Shown piece after piece: positions 1 through 38,446 of a stretch of 38,446 bases of DNA. The position numbers and the translations under genes are program-made. Under the pieces are notes generated by a model. That model saw only the letters and a list, made by a program, of their open reading frames with translations. It had not been told where the DNA came from and did no database searches. This DNA comes from Verrucomicrobiota bacterium (lineage in GTDB: Bacteria; Verrucomicrobiota; Verrucomicrobiia; JADLBR01). The stretch's first letter is position 1. Every line of letters begins with the position of its first letter. Location of the stretch: the NCBI GenBank assembly GCA_029560585.1, contig JAKQKQ010000237.1, forward strand, positions 1 to 38,446, given 5' to 3'.

Positions 1-1
1 T

Positions 2-73
2 GTTGATCACCTTGCCCAGGCCAGATCCCTCGGCCTGTTTCTGCTCGTCCCTCTGCTTCTCGTCTGTCTCCAT
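2..73 (-). CDS. Partial hypothetical protein, N-terminus only
   Basis: An ATG at 71-73 (minus) opens a frame that runs off the left edge with no stop. It encodes about 24 very hydrophilic residues beginning METDEKQRDEQKQ. It lies 66 bp downstream of the STAND NTPase stop on the same strand, so it could be the next gene of that operon. No convincing Shine-Dalgarno sequence is visible, and too little is present to name a family. The charged, Gln/Glu/Lys-rich start is the only property that can be read. Confidence 0.35.
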   Translation of the reverse strand, partial: METDEKQRDEQKQAEGSGLGKVIN

Positions 74-139
74 TGTCGCTGTCCCGGTTGTATCAACCCA
101 GACCAGCCCCATCAAATGTGCGAAAAATAGCGTACGTTA

Positions 140-3100
140 TCATAGATTGTCAGGCGCCTGGCGTTTACACCATCGTTCTACGATTCTGGTCACATCGCGA
201 ATATTGCTTGCGGGCCATCCCGTTCGTCTGCCTCTTGCGCGGTGCGGCCCAAACCAGCCCACCAGCATGATCCCGTGCGTCCACCGATTAGGTTTCAGGT
301 ACCGCGCCACGAGCTGGTTGGCGACCGCGCGTGGCGCCTCACGATTCCAGGAACCTTTCACCTCGATGACGAGGGTGAGCGGGTCTTGGCCATGTCGGGA
401 CGCCTCAACCTTGATGTCGAGTCGGGCAGCACGCGTGGCCGCAACCTCGCGATTGAGGATAATGCCCGTCGGAGGACCCAGATCGCGATTCAGCCAGTCT
501 TTGATCGTGTCGGAAAGGACAGTCTCCGATTTGTGCTCCGGCGAACCCCTGCGTCGCCGTGGTTCGTTCCAGAGCGCGCGCAGTTCCGGCGCCTCGGCGC
601 AGTGAAGGTGTTCCTGCAGTCGCTCCAGCGAAGCCAGAATCGCGCAGGCGAGGTCCTCCTCATCCTCGATGAGCGCCGCGCGGTGGTCTCTGGCCATCTT
701 GAGGATCTCCCCACTGGTGCGCTGGAATCCGATCCATGTCTGACGGAACAGGTTCTCTTGACACTCGTGCAGGTGCCATTTGAAGAGCCAGCGATCCTCC
801 GTCGGCGCGGTCTCGGATAGCCATTGAAGCTGGTCGCATGCCAGCGGGGTGCCGCGGGCCACGAGGGCCGCGATAAGTCCCCTGCGAAAGTCCGGGATCT
901 CGTGGCGAGCCTGGACAAGTCCGCTCGCGTCATTTCGGTCAGAGTACTTTGATTTCGGGAAGAGGCGCCAGACCATCAGGACCATGCGCCCCAGATCCTC
1001 ATCTGACATCTCATCCAGATTCATGAGGCCCCCCATGCGCAGTCCTTCTACGCCCGCGAAGAAGATCGCCCTCAATTCTTCGGCGGAGACCTTCTCCAAC
1101 AAGGGCCACAGCCGGGGGAGGAATTGCCGCGGAAAACGGAACAGCGCGATTACGACGAGCCCGCGGCCCACCTCGTCCAGGGGGTCAAATCTCCCGCCGC
1201 GTTTTCGCAAGAGAGCATTCATGAGAGCTAACGCCGCGGCGGGATCATGTTGGGAGAGGAAGCCGACGGCGTTGACGAATAAGCCGCATCGCACCGGATG
1301 GGTGTCGAGGAACCCGCCGACCACCTCGGAAAGACTGGCGGTCCAGCTTTCGGCAAACAGCGACCAGTGGATGCTGGAATCGCCCTTACGGTGGGAGCGC
1401 TCCAGATCGCGGGCTATCCAGACGCACGCCGATTCAGGCGCGCGGCGGCATCCGAGGGCCACCTGATCGCGCTCGGCGGCGCCCCCGCTCCCGAGGTGAT
1501 CGAATACCACCATCGGCCACCGGTCGAACACCTCGGCGCACAAGGCCTGATCGGCATCCATGTCATGGCGCAGCAGACGGATCGCGTGGTATGCGGCAGC
1601 CGAGAAGTTGGACCAGTGATCGGCGGGTCGGTCCCGGTCGTCGTGCGATAGAAGAAAGAGTCTGGCGGACGCCCGGAAGGTTTGCCGTTCCTCGGCCGCT
1701 AGGGAAAGCCACGCCGGCGAGCTCTCGATGTCAGAGTGGTCGGCGGGACGGGCGCCTGTCTCGTCGGGATCCTCCTCGTAGGCGCATTCGCAGAAGCCCA
1801 CCCAGGCGGTGTTCTGCCCTTCCGCAACGGCGGTCCTGACGCCGTCCAGCAATTCGGTCCGAGTTGGGCACTCCATCTCCTTGGCAAAGCGCGCGTTCCT
1901 GCGCGACCAGCGGATTTCGCTCGCGCGCTGAAGCCGGTCCATGGTGGTCACGATATCGTGTCGGCGACACGGGGGCAGCTCGGCCCTCAATTCCGGAATC
2001 TCGTCACACCGGCTCAGGATTAGGGCCCGATGGGCAGGGCGCGCTCTTCCCCAGCAGAGGGCGGCGCAGGTCTTTACCCAGCATTGGCGATCCGCCGTCG
2101 CGACTCGGGGCAGCTCGTCCAGGAGCCATCCGAGGTCCTCATCCCGAATAAGGGGCACTCGATGATCCAAGAGGTCGTCGGGTGTCGCCCCGGGGAGGCC
2201 CAAGACGGTCGCGCCGAGTCGCCGTCGAACCACCGGATCATCTAGGGCCGCCAGGGGATCGTGGCCGGAACGGGACGATTTATTCGGGAAGGGCCTATGG
2301 CCGCGGGCCATCTTGAGCCACAGCTGGGCCAGGGATCGGGCGATCGCCGGGTCGTCTAGGTTCGAGAGGCCGAGTTCGAACGCCCGGGCGACGAGCGGGT
2401 TCAGGTGCGTCCGCTGGTCAAAAACGTCGGTCTTGGACTCGATGAAGCCCGCGACCGCGGGAACATCTTGGGCCGTCATGGCCCGCGGCAGGTGCGATTG
2501 AAGCACCAGGCTGTATGCGCCGATGAAGGCCCTGCTCGGCTTGGTCCTGATGTGGGGCAGGATGCCGCGGACCGGCATGATCGTGGGCACGAGCTTTTGA
2601 ATCGCGACGCCCTTGATGTCTCCCCCCTCATTGTCGGGCAACTCGCCGCAGGCGGCCCGCAGCAAGGGCTCGCGCGATGCCGGGCCGACCAGCCGTCCCA
2701 GGGCGTAGGCGATCGGACCGAGGCGCTCGTCGTTAGCCTCGACCCTGGCCCATAGGTCGGCCTCCAGCTCGGAGACACCGGCCTCGCCCGCGATGCCGAT
2801 GGCCATCCGGCGAACCAGAAAATTGTGGCTCGGGTCCGAGATGTAGGGCCGGAGCTGGCCGGCGAGGCCGGGATGGGCCAGCGAGTGGTAGAATAGGGAC
2901 GCGTGACGGCCGTCAAAGGCCTTGAAGTCGGCCGCGCGCGAGAGCAGGGATGCCACAAACCGGGCCTTCCGGTCGGGATCGAGTCCCGAGGCATCCGAGC
3001 GCAACAGGACCTCGGGTTCGTGCCCTATCAGGTAGTCGCACCAGGCGGGATGGATGTTCGCCAGGTTGGCGGCGACCTCGCCGAGCTGCGGGGCGACGCG

Positions 3101-4270
3101 CTCCAGTCCGGCGACCCTGGCGCACAGCAGCTTGCGGACTTGCGGGAGGGTGCAGGCAGCGAGATAGGAGGCGCAGAGATGCTCCGGATATGAGGCATGA
3201 TCGAACCCGAAACGGTCCTTTCCTCGAGAGCTAAACAGCGGCGTGGCCAAAGTGGCCTCCACCAGATCGTCGGATACCGGAAAGTTGCATCCGTCGACAG
3301 TCTCGGTGCCCACGATGATATCGGTGATGGGCAATTCGCCGGCCGAGGGCGTATCGACACCCCGGATGATCGTGTTCTTTCCCGAAAGCATCAGAAGACT
3401 CGCGATGCGGGCCGCGGTTCGCTCCAGATGCGCGGCGGGTGGCGGCTTTGTGGGCTGGTAGCGCATGCGCCCCGGGTCCCACTCTCCCGCGAGGCGGCGG
3501 ATCGCGCGCCCGAACACCGTCCGATGATCGCTGGGCAGCCGGCCGTTCTGCCGCATCTCCTCAAGGAGCATCCGCAGCGTGATGGGTCTGGCCGCCAGGC
3601 CCTGCGCGCGAATGCGATACACGCCCTCGAGGAAGGCGTCGGAATCGACGCCAGACTCTCTCGCGGCCAACTCGGCATCCTTCCGGCGGAGGTGACAGAG
3701 CTCGTACCTGTGCTCACCCGCGTGCGGCCAGAGCGCGAACAGTTCCGTGTCGCCGGTCGTGTCCCAATCCCAGACGCGGCAGGCCATGATCACGGACACG
3801 CGGTCCAGCGGTTGCTCCCCGAGCCGCCTGACCAGGGTACGAACCAACATGGGGACTCGCGCGAGGGCCTGATCGACGCCATCCATCAGAAGTCGGATGC
3901 GTCGCCCCGACTCGAGGGTCTCCCTCCACGCCTGGGATTCGACAGTTTCGCGCAACAGCGCGCTCGTGGAGTCGATGTCTAGGCAACCTGCAATGATGAG
4001 GGACTCATCGGGCCTCAGCCATTCGGATCTCCGGGCCTGAAGCCGGTCGATTTCGGTGCTCTTCCCGATGCCCGGCTGTCCGCCCAAGACGAGGCACGGG
4101 AGGGAGAGCAGATCGTCGATGGGCCTGACGGCGGGGTTCATGAGAGCGCCGTACTCATCCTCGGGGTCGTCCACGAAGCCTCGCCCTTCGAAACCGCTGT
4201 TAACCGACCCGTCCCACGGGACCCAGAATCGGTGCCACGGCAGGAGTTTGTCGGCGATATATCGCGTCAT
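140..4270 (-). CDS. Giant STAND/NACHT-like NTPase with C-terminal PD-(D/E)XK nuclease
   Basis: A 1376-aa protein. Near the N-terminus a P-loop, GQPGIGKST (about residues 64-72), is followed by a Walker B-like IRLLMDGVD (126-134) and a sensor-like VIMACR (161-166). This is the order seen in NACHT/STAND NTPases. A long, mostly helical middle (about 250-1200) has the look of a superhelical sensor array, but no repeat family could be assigned. The last roughly 100 residues hold LDIKVEA and LVIEVKGSW, giving a plausible D-x(n)-ExK active site (about D1285, E1303, K1305) of a PD-(D/E)XK nuclease. Known family logic: STAND proteins with nuclease effectors (Avs, bacterial NACHT) sense phage products and then degrade DNA. 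The effector here is C-terminal, whereas most Avs nucleases are N-terminal. It is divergent from an M41-like peptidase gene 65 bp away. A defence role is inferred from architecture and context. Confidence 0.75.
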   Translation of the reverse strand: MTRYIADKLLPWHRFWVPWDGSVNSGFEGRGFVDDPEDEYGALMNPAVRPIDDLLSLPCLVLGGQPGIGKSTEIDRLQARRSEWLRPDESLIIAGCLDIDSTSALLRETVESQAWRETLESGRRIRLLMDGVDQALARVPMLVRTLVRRLGEQPLDRVSVIMACRVWDWDTTGDTELFALWPHAGEHRYELCHLRRKDAELAARESGVDSDAFLEGVYRIRAQGLAARPITLRMLLEEMRQNGRLPSDHRTVFGRAIRRLAGEWDPGRMRYQPTKPPPAAHLERTAARIASLLMLSGKNTIIRGVDTPSAGELPITDIIVGTETVDGCNFPVSDDLVEATLATPLFSSRGKDRFGFDHASYPEHLCASYLAACTLPQVRKLLCARVAGLERVAPQLGEVAANLANIHPAWCDYLIGHEPEVLLRSDASGLDPDRKARFVASLLSRAADFKAFDGRHASLFYHSLAHPGLAGQLRPYISDPSHNFLVRRMAIGIAGEAGVSELEADLWARVEANDERLGPIAYALGRLVGPASREPLLRAACGELPDNEGGDIKGVAIQKLVPTIMPVRGILPHIRTKPSRAFIGAYSLVLQSHLPRAMTAQDVPAVAGFIESKTDVFDQRTHLNPLVARAFELGLSNLDDPAIARSLAQLWLKMARGHRPFPNKSSRSGHDPLAALDDPVVRRRLGATVLGLPGATPDDLLDHRVPLIRDEDLGWLLDELPRVATADRQCWVKTCAALCWGRARPAHRALILSRCDEIPELRAELPPCRRHDIVTTMDRLQRASEIRWSRRNARFAKEMECPTRTELLDGVRTAVAEGQNTAWVGFCECAYEEDPDETGARPADHSDIESSPAWLSLAAEERQTFRASARLFLLSHDDRDRPADHWSNFSAAAYHAIRLLRHDMDADQALCAEVFDRWPMVVFDHLGSGGAAERDQVALGCRRAPESACVWIARDLERSHRKGDSSIHWSLFAESWTASLSEVVGGFLDTHPVRCGLFVNAVGFLSQHDPAAALALMNALLRKRGGRFDPLDEVGRGLVVIALFRFPRQFLPRLWPLLEKVSAEELRAIFFAGVEGLRMGGLMNLDEMSDEDLGRMVLMVWRLFPKSKYSDRNDASGLVQARHEIPDFRRGLIAALVARGTPLACDQLQWLSETAPTEDRWLFKWHLHECQENLFRQTWIGFQRTSGEILKMARDHRAALIEDEEDLACAILASLERLQEHLHCAEAPELRALWNEPRRRRGSPEHKSETVLSDTIKDWLNRDLGPPTGIILNREVAATRAARLDIKVEASRHGQDPLTLVIEVKGSWNREAPRAVANQLVARYLKPNRWTHGIMLVGWFGPHRARGRRTGWPASNIRDVTRIVERWCKRQAPDNL

Positions 4271-4335
4271 ATCCCAGGGACACGTTAGGGCCTGCCAGCG
4301 CTCCGGACAAGAGGCTGTGCGTTCTCACGATACGT
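4271..4335. promoter_or_regulatory. Shared divergent promoter region of STAND NTPase and peptidase
   Basis: Only 65 bp separates the start codons of two divergent genes, so promoters for both must overlap here or lie inside the coding regions. I could not identify convincing -35/-10 pairs. The layout itself suggests joint control. Confidence 0.35.
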
Positions 4336-5142
4336 ATGCGGATCGCCTTGACGGTCGAACACCCAGAGGAGAGGCCCCCGTGTCCTGTGGCCCGGCGGCG
4401 CTTTCTTCCCGTGTGGGTTGGTGAGGAAATCTGTTATTGGCCAGCGCCTTGGCCGCTGGTAGAGGCCGAGTACTGGTTTCGGTTGCGGAAAGTTGTTCTG
4501 GACATAGGAGATGGGAAGCGGGATGAGGGACCCTTTTTTACGGCGGTGCATGAATGCGGACACGCGTCGGCGCAGGCGGTCTTGGGCGCGGGGCCGAGGC
4601 AGGTGTGCATCAAGCGTGATTCAGACGGGTGGTCCGGCCAGTCGCTCGCAGATGAGGATGCAAACAGCGACGAAAAGATCGCTCGCCTGTTGGTTGCTGA
4701 GCTGGCTTGGCCCATAGCGCAGATTGCGGTCGCCCCCGGGTCACTGGGCGACCTTTGTGACACATTTCGGGACGCACTTATTGCGCCATCCTTGAACCTT
4801 CTTCGCGCTCCCGACCGACCCCTCAATCGCCTGGGATGGGAAGGAGATTTGAGCCGCAGTGGAGTTGAAGCGCTCGCAAGGTTCGCGGAATCGTGCTGGC
4901 GCGTTGAGTCGCCTTACAACAGGGGCGGGTTCCTCTTTCACGCGGAGAGGGCGCTGTTTGGCGTGTATCGGGCAGAACCGATCCGCGCGGGACTTGTAGA
5001 ACTGGCCACCATCCTCGTGCGAAGGGAGTCGATCGCCTGGGACGCCTTTCGGTCGCTAGCCAGCGAGGTCTTGAAATCTTCCGCGTGGGGGACACTCAGA
5101 TCCCTTGACCTCTCCATCGACCTGTCATCGCTCATCAAATGA
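4336..5142 (+). CDS. M41-like HExxH zinc metallopeptidase
   Basis: A 268-aa protein with the motif TAVHECGHAS. H72, E73 and H76 match the zinc-binding and catalytic HExxH of M41 (FtsH-type) peptidases, in which the segment is typically HEAGHA. A later SLGDLCDT segment (D139) is a possible third metal ligand, comparable to the GxxxDL segment of M41. There is no AAA+ domain, no signal peptide and no membrane helix, so this is a stand-alone cytoplasmic protease domain of unusual type. The ATG at 4336 is the first in frame, and its ribosome site is poor. The gene is divergent from the STAND-nuclease, and its stop overlaps the start of a short downstream frame (ATGA at 5139-5142). A target or activator relationship with the STAND protein is only an inference from position. 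Confidence 0.65.
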   Translation: MRIALTVEHPEERPPCPVARRRFLPVWVGEEICYWPAPWPLVEAEYWFRLRKVVLDIGDGKRDEGPFFTAVHECGHASAQAVLGAGPRQVCIKRDSDGWSGQSLADEDANSDEKIARLLVAELAWPIAQIAVAPGSLGDLCDTFRDALIAPSLNLLRAPDRPLNRLGWEGDLSRSGVEALARFAESCWRVESPYNRGGFLFHAERALFGVYRAEPIRAGLVELATILVRRESIAWDAFRSLASEVLKSSAWGTLRSLDLSIDLSSLIK

Positions 5143-5305
5143 AGGAAAAGGTCCGGCCGCGCAGACGTGGGCATTCCCGGATGATTGTGGAGCCAGATTT
5201 TTGGCGGTTGTTAGTGATCATGCCGACTGCGGCGCGCTGGGCGGTGAGTGACTACAGTGACGTAAAGAGAACCATCGCTCTTGCGAGCGAGTGGTTTCCT
5301 CTCCC
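5139..5305 (+). pseudogene. Truncated gene downstream of the peptidase
   Basis: The reading frame begins with a 4-bp ATGA overlap with the peptidase stop, which is typical of translational coupling. It gives about 55 protein-like residues (MKEKVRPRRRG...FWRLLVIMPTAARW...). From about 5306 the frame continues only through DNA identical to the antisense of the DUF932 3' end and then through the antisense of the protease gene. The likely reading is a real gene whose remainder was removed when the 33-bp repeat and following DNA joined here. The product family is not recognisable from the fragment. An alternative is a chance frame. Confidence 0.4.
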
Positions 5306-5346
5306 CCCTCACGACATCCCGACGACCGCGTCGAAGAGGCCGTGGA
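5306..5346 (-). pseudogene. 3'-terminal remnant of a DUF932 gene (direct repeat, copy 1)
   Basis: Thirty-three consecutive bases (5306-5338) match 13235-13267, followed by one mismatch and seven more matches (to 5346). On the minus strand this encodes HGLFDAVVGMS plus stop, exactly the C-terminus of the intact DUF932 gene at 13238-14011. The single mismatch inside the coding part is synonymous (Gly). Homology stops abruptly on both sides, leaving only the last 11 codons. It marks a recombination junction: the truncated frame of 5139 ends here, and the PEP-CTERM protease gene ends 49 bp further on. Confidence 0.75.
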
Positions 5347-5394
5347 CGATTGGTCACGGCTATTCCAGGAGCACCAGGGCGAGACGGGAATCGA

Positions 5395-6402
5395 CTAGTC
5401 GTGTTTCGGTCGCCGGGCAAACACCAGAGCGAGCGCCATCAGCGCGACGGCATAAGAAAGCGAAGGCTCGGGTATCGTCGCGCGGATCCAGTCATCGAAG
5501 GCGGAGACACGGGTCAGGTAGGTGACGTCGCCGTAGCCGCTGCCATAAGGGCGGGATGGGTCGGTGGGGTTGACGCCCCAGGAGACGATGCCGACCAACT
5601 CGAAGCCATGGCCAAAGTCGGCGAAGGCCGGTCCGCCGCTGTCCCCGCCCGCGCTGGTGCCCTCCAGCACCAAGACGTTGGTCGCGCTGGAGAGCGAGAA
5701 GATGGTGCCATTGGGTATCGAATTCAGCGGATCGCCACCGGTGTCGTAAACTGACGTGCCGTCGAGGGAGTTACGGGCGATGTCCCCGGAGTCGAAGTCG
5801 AGGGCCAAGAGGCCGCTCGCAATGCCGCCCAGGTCCGTGTCCAGCACGCGATCGATGGTGTTGTTGGCCGCATAGAGGGTGGCGGAGGCATTAGGTTGAG
5901 GACCGGTGGCGCCGGTACCTGCGAGGCCCGAGCCGACCAGCGTGATCTGCGACCCCAGCTCATTGGTGCCGGTGTACCAGCTCGCGGGCGCGACCCCGGT
6001 GACGGGAGAGGATAGTTGGAACAGCGCGATGTCCCACCCGTTGCTGGGGGAGAGGGTCGGGTCGGCATCCCAGAGGGGATGGTGGAACCACTGGCCCGAT
6101 TGGGCGGCGATGGTCTGGCCGCCGATGATGAAGCTAAGGTCGGTCACCTCGTCGGCCAGCCAGTTGTGACCCGCGGTGAGCACCCAGTCGGGGGCCACCA
6201 GCACGCCGCTTCCGCGGTAGGAGGAGGCGCCCTCTTGAATCAGCACGCTGCCGGCGGACGGGAAATTCGACGCGAGCGTGGCGGCCCGGGCGAGGGTGAA
6301 ATCCTCGTCGACCACGATGGCGGGGCAAGATGCGGTGGCGAGGAGCACGTGCGCGGCAAATAACCTGACGATGGGTGGCACGTTGCGGGTATAACATAGC
6401 AC
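5395..6402 (-). CDS. Secreted trypsin-like serine protease with PEP-CTERM anchor
   Basis: A 335-aa S1-family protease. The catalytic triad is visible: His79 in LTAGHN, Asp124 in GWDIALF and Ser255 in GGDSGGP. A hydrophobic N-terminal segment (residues 9-27) serves as signal peptide. The C-terminus has the PEP-CTERM layout: IPEPS (310-314), a hydrophobic helix (about 315-329), then ARRPKHD. PEP-CTERM proteins are exported and processed by an exosortase; no exosortase gene is in the window. The ATG at 6402 is used here, but a GTG at residue 8 is an alternative start giving a tighter signal peptide. It is divergent from the SUMF1 operon and lies inside the block bounded by the two DUF932 3'-end repeats. 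Confidence 0.88.
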   Translation of the reverse strand: MLCYTRNVPPIVRLFAAHVLLATASCPAIVVDEDFTLARAATLASNFPSAGSVLIQEGASSYRGSGVLVAPDWVLTAGHNWLADEVTDLSFIIGGQTIAAQSGQWFHHPLWDADPTLSPSNGWDIALFQLSSPVTGVAPASWYTGTNELGSQITLVGSGLAGTGATGPQPNASATLYAANNTIDRVLDTDLGGIASGLLALDFDSGDIARNSLDGTSVYDTGGDPLNSIPNGTIFSLSSATNVLVLEGTSAGGDSGGPAFADFGHGFELVGIVSWGVNPTDPSRPYGSGYGDVTYLTRVSAFDDWIRATIPEPSLSYAVALMALALVFARRPKHD

Positions 6403-6501
6403 GAATCGGTGTGCCAGCAGCGCGCGCGATCGTCCGAATCGACAGATCGGACAACGTTTGGGCTTGCTTATCTTGACGGAGACCTATCATAAGGAAACGC
6501 G

Positions 6502-7755
6502 ATGGGTGCGGTGGCTTTCGACTTGGGGCGAAGGGTTTCTCGGGCTGGGAAAAGGGCGTTTTTCTTCCTTTGGGTTGTCATGTTTGACTGTTACCCTGCG
6601 CAGGGAGCGCCCTGGGTCTCAGACGTCCATGCGGCGCAGCGCGCCGGTACCAGTCTGGTGGATGTGAGATACGATGTCACTGCCGGAGCTGCGCACGTGT
6701 CGATGTCCGTGGCCATTTCGACGAATGCGGGAGTCACCTACGACTTGGACGTAAGCCACGTCAGCGGTGATGTCGGACAAAACATTACGCCAGGGTCCAA
6801 CCGGCTGATCACATGGGATGCGGGGGCCGACTGGGCTGGCAGGTTTTCCACCGCCGTGCGATTCAAGGTGACGGCCGATGATTCCGGCAGTGGAATCGAC
6901 GGTTTCGTGCTTATCCCGGCGGGCAGCTTCTGGATGGGCAACAGCATGGATCCGTCGGAAGGAGTCGCTGACGAATTACCGCGCCACAAAGTGTATTTGA
7001 GCGCCTTTTACATCCACGTAACGGAGGTGAGCAAGTCGCAGTGGGATGTCGTGTACGAGTGGGCGCTGCTGCACGGGTACGGATTCGACAACGCTGGTTT
7101 GGGTATCGGCGCCGATCATCCGATTCAAGCGGTAAACTGGTACGACGCCGTGAAGTGGTGCAACGCCTGGAGCGAGAAAGAGGGGCTCGTGCCCTGCTAC
7201 TACACCACCTCAGCCAAGACCAGCGTGTACCGGACGGGTGCCCTGGACCTTTCCAACGAGTCGGTCAACTGGTCAGCAAACGGTTACCGTTTGCCCACCG
7301 AGGCGGAGTGGGAGAAGGCGGCCCGGGGATGGATGTCCGGACAGCGTTTTCCGTGGGGCGCGAGCATAAGCCAAGGTCAGGCGAACTACTTTTCGGATGG
7401 CGCTTGCCCTTACGATGTGAATCCGACTCCCGGAGGGCATCCCCTGTTTGCCGTGGACGGTTATCCAAACACCAGTCCCGTGGGGTATTTTGCGCCCAAT
7501 GGTTGTGGCCTGTACGACATGGCGGGCAATGTCTGGGAGTGGTGCTGGGACAATTACAGCTACTATTACTACGACACATATCCTTCTTCAGATCCTCGTG
7601 GGCCAACGCAAGGCGCTGGCCGGGCACTTCGGGGCGGTAGCTGCTCGTTCGGAGCATTCTCGGCGCGATGCGCGTACAGGGAGACTCAAAATCCTAACCA
7701 GGGGGCAGGCGAGTACGATAGATGTGGCTTCCGTCCCGTTCGATCTCACCCATGA
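6502..7755 (+). CDS. Secreted SUMF1/FGE-fold protein (paralogue A)
   Basis: A 417-aa protein. An N-terminal hydrophobic segment (about 19-36) is followed by an Ig-like module (about 37-127, VSDVHAAQRAGTSLVDVRYDV). The formylglycine-generating-enzyme-like domain (about 134-415) carries its hallmarks: VLIPAGSFWMGN, PIQAVNWYDAVKWCNAWSE, YRLPTEAEWEKAARG, GLYDMAGNVWEWC and LRGGS. The cysteine pair of true sulfatase-activating enzymes, two residues after GGS and five later, is absent: here GGSC is followed by SFGAFSARC. Sulfatase activation is therefore unlikely, and a structural or carbohydrate-binding role on the cell surface is more plausible. A good ribosome site (AAGGAAA) precedes the ATG. It is the first gene of a three-gene operon that ends with a paralogue. 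Confidence 0.88.
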   Translation: MGAVAFDLGRRVSRAGKRAFFFLWVVMFDCYPAQGAPWVSDVHAAQRAGTSLVDVRYDVTAGAAHVSMSVAISTNAGVTYDLDVSHVSGDVGQNITPGSNRLITWDAGADWAGRFSTAVRFKVTADDSGSGIDGFVLIPAGSFWMGNSMDPSEGVADELPRHKVYLSAFYIHVTEVSKSQWDVVYEWALLHGYGFDNAGLGIGADHPIQAVNWYDAVKWCNAWSEKEGLVPCYYTTSAKTSVYRTGALDLSNESVNWSANGYRLPTEAEWEKAARGWMSGQRFPWGASISQGQANYFSDGACPYDVNPTPGGHPLFAVDGYPNTSPVGYFAPNGCGLYDMAGNVWEWCWDNYSYYYYDTYPSSDPRGPTQGAGRALRGGSCSFGAFSARCAYRETQNPNQGAGEYDRCGFRPVRSHP

Positions 7756-7802
7756 ATGCGCGGGCGATCGCAGGGACGACGCACCAGCGGAGGTTTCAAG
7801 AG

Positions 7803-10800
7803 ATGAGAGTCAAAGGATGGTTGATGAGACACGGCCTGATGGCGGGTGGCCTGGGTGTTTTGGCGGCCATCATCCCCAGCGTCGGATGGGCCGCGACCTC
7901 CTCGGCTGAGTCCAACATCATCACTGTGGACACGAGGGGGACGGGAACGCTCACGGTTACGGGTCGGGTGCTCAATCGGGCGACGGGTCTCGGGCTCTCG
8001 GGCGCCACAGTGACCTTGGCCGGGCGGAGCACGACCAGTGGTTCGAGCGGGACGTTTTCCATGGCGAACGTGGATTTGGGCGGGGGCAACACGCTGGAGG
8101 CCAGCGCTTCGGGTTTCCTGTCGCAGGCGCGAACGGTGATCGCAGGGGCCGGAGTGCTTTCAGTCACCGTGGGGGATCTCTCGCTCGATGCGGCGAGCAC
8201 GACGGTGCCGGTGGTGGAGTGGGTGAAGCCCGACATTGTCGGCCTCTATCTCTTTGGCTGGGGTTTTACCACGACGGTCAGGGCCCGCGTTAACTGGAAC
8301 GGCAACACCCCGGGGGTCGTCAGATTCTTCGGGAACGGAACGCTAATGGGGAGCGCCGGGGGGGCGGGCCCAGAATATAGCACCACGATGGAGGTCGACA
8401 ATCTCTTCACGCCATCCCTCCACACCGGGGTGAACACCGTCCGGGTCGTGGCCGAGGCCGCGGGTGGGGCATCCGGGCAGCACGAGTTGAACATCGCGGT
8501 GCTGTCGGCACCCACATCTTTGGTTGCCTTTCTTGTGCCTGGCTACCAGTCGGTGGATGGCGCAATCCTGAGACTGAAGGTCGAGTTTCCCGCCCCCGCC
8601 TTGAGGAAGACCGTGTCGCTGCCTGTGATCGGCGAGTTCGGCGGGAAGTTCCAGGCGGTCGGCGAGTTCCAGTATTCGATCGCCAAAGGCGAGTGGGAGA
8701 TGAAGCTCGGCGGCCAGGGTTCCTCCGCCGAGATCCTGGTCGGCGACTATGTGGGCGAGGTCGGCATAGCGGCCGAGGGCAAGGGCGCGGCATCGCTATC
8801 CCGCGGGATAACGCTGGACGAGCTGTCGCTGGTGGCCTCGCTGGGCCTGGCCGCGGATGTCCGGCTGGGTGCCTACGGTCTCCCAGATCTTCTGGGGCCC
8901 GGGCTCTCGACGTGGCTCTACCAGATTCCGTGGCTGCGGCCCGCGCTGGACAACGTGGTGGTGGTGCTGATGATCAGACCATCGCTGACTGGTGATGCCG
9001 CGTTCGACCTGGTACCGGCTCTGGCGTTCGGCGGTGCCGAGCTGACGGGCAAACTGCCGATTGAGGGGATGTACGAGCCAAATATCATGGGTCAGAAGGT
9101 GAGGTTCTATGTCGGTGGCGAGCCCCGCCTCACGTTTCAAATCCCGGGAGATCTTTTCAAGGAGGTTGGATTTCGCCTCTACGCGGGCACGAAGGTGAGG
9201 GCTTGGCACATTGACTGGACCAAGGAGTTTGTCTTTGTCGATTACTCGTTCGCCTCCGAGCCGGGCCGCCGCTTGCCGCTGACGGGAATATATGACCTGG
9301 GCAACGGCTACCTGATCGAGGCGGCGGGCAACAAGACGGCGGCGTGGAGGCCGATGGGCAGGGAGTATCTCGCCGACGGGCCAGAGGTTTTCCTGCCCGC
9401 GCCGTCTTCGCCGGGGCGGCGGCTGTCGTCGGCCCAGGAGGCGGCATTGGCCGCGCAGGAGGTCTTTGCGCGGATGGGTGCTGCGTCGTCGCCTGGGGCG
9501 GTGCACTTGCCCGCCGCGGGGCCGGGGCGAAGGATCTCGTCTGACACCAACCTGCCCGCGCAGGCGGAACTGCCTCTCTTGGAGAACGTGTTCCCCGAGT
9601 CCGCGCCCGCCATGGCCGGCAAGGGCGACGAGCTGATGCTGCTCTACGTGCGGGATACCGGGTCCACCAGCAATCCCGTTCAATTTACGGAGATCGCCTG
9701 GACCCGATTCGATGGGGCCGCGTGGGGGGCGCCTTCGGCCCTTGCCGCGACCAATGCGGGGCAATTCGCCCCTGCGGTGGCATTCGACGGGAACGGGGAT
9801 GCGGTGGCCGCGTGGGAGCAGTGCAAGGATCCGTCGTTCTCGGAGACGAACAACCTGTCGGCGCTCGCGGCGCAGATGGAGATCCAGTGGTCCCGGTGGG
9901 ACGCGTCGGCCGGGACGTGGGTGCCAATGGATGCCCTGACCGACAACGCGTGCCTAGACCGGCGCCCGCAGATTGCGGGGCCGCTGTCGGACGGGGACCT
10001 GCTGCTGGCGTGGACGCGCAACGAGGCCAATGCCATGATCGGGGAGGGACCCGCGGGCAGCACCAGCAACAGCTGCGTGTTGGTGGCCCGCTGGGACAGC
10101 GCGACGGCGACTTGGGGCGTGCCCGAAGCCCTGGTGACAAACCTGACTGGGGAGTTGTCCGGCTCCCTGACCGCGGCGGGCGACAGGGCGGTGTACTGCT
10201 GGACCCGGGACATGGACGGGGATCTGGATGACACCGCCGACACGGAGCTGTTCTACAGGATCTTCGATGCCGGCTCCGGGCTGTGGGGCGCGGCGGTGCG
10301 GCACACCACGGACGCGGTGGCCGACCGCAACGCCCGGGTGGCGGTGGACGGCTCGGGCGCGATCTACCCGGTCTGGCAGCGGGGCGGCGACCTGGTGATC
10401 GACAGGGGTTTTGCGGGGTCACCCTCCTCTGTGCGGCCAGACTCAACGACCATGGGATTCGCGGATTTCGCGCTCACGGTGGGGCCGGGCGACAATGTCT
10501 TGGTGCTATGGGGGGAGATGACCGACGCGGGCTCCGACGCGCACTACCGCGTCTACGATCCGGCCTCGGCCACGTGGGGCGAGGACACACTGCTCTCGCA
10601 CGACTCGGAACTGGAGCGGGACTTCGCGCCGGTGTGGGACGCGGTGGGCAACCTTACGCTGGCCTACAATAACGTGATCGTGTCCAACGTGACGAAGACG
10701 GTTGCGCTTGAAGGCGGAGGGACCATTGACGTGCCGGGCGTTCCCCAACCGGGCCGCGTGGACCTCTACGCGGGCAAACGCGCCATCGTGAAAGACCTGA

Positions 10801-11846
10801 CCATCGGGACCGACGGATTCGTGGCCGAGGGCAACGATTTCCTGCCCGGCGATGGCGTGACGCTCACCGCCACGGTGAGGAACTCCGGCAATGTGGCGGT
10901 GGAGAATGTCGCGGTGTCCTTCTACGACGGGGATCCCGGCTCCAACGGCACGTTGATCGGCGGCGGGGTGGTCTCGGGTTGGCTTCGGGCCGGCGACACC
11001 CAATCGGTCACGAGCGCCTGGACGGTGCCATCGCCCGCGGTGGCGCGGACGCTGTTCGCGGTGGCCGATCCGGCTGGCGCGGTGACCGAGTTCGACGAGG
11101 CCAACAACGTCCAGTCGGTGAGCGTCAACGGGGTGGATCTGGAACTCTCTCTGCTGGAGCGCGCGGCGCTGCGGGATGGCTCGGTGCGGGTGGTGGCGCA
11201 GGTCAAGAACCTAAGTGCGCCAGCCTCCCCAGTCTCCATGCTGGCGATCTACGGGGATGGGGGCACCTCCAACCTGCTGGCCTCCGTCGAGGTCAGCGTG
11301 CTCAGCCCGGGCGAACTGGTCCAGATCCCGATCGATCTGCCCGCGGGCACGCAGCCGGAGGGCGACAGGAGCTACCGGCTGGCGGTCGATGACGAGGGGC
11401 TTTCGGGCGACATAGATTCCGGCAACAACACCGTGCTGTTCTCGGTGAACCTCTTCATCGACGACGACGGGGACGGCATCCCGCGCTCATACGAGGAGGC
11501 CAACGGGATGAGCGACTCCGACCCGGCCGACGCGGATCTCGACGTAGACGGCGACGGGTTCAACGGGAAACAGGAGTATCTGGCGGGCACCAATCCGCGC
11601 GACCCGAACTCCGCACTGAAGGTGGGCCAGCTCAACGTCATCCAGAACATCTCGGGCGATGGACTGGTCTGCACGGTGTCTTGGGCCTCGGTGAGCGGGC
11701 GGCTGTACCGCGTCGAGCGGTCTTTCGATCTGAAACAATGGGACGTGGTGGCAGACAACGTGGATCCCACGCCGCCCCTGAATACCATCAACGACGAGGT
11801 CGTGCCAAAGCCGGCGAGGGTGTTCTACCGGATCGTGGTGAAGTGA
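7803..11846 (+). CDS. Large secreted surface protein with CARDB and calcium-binding repeats
   Basis: A 1347-aa protein. The start at 7803 is chosen because GGAGG lies 9 nt upstream and it leads directly into a signal peptide (GWLMRHGLMAGGLGVLAAI...GWA). An upstream in-frame ATG at 7752 overlaps the previous stop but gives a worse leader. Visible modules: a carboxypeptidase-regulatory-like beta-sandwich near residues 35-115 (TVTGRVLNRATGLGLSGATV), a central beta-rich region, a stretch with repeated W-x-G/A beta-propeller-like segments (about 590-950), two CARDB-like adhesion domains (about 1000-1110 and 1110-1210), and an aspartate-rich EF-hand/thrombospondin-3-like segment (DDDGDGIP, DLDVDGDGFNG, about 1215-1260). 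The C-terminus is a short beta module with FYRIVVK. Predicted role: extracellular adhesion or scaffold, co-translated with two SUMF1 proteins. No catalytic motif was recognised. Confidence 0.82.
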   Translation: MRVKGWLMRHGLMAGGLGVLAAIIPSVGWAATSSAESNIITVDTRGTGTLTVTGRVLNRATGLGLSGATVTLAGRSTTSGSSGTFSMANVDLGGGNTLEASASGFLSQARTVIAGAGVLSVTVGDLSLDAASTTVPVVEWVKPDIVGLYLFGWGFTTTVRARVNWNGNTPGVVRFFGNGTLMGSAGGAGPEYSTTMEVDNLFTPSLHTGVNTVRVVAEAAGGASGQHELNIAVLSAPTSLVAFLVPGYQSVDGAILRLKVEFPAPALRKTVSLPVIGEFGGKFQAVGEFQYSIAKGEWEMKLGGQGSSAEILVGDYVGEVGIAAEGKGAASLSRGITLDELSLVASLGLAADVRLGAYGLPDLLGPGLSTWLYQIPWLRPALDNVVVVLMIRPSLTGDAAFDLVPALAFGGAELTGKLPIEGMYEPNIMGQKVRFYVGGEPRLTFQIPGDLFKEVGFRLYAGTKVRAWHIDWTKEFVFVDYSFASEPGRRLPLTGIYDLGNGYLIEAAGNKTAAWRPMGREYLADGPEVFLPAPSSPGRRLSSAQEAALAAQEVFARMGAASSPGAVHLPAAGPGRRISSDTNLPAQAELPLLENVFPESAPAMAGKGDELMLLYVRDTGSTSNPVQFTEIAWTRFDGAAWGAPSALAATNAGQFAPAVAFDGNGDAVAAWEQCKDPSFSETNNLSALAAQMEIQWSRWDASAGTWVPMDALTDNACLDRRPQIAGPLSDGDLLLAWTRNEANAMIGEGPAGSTSNSCVLVARWDSATATWGVPEALVTNLTGELSGSLTAAGDRAVYCWTRDMDGDLDDTADTELFYRIFDAGSGLWGAAVRHTTDAVADRNARVAVDGSGAIYPVWQRGGDLVIDRGFAGSPSSVRPDSTTMGFADFALTVGPGDNVLVLWGEMTDAGSDAHYRVYDPASATWGEDTLLSHDSELERDFAPVWDAVGNLTLAYNNVIVSNVTKTVALEGGGTIDVPGVPQPGRVDLYAGKRAIVKDLTIGTDGFVAEGNDFLPGDGVTLTATVRNSGNVAVENVAVSFYDGDPGSNGTLIGGGVVSGWLRAGDTQSVTSAWTVPSPAVARTLFAVADPAGAVTEFDEANNVQSVSVNGVDLELSLLERAALRDGSVRVVAQVKNLSAPASPVSMLAIYGDGGTSNLLASVEVSVLSPGELVQIPIDLPAGTQPEGDRSYRLAVDDEGLSGDIDSGNNTVLFSVNLFIDDDGDGIPRSYEEANGMSDSDPADADLDVDGDGFNGKQEYLAGTNPRDPNSALKVGQLNVIQNISGDGLVCTVSWASVSGRLYRVERSFDLKQWDVVADNVDPTPPLNTINDEVVPKPARVFYRIVVK

Positions 11847-11866
11847 GGATGGGGAGGATCTCGCCC

Positions 11867-13066
11867 ATGAAAGCGTGCTCCTGGATCCTCACAGCGATTT
11901 GGCCGTTAGCTGCCGATCCCGCATTTGCGGCGCCCTCGGTCTCCAACGTGCGGGCCTCTCAGCGGGCCGGGACCAAGTTGGTGGACATCCACTATGACGT
12001 GGCCGCCGGGACCAACCGCGTCACGGTATTGGTCCAGATCTCAACAAACGGCGGTTCCACGTACGCGTTTCCGGCGAGCAGCTTTTCAGGGGAGGTTGGG
12101 GCAGGGGTGGCCGTGGGCATCGATCGCCTCGTGGTCTGGAATGCTGGTGCGGACTGGGATGACAAGGTGTCGTCGGCGGTACGGTTTCGCGTGACTGCGG
12201 ACGATGGCGGCGCGCAGGCCGGTGGGATGGTCCGGATTCCGGCTGGATGGTTCCAGATGGGTAACTCTTTCGGCCCAGACGAGGGATCTGACTGGGAACT
12301 GCCAAGGCACAGCGTCTACGTGAGCGCATTCTACATTCAGGCCACTGAAGTGACGAAGGCTCAGTGGGACGAGGTGAGGAGCTGGGGTTTGATGCACGGC
12401 TATACCGATTTGGCTGCGGGTGTTGGGGAGGCTTCGAACTATCCGGTGGGGGAGGTCAGTTGGTACGACGCCGTGAAGTGGTGCAACGCCCGGAGCGAGA
12501 AGGACGGGCTGACGCCCTGCTACACAGTGTACGGGGTGGTATTCAGGACGAATATGGATGGCTACCTTTCAGATTGCAATTGGGCCGCGGATGGCTACCG
12601 CCTACCGACCGAGGCGGAGTGGGAGAAGGCGGCGCGGGGCGGATTCCCGGGCAGGCGCTTCCCGGGGGGCAACACGATTAGCCACGAGAATGTTAACTAT
12701 TACAGCTGGTGGTACCGCGGAGCGCCATATTACCCGTACGACGTTAGCTCGACGAGCGGTGGACACCCCGATTTTGAAGGGGGTGCCACGGGCACTAGCC
12801 CTGTCGGGCACTTTGCCGCGAACGGTTACGGGCTTTTTGATATGGAGGGTAACGTCAGGGAGTGGTGCTGGGATTGGTTGGTTTCGACGTACTATTCGGT
12901 TTCGTCTTCGTCGGACCCTCGGGGGCCAACGACAGGATCGTGTCGAGTATTACGCGGCGGTAGCTGCAGTGAAGACGCGTCCAACTGCCGCATCGCGTAC
13001 CGTGGGTCCGACGTTTATCAGGGGTTTATGTCGAAGGATTTGGGGTTCCGCCCTGTTCGCAGGTAG
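11867..13066 (+). CDS. Secreted SUMF1/FGE-fold protein (paralogue B)
   Basis: A 399-aa protein with the same architecture as the protein at 6502: signal peptide (WILTAIWPLAADPAFA), Ig-like module (SNVRASQRAGTKLVDIHYDV), then an FGE-like domain (MVRIPAGWFQMGN, PVGEVSWYDAVKWCNA, YRLPTEAEWEKAARG, GLFDMEGNVREWC, LRGGSC). The start at 11867 is preferred over the ATG at 11849 because GGAGG sits 9 nt upstream, the same spacing as the preceding gene. The FGE copper-binding cysteine pair is again missing. It ends the operon, about 170 bp before the convergent DUF932 gene. The two copies have diverged clearly, so this is an old duplication. Confidence 0.87.
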   Translation: MKACSWILTAIWPLAADPAFAAPSVSNVRASQRAGTKLVDIHYDVAAGTNRVTVLVQISTNGGSTYAFPASSFSGEVGAGVAVGIDRLVVWNAGADWDDKVSSAVRFRVTADDGGAQAGGMVRIPAGWFQMGNSFGPDEGSDWELPRHSVYVSAFYIQATEVTKAQWDEVRSWGLMHGYTDLAAGVGEASNYPVGEVSWYDAVKWCNARSEKDGLTPCYTVYGVVFRTNMDGYLSDCNWAADGYRLPTEAEWEKAARGGFPGRRFPGGNTISHENVNYYSWWYRGAPYYPYDVSSTSGGHPDFEGGATGTSPVGHFAANGYGLFDMEGNVREWCWDWLVSTYYSVSSSSDPRGPTTGSCRVLRGGSCSEDASNCRIAYRGSDVYQGFMSKDLGFRPVRR

Positions 13067-13204
13067 GCGTCGCGAGGGTCTCTGAGCTACGGTCATGCGG
13101 GAGCAGCAGGAGAGCGGGAGCAAGCGAGGGACTGAGGGACGAAGCCCCGACGCGTTCCCTTGGTGCCGCTCGCTGCTTGGATACAACACCTAAAGGAAAG
13201 CCCC

Positions 13205-13221
13205 GCGCCCTCGGCGGGCGC
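13205..13221 (-). terminator. Putative terminator of the DUF932 operon
   Basis: Just past the DUF932 stop, read on the minus strand, a perfect 6-bp GC stem (GCGCCC/GGGCGC) with a 5-nt loop is followed shortly by a T-rich stretch (CTTTCCTTT). The U-tract is weak and displaced by several G residues, so termination is plausible but not certain. Confidence 0.4.
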
Positions 13222-13234
13222 AAAGGCCCTCCTT

Positions 13235-13275
13235 CCCTCACGACATCCCGACGACCGCGTCGAAGAGCCCGTGGA
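13235..13275. repeat. Direct repeat copy 2 (3' end of intact DUF932 gene)
   Basis: This is the partner of 5306-5346: 33 identical bases (13235-13267), one mismatch, then seven matches. Here the repeat is part of the intact DUF932 gene and its stop codon. The two copies lie in the same orientation about 7.9 kb apart and bracket the protease and SUMF1 operon. Confidence 0.75.
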
Positions 13276-14011
13276 GGGCCTCGCCGCGGCGCAGGGCGCT
13301 ATGGAGGTTGATTTCCCGGTAGACGGCCGTGAAGGCGTTGAACAGTGACCACGCATTCCGGGGTGTGAAGGCGTCGTGCTCCGGGTGCCGCCATTCCTCC
13401 AGGACATCCGGAATCTGGCTGACCGTGATGGCCCGGCAATCGGCCGCACGGATCACGACATCGTGCGCCAGCCAGTCCGGCACCCGGGCCTCCTTGTACG
13501 CGGCCACCCGGGCGTCGAGCGATCGGAAGCGATCGCCCAGTTGCCCGACGGCCCGTGCCACGAGGTGGCGCAGGTCGCGCATGGCGAAGCGGGTGTGCTT
13601 GCGCGAGATCTTCACTTCGCCGGAAAAGCATTTGTTGTCACACACGAGCACGGAAATACCGGCGACGAGGCCGGCCGGAAACGACTGGTCGTGGCTGTTG
13701 CGCAGGCCAACGATCCATTCGTATTCCTCCTCTGTCCTGCCGGGCAGGCTGACGCTCAGCACGCCGAAGTATCTCGCCCCGGCGTGCGACAGCCCGTGCC
13801 TCTCACCCTCGATGGTGAACCCGGTGGCGCCGAGCTGGCCCTCGACCTCCTCGAGTATCGCGCCGTGATCCAGCGGATACCACGTCTTTGAGCCCAGCGG
13901 CGTCGGCACCGCCAGCAGTTCCGCTCGTTCCACCACGCGCCCGCCGCAGTGAAGCAGCAGGCCCTCCGGCGTCCTCCGCCTCGGCGGCTCTTTGACCTCA
14001 ATGATGTTCAT
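13238..14011 (-). CDS. DUF932 phage/plasmid-related protein
   Basis: A 257-aa protein resembling DUF932 proteins, which are common on plasmids and integrated elements and whose molecular role is unclear. Family-like segments include LGSKTWYPLDHGAIL, RYFGVLSVSLPG and VAGISVLVCDNKCFSGEVKISRKHT, followed by a segment near the end that places the protein in a late-gene context (HDAFTPRNAWSLFNAFTAVYRE). The start at 14011 is fixed by an AAAGGAGA ribosome site; the frame is open further upstream but that part is low-complexity. It is the last gene of the minus-strand operon that begins at 16918. Its final 11 codons are duplicated at 5306-5346. Confidence 0.78.
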   Translation of the reverse strand: MNIIEVKEPPRRRTPEGLLLHCGGRVVERAELLAVPTPLGSKTWYPLDHGAILEEVEGQLGATGFTIEGERHGLSHAGARYFGVLSVSLPGRTEEEYEWIVGLRNSHDQSFPAGLVAGISVLVCDNKCFSGEVKISRKHTRFAMRDLRHLVARAVGQLGDRFRSLDARVAAYKEARVPDWLAHDVVIRAADCRAITVSQIPDVLEEWRHPEHDAFTPRNAWSLFNAFTAVYREINLHSALRRGEALHGLFDAVVGMS

Positions 14012-14106
14012 CTTTTGTCTCCTTTCGCTTTTGAATGAAGGTCGCGGGTGTCCATGTGCCATTACTCAGGGGCACGGGATCCCACAACCGGTGTTGTTTG
14101 GAAAAT

Positions 14107-14164
14107 GGCGGGACTGGGCCCGCCGTGAAAATCGCCGGGGCGGGGGAATGGTTCCCGCCGCCCC
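14107..14164 (-). repeat. GC-rich double hairpin between radC-like and DUF932 genes
   Basis: Two adjacent inverted repeats. GGCGGG/CCCGCC (14107-14112 and 14119-14124) on the minus strand is followed by ATTTTCC. A longer imperfect stem spans roughly 14137-14164. It may terminate the radC-like transcript. The same arrangement of GC hairpin, short T-rich patch and CAAACAACA recurs before other minus-strand genes in this element (see findings). Confidence 0.5.
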
Positions 14165-14171
14165 AATGCCG

Positions 14172-14879
14172 TCACAGGTAGCCGGCCGCCTTGAATGAAA
14201 ACCAGCCCTCCGGGTAGGCGGTCGAACGGTTGCCCACGATGACGTGGTCCAGCAGCGGGACGTCGAGCACCTTGGCGGACTCCCGCAGCGCCCGGGTGAT
14301 GCGGATGTCGGCCTCCGATGGAGTCGGATCCCCGGACGGATGATTGTGCGCCAGCACGACCGCGTAGGCCCTCCTGGCGACCGCCGGAGAGAATACCTCC
14401 CTCGCGTGGACCAGCGTCTGATCGAGCAGTCCCTCCGAGACCGCCTCCACGGCGATCAGGTGCAGCTTGGCGTTGAGCAGCACCACCCGGGCGCTCTCGG
14501 TGGGCAGCAGGCGCATCTCCGGGCCGACCAGGTCCGCGATCCGGCCCGCGTCGTCGAGTTTGGTGGCACTTGCCGCGCGACGGTTGAGGCGCACGCCCAG
14601 CTCGACGGCGGCGCGGATGCCCGCAGCCCTGGCCTCACCGACACCGCGCACGGTGGCCAGTTCGGCCAGGGGCGCTCGCGCGACGCCCGCCAGGCCGCCG
14701 AAGCGGGCCAGCAGGGCCTCGGCGATCTGCAGCGACGCTTGCCCGGTGCCATTGGGCATCAGGCAGGCGAGCAGCTCGGCGTCCCCGAGGGCGCCGGCGC
14801 CCCGCTCCATCAGGCGATTCCTGGGCCTCTGGTCGGGCGGCATCTCGCGCAGCGTCACTTGTGACACGTCATCGATCAT
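14172..14879 (-). CDS. RadC/JAB-domain protein
   Basis: A 235-aa RadC-family protein. The N-terminal helix-hairpin-helix region (about 1-95) includes ATVRGVGEARAAGI. The C-terminal JAB/MPN domain has the metal-binding motif LAHNHPSGD (H178, H180, D184). The start at 14879 follows a perfect AAAGGAGG site. Despite the name, RadC is not established as a DNA repair enzyme; RadC-like genes are very frequent on plasmids and genomic islands and are often neighbours of DUF932 and antirestriction genes. That fits this operon. Confidence 0.9.
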   Translation of the reverse strand: MIDDVSQVTLREMPPDQRPRNRLMERGAGALGDAELLACLMPNGTGQASLQIAEALLARFGGLAGVARAPLAELATVRGVGEARAAGIRAAVELGVRLNRRAASATKLDDAGRIADLVGPEMRLLPTESARVVLLNAKLHLIAVEAVSEGLLDQTLVHAREVFSPAVARRAYAVVLAHNHPSGDPTPSEADIRITRALRESAKVLDVPLLDHVIVGNRSTAYPEGWFSFKAAGYL

Positions 14880-14966
14880 GCGCGACCTCCTTTCTGGTTG
14901 TGTGTTGTTTGATTGGCGACCCGTCAACCGGCGTGGCCGGTCACAGGATCGCCGTTTGAAATTTCC

Positions 14967-14999
14967 GGGGCCGGCGGCGGATCCCGGCCCGCCGGCCCC
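14967..14999 (-). terminator. GC hairpin upstream of the radC-like gene
   Basis: A perfect 11-bp inverted repeat (GGGGCCGGCGG / CCGCCGGCCCC) with an 11-nt loop lies 14 bp after the stop of the small gene at 15014-15232. On the minus strand it is followed by GGAAATTTC. It could terminate the upstream transcript or act as part of the radC leader. Confidence 0.45.
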
Positions 15000-15013
15000 A
15001 TCTCTGTTTCCCC

Positions 15014-15232
15014 TCAGTACCCGCCTATCCGGGTCCTCGCTATCTCGTCGCCGCCGGCATCGAATGCGCGGAACTCACAGAAGTCAGAGCCGGGATCGCC
15101 GAACGACGACCCCCAGACCTCGATGGTTTCCGTGCGGGACGCCACATCGGTTCCGAATCCCGGGCCGAACGGTGGCGACGACGCGGCCAGTTCGCGGGCA
15201 TCGTTGCCGGTGCATTTCTGTTCCAGGTGCAT
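15014..15232 (-). CDS. Small hypothetical protein
   Basis: A 72-aa soluble protein (MHLEQKCTGNDARELA...). It is acidic and Gly/Phe-rich, and its C-terminal part (TIEVWGSSFGDPGSDFCEFRAFD) looks like beta strands. A strong ribosome site (GAGGAGG) precedes the start, and it follows the small membrane protein gene by 13 bp, so it is very likely expressed. It resembles no family I recognise. Confidence 0.6.
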   Translation of the reverse strand: MHLEQKCTGNDARELAASSPPFGPGFGTDVASRTETIEVWGSSFGDPGSDFCEFRAFDAGGDEIARTRIGGY

Positions 15233-15245
15233 GGTGCGCCTCCTC

Positions 15246-15434
15246 TCAGCCGCCCCTTCCGGGCCGACCCCAGCGCTCGAGCACCGCCCACGTGACCACC
15301 CCGACCACGAGCACGATGGCGATGGGGATGAGGGCGGGCGTGAGGACCAGCAGCAATATCGCCGCGGCGGTGAGCAGCATCAGCCCGGCCGTCGCCCCGA
15401 GGGTCCACCTCGGCAGCGGATCCTGGTCATCCAT
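15246..15434 (-). CDS. Small two-helix membrane protein
   Basis: A 62-aa protein with an acidic N-terminus (MDDQDPLPRW) and a long hydrophobic stretch (about 13-50) that can form two membrane helices, ending in an Arg/Gly-rich tail. The start overlaps the end of the upstream lipoprotein-like gene by 8 bp and is preceded by AAAGGGGGG. The role is unknown; it sits in the element's recombination operon. Confidence 0.6.
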   Translation of the reverse strand: MDDQDPLPRWTLGATAGLMLLTAAAILLLVLTPALIPIAIVLVVGVVTWAVLERWGRPGRGG

Positions 15435-15594
15435 GGCGCCCCCCTTTCCACGAGATCGCGACGATGAAGGCCGCGACCACGATCGCCAGGCCGATGACGC
15501 TCAGGCCGCCGCCCACCGGCCCCATGTCAGGAGGGCCGGCCGGCGTGCATGCGGCCAGCAGCGCCGGCGCGAGGAACATGGCGGCGCGCCTCAT
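15427..15594 (-). CDS. Small lipoprotein-like membrane protein
   Basis: A 55-aa protein beginning MRRAAMFLAPALLAACTP. A signal sequence ending in a lipobox-like LLAAC suggests lipidation at Cys16. A second hydrophobic helix (about 32-48) follows. The start overlaps the stop of the nuclease gene by 4 bp (15591-15594), and its own stop overlaps the next gene. The size and lipobox recall small entry-exclusion or lysis lipoproteins of mobile elements, but no function can be assigned. Confidence 0.55.
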   Translation of the reverse strand: MRRAAMFLAPALLAACTPAGPPDMGPVGGGLSVIGLAIVVAAFIVAISWKGGRHG

Positions 15595-16421
15595 GGCGCA
15601 CCCCCGGTCCACGCTGAACACTCGTCGCGGTACTGGCACCAGCCGCACTGCATGCCGGGCGACGGGTTGAACCTGCCCTCGGCGATGCCGTTGACGGCGG
15701 CATCGAGCATCGCGACCGCCCGGTCTTTCCTTGCGTCGTTGGGGGGCGGCACCGAGACGCGGACCACCTGGGGCGATTTGGTCTTCACCAGATGGACTAG
15801 CTCCATCCGGGGCGGCGTCTCGCCCGTGGCGGCCTCCAGCAGCAGCGCGTAGGCCACCAGCTGCAATTCCGCGTCGAACGCGGCCTGATCGGGATCGGGG
15901 CGGCTGGATGCGGTCTTGAAGTCCACGACTTTCAGGTCGTGGCACACCAGATCGATCGTCCCGCAGAGCGGCACGCCGAGACCGGGCACCATTTCTTCAA
16001 GCGTCACCTCGACGCCCCGCGGTCGCTCTTTCGGCATCTCGCCGCTGTCCATGTAGGCGGCCAGCAGCCGCAGGCCGTCCTTCTTCGCCTTGTCGCGGTC
16101 CTCGGTCCCGTCGAAGGCCACCGGGCCCTCGTCGGCCTCCAGCGCGTCGAACGCGCTGGCATACGCCCTCTCGACGGCCGCGGGCGAGGTGTCCCCGCCG
16201 CGCCAGAGCGCCGCGTGCAGGTGCCTGAGCCCGGCGTGGACCGCCTTGCCCAGGTGCAGCGCCGCGGCCACCGGCCTGGCGATGCAGGCCACGCGCTCGA
16301 AGTAGAAGCGCAGCCCGCACGCCAGGTAGCCGCGTGCCGCGGTCGCCGAGATGTGCGCCGGCAATCCGCCATTGCCCGTCGTGGTGCCGGCCGGCGGCGC
16401 CAATGTCGAGGGGGCGATCAT
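15591..16421 (-). CDS. Cas4/RecB-like PD-(D/E)XK nuclease with Fe-S cysteines
   Basis: A 276-aa protein. The RecB-family nuclease motifs appear in order: ISATAARGYLACGLRFYFERV (N-terminal cysteine C35), LGKAVHAGL (His62), GTIDLV (D157), VVDFKTAS (D167, K169) and ELQLVAYALL (Q187, Y191). The C-terminal CGWCQYRDEC (C259, C262, C268) with C35 makes the four-cysteine iron-sulfur cluster pattern of Cas4 and AddB-type nucleases. No cas1/cas2 or CRISPR array is present, so this is a stand-alone exonuclease of a mobile element. The start at 16421 overlaps the upstream stop by 4 bp, which suggests tight coupling with that gene. Confidence 0.82.
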   Translation of the reverse strand: MIAPSTLAPPAGTTTGNGGLPAHISATAARGYLACGLRFYFERVACIARPVAAALHLGKAVHAGLRHLHAALWRGGDTSPAAVERAYASAFDALEADEGPVAFDGTEDRDKAKKDGLRLLAAYMDSGEMPKERPRGVEVTLEEMVPGLGVPLCGTIDLVCHDLKVVDFKTASSRPDPDQAAFDAELQLVAYALLLEAATGETPPRMELVHLVKTKSPQVVRVSVPPPNDARKDRAVAMLDAAVNGIAEGRFNPSPGMQCGWCQYRDECSAWTGGAP

Positions 16422-16918
16422 GCCGCCCCCCTCGCATAGGCGTTGCGCCGGGGACGACGGTTGCCGTTGGAGCGTCCGCCGTTGCCGCCGTGTTTCTCCA
16501 GCAGCTCGTCGATGAGACCACTGGCCTCCAGCTTGCCCAGTTCCCGGACGCGCTTGTTGAAACGCTCCCGGGCCAGGGCCTCCACATCGGCCGGTTGTAG
16601 GTGGTGCTCGTCGACCAGCTTGAGGATGAGATCCCGCTGCCTGTCGCTGCACTTCCACGGGGCCTCGGTCGGCTCCTGCCCGTCCGTCTCGCCGTTGCCG
16701 CCCTCGCCGTTGAGCCCGTAGCCGTGGGGCGGGACGAATCCCGTCGCCACGATCTGCGAGTCCACAGACTGCTGGAGCAGCCGGTAGAGCCTTTGGGACT
16801 CCCCGGCCGCGTCGGCCACGTTCGCGATCTCGCATTCGACCGAGACGGCGAACTGATGACTGCTGTATGCGGGCAGCCCTAGGCGCTTGCTGTAATTCGC
16901 GATCAGCTTCACTGCCAT
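16418..16918 (-). CDS. Hypothetical protein, possible recombination partner of the nuclease
   Basis: A 166-aa protein, first gene of the operon. The N-terminal part (MAVKLIANYSKRLGLPAYSS, to about residue 65) is compact and beta-like. After a Gly/Asn/Glu-rich linker there is a helical segment beginning CSDRQRDLILKLVDEHHL and ending ASGLIDELLEKHG. This resembles the short 'x-S-x-x-Q-x-x-L-I ... S-x-L-I-x-x-L' helical module seen at the C-terminus of many phage recombination or ssDNA-handling proteins. The tail is basic (RSNGNRRPRRN). An AAGGAGAA site fixes the start at 16918. Coupling to a RecB/Cas4-like nuclease suggests a DNA-processing pair; that is inference. Confidence 0.65.
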   Translation of the reverse strand: MAVKLIANYSKRLGLPAYSSHQFAVSVECEIANVADAAGESQRLYRLLQQSVDSQIVATGFVPPHGYGLNGEGGNGETDGQEPTEAPWKCSDRQRDLILKLVDEHHLQPADVEALARERFNKRVRELGKLEASGLIDELLEKHGGNGGRSNGNRRPRRNAYARGAA

Positions 16919-17242
16919 GATGGTTCTCCTTCCATATTGCTTGTTGATGTTTGCCGCGGGCAAGAACGGCGCGGGCCCGGCCCGCCACGAAGGCAGGCCG
17001 GGGCCGTGATGCCGTCATCCGCGGGGTGATTGAGAGGGACCGATGAGGTCCTCCTCGCACCTTTATATAACCTGTACTGGGGCGCTGTTGCGCCTAGAGG
17101 TGGGGGGTGCTGCAGCAGGGGGACAAGTATTTGATGGTGCGCCCCCAGCAATCATTTCGAGTTGTCTGGGGCTCTCAATCGATGCTAGGGATGGACAGCA
17201 AGGGCGCCTTCGGACGCACTTCGTTTTACCGAAAGGATAAGG
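16919..17242. promoter_or_regulatory. Divergent intergenic region with leader hairpins
   Basis: 324 bp between the minus-strand recombination operon and the BRCT gene. Near the minus-strand gene are two small perfect hairpins: TTGCC/GGCAA at 16951-16963 and GCGGGC/GCCCGC at 16971-16985. An AT-rich box TATATAA lies at 17064-17070 in otherwise GC-rich DNA, a possible -10 for either strand. No convincing -35 partner was found. No gene is seen. Confidence 0.4.
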
Positions 17243-18133
17243 ATGGCACACCCAGCTAAATACCTGCGGTACACGGACAGAATGAATCTCGACAAGGCGG
17301 TCCACACTCTGGAGGGCATCCTCAGGGGCATCGCGATTGATTCCGTCATCACCGAGGCCGAGGCACGCGAACTGATCCGCTGGCGGGACGAGCACCTTGA
17401 ATTCGCGCGGCGTCACCCATTCACGGAGATCATGCCCAAACTGGACGCCGCGCTGCAGGACGGCGTCATCAGTGACGAGGAGAAAGAAGACCTGTTGTGG
17501 GTGTGCAGCAATCTTCACACCGGCAATGCCTACTACGACGCACTGACCTCTGACATTCAGCGTCTGCACGGCCTGCTGCATGGCTTGCTCGCCGACGGCG
17601 TTCTGGATGACGAGGAGATCCGGAGGCTTGCGGACTGGGCGAACGAGAACCAGCACCTCAAGGGATGCTACCCGTTTGACGAGATCGACAGCGTCGTCAC
17701 CGCCATTCTCGCCGATGGGAAGATCGAGGAACTGGAGCGACTCCAGCTAAAAGCGTTCCTGGAGGATTTTGTCACCGTGGAAGGGGCGGCACCAGAGGGG
17801 ATCGGGACGCGTCATCTTGCGGTGTCCGGGGTCTGCGCCATGTGTCCTGAGATCAGTTTCGACGATAAATCCTTCTGCCTTACGGGTGAGTCCCGTAAAG
17901 CCAGTCGCGATGAGATAGCCCGCCGCGTGGAGGCCGTCGGGGGAAGAGTGATCGGCAATATCCGAGAGGATCTCGACTACCTCATCGTCTGCGCCGAAGG
18001 CAATCGCTGCTGGGCCTTCTCCTGCTACGGGCGGAAGGTGGAGAAGGCCGTGGAGTACCGCAGGAAAGGCGCGCGCGTTGTCATCGCGCACGAGAACGAC
18101 TTGTGGGATGCCATCGCCGACAAAGGGGCGTAA
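17243..18133 (+). CDS. BRCT-domain protein with helical EF/TerB-like N-terminus
   Basis: A 296-aa protein. The first 185 residues contain three similar helical units, each with an acidic turn (ITEAEARELIRW, ISDEEKEDLL, LDDEEIRRLADW), giving a TerB-like or EF-hand-like look. A linker with CAMCP follows. The C-terminal BRCT domain (about 203-290) has the typical SFCLTGES, GGRVIGNIREDLDYLIVC, KVEKAVEYRRKGARVVIAHENDLW pattern, as in the BRCT of NAD-dependent DNA ligase. BRCT domains bind phosphopeptides or DNA ends. The ATG at 17243 has AAAGGA upstream; the ATG 39 nt later is an alternative. It converges on the Shango operon. A link with the TerB-containing Shango protein is possible but unproven. 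Confidence 0.8.
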   Translation: MAHPAKYLRYTDRMNLDKAVHTLEGILRGIAIDSVITEAEARELIRWRDEHLEFARRHPFTEIMPKLDAALQDGVISDEEKEDLLWVCSNLHTGNAYYDALTSDIQRLHGLLHGLLADGVLDDEEIRRLADWANENQHLKGCYPFDEIDSVVTAILADGKIEELERLQLKAFLEDFVTVEGAAPEGIGTRHLAVSGVCAMCPEISFDDKSFCLTGESRKASRDEIARRVEAVGGRVIGNIREDLDYLIVCAEGNRCWAFSCYGRKVEKAVEYRRKGARVVIAHENDLWDAIADKGA

Positions 18134-18223
18134 CCCTCTACGCTGGTCCAGGTCTAGTTTGACCGCTGTCTCAATACTGGTGTCCCGGGTACGCCTATGA
18201 CGGCAGATTCGCTTGCCGAAAGG

Positions 18224-20479
18224 TCACTTCCCAGAGGTGTGCGGCGTATCGCCTGCCGCCTCGCGCGCGCCATCCACGTCTAGGACCTCGGCCGCGAAGG
18301 CTTCGCGCAACAGGGAGTCGGGGACGTACGGGTCGAATCGGTCTCGCGCGGGCTCGTCGGCCAACTCGGCGAGGCGGGCGGCGTCGAAGGTCCCGGTGGC
18401 CACCCTTCGGCGGTGCTCCTCGAAATCCTCCGCCGAGATCTTTTTGTACTGCAGGCGGAGATCATCCCGATCGACGTCGATCTCGTCGGCCTTGGCGCAG
18501 AGTTCCAGCGTCAGCAACGCCCGGCCCCCGCGCCAGGGGAACCACTGGATGAACGAGGTGCCCGAGAGCACATCGCTCGAGCCGAGGCCGGATCGGGCGA
18601 AGTTACCCCGGGCCGTGGCCAGCAGATCACAGCCGCTCTTTCCCAGATATGGGGGGATGCCGGAGTCCGCCAGCACCTGGCGCATGCGGGCCGCCACGAC
18701 GGGATGCATGAAGCCGACACCCCCACTGAACTTGGGTTGCTTCCATCCTTTTCCGGGAACAACGCCGATCCGCCGCGTCGAATGGTCGATCCAAAGAACC
18801 TTCCATCGTCTTCCCCCGAGCAAAAGAAATTCGCCCTGTCCCGGGATGGAGTCCTCCGGAAGGAGACCGATGGGCTGGCCGTCGCACTCGACCCGGTACT
18901 CTATCCGCCCCGCGAAGGCGGCATAAAAATCGTAGGACTCGACAATGCGTTCGCCGCCGGGCGCGAGGATCAGCTCGCCGGTAGGGACCTGCTCGATCAG
19001 GCCAGCCGACGCGATGCCCCTGAGCAGCGATGCGAACCTCGGCCGGTCGATGAGCCGGAACGCGCCGCGGTGGCAGAGGACATCGTAGATGTGATCAGCC
19101 GCGGCCCCGCCCGTCTGGCGAAGTAGGCTCAGGATCTGGTGCACGCACGTGCTGAAGTGGAAGCGCGGCGCCAACGGTGGCTCCAGCCAGCCCTCGAGCA
19201 TGAGATCCACCAGGGCCACGGCCCGAACGAGGCGCGGGTAGAGCCGGTCGGTCAGTGTCGACGACTCATTGGGCAGACGGTCGAGCGTGTAGAGGCGGAG
19301 GATTCGGGCCTCGCCCTCCTTCCGTCCAGAACGGCCGAGGCGCTGCACGAGCGAGGCGACAGACCAGGTTGGCCCCACCTGACCGATGGCGCGCACCGAG
19401 CCGATATCGATGCCCATCTCCAGCGTGCTGGTGCAGATCGCTGTGACCGGTTTGCCGGACTTCAGTTCGGCCTCGGCGTCCTCCCGCAATTCACGGCTGA
19501 GCGACCCGTGGTGCAAGAGGAACGGATTCCTGGGCCAAGATTCCCGCTCGGAGATCTGGCGCAGCTTGTCGCCAAGCAGCTCGACCTGCCGCCGACTATT
19601 GCAGAAAACCAGGTTCGTCTCATCGCGAAAGCGCGATGCGATGTCCGAGGCGATCTCGCCAAGCCCATCTGGCGTCGGTGTGTGGCCGGCATTGGCCGCA
19701 GCGCCAGGTCCGATCGGGGAGGGCTGCGCAGCGACAGTGTCCACTTCCCCGTCCCCGTCGCCATCGTTTGGATCCGAGCCCTCGAGATGGGCGCGGACGC
19801 CCACCTTGAGATCCCTCCCTTCTCCCTCGGCCCGGATCACGCGGACGCGCCCAGGATCGTCCGGGCGCAGGAACTGGCGCGCCGGCGCGAAATCCCCGAT
19901 GGTGGCGGACAGGCCCAGCCTGCGCGGCGTGGCTCCCGAGATTATCTCCAGGCGCGCCAGCAAGCTGCGCAGGTGCATGCCGCGGACGTCGTCGAGAAAC
20001 GCGTGCAACTCGTCTATCACCACGAACCTCAGCCGCGAATAGACGCGCGCGAGATGTTCGCCGTAGTTGACGAATTGGCTCTCGAGGGATTCCGGGGTGA
20101 TGAGCAGCACGCCGCTCGGGTGCCGCCGCAACTTGGCCTTCTGGGCGGCCCCGACGTCGCCGTGCCAGCGGTGCACCGGGATGTCGGCGCTCTCGCAGAG
20201 GTCCTCCAGCCGCCGGAATTGGTCGTTGATCAGCGCCTTGAGGGGGCTGACGTACAGCGCCCCGACCGATCCCCCCGGATCACCGACCAGGAGCGATAGG
20301 ATCGGGAGGAACGCGGCCTCGGTCTTCCCGCCCGAGGTGGCCGCGGCGAGGATGATGTCCCCGTCGCCATCCAGCACCGCGCCGATGGCTTCGACCTGCA
20401 GGGGCCACAGCTCGTTCCACCGGAGGTCCCAGATGGCCTCTTGGATCTTCCGGTCGAGCCTAGAGAAAGCCTCGCTCAT
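18224..20479 (-). CDS. sngC: Shango helicase SngC: Lhr-like SF2 DNA helicase
   Basis: A 751-aa superfamily 2 helicase. Motifs visible: I (ATSGGKT, 47-53), II (IDELHAF, DELH at 156-159), III (LSATIGD, 190-196), a HHGSLSRE segment (323-330), V (TSTLEMGIDIGSV, 350-362) and VI (QRLGRSGR, 379-386). The TSTLEMGIDIG form is characteristic of the Lhr-type clade. The C-terminal half (about 400-751) holds a winged-helix-like and Lhr-like extension. The start at 20479 lies 11 bp after the ATPase stop; the open frame extends upstream only as antisense or offset reading of that gene. In Shango systems (TerB protein, ATPase, helicase) the helicase is required for phage defence. The match to Shango rests on domain content and order. 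Confidence 0.85.
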   Translation of the reverse strand: MSEAFSRLDRKIQEAIWDLRWNELWPLQVEAIGAVLDGDGDIILAAATSGGKTEAAFLPILSLLVGDPGGSVGALYVSPLKALINDQFRRLEDLCESADIPVHRWHGDVGAAQKAKLRRHPSGVLLITPESLESQFVNYGEHLARVYSRLRFVVIDELHAFLDDVRGMHLRSLLARLEIISGATPRRLGLSATIGDFAPARQFLRPDDPGRVRVIRAEGEGRDLKVGVRAHLEGSDPNDGDGDGEVDTVAAQPSPIGPGAAANAGHTPTPDGLGEIASDIASRFRDETNLVFCNSRRQVELLGDKLRQISERESWPRNPFLLHHGSLSRELREDAEAELKSGKPVTAICTSTLEMGIDIGSVRAIGQVGPTWSVASLVQRLGRSGRKEGEARILRLYTLDRLPNESSTLTDRLYPRLVRAVALVDLMLEGWLEPPLAPRFHFSTCVHQILSLLRQTGGAAADHIYDVLCHRGAFRLIDRPRFASLLRGIASAGLIEQVPTGELILAPGGERIVESYDFYAAFAGRIEYRVECDGQPIGLLPEDSIPGQGEFLLLGGRRWKVLWIDHSTRRIGVVPGKGWKQPKFSGGVGFMHPVVAARMRQVLADSGIPPYLGKSGCDLLATARGNFARSGLGSSDVLSGTSFIQWFPWRGGRALLTLELCAKADEIDVDRDDLRLQYKKISAEDFEEHRRRVATGTFDAARLAELADEPARDRFDPYVPDSLLREAFAAEVLDVDGAREAAGDTPHTSGK

Positions 20480-20490
20480 GCGCCCCGGCG

Positions 20491-21840
20491 TTACAGCTTG
20501 AAGGTCGCCAGGTCGCCATCCTCTTCGTCCGGGGCCGGTGCGGCCCCCGAGGCGAGTTCCTCCTCCACCGATGCGGGGGCGGCGGGCTTCTGGAACACGT
20601 CCCCGCCAAGCAGGTCCCGCCAGCCGCGCCCGGGATTCTGTTCCAGGAGGTTCAGGAGGCCGATGAAGGACCGCACCACGTCGCGCGGCGTCCGGAAAAA
20701 CTCCGCCCCCAATGTCTCGTTCGCGCGCTGCAGCACCGCGGCGACCGCCTCGTCTGGCACGAGGACCTTTGCCGGGTCGCCGTGGGCGTGGACCAGCGCG
20801 ATGTTCTTGAGGAGCACGAACAGGTCCTCCGGGGTCAGCGGCTGAAGCCGCACCATCGGACCCGAGAGATCCACCAGCCCCCCGGCCCTGGCCAGGGCGT
20901 TCTCCGCGAGGCGGCTGCGGAGCGCCTCGTAGCTGAAGAGGCCGCGTCGCCGGTCCTCGAGGCACTCGTCGGTGCCGGCCAGCACGAAGCCGAGGCCGAT
21001 CGCCGTGCCCTGCAGGCAATCGTTGAGGAGGCTCAGCAGTGCCTCGTAGTTGGCCTGGCGCGCCCTGGAGCTCGGGAGCCGGTGCGAGAGCACCACCATC
21101 TCGTCGAGGTTCACCAGCAGGCCGCCGAAACCCGCCTTCCTGACGAAGGCCGCCATGAGCCTGAGGCTGCCGTAGAGGGACTCGTCATCGATGATGCGCC
21201 TCACGCCCAGGTCGGCTTTCGCGTCCGTCTTGGTGGTGTACTCCGCGCGCAGCCAGCGGAGCGCGGCGGCCTGCTTTGCCTCGTCCCCGGCGACGTGTGC
21301 CCTGTAGAACGCACGCACGACCTCCGCGAACTCGAATCCCCCGACGTGTGTTTGGAGATCGCGGAGCTGTTCGGCTATCCGTCCCTCGACATCGCCGACC
21401 GAGCCCCCGGCGCCCATGACCTCGTGCTGCAGGCCCGAGACCCAGCCGGCCAAGATCGAGGGCAGCGCGCCCCCGTCGGGCTGAGTCCGGGTGGCGAGGT
21501 TGGCCATCAGCTCCGCGTAGAGGGCCCGCGCCTGGCCGCCCGTCGCGCAGAGGCGGCGCTCCATGGTGAAATCCGCCTGGGCCACCACCAGCTTCTTCTG
21601 GAAGGCGACGTTTCTGACGAGATTGAGGAAGAAACTCTTGCCGCTGCCAAATCTCCCTACGACGATGCGGAACGCCGCGCCGCTGTCGGTGATGCGCTCG
21701 ATGTCCGACAGCATCGCCGAGACCTCGGCCTTCCGGCCCACCTGTATCAGGTGCAGGCCCTGTTTGGGGACTAGGCCCGCTTGGAGCGATAGCAGGATGG
21801 CGTCGCGCTCGCGGCGCTTCATTGAAATGCGTGTGCTCAT
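20491..21840 (-). CDS. sngB: Shango ATPase SngB (BrxD/DUF2791-like)
   Basis: A 449-aa P-loop ATPase of the DUF2791/BrxD type. Walker A is VGRFGSGKS (61-69) and Walker B is LLVNLDEMVVL (D246, E247). Segments typical of the family include RRIIDDESLYGSLRLMAAFVRKAGF, FVLAGTDECLEDRRRGLFSYEALRSRL and FFRTPRDVVRSFIGLLN. The C-terminal 50 residues are an acidic, proline/alanine-rich tail. The start at 21840 is set by AGGAG with a 5-nt gap. BrxD proteins work with a helicase in BREX type 2; here the ATPase sits between a TerB protein and an Lhr-like helicase, as in Shango. Spacing to both neighbours is 11 bp, so a single transcript is likely. Confidence 0.85.
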   Translation of the reverse strand: MSTRISMKRRERDAILLSLQAGLVPKQGLHLIQVGRKAEVSAMLSDIERITDSGAAFRIVVGRFGSGKSFFLNLVRNVAFQKKLVVAQADFTMERRLCATGGQARALYAELMANLATRTQPDGGALPSILAGWVSGLQHEVMGAGGSVGDVEGRIAEQLRDLQTHVGGFEFAEVVRAFYRAHVAGDEAKQAAALRWLRAEYTTKTDAKADLGVRRIIDDESLYGSLRLMAAFVRKAGFGGLLVNLDEMVVLSHRLPSSRARQANYEALLSLLNDCLQGTAIGLGFVLAGTDECLEDRRRGLFSYEALRSRLAENALARAGGLVDLSGPMVRLQPLTPEDLFVLLKNIALVHAHGDPAKVLVPDEAVAAVLQRANETLGAEFFRTPRDVVRSFIGLLNLLEQNPGRGWRDLLGGDVFQKPAAPASVEEELASGAAPAPDEEDGDLATFKL

Positions 21841-21851
21841 ATTCTCCTCTG

Positions 21852-24206
21852 TCAGTTGGATGAGCCCGCCCCCGCCATCACCGGCAGCAGGGACCGGAAC
21901 ACCCGGACGTTTTCTCCCCTCTCCAGCAGGAAGTCGCCGAAGTGCTCGTCGGACCACGCGTTGACGGCATCCAGGACGTCGTCCGGCAACAGGTGCTGCC
22001 TCTTGCAGAGTCCCTCGAAATCATCGAGGTCGATCTCGTCGTGGGCAACGAGCGTCGTGACGACCGGCCGGTACCGCTCAGCGAGGCCCTCGATCCATGG
22101 CGCGTCGATGGGCGCCTGCGCTGCGCCCGGCGTCGCATGCTCTTTGGATTTGCTCTCGACCTTGACCTCCGCTGACCCCTCATCGGCCATGACCTCCGAC
22201 AGCATGGCGATGACCTGCCTCGTCTCCTCCGTGAGGGCGCGGATGCGTTCGCTGTCGAGCGAGAGCACCGCCCCGGCGGCCGCGGGCCTAGGCGGGATCC
22301 GTTCGCCTTTCGCGCCCTTGCCGGCGGTCGCCACGGTGACTTCGCGGAGCGATCCATCGCCCTCCAGCAGCGAATCCACCGCATCGGGCGGTAGCCCGAA
22401 CGCTCTTGCGATCCGTCGCAGGAGCTTGATCTCGGGGAGACTGATTTCCCGGTCGGCGGCGGCGATGTGCGCCAGCGACCGCAGCACCTGCTCCCGATGC
22501 TCGGGCGAGATCAGCTTCGCCAGCTGGGGAAGGCAGCGCACGGCGACGTTGGTGTCCCTGCGGAGGGCGGCGGTGGCGTCGCGGACGCGCTCCCAGTCGG
22601 CCTCCCCGGGGAGGTCGGCTTTGACGAGGGTCTCGAAAGTGGCCAACTCCTCGTCCTCGATGACGCCGTCGGCGGCCGCCAGCATCACGGCCAGATGCAG
22701 CAGGCGGATCACGCCGGCCAAGTGCCCCGGCGCACCGTCGTCCGAATCGGTCGGGCGAAGCGCCACCTCCTGCGACCATGCCAGGGGCAATCCGCTCTGC
22801 CGCGGATCGGGGGCCATACGCCACCCCAGCTGTCGGGCCAGCTCGGCCACCTGTTTGGACTGCGCCAGGGTCAGGCGTGCCCTCTCATCGACGCCCGCCA
22901 TCGCCGCGATCTGGCCGGAGGGCAGAAAGGCGAGATCCCCTTCCCGGGGCGCGGAGCCGAGCAACCCATCGAAGGCGTCGCGGAGCGGGTGGGCCTCGCC
23001 CGCCCGCAGCTCCGGCGGGAGCGCCTGCCACGTCGCGATCTTGGCCGCATCGCCAACTTTCTTTGAACCCAGGGCCCGGCTGTAGCCCGCGAGATCGTCG
23101 ATGCAGCGATTCCAGATCTCCGGGAGCGCCCGGAACTGCCGCCGAAGGCCCAGGACATTGGGTATCCGCTCGTGCAGGGCGCGGGCCGCAGCACTCTCTC
23201 GGCAGGCGGAGAGCAGCGCACCGCTGGCGGGCCGGTACTCGACGGTCGCCGGCTGCTTGGCCGCCGCGAGCGGCATGCCGCCCGGGGCGATCTCCTCAAA
23301 TCGCTGCCGGAACAGTTCCCAGAACTTCTCGCGCGTTCGGGCAACGACCGCGCTCTTGCGGCTGTCCTCATCGATGAGCGCGAGCCGGTAGGCCACCGTC
23401 CAATCCATGACCTCGCCGCGCTGGTGGAGATTGCCCAGCACAAACCGGAGGGAGTCCTCGTCCGGCCGATCCCCGTCGAGCTCGAGCAGCTGCGGCCAGA
23501 ATGCCCTGTAGGACTCCTGCCCCAGCCTCCATCCGGAAAAATGCAGAAGCTGCAGGCAGTAGTTCTGGAGCGACACAGACCGATGCGCCGGCCCGTAGAG
23601 CTGCAGGAGGCGCAGCACCTCGCCCATCAGAGTCGGCTGAAGGTCGCCGTCCAGCAGCAGGCGACGCTCGATGCCGTAGAAGAACAGGAAGACATAGCCC
23701 AGTTCCCGGGCCGCCGGGTCGGCGTCGGATCGTCCGGAGGCCAGCCACTCCAGATAGGTTCGCCGCTGGGCGGGTGTGATCCCCAGAAAACTCGGGTAAT
23801 ACCCCAGTCCCACAGCGGGATCTTCCGCGACGGCGTCAATCGGCTGGGTCAGGTCGAGCGCCGAGGGTTCCCCCGGCCAGGGCAGTTCCCCGGTCGAGAC
23901 GTAGACCATCCCATCGGGGATCGTGAGCCCATCGAGGGTCAGGGGCTGGCCCTGGGGATACCAGACGAGTTCCGCGCACCGCTTGCGGGCGGACGCAGGC
24001 CGGGGGGGGCGCATTTCCGGCGATTCGAAATGAGCGGGACATCTCATATGGGAGTGTCGAGGGGGGATGATGACCTGATCCGCTCCACGGGAGGCACGAA
24101 ATAGTCCACCGACCAGATAAACAAGAGCAAACCCCACAAAGGCTGCAAGCCCGCCGCCAATGGGCCAGAGTACCGCCGCGAACACCAGCGCCAAGATCCA
24201 CCGCAC
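21852..24206 (-). CDS. sngA: Shango TerB-domain protein SngA, membrane-anchored
   Basis: A 784-aa protein. An N-terminal hydrophobic stretch (about 1-37) predicts one or two membrane helices. A TerB-N-like domain follows (about 100-330: LVWYPQGQPLTLDGLTIPDGMVYVSTG, GYYPSFLGITPAQRRTYLEWL, GYVFLFFYGIERRLL). A TerB domain lies at about 510-610 (AVMLAAADGVIEDEELATFE, LAHIAAADREISLPEIKLLRRIA) and a TerB-C domain at about 650-780. The start is GTG at 24206; a strong AAGGAGG lies inside the 3' end of the channel gene, one base separates that stop from this start, and coupling is expected. TerB proteins are associated with membrane complexes and phage or tellurite stress. Role here: the first canonical Shango component, probably anchoring the ATPase and helicase at the membrane. 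Confidence 0.83.
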   Translation of the reverse strand: MRWILALVFAAVLWPIGGGLAAFVGFALVYLVGGLFRASRGADQVIIPPRHSHMRCPAHFESPEMRPPRPASARKRCAELVWYPQGQPLTLDGLTIPDGMVYVSTGELPWPGEPSALDLTQPIDAVAEDPAVGLGYYPSFLGITPAQRRTYLEWLASGRSDADPAARELGYVFLFFYGIERRLLLDGDLQPTLMGEVLRLLQLYGPAHRSVSLQNYCLQLLHFSGWRLGQESYRAFWPQLLELDGDRPDEDSLRFVLGNLHQRGEVMDWTVAYRLALIDEDSRKSAVVARTREKFWELFRQRFEEIAPGGMPLAAAKQPATVEYRPASGALLSACRESAAARALHERIPNVLGLRRQFRALPEIWNRCIDDLAGYSRALGSKKVGDAAKIATWQALPPELRAGEAHPLRDAFDGLLGSAPREGDLAFLPSGQIAAMAGVDERARLTLAQSKQVAELARQLGWRMAPDPRQSGLPLAWSQEVALRPTDSDDGAPGHLAGVIRLLHLAVMLAAADGVIEDEELATFETLVKADLPGEADWERVRDATAALRRDTNVAVRCLPQLAKLISPEHREQVLRSLAHIAAADREISLPEIKLLRRIARAFGLPPDAVDSLLEGDGSLREVTVATAGKGAKGERIPPRPAAAGAVLSLDSERIRALTEETRQVIAMLSEVMADEGSAEVKVESKSKEHATPGAAQAPIDAPWIEGLAERYRPVVTTLVAHDEIDLDDFEGLCKRQHLLPDDVLDAVNAWSDEHFGDFLLERGENVRVFRSLLPVMAGAGSSN

Positions 24207-24207
24207 C

Positions 24208-24963
24208 TCAGTCCTCCTTATCTACCTGCCGCTGCTGGGCCGGAGCCTGCGGGCCATGCGAGTCGAGCCGCGCCCTGATCGCCCTCAATTCGGCGGCGAG
24301 CCTCTCCAGTTGCTCCCTGTACTGTGTCCTGTCCTCCCCTAGGAACCATGAGGCCGTGAGGCCGGACAGTGTCCCGAACAGCGCTACCCCGAACACCATG
24401 ACCACGGCCGCGAGGATCCTGCCCTCTGGCGTAACGGGATACGTGTCCCCGTAGCCCACCGTCGACATCGTGGTGATCGTCCACCAGGCCGCATCCGCCG
24501 CGCTCTTTATTGTGGAGCCCGTGGCTTTCTCAAAGACGAGGATCGACATGCTTGCCACGAAGAATACGGCCAGCATGGCCACGACCAGGGACGCGGCGGC
24601 GGTCCTCGTCCGGCTGGCCATGAGGACCCGCGCGATCGCGCGCGCCGACCGCACGGCCCGGAGTACTCGGAGAATCCGGACCACGCGAACCATTCGCAGC
24701 CAGCGGGACCAATCGATCATGGGGATGCTCCCCACCAGGTCGATCCAGCCCCATTTCATGAACCGCGCCTTGTCTGGCGCCCGGGCGAGACCCACGGCGA
24801 AATCCGCCACGAAGACCACGCACACCAGCGTGTCGAGCTTCTGGATGATGGCCGACGCCGCGTCAGAGATGGGAAATGCCACCTCGATCATCAGGGCCGC
24901 CAGCACCCAGACCGACAGGCACAGGATGACCAGATCCCAGACTCCCAGCGGTCGTTCGTCCAT
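24208..24963 (-). CDS. Voltage-sensor potassium channel in the Shango operon
   Basis: A 251-aa six-helix Kv-type channel. Hydrophobic helices at about 8-30, 43-60 and 71-85 are followed by an S4-type voltage sensor (about 87-113) with arginines every third residue (RWLRMVRVVRILRVLRAVR). The pore holds the potassium selectivity filter TMSTVGYGD (165-173), then S6 (about 182-207). The C-terminus is a short coiled coil (about 211-235: REQLERLAAELRAIRARL) likely for assembly. The start at 24963 gives a normal-length N-terminus; an in-frame ATG at 25014 is the alternative. The stop is one base from the sngA start, and the sngA ribosome site lies inside this gene. It is therefore the leading gene of a four-gene unit. 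It could sense membrane depolarisation during phage entry, or be an effector that collapses potential; both are inferences. Confidence 0.88.
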   Translation of the reverse strand: MDERPLGVWDLVILCLSVWVLAALMIEVAFPISDAASAIIQKLDTLVCVVFVADFAVGLARAPDKARFMKWGWIDLVGSIPMIDWSRWLRMVRVVRILRVLRAVRSARAIARVLMASRTRTAAASLVVAMLAVFFVASMSILVFEKATGSTIKSAADAAWWTITTMSTVGYGDTYPVTPEGRILAAVVMVFGVALFGTLSGLTASWFLGEDRTQYREQLERLAAELRAIRARLDSHGPQAPAQQRQVDKED

Positions 24964-25208
24964 CGCCTCAACTTTTTCCGGTTGACGCCGTTCGGTCCGG
25001 CCGAATCGGCGCAAGCACCCGGTTATCTCTAGCGCCCAGGTCCTCGGCAGTCACGGCCAAACGCTCGGAGCACTCATCTTATTATTGAAAGGATAGTGTC
25101 GGGCACCCTGAGACATCTGTGGTCCCATGCCAAGGGCTCTTGGTGTTTGTTGGGGGATGTCTCGAAGACCGCGAGCCGGATGCGGTGGTCTAAGTCATCG
25201 CCCATGGC

Positions 25209-26042
25209 TTACCGCTGCCGACTGCGCCGTGAGGCTTCAACACGCGCCAGGCCCTCCCGGCCCAGCAGCCCGGCCTCGTAGAACTTCTTGGCCTCGCTGA
25301 CTTGCCGGTCGGTGACGCGGTCGGACTTTTCCCGGTTCATGCCCATGGGCATGAGTTCCAGATTGGCGATCACGCTGGCCAGCTCCGGGCAAACGGAGCG
25401 GGGGATGATGTGGTCGACGCTGAGCTGGTCGCCCGCGTAGGGCCCCTTGCGCACGGTGGGCGCGCTCCCCTTGCGCATCTCGGTCAGCCCGTCCTCATCC
25501 AAGCACCCCAGCTGGCCGGCGATCCGGTGGCTGCGCAGCAGGGAGGCGGACGTCAGTTCGGCGGCCCGCCTGGACATCCCCGCCATGGCGACCGCCTCTC
25601 GGCAGGTGGCGGCGGGGTCAATCCCGGCCCGCCGCGCGTATTCCACCCAGTACACGGCCTTCTGCATCCGGGGGTTGGCCTCGGTGCCGGTGAGCGTGGC
25701 CAGCTTGGCCGGGTCGATGAGGCTGGCAATCCTGGACGCACGATCCTTCAGTTGCCGCGACTCATCGGCGGCTATGGCCGCCGGCGGCTCCGGCGCGGGC
25801 TGCGGCACCAACCCAAGTCGGGCCCGAGACTCCGTCGACAGGTTGGTGAGCGACAGGCGGACGACGCCGTCTGGCAGCATCAGGGTCACGGAGTCGCCCG
25901 TGGCCCGCAGGACCGTGGCATCCGCGTACGAGCGACCAGAGAGCGTGCTGACGGTGGTGCGGTTTGTGTCGCCCACGGCCAGCGCGCACGAGAGAACCAA
26001 CTGCAACCACGCTGGGCCGATAGCGCAGGCCATGTTGGTCAT
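25209..26042 (-). CDS. Secreted HNH endonuclease-like protein
   Basis: A 277-aa protein. A hydrophobic leader (about 7-23) is followed by an SHD1-like module (about 28-78, VSTLSGRSYADATVLRATGDSV), common in verrucomicrobial exported proteins. After a helical middle part comes an HNH motif: LSVDHIIPRS (D210, H211), then ANLELMPMGMNREKSD (N227, N236, K239). The start at 26042 is supported by GAGGGG just upstream. However, an in-frame ATG at 26162 also has a good site (GAGGGAAC) and would add 40 residues before the hydrophobic segment. An exported nuclease could act in the periplasm on incoming DNA. Which start is used decides whether the leader is a signal peptide. Confidence 0.72.
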   Translation of the reverse strand: MTNMACAIGPAWLQLVLSCALAVGDTNRTTVSTLSGRSYADATVLRATGDSVTLMLPDGVVRLSLTNLSTESRARLGLVPQPAPEPPAAIAADESRQLKDRASRIASLIDPAKLATLTGTEANPRMQKAVYWVEYARRAGIDPAATCREAVAMAGMSRRAAELTSASLLRSHRIAGQLGCLDEDGLTEMRKGSAPTVRKGPYAGDQLSVDHIIPRSVCPELASVIANLELMPMGMNREKSDRVTDRQVSEAKKFYEAGLLGREGLARVEASRRSRQR

Positions 26043-26413
26043 CACCCCTCGCCGTCTGCCGGATCTTGGCAGGGCACCTCGCCGGTGGTCCTGGAGATCG
26101 CAGCGAAGTGGGACGACCTCGGCGGCGATCTCCGCGGCGCGCTGACGACTGATCCTGTCCATGTTCCCTCGAAGAAATGTGTGACGCAGTTGTTTCGCCG
26201 GGAAGAACAAAGGCGGGCCGCGCGAGCGTGCTTTGGGATAGGGGGAAAGAACGATGCCCGCGCGGCCCTGATGCCCGGGAACAGGGGTGCCGCCGTAGAG
26301 GTGGCATGGTCCCGAGCACTGGGGCCATGGTGGGCCGGGTGACGCGCGGAGGGCAAGGGGATTTCGCCAAGGGTGGGACTGCCAATGTCCCATTGGTAGG
26401 CATAGATTGTTCC
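26043..26413. promoter_or_regulatory. Divergent intergenic region with leader hairpin
   Basis: 371 bp between the HNH gene and the Moco-carrier gene. It contains a possible 40-codon N-terminal extension of the HNH gene (to 26162). Further out is a perfect 10-bp inverted repeat (GGGCCGCGCG at 26215-26224 with CGCGCGGCCC at 26259-26268), followed on the minus strand by CTTTGTTCTTCCC. Its shape matches the leaders before the gene at 16918 and the DUF932 gene. No other gene is seen. Confidence 0.45.
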
Positions 26414-26881
26414 ATGCCCAATTTTCTGATCGAAAAGCTCGTGTCCGGCGGCCAGACGGGCGCGGACCGGGCCGCGCTGGACGCGGCGATCTCGCTGGGC
26501 CTGCCGCACGGCGGCTGGTGCCCGAAAGGCCGCAGGGCAGAGGATGGAACGATACCGACTTGCTACGATCTAACCGAGACGCCCGGCGTCAGCTACCCCG
26601 TGCGCACGGAGTGGAACGTGCGGGACTCGGATGGCACGGTCGTTTTCACCCTTGGAAAGCTGGCGACCGGGGGCAGTCGCAAGACCATCGCGATCGCCAA
26701 GAGGCTGCGCAAGCCGCGCCTTCACATCTCTAGGGACGGCGGGGACGGCGCCTGCGCGCTGCTGAGGGATTTCATCGCCAGTCACGGCATTCGCGTCCTT
26801 AACATCGCGGGCTCAAGGGAGGGCAAGGAGCCGGGCATCGGGGCGTGGGTCGAGGGTGTGTTGACCAAGGTGGCCGATTGA
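26414..26881 (+). CDS. Putative molybdenum-carrier/SLOG-family protein
   Basis: A 155-aa protein matching the 'putative molybdenum carrier' family (Rossmann-like, related to LOG/SLOG proteins). The signature LVSGGQTGADRAALDAAISLGLPHGGWCPKGR covers residues about 8-39, followed by RTEWNVRDSDGTVVFTLG and the glycine-rich GSRKTIAIAK. The ATG at 26414 begins right at the conserved start of the family; the longer upstream frame is low-complexity. SLOG proteins bind nucleotide-derived ligands, and several relatives work in phage defence or nucleotide signalling. A direct molybdenum role is doubtful in this context. Confidence 0.82.
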   Translation: MPNFLIEKLVSGGQTGADRAALDAAISLGLPHGGWCPKGRRAEDGTIPTCYDLTETPGVSYPVRTEWNVRDSDGTVVFTLGKLATGGSRKTIAIAKRLRKPRLHISRDGGDGACALLRDFIASHGIRVLNIAGSREGKEPGIGAWVEGVLTKVAD

Positions 26882-26912
26882 CGCGCGGTAGCCACGATGC
26901 TTCCTCGAAAGC

Positions 26913-27065
26913 ATGGCAGCGAAGAGGACGACACATCGGAGCAAGTCCGGCAGCAAGCTCTACGCCAAGCGCGACGCGCCGGGAAAGTTCAAGGACATCC
27001 AGACGTACAAGAGGGCGCATTCTTCCGACATAAAAAGGAAGAGCAGGGCGGAAAGATCCAAATAG
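26913..27065 (+). CDS. Small basic protein (50 aa)
   Basis: A complete 50-codon gene. The product is very basic and ordered: THRSKSGSKLYAKRDAPG, then KFKDIQTYKRAHSSDIKRK, then a Lys/Arg/Ser tail. The 'KLYAxRDxxGKFKDIQTYKRAH' pattern is one I recognise from small conserved proteins of unknown function in many bacteria. It starts 31 bp after the Moco-carrier stop and is probably co-transcribed with it. Its stop is 13 bp from the convergent DUF3465 gene stop. Strong charge suggests nucleic-acid binding. Confidence 0.72.
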   Translation: MAAKRTTHRSKSGSKLYAKRDAPGKFKDIQTYKRAHSSDIKRKSRAERSK

Positions 27066-27077
27066 CGCGCCGCCGGA

Positions 27078-27521
27078 TCACCGGTAGGTTTTCCCGCCGT
27101 GCCTGATCCAGCCGGCCTCGTGGCGGCCTCTCGGATCGTGGTGCGTCCAGTGGATGACGCCCCCTTTCGGGTTCCATTCGTATTCGCCCGAGAACTCGAC
27201 CCTGTCTCCCACCCCGAGGGAGTCGATCCTGCCCGCGACATCGATGTTGTGGGCCACCAGCAGTGTCTGGCCCGACCCGAGCCGGACGATGAAGCGCTGG
27301 TGGCGGCTCCCGTCATTGTCGTCGGGGAGGAGTCGCGCCACGACGCCCTCACCCCGGACTTGTGCGCCGGTGCGGCGATCGGCGATGGCGCCGACCAGTG
27401 CCCCGTCGCCCATGGAACCGGATCCCACCCCGGCGTTAGGCGTGGGCGCGAGGCGGCCGCACAGCGTGACGCAGGCGTAGGCGGCCGCGAGCACGGCGGA
27501 TGTCAGAAGAACGCGCTTCAT
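27078..27521 (-). CDS. DUF3465 family secreted protein
   Basis: A 147-aa protein. An N-terminal hydrophobic helix (about 4-20) serves as signal peptide or anchor. The conserved DUF3465 domain follows (about 55-147: GEGVVARLLPDDNDGSRHQRFIVRL, LLVAHNIDVAGRID, GDRVEFSGEYEWN, GVIHWTHHDP, GWIRHGGKTYR). This domain is a small OB-like beta barrel of unknown function, found on plasmids and chromosomes. The ATG at 27521 gives a clean signal peptide. Confidence 0.85.
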   Translation of the reverse strand: MKRVLLTSAVLAAAYACVTLCGRLAPTPNAGVGSGSMGDGALVGAIADRRTGAQVRGEGVVARLLPDDNDGSRHQRFIVRLGSGQTLLVAHNIDVAGRIDSLGVGDRVEFSGEYEWNPKGGVIHWTHHDPRGRHEAGWIRHGGKTYR

Positions 27522-27681
27522 GCTACCTGCGTCATCCTACTCCACAGGAATCTGGCAGGCGCGAACAATCTCATGGGCTGGGACGATGGTCGGTGCGGGC
27601 AACGGTATTTGGGTGAACGGCGATGGGGTTGGCCCTTTGCCCTTGCGCGCCCCGGGCCCCGCGGCACAAAACCGTGCCGCC

Positions 27682-28002
27682 ATGAGACGACGGAGGAAGA
27701 TCGACTGGGGCGGGGTGGACTGGCGCCTGACGACATCGGAGATCGCGGGCATGACCGGTGCCCGGATCGGCACTGTGGTCAAGGAGCGCAGGCGGCGCGC
27801 GCCGCAGACCCGGCTGATACGGCGGCACAACTCCGTCTTCAGGACAGGAGAGAGGGTGGGGTGGGTCTCGCTGGAGGCCTCCGACCGGCAAATTCTCCTG
27901 TGGAACCGGGCGGCGAAGGCGACGGGGCTGTCCCGGAGCCAGTGGATCCGGGAGGCGCTTGACGTGGCGGCCGATGCCTGCTTGGGCAAGGGCCAGCGGT
28001 GA
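27682..28002 (+). CDS. Small HTH/ribbon-helix-helix DNA-binding protein
   Basis: A 106-aa basic protein. The N-terminal part (WRLTTSEIAGMTGARIGTVVKERRRRAP) looks like a helix-turn-helix with a basic wing. The C-terminal part (VGWVSLEASDRQILLWNRAAKATGLSRSQWIREALD) has the strand-helix-helix spacing of ribbon-helix-helix repressors. The ATG at 27682 begins with MRRRRKIDW, and upstream in-frame sequence is low-complexity. Likely an accessory transcription or partition regulator of the element. Confidence 0.62.
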   Translation: MRRRRKIDWGGVDWRLTTSEIAGMTGARIGTVVKERRRRAPQTRLIRRHNSVFRTGERVGWVSLEASDRQILLWNRAAKATGLSRSQWIREALDVAADACLGKGQR

Positions 28003-28075
28003 GGGCGGGGCCGGCATCGAGGCGCCATTGATGCCCTGCCACCCGCCGACCGGCGGGATGACGTACAACCGGCTT

Positions 28076-28681
28076 TCACCGGATCTCAATCTCGACCGCG
28101 CCGCACCCATCCGGCCCAGATTCCATCCGCGAGATCCAGGCCTCCAGCGGCAGCCGCGCCCAGCGGCGGCGCCAGATGGCCACGTTCCTGCCCGGGGGGA
28201 TGAGGCCGATGTCCATATCCCGCCAGGTGACCACCACGGTGAACCGTCCCGCCGGATGGCCGCTCGTCGCCAGCAGCTGGACCGGGTCGCCTTCCGCCAT
28301 GAGGCGCGCGTTCTCCGGGTCCACGTAGTACCCGAAATCCGCGACGGGGTAGACGCCTGCGCACTCCTCCCGATAGGGGGCGGTGCGGGCTGTCGCCGGG
28401 TCGCGGCGGCGCCCGTACACGGCCATCAGAAACGGCCAGCTCAGCGCGGCGGCGGAGCCTTCCCGGGGCAACCGCCAGGGTGGGCAGCGCAGGTCCGACA
28501 GGTCGATCCGGTGCTCCTCGAGCAGCTCCTCGATCGCGACGGGCACCTTGCGCGCGATATCCAGCGCGCGGTCCAGGGCCAGCTGCCGCTCGGCCGGGAA
28601 ACCGTTCGCGCCGCGATCCGCGAGCCTCAGCAGGGCCCGGATCCTCGCATTCACCCCAGTGTTCTTTTCGGCGCACGGCAT
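28076..28681 (-). CDS. DUF2786-like hypothetical protein
   Basis: A 201-aa protein. The N-terminal region (VNARIRALLRLADRGANGFPAERQLALDRALDIARK) resembles DUF2786, a helical domain typical of phage and plasmid proteins. The remainder has no family I recognise; it includes GRFTVVVTWRDMDIGLIPPGRNVAIWRRRW, which looks beta-rich. The ATG at 28681 is the best in-frame start before the conserved helix; a GTG 27 nt further in is an alternative. It converges on the DNA-binding protein gene at 27682. Confidence 0.6.
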   Translation of the reverse strand: MPCAEKNTGVNARIRALLRLADRGANGFPAERQLALDRALDIARKVPVAIEELLEEHRIDLSDLRCPPWRLPREGSAAALSWPFLMAVYGRRRDPATARTAPYREECAGVYPVADFGYYVDPENARLMAEGDPVQLLATSGHPAGRFTVVVTWRDMDIGLIPPGRNVAIWRRRWARLPLEAWISRMESGPDGCGAVEIEIR

Positions 28682-29104
28682 CCTGGACGAGTCTACCGGC
28701 GCGGGGCTGGGCCGTAAATGGTGCAAGGCTGCTGGTGCCAGGCTCGCGCCCTTGGGGGACGATGCGACCATCCCGGCAATCGCCCGAGGTTGACCTACGG
28801 GGCGTTGAGCCCATCAAACGCCCCTTGCTGCCCCCGGCCAATCAAGACGCGTCCTAGGGGCTGCTGCGCACGTCCATCGGCCACCATGATCGCGCTGCGG
28901 ATCATGGATTCCCGGGCCAAGGCATAGGACATGGGACGTCCGTGGCCATCCCGAGACGCTTCGGGACATTAGCGGACAACGCGAGGAGCAGGATGGTCTA
29001 CGCCATCTGGGACCGGTGGCCGGCGGGTGAGATGGTTAATAATATCAAAAGGGGAACGCCGCTGGCTGCCCCCTCTCGCGAGGGGGCAGGTTAGCGGTGT
29101 CGGC
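28682..29104. other. Gene-free intergenic region with hairpins
   Basis: 423 bp without a convincing gene. It holds an 8-bp perfect inverted repeat (GGGGCGTT/AACGCCCC at 28799-28806 and 28817-28824) and the terminator at 29066-29089. Between them, 28830-29040 has no structure that I can interpret. An AT-rich patch at 29035-29050 (TTAATAATATCAAAA) interrupts the GC-rich DNA. Confidence 0.5.
29066..29089 (-). terminator. Intrinsic terminator of the replication operon
   Basis: A perfect 10-bp stem (CTGCCCCCTC/GAGGGGGCAG) with a 4-nt loop (TCGC) lies 15 bp beyond the stop of the last minus-strand gene (29105). Read on the minus strand, a T-run (CCCCTTTTGATATT) follows about 15 nt further, so the U-tract is not adjacent. 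Its position at the end of a seven-gene operon supports the assignment. Confidence 0.6.
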
Positions 29105-29590
29105 CTAGTACCCGACGTGCTGGGCCAGTCGGTGCGCGGCACTTTTTCCGCGCTCCCTCTGGTGCAGCTGGATCAGGTCGGGCCCGAACTCTTCCCTCAG
29201 GAACTGATCGGCCCATCTCCAGACCCGTGGCTCGCGGCCGGGCACCTCTTTGCAGAGGGACTCGTCGTCGAACAGGAGCAACGAACGGCCCGTGCCGCGG
29301 TCCTCAAAGACCGCCTCTGGCTCGGGTCGGTCGAACGGGCACCCGTCGTCCCGTCTGTCGTCGTCCTCGTCGAACACCTCGTCCACGTACTCGTCCCAGG
29401 CGGCCGCGACCACGTATTGCCCGGCCTCGAAGCCCGCGATCTCCTCGGCTCTCTGCCGGGGGTGATCCGGGCCATGGCGGTCGTCCGCCACCGCATTCCT
29501 ACTAGCGTTCTCTCGCATCGCCTTACTTATTATCCTCATTTGACGGGCCAATTTCTCGATTGGCCCACCGGTTTCTGTTTGGCGAGACAA
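29105..29590 (-). CDS. Hypothetical acidic protein
   Basis: Up to 161 aa. The protein is acidic and mostly helical, with an Asp/Glu-rich centre (DEYVDEVFDEDDDRRDD) and a conserved-looking C-terminal half (WRWADQFLREEFGPDLIQLHQRERGKSAAHRLAQ). The start is unsure: TTG at 29590 gives the longest form, and ATGs at 29539 and 29518 are alternatives (the last has AAGG upstream). It is the final gene before the terminator at 29066-29089. The acidic, DNA-mimic-like composition is worth noting, but no function is claimed. Confidence 0.5.
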   Translation of the reverse strand: MSRQTETGGPIEKLARQMRIISKAMRENASRNAVADDRHGPDHPRQRAEEIAGFEAGQYVVAAAWDEYVDEVFDEDDDRRDDGCPFDRPEPEAVFEDRGTGRSLLLFDDESLCKEVPGREPRVWRWADQFLREEFGPDLIQLHQRERGKSAAHRLAQHVGY

Positions 29591-29822
29591 TGTCCCGGTC
29601 GGACACCTCTCGCAGGCTCAGCTCAGCTTGGACTGGGGCAGGATCTGACCCCACGGTCGCCGGCCCCCTCCCGGCATCTTCGGCGTGGCCCTTGGCCGGA
29701 CGCTCCTGTCCGGGGCCACCCTTCCGGGCGCAGGCACCCAACGGGTGCGGCACCAACATCCGGGGCTGATGGACTCCCCGGACCTCAAGTAAACGATTGG
29801 ACGCTCCCACGGGCGAAACGGT

Positions 29823-30641
29823 TCACAGATTCTTGGCGTCAGTGGGGACGGGGCCGAGTTCACCCGTTGGCGCGATGCCGGTTGGCCGGGTCGGGTCGCG
29901 GCGCGCCGCCATTGCGGCATCTCTCTGGATGTAGTAGTTGATTTCGGCCTTCTCCGCCTCGGTCGGCTCGGGTCGGAGGCGGAAGCGTTCCGGTGGTTCG
30001 GGGGAGCGTTGGCCGACGAGATGCCTGCAGGCCCCGAGAGCCAGGAACCGATAATAATCGCGGTGGTGCAGCGGGCCGCCCATGAAATCGACCATGGCCC
30101 GGTTGAGCCGATGCAGGGGCACATGGTCCAACGGCGGCATCTGGGTCTCGAAGCTCGGCAGCGGCAGGATGTTCCCGACCGGTTCCAGTTCGGGGAGCCT
30201 GTAGGAGGGGAACGCCTTATTGAGGTACATTTCCCACAGCAGGCCGTCCCGGAAGGCGCGCTCCAGCGCGCGCGCGGTCGCCACCGCCACCACGACCAGC
30301 GGCACGTGGCCCCGCGGCAGGTGGGGCTCGTGGACCGATTCCCAGGTGAAATCGCCGGGCAGCAGGCCCACCGCCTCCCCGGGCCCCAGCGTCCGGTGCC
30401 TGTCGCCGGAGCCGATCAGGACCGTCCCGGCGAGGCCGATCAGGACCAGTGGCACCCTCGCCGAGACGCAGATGATCGGGCAGTCCCACTCGGGGGGCAG
30501 CAGCACGGGGCAGGAGAAGGACCCGTGGCCCAGGGAATCGCGGATCCGGTGGCGGCGCGGCAGGCCGGAGGGGATGCGGAGGCACCGGCCCATGAAACGA
30601 AAGGGATCTGGGATGGGGGGGAACTTGGCGGAATCGCTCAT
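29823..30641 (-). CDS. Hypothetical protein of the replication operon
   Basis: A 272-aa protein. The middle part (about 48-115) is beta-rich with a cupin-like run (VLIGLAGTVLIGSGDRHRTLGPGEAVGLLPGDF). The second half is helical with several His/Pro-rich turns (LDHVPLHRLNRAMVDFMGGPLHHRDYYRFLALG). No catalytic motif is evident. The start overlaps the stop of the DUF3987-like gene by 4 bp (30638-30641), so co-translation is likely. Confidence 0.6.
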   Translation of the reverse strand: MSDSAKFPPIPDPFRFMGRCLRIPSGLPRRHRIRDSLGHGSFSCPVLLPPEWDCPIICVSARVPLVLIGLAGTVLIGSGDRHRTLGPGEAVGLLPGDFTWESVHEPHLPRGHVPLVVVAVATARALERAFRDGLLWEMYLNKAFPSYRLPELEPVGNILPLPSFETQMPPLDHVPLHRLNRAMVDFMGGPLHHRDYYRFLALGACRHLVGQRSPEPPERFRLRPEPTEAEKAEINYYIQRDAAMAARRDPTRPTGIAPTGELGPVPTDAKNL

Positions 30642-32620
30642 GGGGCTTGCGCTGACGCGCTGACGCGCTGACGCCCCGGGTTGGGGACCGTTGCCACGAG
30701 CCTGCCAGCGTCCTCTGTGACGAGGCCCTCGCGCATGGCGGCGCCGAGGATCGGCTCAAGCTCGGCGGTCCGCTGGCTGTGGTAGGTACGGTAGAGATCT
30801 CGCCGCGAGCACGGGCCCCGCAGTCGAAGTTTCGCCACCATGACGTCGACCTCCGCGATAACGGGCTGGCGCCCGAGGTCGGCGGGGAACTCGCCGAGGG
30901 TGGCGAAGTGCGCGTCCGAGGCGGCCCGCGCGATTTCCACCGCCATCGCATGGGTATCGTCGGCCACCACATCCCCTGTCTCGACGCCCGCCAACGTGCC
31001 AACATGGAGGCCGAGCGCGATCCGCAGAGCAGAGCGGGGCAGCTCGCGGAGGTGGGCGCCGGCCCGCGGGTCGGTCGCCCCCCTCGAAGCCGACAGGCAT
31101 TCCCGCTCGAACTCGCTGTGCCGGGCGGCGGCTTTCGGACAGAGGCGGTGTGTCCTACGGACATCATACAATCGCACGCGGAACAGGTTCTTCTGCACGT
31201 ACCCACCCCAGAGGCCGAGGTTCTCTGCCGTGCCGGGCGACGATGGCGCGGCTGGGGCTGCAGATTCGGCGGCGCTGGGGGTCACCGCAAAGAGCCGAGC
31301 GGCCAGCGGCCCGCCCGTCATCGCGGGATGGCCGAGGATCGCGCCAAGGTCTCCGGCCCCGCAGGCCCAAAGGAGCGAGACGGCGGCCCCCACGTGCTGG
31401 TCGCCCCCGAGCGCGAAGGCCGGCGAGCCGGCCCCGCAGCCCTCGAGAAAGCGCAGCACCAAATCCAAGCTGGGCGCCGGGGTCGAGAGGAACGATGCGA
31501 CCGCATCGCCCGAGGGCAGCAGGTCGACCGCATGGCCGTCGAAGGTGGCCTCCGCCCAGCGCCGCAGGAATCCCGAGGAGAGGCCGCCGGTCATGATGAC
31601 GGGCCGCAGCGCGAAGAAGGTCTCGGTCTCGCGGCACACCAGGGCGCCGAGTTCATGGAGCACCCCCTTCCGGTCTTCCCGAAGGCGAAAATCACCGAAG
31701 CCGCGCAGAAAGTCGATGCCCGCCACGTAGGGGATGCGGCCCGCCTTCATCGAGTCATCGATCCCCTTGAGGGTCTTGTCCATGTTGGCGAGCCGGATCT
31801 CGCAGGCCTTCCGCGAGTCGCGGCGTTCCGCCAGTTCCGCGAGGATCTGGCGCCGGCTCATCCCCCTGTGGAGAAAGATGATCTCTGCGACGCGGCGCAG
31901 CATCGGCGCCAGCAGGGATCTGGCGGCCGCAAGCAGGGCGCCGTCCGCAAGCAAGAGATCGGCCGTGGGATATAGGAAGCCCTCGCCGCCGGGGCACTCC
32001 AGCCGGTGGGCCGGGCCGACCGCGGCACCCTGCGTCGCGAGGGCGATCAGGATCGCTTGGAGATCGGGACAGCCGGCGATCTCGCGCGCCGCGCTGGCGC
32101 CCGCGAGCAGTAAGGGCGGCAGCCGCCCCACCAGGGTGGCGGGCGCGGCGAGTGGCGCGGGCTCAGGGGGAGCCGTGGCGACGTGCTTTGCCGCCACGGC
32201 GCCCGATTGTACATCAGCGATGGTGTCCGCCGGATCCCCCGCTGGCCCCGAAGGTCCGGCGCCAGGGGCCTTGGGTGAGACCGGGGCACCACATGGATGG
32301 CCAGAGGCCGAGATCCCCCCGGCCGCGGGGACCATCTGGGGCCGGGCTGGTGCCCGGCCCCAGATGCCCGGATCCGGCGCGCGGGTCACCTGCGCTACGC
32401 TCCGGTGACCCGCGCACGCAGAGCCGTGATCCCGGGCGGTGGTCCCCGCGGCGAGGGGTTTTCGGCCCGGCGTCCCGCGCCGATGAAGCGGGGATGGCGG
32501 ACCATCGGCCCAGCGGCTGATCCGCCCGGGATGCGCTGCCGCCGTCGGCCCGGGGTTGCCCGGCGCGCCCAGACGGCCCCCCGGATGCGCCGTGGTTGGG
32601 CGCTGGTTCCCCGCGCTCAT
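30638..32620 (-). CDS. DUF3987-like protein with long Pro/Ala/Gly-rich N-terminus
   Basis: A 660-aa protein. Residues about 1-150 are low-complexity (Ala, Pro, Gly, Arg) and contain DNA inverted repeats. From about 155 the protein is orderly: CPDLQAILIALATQGAAVG, a helical middle, VIMTGGLSSGFLRRWAEATFDG, and GAGDLGAILGHPAMTGGPLAARLFAVTP. The last segment matches the 'G-x-LAARFL-x-x-x-P' region of DUF3987 (plasmid/phage primase- or helicase-associated) proteins. No P-loop is visible, unlike standard DUF3987 members, so the ATPase may be lost. The start at 32620 overlaps the Gp37/Gp68 gene stop by 4 bp, but a start further in, after the low-complexity part, is possible. Confidence 0.5.
   Translation of the reverse strand: MSAGNQRPTTAHPGGRLGAPGNPGPTAAAHPGRISRWADGPPSPLHRRGTPGRKPLAAGTTARDHGSACAGHRSVAQVTRAPDPGIWGRAPARPQMVPAAGGISASGHPCGAPVSPKAPGAGPSGPAGDPADTIADVQSGAVAAKHVATAPPEPAPLAAPATLVGRLPPLLLAGASAAREIAGCPDLQAILIALATQGAAVGPAHRLECPGGEGFLYPTADLLLADGALLAAARSLLAPMLRRVAEIIFLHRGMSRRQILAELAERRDSRKACEIRLANMDKTLKGIDDSMKAGRIPYVAGIDFLRGFGDFRLREDRKGVLHELGALVCRETETFFALRPVIMTGGLSSGFLRRWAEATFDGHAVDLLPSGDAVASFLSTPAPSLDLVLRFLEGCGAGSPAFALGGDQHVGAAVSLLWACGAGDLGAILGHPAMTGGPLAARLFAVTPSAAESAAPAAPSSPGTAENLGLWGGYVQKNLFRVRLYDVRRTHRLCPKAAARHSEFERECLSASRGATDPRAGAHLRELPRSALRIALGLHVGTLAGVETGDVVADDTHAMAVEIARAASDAHFATLGEFPADLGRQPVIAEVDVMVAKLRLRGPCSRRDLYRTYHSQRTAELEPILGAAMREGLVTEDAGRLVATVPNPGRQRVSASAQAP
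32333..32366. repeat. Perfect 15-bp inverted repeat inside the DUF3987-like gene
   Basis: CATCTGGGGCCGGGC (32333-32347) and its exact complement GCCCGGCCCCAGATG (32352-32366) are separated by a 4-nt loop (TGGT). This is a REP-like hairpin inside coding sequence, in the low-complexity N-terminal region. Confidence 0.8.
32379..32415. repeat. Perfect 12-bp inverted repeat inside the DUF3987-like gene
   Basis: GCGCGGGTCACC (32379-32390) and GGTGACCCGCGC (32404-32415) form a stem with a 13-nt loop, only 12 bp beyond the previous hairpin. Both hairpins lie in the same low-complexity stretch. Confidence 0.8.
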
Positions 32621-33738
32621 CGCGTGACCCTCGCGAGGGCCCGCGGCATCTCGCGCACCCTCAGGTCCTCGGGCCACTCGCCCCAATCGCCCCCGTGCTT
32701 GTCGCGCAGTCTCAACTCGAGGCCATCCTCCACGGGGCGTCGGCCCAGCTGCTTGCAGAAGAACGCGACGCCTCTGGCGCGGCATTGGTCCCGCAGCTGC
32801 CTGGCCCACGCGAGGTCGAAGGGCCGTGCGCTGGTGCCCGACTCGCCGCCCACGATCACCCAATCGATCCCCCTGAGGTCGATCTTGACCGGTTCGATGA
32901 GCGGCTCGACGCTCAGCGCGCGCATCGCGGCGGGCACCCTCCGCAGGTGGTCCACCGCCCTGGCCATCCGCCCGTCGATGACGCTGGCCATCGCCACGAG
33001 GTTGTTGGGCCACGCCGCGCCCTGTTCTGAGTCAAGCCACCGCGCGAACTCCGCCATGCGGGCTGGACGCTTGGTCAGCCAGAGCCAGATGTGTCTGTCA
33101 CCGGGTGGCGTGCGGACCACGCCGACGATCTCGGACTCCAGGTAGTCGAACGGCACCGCCGCGCTCAGCGCGTCGCCCATGTCGGACACGAACACGAGCC
33201 GGGGCAGGCCGTCGAGCCAGGGCTTGCCGGGCACGACGTTCTCCTGGCCCGCGTTCGTCCTCCTCGTGGTGGCGGCCCGGGGCTTCCCGGTGAGATCGCA
33301 TTTTCGCGCCATCTTGGCCATGCGGCCCGGGAAGCACGTCACCTGCTCGAAGGTGGGCGCGTAGCCCTTGTTGGTTCGCTTGGTGGGCTGCGTCGGGTCC
33401 TTGCCCTTGTGCAGGTGCAACAGGCCCGCGTAGCAGCGAAACCCTGCCTCGATTGCCGCCGCGATGGCGCCGGTGTCTTTGCTGCCGCCGCGGCCCGTGG
33501 CACCGCCGAGTTCCCCGGCGATGAAATGCCGGCCGTGATAGACGGCAGAGGCTGGTAGGCCGTCGACCGCGCTGACCGCCAGCTCCCGGGCCTGGCGCCA
33601 TGAGATGCCCTGGTTTTTCAGCTCGCCCGCCAGCGCCGATATCAGCGCCGCGCTGGTTGGCCAGAGCGGGCAGCCCTGACATCCCATCACAGGGTTGATG
33701 GTGCTGTCGCACCACTGGATTTTTGTGCGGTCAGACAT
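32617..33738 (-). CDS. Phage Gp37/Gp68 family protein (DUF5131)
   Basis: A 373-aa member of the Gp37/Gp68 family. Hallmarks: KIQWCDSTINPVMGCQGCPLW near the N-terminus with a cysteine cluster, a middle CFPGRMAKMARKCDLTGKPR, FVSDMGDAL, WLTKRPARM, LSVEPLIEP and WVIVGGESGTSARPFDLAWARQLRDQC. The pattern recalls a radical-SAM-like or TIM-barrel fold; the function is unknown, but members are frequent in phages and mobile elements. The start at 33738 has AAAGGAG 9 nt upstream; an ATG three codons earlier is too close to that site. It overlaps both neighbours by 4 to 8 bp. Confidence 0.88.
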   Translation of the reverse strand: MSDRTKIQWCDSTINPVMGCQGCPLWPTSAALISALAGELKNQGISWRQARELAVSAVDGLPASAVYHGRHFIAGELGGATGRGGSKDTGAIAAAIEAGFRCYAGLLHLHKGKDPTQPTKRTNKGYAPTFEQVTCFPGRMAKMARKCDLTGKPRAATTRRTNAGQENVVPGKPWLDGLPRLVFVSDMGDALSAAVPFDYLESEIVGVVRTPPGDRHIWLWLTKRPARMAEFARWLDSEQGAAWPNNLVAMASVIDGRMARAVDHLRRVPAAMRALSVEPLIEPVKIDLRGIDWVIVGGESGTSARPFDLAWARQLRDQCRARGVAFFCKQLGRRPVEDGLELRLRDKHGGDWGEWPEDLRVREMPRALARVTR

Positions 33739-34663
33739 GGTCGGCATCTCCTTTCGGACTTGGGCGGAATCGTGCGCCCGACTGCCGGGCGGCCGGGGCG
33801 GCGGCGCCGGGCGACGACGGTTCTCGCCCGGAGACGAACAGCACGTCCGCGACCTTGGAGGCGAACATCTCAAGGACCACCCTCATGGCCCTCCTGATGA
33901 ACTCGGTGCGATTGGTGTCGATCAGGTCGTCGCCGGTCAGATCCAGCATGTCGTAGACCCGGCGCGGAACAATATCCGGGCGCCCGCGGAGTTCCCGGTG
34001 GGCTCGCTCCGCGAGAATCCCGCAGTCGACCAGGTACGGCTCAAGGGCCGAGGGGCTGTGCCTCGCATCCAAGTAGGCAAGCCTCGGCCAAGCGGCGCTC
34101 GACTGGAAGCCCGGCTCAACGTCGACGCCGCGGATCAGCGCCTCCACCTCGTCGGGCTGCGTCTTTGCCCACCGGAGGACATCGATGAAATCGACGATGG
34201 CCCGGGCCGCGTCGTGTTGGACGGATCGGTCCGCGTTGCTCAGCTCGTGGCCGCGCTCGGAGAGATACCGGAGGATCCGCCCGTCGAACTCCGCGGTGCG
34301 CCCGGCCAGCTCCCGCAGGTCGCGCGGCATGTCTTCCGGATCGAATCCGCACGCCTTGGGGCGCTGCGTGGGTTCCGGGGGGAAGCACGCCTCCGCCCTG
34401 ACTTGGTCGAGGATGCTCATCAACCCTGGGCCAACGAGCCCCGCGTCGAACTGACGCCGGAGCGTCTCCCACACGCCGGCGTCATCGCAGTCGCCGAACG
34501 CCGAGGTCGCCGCGTCGACGAATTCGCCCCAGCGCGGATCCTGCGACTCGCCGCGTTTGGCGGCGCGGTGACCGGGGGCGACGCGCGCGTCACCGGGTTG
34601 CCTGTTCCGGCCGTTCCGCGATCTGCGGGCGGCCCCTTCCTCAATTTTCGCTCCCATGCTCAT
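33731..34663 (-). CDS. Hypothetical protein of the replication operon
   Basis: A 310-aa, mostly helical protein with no family I recognise. Residues about 1-45 are low-complexity; from about 50 the sequence becomes orderly (EFVDAATSAFGDCDDAGVWETLRRQF). The ATG at 34663 overlaps the end of the rep-like gene by 23 bp and is preceded by GAGGGG. Its stop overlaps the Gp37/Gp68 start by 8 bp. Segments such as EFDGRILRYLSERGHELSNADRSVQHDAARAIVDFIDVLRWAKTQP suggest an alpha-solenoid-like build. Confidence 0.6.
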   Translation of the reverse strand: MSMGAKIEEGAARRSRNGRNRQPGDARVAPGHRAAKRGESQDPRWGEFVDAATSAFGDCDDAGVWETLRRQFDAGLVGPGLMSILDQVRAEACFPPEPTQRPKACGFDPEDMPRDLRELAGRTAEFDGRILRYLSERGHELSNADRSVQHDAARAIVDFIDVLRWAKTQPDEVEALIRGVDVEPGFQSSAAWPRLAYLDARHSPSALEPYLVDCGILAERAHRELRGRPDIVPRRVYDMLDLTGDDLIDTNRTEFIRRAMRVVLEMFASKVADVLFVSGREPSSPGAAAPAARQSGARFRPSPKGDADHV

Positions 34664-35765
34664 GACAGAGGCCCCTCCTCTCGATGGGCCATGCCCGTGG
34701 CGCCTCATGCGCCCGTGGCCTTGATCGCCCGCCGCGATGCGCGGCGGGCCGGCTTCGGCCGGGTCCGACTGGGTCGGCCGAAAGTGATGAAGTGGATTGC
34801 TGGCCCGGGATCGGCGCTGAACCCGCGTCGCGGAAGGCGGCGAGCCGCGGGAGAGCTGGGCCGATGCGGCGGACGTCGCGGCGCAGGCGCTCGAGGCGCT
34901 CGGGGGAGAACTCACCGTAGGCTACAGAGGCGAGGAGATAGTGCCACCGGGAGCCGAAGACGTACGCGGCCTGCTCCAGCTTCGACAGGCCCAGCCGGGC
35001 GGCGGCAGCGGCCAGCCGCTTCCGGTGCCCGGCGCTGCCCGGGTGGTTGAGAGCAAACTGGTTGGGCCGCGGGGGCCGGGGAGCACCACCGCTAAGCCCC
35101 CACATCCGATGGCGCGAGTCGGACTGCTGGCGGCGAGCCTGGAAGCCCCGATAGTTCTTGAGCAGGTAGGCGGCGATGGCGGCGGGCTCGGATCGCAGGG
35201 GGAAGACATCCGTGCGCCCGAAGCCGAGGGGCGCCGATATCCGGTCGAGCAGATCCCAGAACCCGCGGGTGACGGGGTTGACCGCAGCCCGCTGGGCCGC
35301 GAGGTCCCGTCCCGGGTGGGCATGTGGGACGGAGAAGTCGGCACCGACGCGGACGTCGTCGGGTAGGGAGACGAGCAGGTGGTAGTGGATGTCACCGCGG
35401 GCGGTCAGGCCGGCCACCCACAGGTAGTCGAGAGCCGGGACGCGCTTGCGCAGGGCGGTCAGCAGGGCGGACAGGCGGCGGTTGGAGGCGGCCAGATCGC
35501 GACTGGCCTCGACCAGGGTCAGGGTGACGAACAGGACGTGGTTGAGGCCGAAGCGGCGGAAGAACTCAGTGACGGCGAGGCCGAGGCGGACCACCGTCTT
35601 CGGTAGGGCCCGGGACGCAGGCAGCGGGAAGGTCGGGTCCGAGGCCGGGTCGGAGGGGTCGAGGACGGTGGAATTAAGTGGGACATCTGACAAGGTTGGC
35701 GGCGCCGGCGCGGGGCATGGTGCCCCGCCCGGTTCCCTGTCCGCCGCTGTCGCCACGGCGATCAA
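34641..35765 (-). CDS. HUH-family rolling-circle Rep-like protein
   Basis: A 374-aa protein. Motif 1-like FVTLTL (79-84) is followed by the HUH motif in RGDIHYHLLVS (H127, H129) and a catalytic-tyrosine-type motif AAYLLKNYRGF (Y200, K203, Y205). This order is that of rolling-circle replication initiators and relaxases, which nick one strand and stay covalently attached through tyrosine. The first 50 and last 60 residues are low-complexity. The start is TTG at 35765, overlapping the Xis-like stop, with AAAGGGG upstream; GTG at 35756 is the alternative. It indicates that the island is, or derives from, a replicating plasmid-like or phage-like element. Confidence 0.72.
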   Translation of the reverse strand: MIAVATAADREPGGAPCPAPAPPTLSDVPLNSTVLDPSDPASDPTFPLPASRALPKTVVRLGLAVTEFFRRFGLNHVLFVTLTLVEASRDLAASNRRLSALLTALRKRVPALDYLWVAGLTARGDIHYHLLVSLPDDVRVGADFSVPHAHPGRDLAAQRAAVNPVTRGFWDLLDRISAPLGFGRTDVFPLRSEPAAIAAYLLKNYRGFQARRQQSDSRHRMWGLSGGAPRPPRPNQFALNHPGSAGHRKRLAAAAARLGLSKLEQAAYVFGSRWHYLLASVAYGEFSPERLERLRRDVRRIGPALPRLAAFRDAGSAPIPGQQSTSSLSADPVGPGRSRPAAHRGGRSRPRAHEAPRAWPIERRGLCHEHGSEN

Positions 35766-36049
35766 GCGCTGCCCCTTTGACGGCGTCCCTTGGCCGGGAC
35801 TGCTGCGGCCTCGATACCTTCGAGGCTAAACCGCCACCTTCCACCGATCCGGACACCGCCGAAGCGGGCCGGGTTTCGATAGATCGTTTTGGGCGACAGG
35901 CTGTAGAACTGCGCCACGTCTCTAACCCCCCAGCAGCGCCAGTCCCTGGGTCGCTGCACCAGCAGTGGGTCAACCGCGATTCGCGCGGCCTCCCTCGTCT
36001 CTCGGCCACCGTCGATCTGCGTCGGCGGTGGAACTATTTCGATACTCAT
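35762..36049 (-). CDS. Excisionase-like HTH protein
   Basis: A 95-aa protein with a helix-turn-helix near the middle: WGVRDVAQFYSLSPKTIYRNPARFGGVRIGGRWRFSLEGIE. The 'GVxIGGRWRF' hairpin after the recognition helix is characteristic of MerR/excisionase-type wHTH proteins (Xis, AlpA-like). The ATG at 36049 lies about 8 nt beyond the predicted -10 box at 36057-36062, giving a very short leader. It is the first gene of the minus-strand operon and couples to the Rep-like gene by a 4-bp overlap. Role inferred: recombination directionality or control of the operon. Confidence 0.72.
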   Translation of the reverse strand: MSIEIVPPPTQIDGGRETREAARIAVDPLLVQRPRDWRCWGVRDVAQFYSLSPKTIYRNPARFGGVRIGGRWRFSLEGIEAAAVPAKGRRQRGSA

Positions 36050-36056
36050 CGCCGTC

Positions 36057-36126
36057 AAAATAGCCGTCGCAAGAAGTGTGTCAAGTGAGAGTGAAAAATA
36101 TACAATAGAAACCATAGTGGTGTTTC
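36057..36126. promoter_or_regulatory. Divergent promoters and candidate operator between xis-like and XRE genes
   Basis: On the minus strand TTGACA (36079-36084) and TATTTT (36057-36062) are 16 nt apart and would start transcription close to the ATG at 36049. On the plus strand TACAAT (36101-36106) with GTGTCA (36078-36083), 17 nt apart, could serve the XRE gene. An inverted repeat GAAAC/GTTTC (36108-36112 and 36122-36126, 9-nt spacer) is a candidate operator. Arrangement and AT-rich composition resemble a phage or plasmid control region. Confidence 0.5.
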
Positions 36127-36169
36127 ATACTAGACAGACTCAACCGGGTGAGCTAACAAAAGAGAAAAC

Positions 36170-36958
36170 ATGAAAGAGAAACCGAAGAAGGGGCGGGCGG
36201 CGCCAGCCAAAGTGGAGAAGGCGGAGCCGGGCGGGCCCGCGAGAATCGACTCGGTCGCAAGCCTGCGGAGGGCCCTGAACGTGAGTCAGGAGACGCTGGC
36301 GCGGGCGCTAGACGTGTCCAGGGGCCTGATTGCGAAAATCGAGGGCGGGGACGCCCCGGTGAGCCCAAAGCTTGCCCGGCGCGTCGCCAAGGTGTTTTCC
36401 GTGGAGGTGCCGACCGGCAAGAGCGGTGGTGCCCGGAAATCGGCCACTGTACCCGCATCGGTGAAAGGTGGAGGATCGGGGGAATGCGGGAAATCGTACG
36501 TGTCGGAGGCCGTGCGGCGGTTGCACGAGATCGTGCGGCGCACCGATGTGGGGATCAGTCTCAGCGGCCCCATTGGCGATGCTGAATGGGGGGTCGTGGG
36601 GGCGGTCCTTGGGGAGCTTCATCGGGCATTGCCGGATGCCAGGGGGTTCCAGGCGAGCTTCACGGTTGTCGAGCCCGAGGGCGCAACGCCTGGGACGGTG
36701 GGTAAGATGCTGATGCTTCGGCTCGGCAAGGCGGAGGGTTTGCAGATTCGTCCTTCTGAGGACTGTGAGGATGGGGACCTTGCGGTGGATGTTGGTGGCG
36801 GGTCGAAGGCGACGATCCACATTCATTGGCGGGAGCCGCATGTCGTAGGTCATCTGGTGTTCCCTCCTGGCCGCCCCCTCGGGCGCATCGAATTTGGAGA
36901 ACCTGTGCCCGAGGCCGTCTTGCGCAGTTTTGAGGAGGGCTCCAAGAGGCAAAAGTGA
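36170..36958 (+). CDS. XRE-family transcriptional regulator
   Basis: A 262-aa protein. A basic N-terminus (KEKPKKGRAAPAK) is followed by a Cro/cI-type helix-turn-helix (about 28-75: SLRRALNVSQETLARALDVSRGLIAKIEGG). The C-terminal 150 residues (about 108-255) are an uncharacterised domain, with SYVSEAVRRLHEIVRRTDVG and KATIHIHWREPHVVGHLVFPPG. It is transcribed away from the xis-rep operon, which it probably represses. The C-terminal domain may sense a ligand, but no peptidase motif (S24-type) is seen, so self-cleavage is unlikely. Confidence 0.82.
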   Translation: MKEKPKKGRAAPAKVEKAEPGGPARIDSVASLRRALNVSQETLARALDVSRGLIAKIEGGDAPVSPKLARRVAKVFSVEVPTGKSGGARKSATVPASVKGGGSGECGKSYVSEAVRRLHEIVRRTDVGISLSGPIGDAEWGVVGAVLGELHRALPDARGFQASFTVVEPEGATPGTVGKMLMLRLGKAEGLQIRPSEDCEDGDLAVDVGGGSKATIHIHWREPHVVGHLVFPPGRPLGRIEFGEPVPEAVLRSFEEGSKRQK

Positions 36959-37120
36959 TCGCTGGCATGCGGTTTCATCTGAACTTTCTTGGGAATGAAT
37001 CAAATGGGCGGGTGGGCTATCTCCACAACGCGAATGGGAATCAGCGGTTGGCAAACGATGACACCGCGACGTATTTCGTCGACCGCGACCAAACCGCGAC
37101 CAAACGCACAGAAAAGGAAG

Positions 37121-37194
37121 CGCACCCTGTAGGATTCGAACCTACGACCTTCTGATCCGTAGTCAGATGCTCTAATCCGCTGAGCTAAGGGTGC
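37121..37194 (-). tRNA. tRNA-Arg(ACG)
   Basis: A 74-nt cloverleaf on the minus strand: acceptor GCACCCT/AGGGTGC, D-stem GCTC/GAGC, anticodon stem TCTGA/TCAGA with loop CTACGGA (anticodon ACG), T-stem GTAGG/CCTAC with TTCGAAT loop, and discriminator G. CCA is not encoded. The 3' end (37121) faces the mobile-element genes, the usual geometry for an attachment site. A short direct repeat (ACCGCGACCAA, twice within 37081-37105) lies next to the 3' end. Confidence 0.95.
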
Positions 37195-37311
37195 GGGGGA
37201 AGGAAGGTTGCGCCCTGGCTGAGAAATCGCAATCTGATTTTACGGGGGCGGGGATATCGGATGGCATTCGGCGCTCAACATCCGGGCCGTGTGGTGCCAG
37301 AGTGACCGGCC

Positions 37312-37950
37312 ATGGGAATCGAGAGGACGATCACGTTGGCGAGTCGGAATGCCAAGAAGGCCGTGGAATTGGGTGCCCTGCTGGGGGAGGGGTGGAGCGT
37401 GCGAAGCCTGTCGGGATTACCACATGTGCCGGAGGTGGAAGAGGACGGAGCGACGTTTTTTGACAACGCGGTGAAGAAGGCCATCGAGGTGTCGCGGCAC
37501 GTGGGGGGGCTGGTTCTGGCGGACGATTCGGGGCTGGAGGTGGATGCGTTGGGGGGCGAGCCCGGGGTGCTATCCGCACGGTTCACGGGCAGGCACGGTG
37601 ACGACGCGGCAAACAATGTGTTGCTGTTGGATAAGTTGGCGGGGGTGGCATTGGCGGAGCGGGGGGCGCAGTTCCGCTGCGCGCTGGCCGTAGCGCGGCG
37701 CGGTGCGGTCCTTTTCACGTGCGAGGGCGTGTGCCGCGGGTGGATCGGTCTCGCGTGCCGCGGAGACCGCGGCTTCGGCTACGATCCGTTGTTTGTGCCC
37801 GAGTGGGAGGCGGCGGGGGCGGGCACGGGGCTGGAGCTCGGCAGAACGTTTGCGGAGATTTCTCCGGAGGAAAAGAATCAGCGGAGTCACCGGGCCCGGG
37901 CGATGCGGCAACTACAAGATCGATTGGCTGAAGTGGCTTCGGAGACGTGA
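37312..37950 (+). CDS. rdgB: RdgB/HAM1-type non-canonical purine NTP pyrophosphatase
   Basis: A 212-aa protein of the Ham1/RdgB family, which hydrolyses dITP, XTP and related non-canonical purine nucleotides to monophosphates to keep them out of DNA. Conserved segments: LASRNAKKAVELGALL near the N-terminus, EEDGATFFDNAVKKA, LVLADDSGLEVDALGGEPGVLSARF, a GFGYDPLFVP loop and the C-terminal EKNQRSHRARAM. Length is normal for the family. This is housekeeping DNA and marks the chromosomal side of the tRNA boundary. Confidence 0.93.
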   Translation: MGIERTITLASRNAKKAVELGALLGEGWSVRSLSGLPHVPEVEEDGATFFDNAVKKAIEVSRHVGGLVLADDSGLEVDALGGEPGVLSARFTGRHGDDAANNVLLLDKLAGVALAERGAQFRCALAVARRGAVLFTCEGVCRGWIGLACRGDRGFGYDPLFVPEWEAAGAGTGLELGRTFAEISPEEKNQRSHRARAMRQLQDRLAEVASET

Positions 37951-38232
37951 CGGGCCGATTAGTTGCAGGACGTGTGCATCCCCCAAGGAAGATGTCTGCG
38001 ACATGGCGCACGCAATCTTGCCTGCGTCGTCGGCCCCGGGCGGAGGTCGGCGCGCAAGATTGCCTGTCTCACGGGTCGTCGTGGCATAACAGCCTCTAGC
38101 CCTGATAGATGTCCACGATGCCGACACCATCTGTGGGATGAAGTTTCTGGGTGCAACGCCGCCGACGGGCGGGGGCCAGTGGTTTTCTGTGGGGCGGATC
38201 GCGACAAGACCCATCTTGACCAAACCCGCTAA

Positions 38233-38268
38233 CCTGCATATTTCACGCTTCCGCGTGAAACATGCAGG
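38233..38268. repeat. Hairpin with 16-base arms and one mismatch
   Basis: CCTGCAT plus TTTCACGC on the left and GCGTGAAA plus ATGCAGG on the right pair around a 4-nt loop (TTCC), with a single mismatch. This could be a transcription terminator of rdgB or a REP-type element. Confidence 0.7.
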
Positions 38269-38421
38269 CTCGAAGGAAAACCGCGCTCCGAAAAACCCGA
38301 TTTTGGAGGGTCTGGTGCCACCGATCCGCGAAACACACTCTGCAACCGCGAAAAATCCCAGTCTTTGCCAGACCTTTCCCAATAAATGGCTCTCATGGCG
38401 CGGTTTTCCCAGAGCCCGGAA

Positions 38422-38446
38422 TTTCACAGCCCGCAAGGCTGTGAAA
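38422..38446. repeat. Perfect 10-bp hairpin at the window edge
   Basis: TTTCACAGCC (38422-38431) and GGCTGTGAAA (38437-38446) enclose a 5-nt loop. It begins with the same TTTCAC as the hairpin at 38233-38268, suggesting two related elements about 190 bp apart. Confidence 0.7.

Follow-up and report, generated by a model that had tools for sequence, protein, structure and literature searches.

A Cas4-type nuclease and its overlapping partner gene as a candidate two-component recombination module of Verrucomicrobiota integrative islands

The locus and its gene layout

The window considered here, that is, the whole stretch of 38,446 nucleotides that was analysed, is a contig (C183) of a Verrucomicrobiota genome of 7.06 Mb in 336 contigs. 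Its central features are the gene of a Cas4-type nuclease and, upstream of it, the gene of a small partner protein. They are followed by several small genes and by two genes of named families, as listed below.

16418-16918, minus strand: partner gene, 166 aa (P0002), from the open reading frame (ORF) and its translation
16418-16421, minus strand: ATGA, the nuclease start overlapping the partner stop (TGA), read from the sequence
15591-16421, minus strand: Cas4-type (RecB-family, four-cysteine) PD-(D/E)XK nuclease, 276 aa (P0001)
15427-15594, minus strand: small predicted lipoprotein/membrane protein, 55 aa, its start overlapping the nuclease stop (15591-15594)
15246-15434, minus strand: second small membrane protein, 62 aa
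15014-15232, minus strand: further small ORF
14172-14927, minus strand: RadC family protein (Pfam and NCBIfam), with a probable ATG start inside the listed ORF
13238-14062, minus strand: DUF932-like protein (Pfam, E 0.001, below the cut-off)

The first-pass annotation of this DNA had described a Cas4-like nuclease whose start overlaps the stop of a partner gene, and both genes are indeed found in that place, with ATGA as the shared bases on the minus strand. An AGGAG-like site lies just 5′ of the partner ATG, and third-position GC is 0.90 in the nuclease ORF and 0.85 in the partner ORF. The two small membrane genes (15246-15594, minus strand) are chained by overlaps to the nuclease gene, and the first of them has a lipobox-like start. 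A similar pair of small membrane proteins is retained at another locus (L094) where the nuclease is lost.

Genes of other kinds occupy further parts of the window. A Shango-type defence operon (18224-24206, minus strand) lies next to the pair and was recognised with PADLOC profiles for SngA, which has TerB domains (E 3.3e-52), for the BrxD-like SngB (E 1e-157), and for the helicase SngC (E 3.2e-230). Divergent from the pair, a gene with TerB-like and BRCT domains (17243-18133, plus strand) matches phrog_3989 (E 2.4e-79) and the candidate defence family PDC-S48. A replication-protein-like gene (34641-35765, minus strand; REP_ORF2-G2P, E 1.9e-8) and a DUF5131 gene (32617-33873) are perhaps of mobile-element origin. 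A protein of 1376 aa (140-4270, minus strand) has an N-terminus that by eye is nucleotide-binding-like, and no Pfam or PADLOC profile matches it.

The nuclease belongs to PF12705, which it matches with 103.9 bits (E 1.7e-29) against a curated Pfam cut-off of 22. It had been credited with all RecB motifs and four cysteines, and this is borne out by an alignment of 28 rows in which C35, C259, C262, C268, D157, D167, K169, and Q187 are invariant. Rough patterns for the same features are widespread in 100 long nuclease ORFs (CxxCx5C in 99, D..DxK in 97, the glutamine in 97, the N-terminal cysteine in 85). The NCBIfam equivalog for CRISPR Cas4 (TIGR00372) is matched with 43.5 bits, below its 65-bit cut-off. 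Among solved structures, profile comparison relates it to MGME1 (mitochondrial genome maintenance exonuclease 1) and to the nuclease domains of UvrD/Rep-type helicases. In PADLOC, it matches DruK nuclease profiles (best E 4.6e-10) and Cas4 profiles at least as well.

Both genes are under purifying selection (dN/dS 0.14-0.28). The nuclease has a dN/dS of 0.138 between the window and a second copy in the same genome (contig C184) and of 0.176 between the window and locus L065, and the latter comparison gives 0.278 for the partner. As the pair recurs across Verrucomicrobiota with values in this range, it is not a chance arrangement.

Conservation of the pair and its genomic setting

A profile search found the nuclease downstream of the partner in 75 of 81 loci, some of them cut by contig ends. 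These are 80 named loci and one further locus (L064); the named ones are the best 80 of 200 relatives and hence lean to the window's own clade. Three of the other six (L116, L120, and L128) stop within 229 bases. The nuclease is truly absent in three others: at L094 and L124, the next cassette follows the partner directly, whereas at L097 (10001-11179) the partner frame runs into DUF3150-like sequence, probably as the result of a deletion. The pairing is therefore dominant, not absolute.

A sample of the phylum gives a comparable picture. It consists of the best loci only, 28 for the partner and 29 for the nuclease besides those of the window's own genome, and leaves aside long ORFs (about 1000 aa) that match the nuclease weakly. 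The nuclease lies directly 3′ in 21 of the 28 partner loci, and the partner lies directly 5′ in 26 of the 29 nuclease loci. The three other nuclease loci are two in which the nuclease frame is in pieces (L046 and L061) and one at a contig edge (L060). The seven partner loci that have no nuclease of this kind comprise a fragment (L029), four loci of one genus, Akkermansia as judged by sequence likeness (L015, L016, L017, and L033), one more locus (L023), and L027, where a different nuclease-like ORF with a weak cas4 match (E 0.0026) follows the partner. The first-pass annotation had proposed constant pairing as the check on its idea and partner homologues without the nuclease as the finding that would speak against it. 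The pairing holds in most loci (75 of 81, and 21 of 28 in the phylum sample) but is not constant, since copies without the nuclease exist at L015-L017, L023, L027, L033, L094, L097, and L124.

The overlap itself is also widely kept. With the loci of the window's own genome (L001-L006) and duplicate pairs left out, the nuclease start can be placed so as to overlap the partner by exactly 4 nt in 88 of 105 pairs (73 ATGA, 13 GTGA, and 2 TTGA), and the nearest nuclease start falls within -8 to +30 of the partner end in 102 of 104. The locus thus presents the adjacent, overlapping, and conserved gene pair that is looked for in a two-component recombinase.

The distribution of the pair is patchy. 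Of the 288 genomes in the phylum sample, 24 were found to carry the partner and 55 the nuclease; 18 contain both, against about 4.6 expected if the two were independent. Among genomes drawn by kinship, the partner occurs in 7 of 57. Its nearest named relative, among the relatives listed, is 78% identical and comes from a metagenome-assembled genome of Verrucomicrobiia. The labels of the best 80 of 200 relatives are Verrucomicrobiota or subgroups of it, except for one locus each from Chlorobiaceae (L121) and Acidobacteria (L128). One of the carriers is the culturable Haloferula sp. BvORR071 (L073). Searches of phage and plasmid collections with two members as tblastn queries found no partner. 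The same kind of search in IMG/VR gave one partner locus (L064), and none with the second-clade query; the first 90 residues of the ORFs of L064 revealed no plain phage structural gene, and its viral label was not used.

The gene order occurs a second time in the same genome, on contig C184, with 89% nucleotide identity over the pair and 80% over the stretch from RadC to DUF932. Two small hydrophobic ORFs are present there as well. The partner reading frame is interrupted in this copy, which is therefore either decayed or misassembled.

Neighbouring genes were surveyed in 83 loci (the 81 loci and the two copies of the window's own genome), each family being named from one representative. The most frequent neighbours are DUF3150 (26 loci), DUF932 (23), DUF1257 (23), an AAA ATPase (21), and an unnamed small protein (21), followed by a DNA-polymerase-clamp-like protein (20), WGR with DNA-ligase (16), DUF2997 (13), integrase-like (10), HTH (9), and RadC (9) proteins. 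A recurring cassette 3′ of the pair (L066-L144) contains DUF3150, DUF1257, DUF2997, a small ORF, and the AAA ATPase (Ycf35/Ycf46-like), its members being present in 13-26 of the 83 loci.

An iterated profile search of these 83 loci and five more, all from one genome (G128), detected integrase-like ORFs in 27 of the 88, and in 24 of the 27 the ORF lies upstream on the same strand; it ends within 700 nt of the partner in 8 of 73 loci. Support from the Pfam phage-integrase family is clear at L105 (E 1.8e-18) and weak at L236, L237, and L240, and the ORF found by the integrase profile at L238 has none.

The genome G128 (3.8 Mb in 2 contigs) is instructive for the setting of the pair, as it carries five copies with a core of 93-98% nucleotide identity. 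The upstream limit of the core lies 141-961 bases before the partner and its downstream limit 1.85-3.8 kb after the partner start; outside it, the copies were found to share only short stretches of 423 bases or less. It contains the partner, the nuclease, and two small membrane ORFs in all five copies, together with DUF932, which is a diverged version at L237. Each copy is preceded by an integrase-profile ORF, with about 143 bases between its end and the partner in four of them and about 650 in the fifth, and these ORFs differ between copies. The cargo also varies, with a type III restriction subunit and a DNA methylase at L236, and an AAA_15-type ATPase and a DNA methylase at L238. The identity of L237 to three of the other copies drops from 95-98% to 71-75% at about +1.85 kb. 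Taken together, this suggests that the pair belongs to the invariable core of related integrative islands, a family of elements which swap integrase and cargo and whose cores would recombine too. That the pair is element-encoded, as had been proposed from the window, is favoured by 24 of the 88 loci, in which an integrase-like ORF precedes the pair in the same orientation, and by the five G128 loci, which share little but the core.

The partner protein and a proposed recombination module

The partner (P0002) has no match in Pfam, PHROG, or NCBIfam at E 0.01 and none in PADLOC; no RecT, Erf, Rad52, or Red-beta profile of Pfam, PHROG, or NCBIfam matched it. An AlphaFold2 model built from 35 rows (mean pLDDT 78.3, pTM 0.40 for the whole protein) predicts a beta-beta-alpha head at residues 3-58 (strands 3-15 and 18-31, helix 34-58), a low-confidence linker at about 60-90, and a three-helix tail at 92-143 (helices 92-104, 109-120, and 129-143). 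Modelled alone with 67 rows, the head again gives two strands and one helix, with a mean pLDDT of 88.6. The odd two-part structure with a recombination-protein-like helical tail, earlier read from the letters, is thus recovered in the model as head, linker, and tail, the best match of the tail by VIA-align being the C-terminal domain (CTD) of Red-beta.

In Foldseek, six Red-beta CTD chains match the tail with probabilities of 0.87-0.98 and rmsd 1.6-2.1 over 57-58 columns; they stand at ranks 4-12 with E of only 0.6-1.4, and three unrelated chains with probabilities of 0.08-0.30 have lower E. In VIA-align, three Red-beta CTD entries (6m9k, 8tg7, and 8tfu) come top with Z 8.0, 7.6, and 7.5 over 59-63 residues, where helical bundles with Z under about 13 may share a mere common arrangement; the next row is a match of the head (Z 5.2), and the next tail row has Z 4.8. 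The predicted tail therefore superposes on the three-helix bundle of the Red-beta CTD, a likeness of fold that does not imply homology. Sequence homology of the tail to Red-beta was considered and rejected: hhalign, comparing the 35-row partner profile with the lambda protein (the Red-beta relatives being 99-100% identical to lambda's), gave a 23-column match outside the CTD with a probability of 1.6%. The tails of some relatives have matches of their own, to phrog_11717 (E 5.7e-5, L027) and to the RecT-like annealing family phrog_4171 (E 0.0028, L055), both on the C-terminal side of those profiles; among the partner relatives, no tails other than those of L055 and L024 match a RecT-like PHROG (E 0.0028 and 0.05). 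The L027 and L055 matches lend weak support to the tail as a phage recombination module.

For the head, solved structures offer no specific fold match: LptE, actin-capping protein, and RAD52 appear together at Z 4-5, and RAD52, at Z 4.1, is tied with unrelated folds. The core of the Rad52 superfamily, in the part of PMC9870868 that describes it, is a three-stranded sheet with helices alpha3 and alpha2. The head model, with two strands and one helix, is smaller than the core given there, and a sheet formed by an oligomer is possible. On sequence profiles and models, the partner does not appear to be a recognisable Rad52-fold protein. Five ERF-named viral models occur among the 50 fold matches listed for the full-length partner but are given no weight here, because the aligned part is not given and the superposition is poor (rmsd 13-22). 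A search for solved structures by sequence gave beta-lactamases and other chance-like rows (best E 0.019), which were likewise set aside.

The gene order invites comparison with lambda Red. In lambda, bet (32025-32810) and exo (31348-32028) follow each other in the same order as the pair and with the same 4-nt overlap. The likeness thus consists of a partner upstream of the nuclease, the overlap, and a three-helix tail resembling a CTD that docks on exonuclease and SSB. The pair differs from lambda Red in that the partner has 166 aa and no detectable Rad52/RecT annealing domain; the nuclease, with its four cysteines, belongs to the Cas4/AddB kind and not to that of lambda exo. The design is therefore Red/RecET-like with a different nuclease class, and the partner was found nowhere described in the literature searched. 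The Red-beta CTD is reported to bind lambda exonuclease and SSB, the contact with SSB being needed for recombination in vivo, in the relevant part of PMC8303780. A precedent on an integrative element is offered by SXT-Bet and SXT-Exo of the ICE SXT, homologues of lambda Bet and Exo which, in the passages of PMC3118119 that concern them, are suggested to repair or process the element. They share with the present pair the combination of an exonuclease and a single-strand partner on an integrative element, whereas profile searches and hhalign found no homology of the pair to lambda Bet/Exo.

In view of the order and overlap of lambda bet-exo, the Red-beta-like tail, and the SXT precedent, the pair can be read as a resection nuclease with a strand-loading partner. 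That it is a two-component DNA recombination module (resection and strand loading) on Verrucomicrobiota integrative islands is proposed here with moderate confidence. The two genes are kept together in a fixed order and under purifying selection, mostly with a 4-nt overlap and often near recombination or replication genes. According to this proposal, the Cas4-type nuclease would trim DNA ends and expose single strands. The partner, made alongside the nuclease, would dock on it and/or on SSB through the Red-beta-CTD-like tail, and its beta-beta-alpha head would coat or deliver the exposed strand for annealing with a homologous copy. The element itself would be the likely beneficiary, through its repair, circularisation, or exchange, a use that has also been proposed for SXT Bet-Exo. 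The partner would then be a functional counterpart of Red-beta, not a detectable relative, with only the tail module alike. The earlier suggestion of an exonuclease with an ssDNA-annealing or adaptor protein finds partial support: the adaptor half gains from the Red-beta-CTD-like tail, whereas annealing by the partner is conjectural, its modelled head having fewer strands and helices than the Rad52 core.

Cas4-like nucleases outside CRISPR have been surveyed by Hudaiberdiev et al. (2017, PMC5704561), who, in the parts of the survey that deal with them, state that the functions of element-borne Cas4 are unknown and urge experiments on solo Cas4. The Solo-Cas4 and MGE-Cas4 of that survey resemble the present nuclease as Cas4-like pfam12705 nucleases outside CRISPR, partly on mobile elements. 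Its pfam12705 section covers UvrD fusions, links to COG1205 helicases, and phages, and this partner is not described in that section; neither Verrucomicrobia nor RecT is mentioned in its main text. No description of the pair was recognised in the literature searched, a search with most subscription journals outside its scope. The near-constant overlapping partner with a Red-beta-like docking module makes the function of an element-borne Cas4 directly testable. If the present reading is right, the pair would provide a tool for recombination that derives from Akkermansia and relatives and may be of use in them; it would also illustrate how a common recombination core persists in integrative islands whose integrase and cargo are exchanged.

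Other explanations weighed

A different role for the partner, as a mediator handing single strands to the RecA of the cell, would make the pair a minimal RecBCD/AddAB-like resection and loading unit. This explanation is less probable, and it draws on a group of phages. One of the clearest look-alikes of the head among predicted viral proteins is A0A2D2W2J4 (123 aa; Foldseek probability 1.00, E 0.04-0.06, TM 0.73 by query), which by its length is DLP05_061 of phage DLP5, an assignment of UniProt entry to gene that rests on this length. DLP05_061 is followed immediately by a RecA-like gene and, about 1.6 kb on, by the gene of a four-cysteine exonuclease. The order small protein, RecA position, resolvase position, exonuclease, and RuvC position was found in 6 of 6 phage records examined, RecA being annotated in three and assigned by place and length in the other three. 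By local profile comparison, the two heads align end to end (P 0.004 versus 0.065 for a RecA-family control), and the window-type nuclease aligns with the phage exonucleases (P 0.0019); the head is also too small for a full Rad52 fold. However, the head profile, with a score of 20.4, ties with the best of 100 column shuffles (the full-length profile gives 20.7 versus 19.0 for its best shuffle), and the RecA control is as high in a global-mode run, with 13.6 versus 12.9 for the small phage protein. Because the head profile does no better than its best shuffle, the link between the partner head and the DLP5 small protein is suggestive. Moreover, no RecA is found among the annotated recurring neighbours of the pair. 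The DLP5-type module has a small protein of similar predicted beta-beta-alpha fold near a four-cysteine exonuclease, but unlike the partner this protein ends after the head and has no tail; the genes that follow it begin with RecA, and the exonuclease comes third among them.

Within the proposed recombination module, the partner might tentatively be regarded as the founder of a new minimal strand-handling family, in which a head of about 60 residues (beta-beta-alpha) and a Red-beta-like docking tail replace a whole Rad52-fold annealing protein. Such a head may also occur in uncharacterised phage proteins whose genes lie beside those of RecA and Cas4-like exonucleases. Cas4-type nucleases outside CRISPR would in that case have a definite function, serving recombination modules of mobile elements as their exonuclease.

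An anti-phage or anti-MGE defence unit, with a solo Cas4-type nuclease guided by an adaptor, is rather unlikely. The pair adjoins the Shango system with its SngA, SngB, and SngC profiles, two G128 loci have restriction-modification-like cargo, the C184 copy stands beside CRISPR-Cas, and P0001 matches DruK profiles. Against this, the defence genes are variable, the annotated recurring neighbours belong to recombination, replication, and unknown families, and the Cas4 profiles are matched at least as well as DruK.

An end-processing role of the nuclease in integration, excision, or transfer by a tyrosine recombinase, without homologous recombination, is improbable; the partner would then be only a localisation or stability factor, perhaps membrane-tied via the two small proteins. 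Of 93 loci, 42 have small hydrophobic ORFs after the nuclease, and 26 have two or more, whereas control positions 2.5 kb on, which were not deduplicated, have them in 3 of 56; loci with less than 650 nt downstream and duplicates were left out of this count. These ORFs would fit such an arrangement, as would the same-strand upstream place of the integrase-like ORF in 24 of the 27 loci having one. On the other hand, 61 of 88 loci have no integrase-like ORF, though many of them are short or cut, and tyrosine recombinases are not known to require an exonuclease.

The absence of cas genes and of an array, noted earlier for this DNA, applies to the window, where no CRISPR array is present and no cas1 or cas2 was found among the 20 ORFs scanned with Pfam, helicases matching Cas3 weakly; it does not extend to the genome. 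On C184, the pair begins less than 400 bp after a CRISPR array of 11 repeats, and cas4/cas1-type and Cas8a1-type genes precede it. The stretch just 5′ of this second copy (729-5910, L006) contains Cas8a1/Csx13 and the cas4/cas1-type gene, the latter probably broken, as its listed ORF has only 377 aa and the match is partial. A CRISPR link as a general feature was rejected: among L001-L144 and the window, a simple array detector found arrays only at C184, L117, and L134, the latter two 9-10 kb from the pair. That the nuclease is a Cas4 serving CRISPR adaptation in trans is accordingly very improbable despite the nearby array on C184 and its match to the cas4 profile, as arrays are confined to those three loci, the cas4 score is below the cut-off, and C184 already holds a gene above it (74.3 bits).

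Follow-up and report, generated by a model that had tools for sequence, protein, structure and literature searches.

The 38,446 bp stretch of Verrucomicrobiota DNA analysed here (the window), which corresponds to one entire contig (C183), very probably belongs to a site-specific integrative element, at least 41 kb in size, that is proposed to excise and to replicate by a rolling-circle mechanism. The island spans two contigs: the end next to the tRNA and the greater part of the body are on C183, and the far end is on contig C175; the segment from C183:1 to C175:1 is unassembled. The features of the window are listed in Table 1.

Table 1. Features of the integrative element and of its chromosomal flank, with positions in the window.
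Feature	Position	Strand	Evidence or remark
DUF932-like protein	13238..14062	-	PF06067, E 0.001, below cut-off
RadC-like protein	14172..14927	-	PF04002, E 2.7e-36
PD-(D/E)XK nuclease beside Shango	15591..17060	-	PF12705, E 9.6e-29
SngC of Shango (DEAD helicase)	18224..21019	-	PADLOC, E 6e-230
SngB of Shango (BrxC/D-type ATPase)	20491..21957	-	PADLOC, E 1e-157
SngA of Shango (TerB domains)	21852..24206	-	PADLOC, E 3.3e-52
Core protein pB	29823..30641	-	Follows the DUF3987-like gene also in C217 and G277
Remote DUF3987-like protein, C-terminal winged helix, start uncertain	about 30638..32620	-	Homologues in C217 and G277
Gp37/Gp68 (DUF5131)	32617..33873	-	PF07505, E 1.5e-48
Core protein pA, start uncertain	33731..34915	-	C217 homologue, tblastn 31%, E 4e-19
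HUH-family Rep, one catalytic Tyr	34641..35765	-	PF23343 REP_ORF2-G2P, E 1.9e-8, above cut-off
HTH_17 protein, probable excisionase/AlpA-type factor	35762..36115	-	Overlaps rep start
XRE-family regulator, probably a repressor, oriented divergently to xis-rep	36170..36958	+	PF01381 HTH_3, E 2.9e-8
Putative arm-type integrase site, GGTCGCGGT-TT-GGTCGCGGT	37082..37101	-	17 bp inside tRNA-side core
att core, tRNA side	37119..37166	-	All 48 bp match C175:3876-3923
tRNA-Arg(ACG), intact integration target	37120..37194	-	ARAGORN; same position beside rdgB in G001
rdgB (Ham1p_like), chromosomal flank outside island	37312..37950	+	PF01725, E 1.2e-56; syntenic in G001

The original prediction placed an island in the 3' end of the tRNA-Arg gene with rdgB immediately beyond, and anticipated a second copy of the tRNA 3' end and a tyrosine recombinase; both are now located. 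A copy of the 3' part of tRNA-Arg on C175 matches the tRNA end in C183 at all 48 positions, and these are the only two copies of the core in the 7.06-Mb genome (28-bp probe, up to 3 mismatches), with no third att copy between C175:4000 and 13300. Adjoining the displaced tRNA copy is the start of a tyrosine integrase gene (C175:2635-3798; PF00589, E 1e-11), whose product has all of the R, H-x-x-R, H and Y catalytic boxes. None is encoded within the window itself, from which it had been reasoned correctly that the integrase must lie further left or act in trans. Just inside both cores is a 20-bp tandem repeat, present exactly twice in the 7.06-Mb genome (up to 2 mismatches); the second copy (C175:3773-3792) lies where the integrase gene begins, with 83 bp between it and the core. 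To judge from the sequence, this placement at both ends is as expected for arm-type integrase sites, a role that we assign to the repeats putatively.

A genome of the same genus, G001, has the uninterrupted site (on its contig C202), where tRNA-Arg and rdgB have bioB, kinase and beta-lactamase-like genes as immediate neighbours. Homologues of these neighbours are present here on C175, beyond the att copy, such that the genes flanking the far end of the island adjoin the tRNA in its relative. Conserved chromosomal neighbours to the left of the tRNA in many relatives had been named as the counter-evidence, and the opposite arrangement is seen in G001. The explanation that there is no insertion, and that the window is simply a conserved neighbourhood of tRNA-Arg, is refuted by this empty site, with nothing found in its favour, and we regard it as having a negligible chance of being correct. 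An additional 9 kb (C175:3924-13063) is likewise missing from the G001 site, and the history of the site is thus more complex than a single insertion. The proposal that the island carries everything to the left of the tRNA is borne out by topology, but not as contiguous sequence: the end of C183 (positions 1-141) is a dispersed repeat and therefore not joinable to another contig, and C175 starts within a recombinase gene that has a near-identical copy elsewhere. Even so, a guess made from a single contig has become an element whose two ends are located, whose attP is predictable to the base, and for which an empty site is known.

The control and replication core described in the original prediction is confirmed, with qualifications. 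The XRE, HUH Rep and Gp37/Gp68 assignments are substantiated by Pfam, the excisionase-like assignment is weak (HTH_17 matches: Pfam, E 1.5e-4; PHROGs, E 0.0047), and DUF3987 proves to be only a remote relationship. In the Rep, motif I corresponds to T81, motif II to H127-x-H129 and motif III to Y200, and residues H127, H129 and Y200 are invariant across 19 proteins; its AF2 model has HUH proteins as Foldseek neighbours, although these matches are weak (no E-value <0.001). The core protein pA has no Pfam match, and Gp37/Gp68 is weakly related to the radical SAM mobile pair protein A (TIGR04471, below cut-off). On contig C217 the same genome has a further element, at tRNA-Gly(CCC), that shares these core genes; its integrase gene adjoins the tRNA and has a tandem repeat at its start. 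A search for att sites of this element gave no exact partner copy, and in the G277 element no repeats common to both ends were found. The XRE gene of the C217 element is at the same place and a joint profile groups both XRE proteins, while the HTH_17 and Gp37/Gp68 proteins are 59% (over 80 aa) and 64% identical to their C217 counterparts respectively.

The DUF3987-like protein has no Pfam match, PF13148 included, but its family connects to DUF3987 via L095, and remote relatives do match PF13148. Alignment reveals that the P-loop lysine is missing, and the AF2 model is weakly MCM/RuvB-like (Foldseek; no E-value <0.001). The protein is a remote and probably ATPase-dead relative of DUF3987, and a helicase role is doubtful because the P-loop lysine is lacking. 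Loss of this residue, together with the second and unexplained 9-kb difference at the site, is what might be seen in a decayed genomic island, integrated and immobile and kept for its defence cargo. We consider such decay improbable given that the Int, XRE, xis and Rep reading frames are open, the cores and the arm repeats are without a mismatch, and the HUH residues are constrained across relatives.

Besides the adjoining PD-(D/E)XK nuclease gene, the cargo contains all of a Shango defence system, with SngA, SngB and SngC adjacent and strongly matched by PADLOC; the known SngABC set is all present, with no difference seen, and is here carried as island cargo. RadC- and DUF932-type cargo is frequent on conjugative elements, and HUH Reps and relaxases are related. 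The presence of such genes raises the alternative of a mobilizable or conjugative element (IME/ICE/AICE-like), in which the Rep doubles as a relaxase and the circle travels through a mating apparatus that it encodes itself or that a helper provides, with conjugation genes possibly located in the gap. We view this as a rather unlikely account, as the Pfam-scanned proteins of the assembled 41 kb include no member of the FtsK/TraB, relaxase, coupling-protein or T4SS families, and no conjugation gene is recognised in nine compact relatives (ORF lists, partial profile scan). AICEs have Int/Xis paired with a replication initiator, and those of the pSAM2 type resemble the window element in this and in tRNA integration, but no FtsK-like Tra was found in the assembled parts here and the Rep is from another family.

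Phage satellites offer a further comparison. PICMIs contain an integrase, a DUF3987 primase and an AlpA protein, the last searched for with PF05930/PF12728; their replication is of the rolling-circle type, and they are carriers of defence genes (PMC10803314). The window element could then be an island of the PICI/PICMI type that depends on a helper phage for induction and packaging. The XRE protein would be its master repressor, and Rep, Int, the DUF3987-like protein and the AlpA-like HTH_17 protein would form its excision-replication core. It has in common with PICMIs (PMC10803314) the co-occurrence of Int, an HTH_17-searchable AlpA and a DUF3987 protein with defence cargo, and rolling-circle replication is proposed here also. 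It differs in its location at a tRNA rather than fis, its much larger size (at least 41 kb), its separate HUH Rep, the degenerate DUF3987 protein, matched only remotely and below threshold, and the lack of a known helper; the combination of Int, AlpA and a DUF3987 primase above threshold at fis that defines PICMIs is not found. No capsid, virion or packaging genes are recognised in the assembled parts, nor, in the window (Pfam, PHROGs), any Zot-like ATPase or coat proteins such as accompany a gpII-type Rep in filamentous phages (inoviruses), although small coat genes are easily missed. No relative was found in 50,697 phage genomes (tblastn) or by two IMG/VR pattern scans. A satellite is accordingly a tentative alternative, which we do not favor.

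For the integrative rolling-circle element that we prefer, the inferred life cycle is as follows. The XRE protein would repress the divergent xis-rep operon and, with repression relieved, Int and the HTH_17 protein would recombine one core with the other and so release a circle, generating an attP with arm sites on both sides and making neighbours of the Int and Rep genes. The one-tyrosine HUH Rep is predicted to nick an origin and promote rolling-circle replication of the excised circle, probably assisted by the DUF3987-like and other core proteins, and re-insertion would restore the tRNA. The DNA between Int and Rep would carry exchangeable cargo, here Shango. Because the assembled parts contain no conjugation or virion gene, movement between cells is probably by means of a helper plasmid, ICE or phage, and elements without transfer genes raise the testable question of their carrier.

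Rep is present in 22 of 384 genomes of the class and is a marker of compact elements with exact boundaries, seated at a variety of tRNA genes. A tyrosine integrase is near Rep at 16 of the 20 Rep loci examined and abuts a tRNA at 11; nine of these 11 have exact tRNA duplications (19-40 nt) bounding about 3.5-9 kb, compared to 43 of 3300 random windows in the control. In the window element as in the compact relatives, Int is close to one end of the insertion and Rep close to the other; the defence cargo of the compact relatives includes BcnI-type and Eco57I-type restriction-modification, AbiL-like and PifA-like genes. With several elements carrying different defence modules, they would be vehicles for defence genes. 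They are likely an undescribed family of integrative rolling-circle elements, and may constitute a lineage that extends across the class: targeted to tRNAs, with Int at one end and a gpII/phasyl-type HUH Rep at the other, carrying interchangeable defence systems in the interval and encoding no machinery for their own transfer. The window element would be a large branch of this lineage that bears the DUF3987-like gene; the arguments for and against this broader grouping seem to us evenly balanced. Mobile elements of this host group are little described in the open-access literature searched.

Several described systems share parts of this organization. Islander-type tyrosine-integrase islands (PMC4383910) likewise have an intact tRNA, a displaced tRNA fragment, an integrase at one end and an empty site in a relative, whereas the window element additionally encodes a rolling-circle Rep of the HUH family and has a conserved xis-rep core. 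Thaumarchaeal cryptic integrated elements such as NitAQ6f-E2 (PMC6563490), compared by description, also combine an integrase with a rolling-circle Rep in the absence of recognisable transfer genes, but belong to another domain of life and are represented by one described case rather than a recurrent lineage. The nearest plasmid Reps are REP_ORF2-G2P proteins of small plasmids (1.3-2.3 kb), with phasyl replicon protein Arp among their annotations; these are homologous (29-35% identity) and share the HUH motifs, whereas the Reps described here are integrated at chromosomal tRNAs together with an integrase, an excisionase-like gene and large cargo.

The window occupies the whole of contig C183 (38,446 bp) in an assembly of 7.06 Mb and 336 contigs. 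Leftward from the 3' end of tRNA-Arg(ACG) lie an XRE regulator gene (+), then genes for an HTH_17 protein that is a probable excisionase (xis), Rep, the core protein pA of no known function, DUF5131, a DUF3987-like protein and pB, a second such core protein (all -). Rep matches REP_ORF2-G2P above the Pfam cut-off, and all of the originally predicted gene names stand, with DUF3987 retained only as a remote relation. Neither the window's DUF3987-like protein nor its nearest relatives have a Pfam DUF3987 match, which is found in more distant members of the profile that they share, and the P-loop GK of a true DUF3987 protein (L095) is absent from the aligned residues of the window's protein.

Features at the two ends of the element
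Feature	Contig	Position	Strand	Remark
rdgB	C183	37312-37950	+	right end of window
tRNA-Arg(ACG), intact	C183	37120-37194	-	
Gp37/Gp68 (DUF5131)	C183	between pA and DUF3987-like gene	-	
Tyrosine integrase, 387 aa	C175	2635-3798	-	starts about 80 bp inside the repeat

The element is integrated at tRNA-Arg, and its far end lies on C175, another contig of the same genome. A genome search finds the tRNA-Arg 3' end in exactly two places, the window and C175:3893-3920, where the repeat extends over 48 bp (3876-3923) and the tRNA 5' half is not duplicated; ARAGORN reads a tRNA-like structure across this fragment, its 5' part being unrelated sequence. The tyrosine recombinase and second tRNA 3' end anticipated by the original prediction are both present, side by side, and the integrase has all of its R, H-x-x-R, H and Y boxes. 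Just inside the 48 bp core, the two ends have identically oriented copies of GGTCGCGGTTTGGTCGCGGT, separated from the core by 17 bp next to the tRNA and by 83 bp next to the integrase. The 20-mer has exactly two genomic occurrences with up to two mismatches allowed, and its presence at both ends links them to a single element by evidence separate from the tRNA repeat. In a rejoined circle the core would lie between these repeats, like arm-type sites around an attP core. An intergenic palindromic repeat that lies at the right end of C183 (window:38230-38446) recurs beside the C175 att copy (L009:2101-2280).

Farther inside from the integrase are genes for a radical-SAM and an ASCH-like protein (L016:703-2609, the fetched locus covering this stretch), the former rSAM_mob_pairB-like, below cut-off. 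Together with the pairA-like DUF5131 gene at the other end, these genes may make up the radical SAM mobile pair, its members lying at opposite ends of the island.

The site is empty in a genome of the same genus (G001), the comparison proposed at the outset: bioB, a kinase/TPR gene and a beta-lactamase-like gene (names from reading translations) directly adjoin tRNA-Arg(ACG)-rdgB. Their homologues here lie on C175 at about 13.1-16.9 kb, beyond the att copy. Since this adjacency is split over C183 and C175, the separation is at least 37.1 + 3.9 = 41 kb. The stretch from C183:1 to C175:1 is unassembled; C183 opens with a dispersed repeat (positions 1-141), and C175 starts within a recombinase gene of which there is another, near-identical copy elsewhere. 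The same dispersed repeat is common to the ends of contigs C271 and C272. The ~9 kb that separates the att copy from the conserved genes (C175:3924-13063; sialidase/SGNH, sulfatase and GH95-like genes, named by reading translations) is likewise absent from the G001 site, reflecting either an earlier insertion at this site or loss in G001.

Relatives of the window Rep are present in 22 of 384 genomes sampled from the class. T81, H127, H129 and Y200 are invariant in 19 proteins, these being motif I, the HUH pair and a single catalytic tyrosine. The closest PDB matches to the Rep AlphaFold model (pLDDT 75) include HUH Reps and transposases, none with an E-value <0.001. Among plasmid proteins the closest are Reps encoded on plasmids of 1.3-2.3 kb, some of these Reps being annotated as phasyl replicon protein Arp. 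A tyrosine integrase is encoded in 16 of the 20 fetched Rep loci and abuts a tRNA gene in 11. In nine of these 11 an exact copy of 19-40 nt of the tRNA marks the boundary of an element of about 3.5-9 kb; among 3300 random windows of the same loci, taken as a control, 43 have such a duplicate. The duplicated part is 3' in six and the 5' half in three (L068, L075, L082); Int lies close to one end, with Rep close to the opposite one in most. Upstream of Rep, compact relatives have a small ORF whose start falls within the att site, antisense to the tRNA (L064:10136-10486, L066:10246-10560, L081:4686-4916), and which shares a short motif, e.g. LIGSQIS, with the integrase C-terminus.

A second core copy in the same genome (contig C217) has the order tRNA-Gly(CCC), integrase, XRE, xis, Rep, pA, DUF3987-like protein, pB, DUF5131. 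Two tandem TTCTGACTAT repeats overlap its integrase start, a layout matching that on C175 but differing in sequence from GGTCGCGGTTTGGTCGCGGT. The more distant G277 has Int, a family-A DNA polymerase, Rep, a DUF3987-like protein and pB within about 13 kb (L071:1615-14014), for which a search found no flanking repeat.

We propose that XRE represses xis-rep, that Int and Xis would excise a circle, and that Rep would nick and replicate it by rolling circle, probably assisted by the core proteins. The predicted structure of the DUF3987-like protein is weakly MCM/RuvB-like, and DUF3987 domains are predicted mobile-element helicases (PMC5862659); with the P-loop lysine missing, this protein is doubtful as an ATPase. 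No conjugation or virion genes were found in the sequenced parts of the element, so transfer probably needs a helper, be it a plasmid, an ICE or a phage.

The element has every defining feature of a tRNA island open to test. It shares int/xis/replication logic with ICE/AICEs and PICMIs (PMC10803314), but no transfer genes were found among the proteins scanned from the sequenced 41 kb, and unlike PICMIs it is not at fis and lacks a true DUF3987. No description of this Rep-element family was found in the open-access literature, weak evidence of novelty confined to such papers, one of which mentions a lone archaeal integrated element that encodes a rolling-circle Rep (PMC6563490).

Cargo in the window includes a complete Shango system (SngA, SngB, SngC), a PD-(D/E)XK nuclease, RadC and a DUF932-like protein. 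Among compact relatives, L064 has an MvaI/BcnI-family nuclease along with a C5 methyltransferase and Vsr, L065 an AbiL-like RloB/AAA pair, L066 a PifA-like KAP NTPase and L072 an Eco57I-type restriction system. In the far-left cluster (window:140-13066), genes for a 1376-aa AAA protein and a trypsin-like protease accompany two FGE-sulfatase genes and one for a 1374-aa CARDB protein, a grouping that may represent another conflict system; its AAA, protease and FGE-sulfatase genes are placed inside the island by topology only. The island also encodes a cpYpsA (SLOG family) protein (window:26177-26881, E 1.9e-52), whose true start is probably further in.
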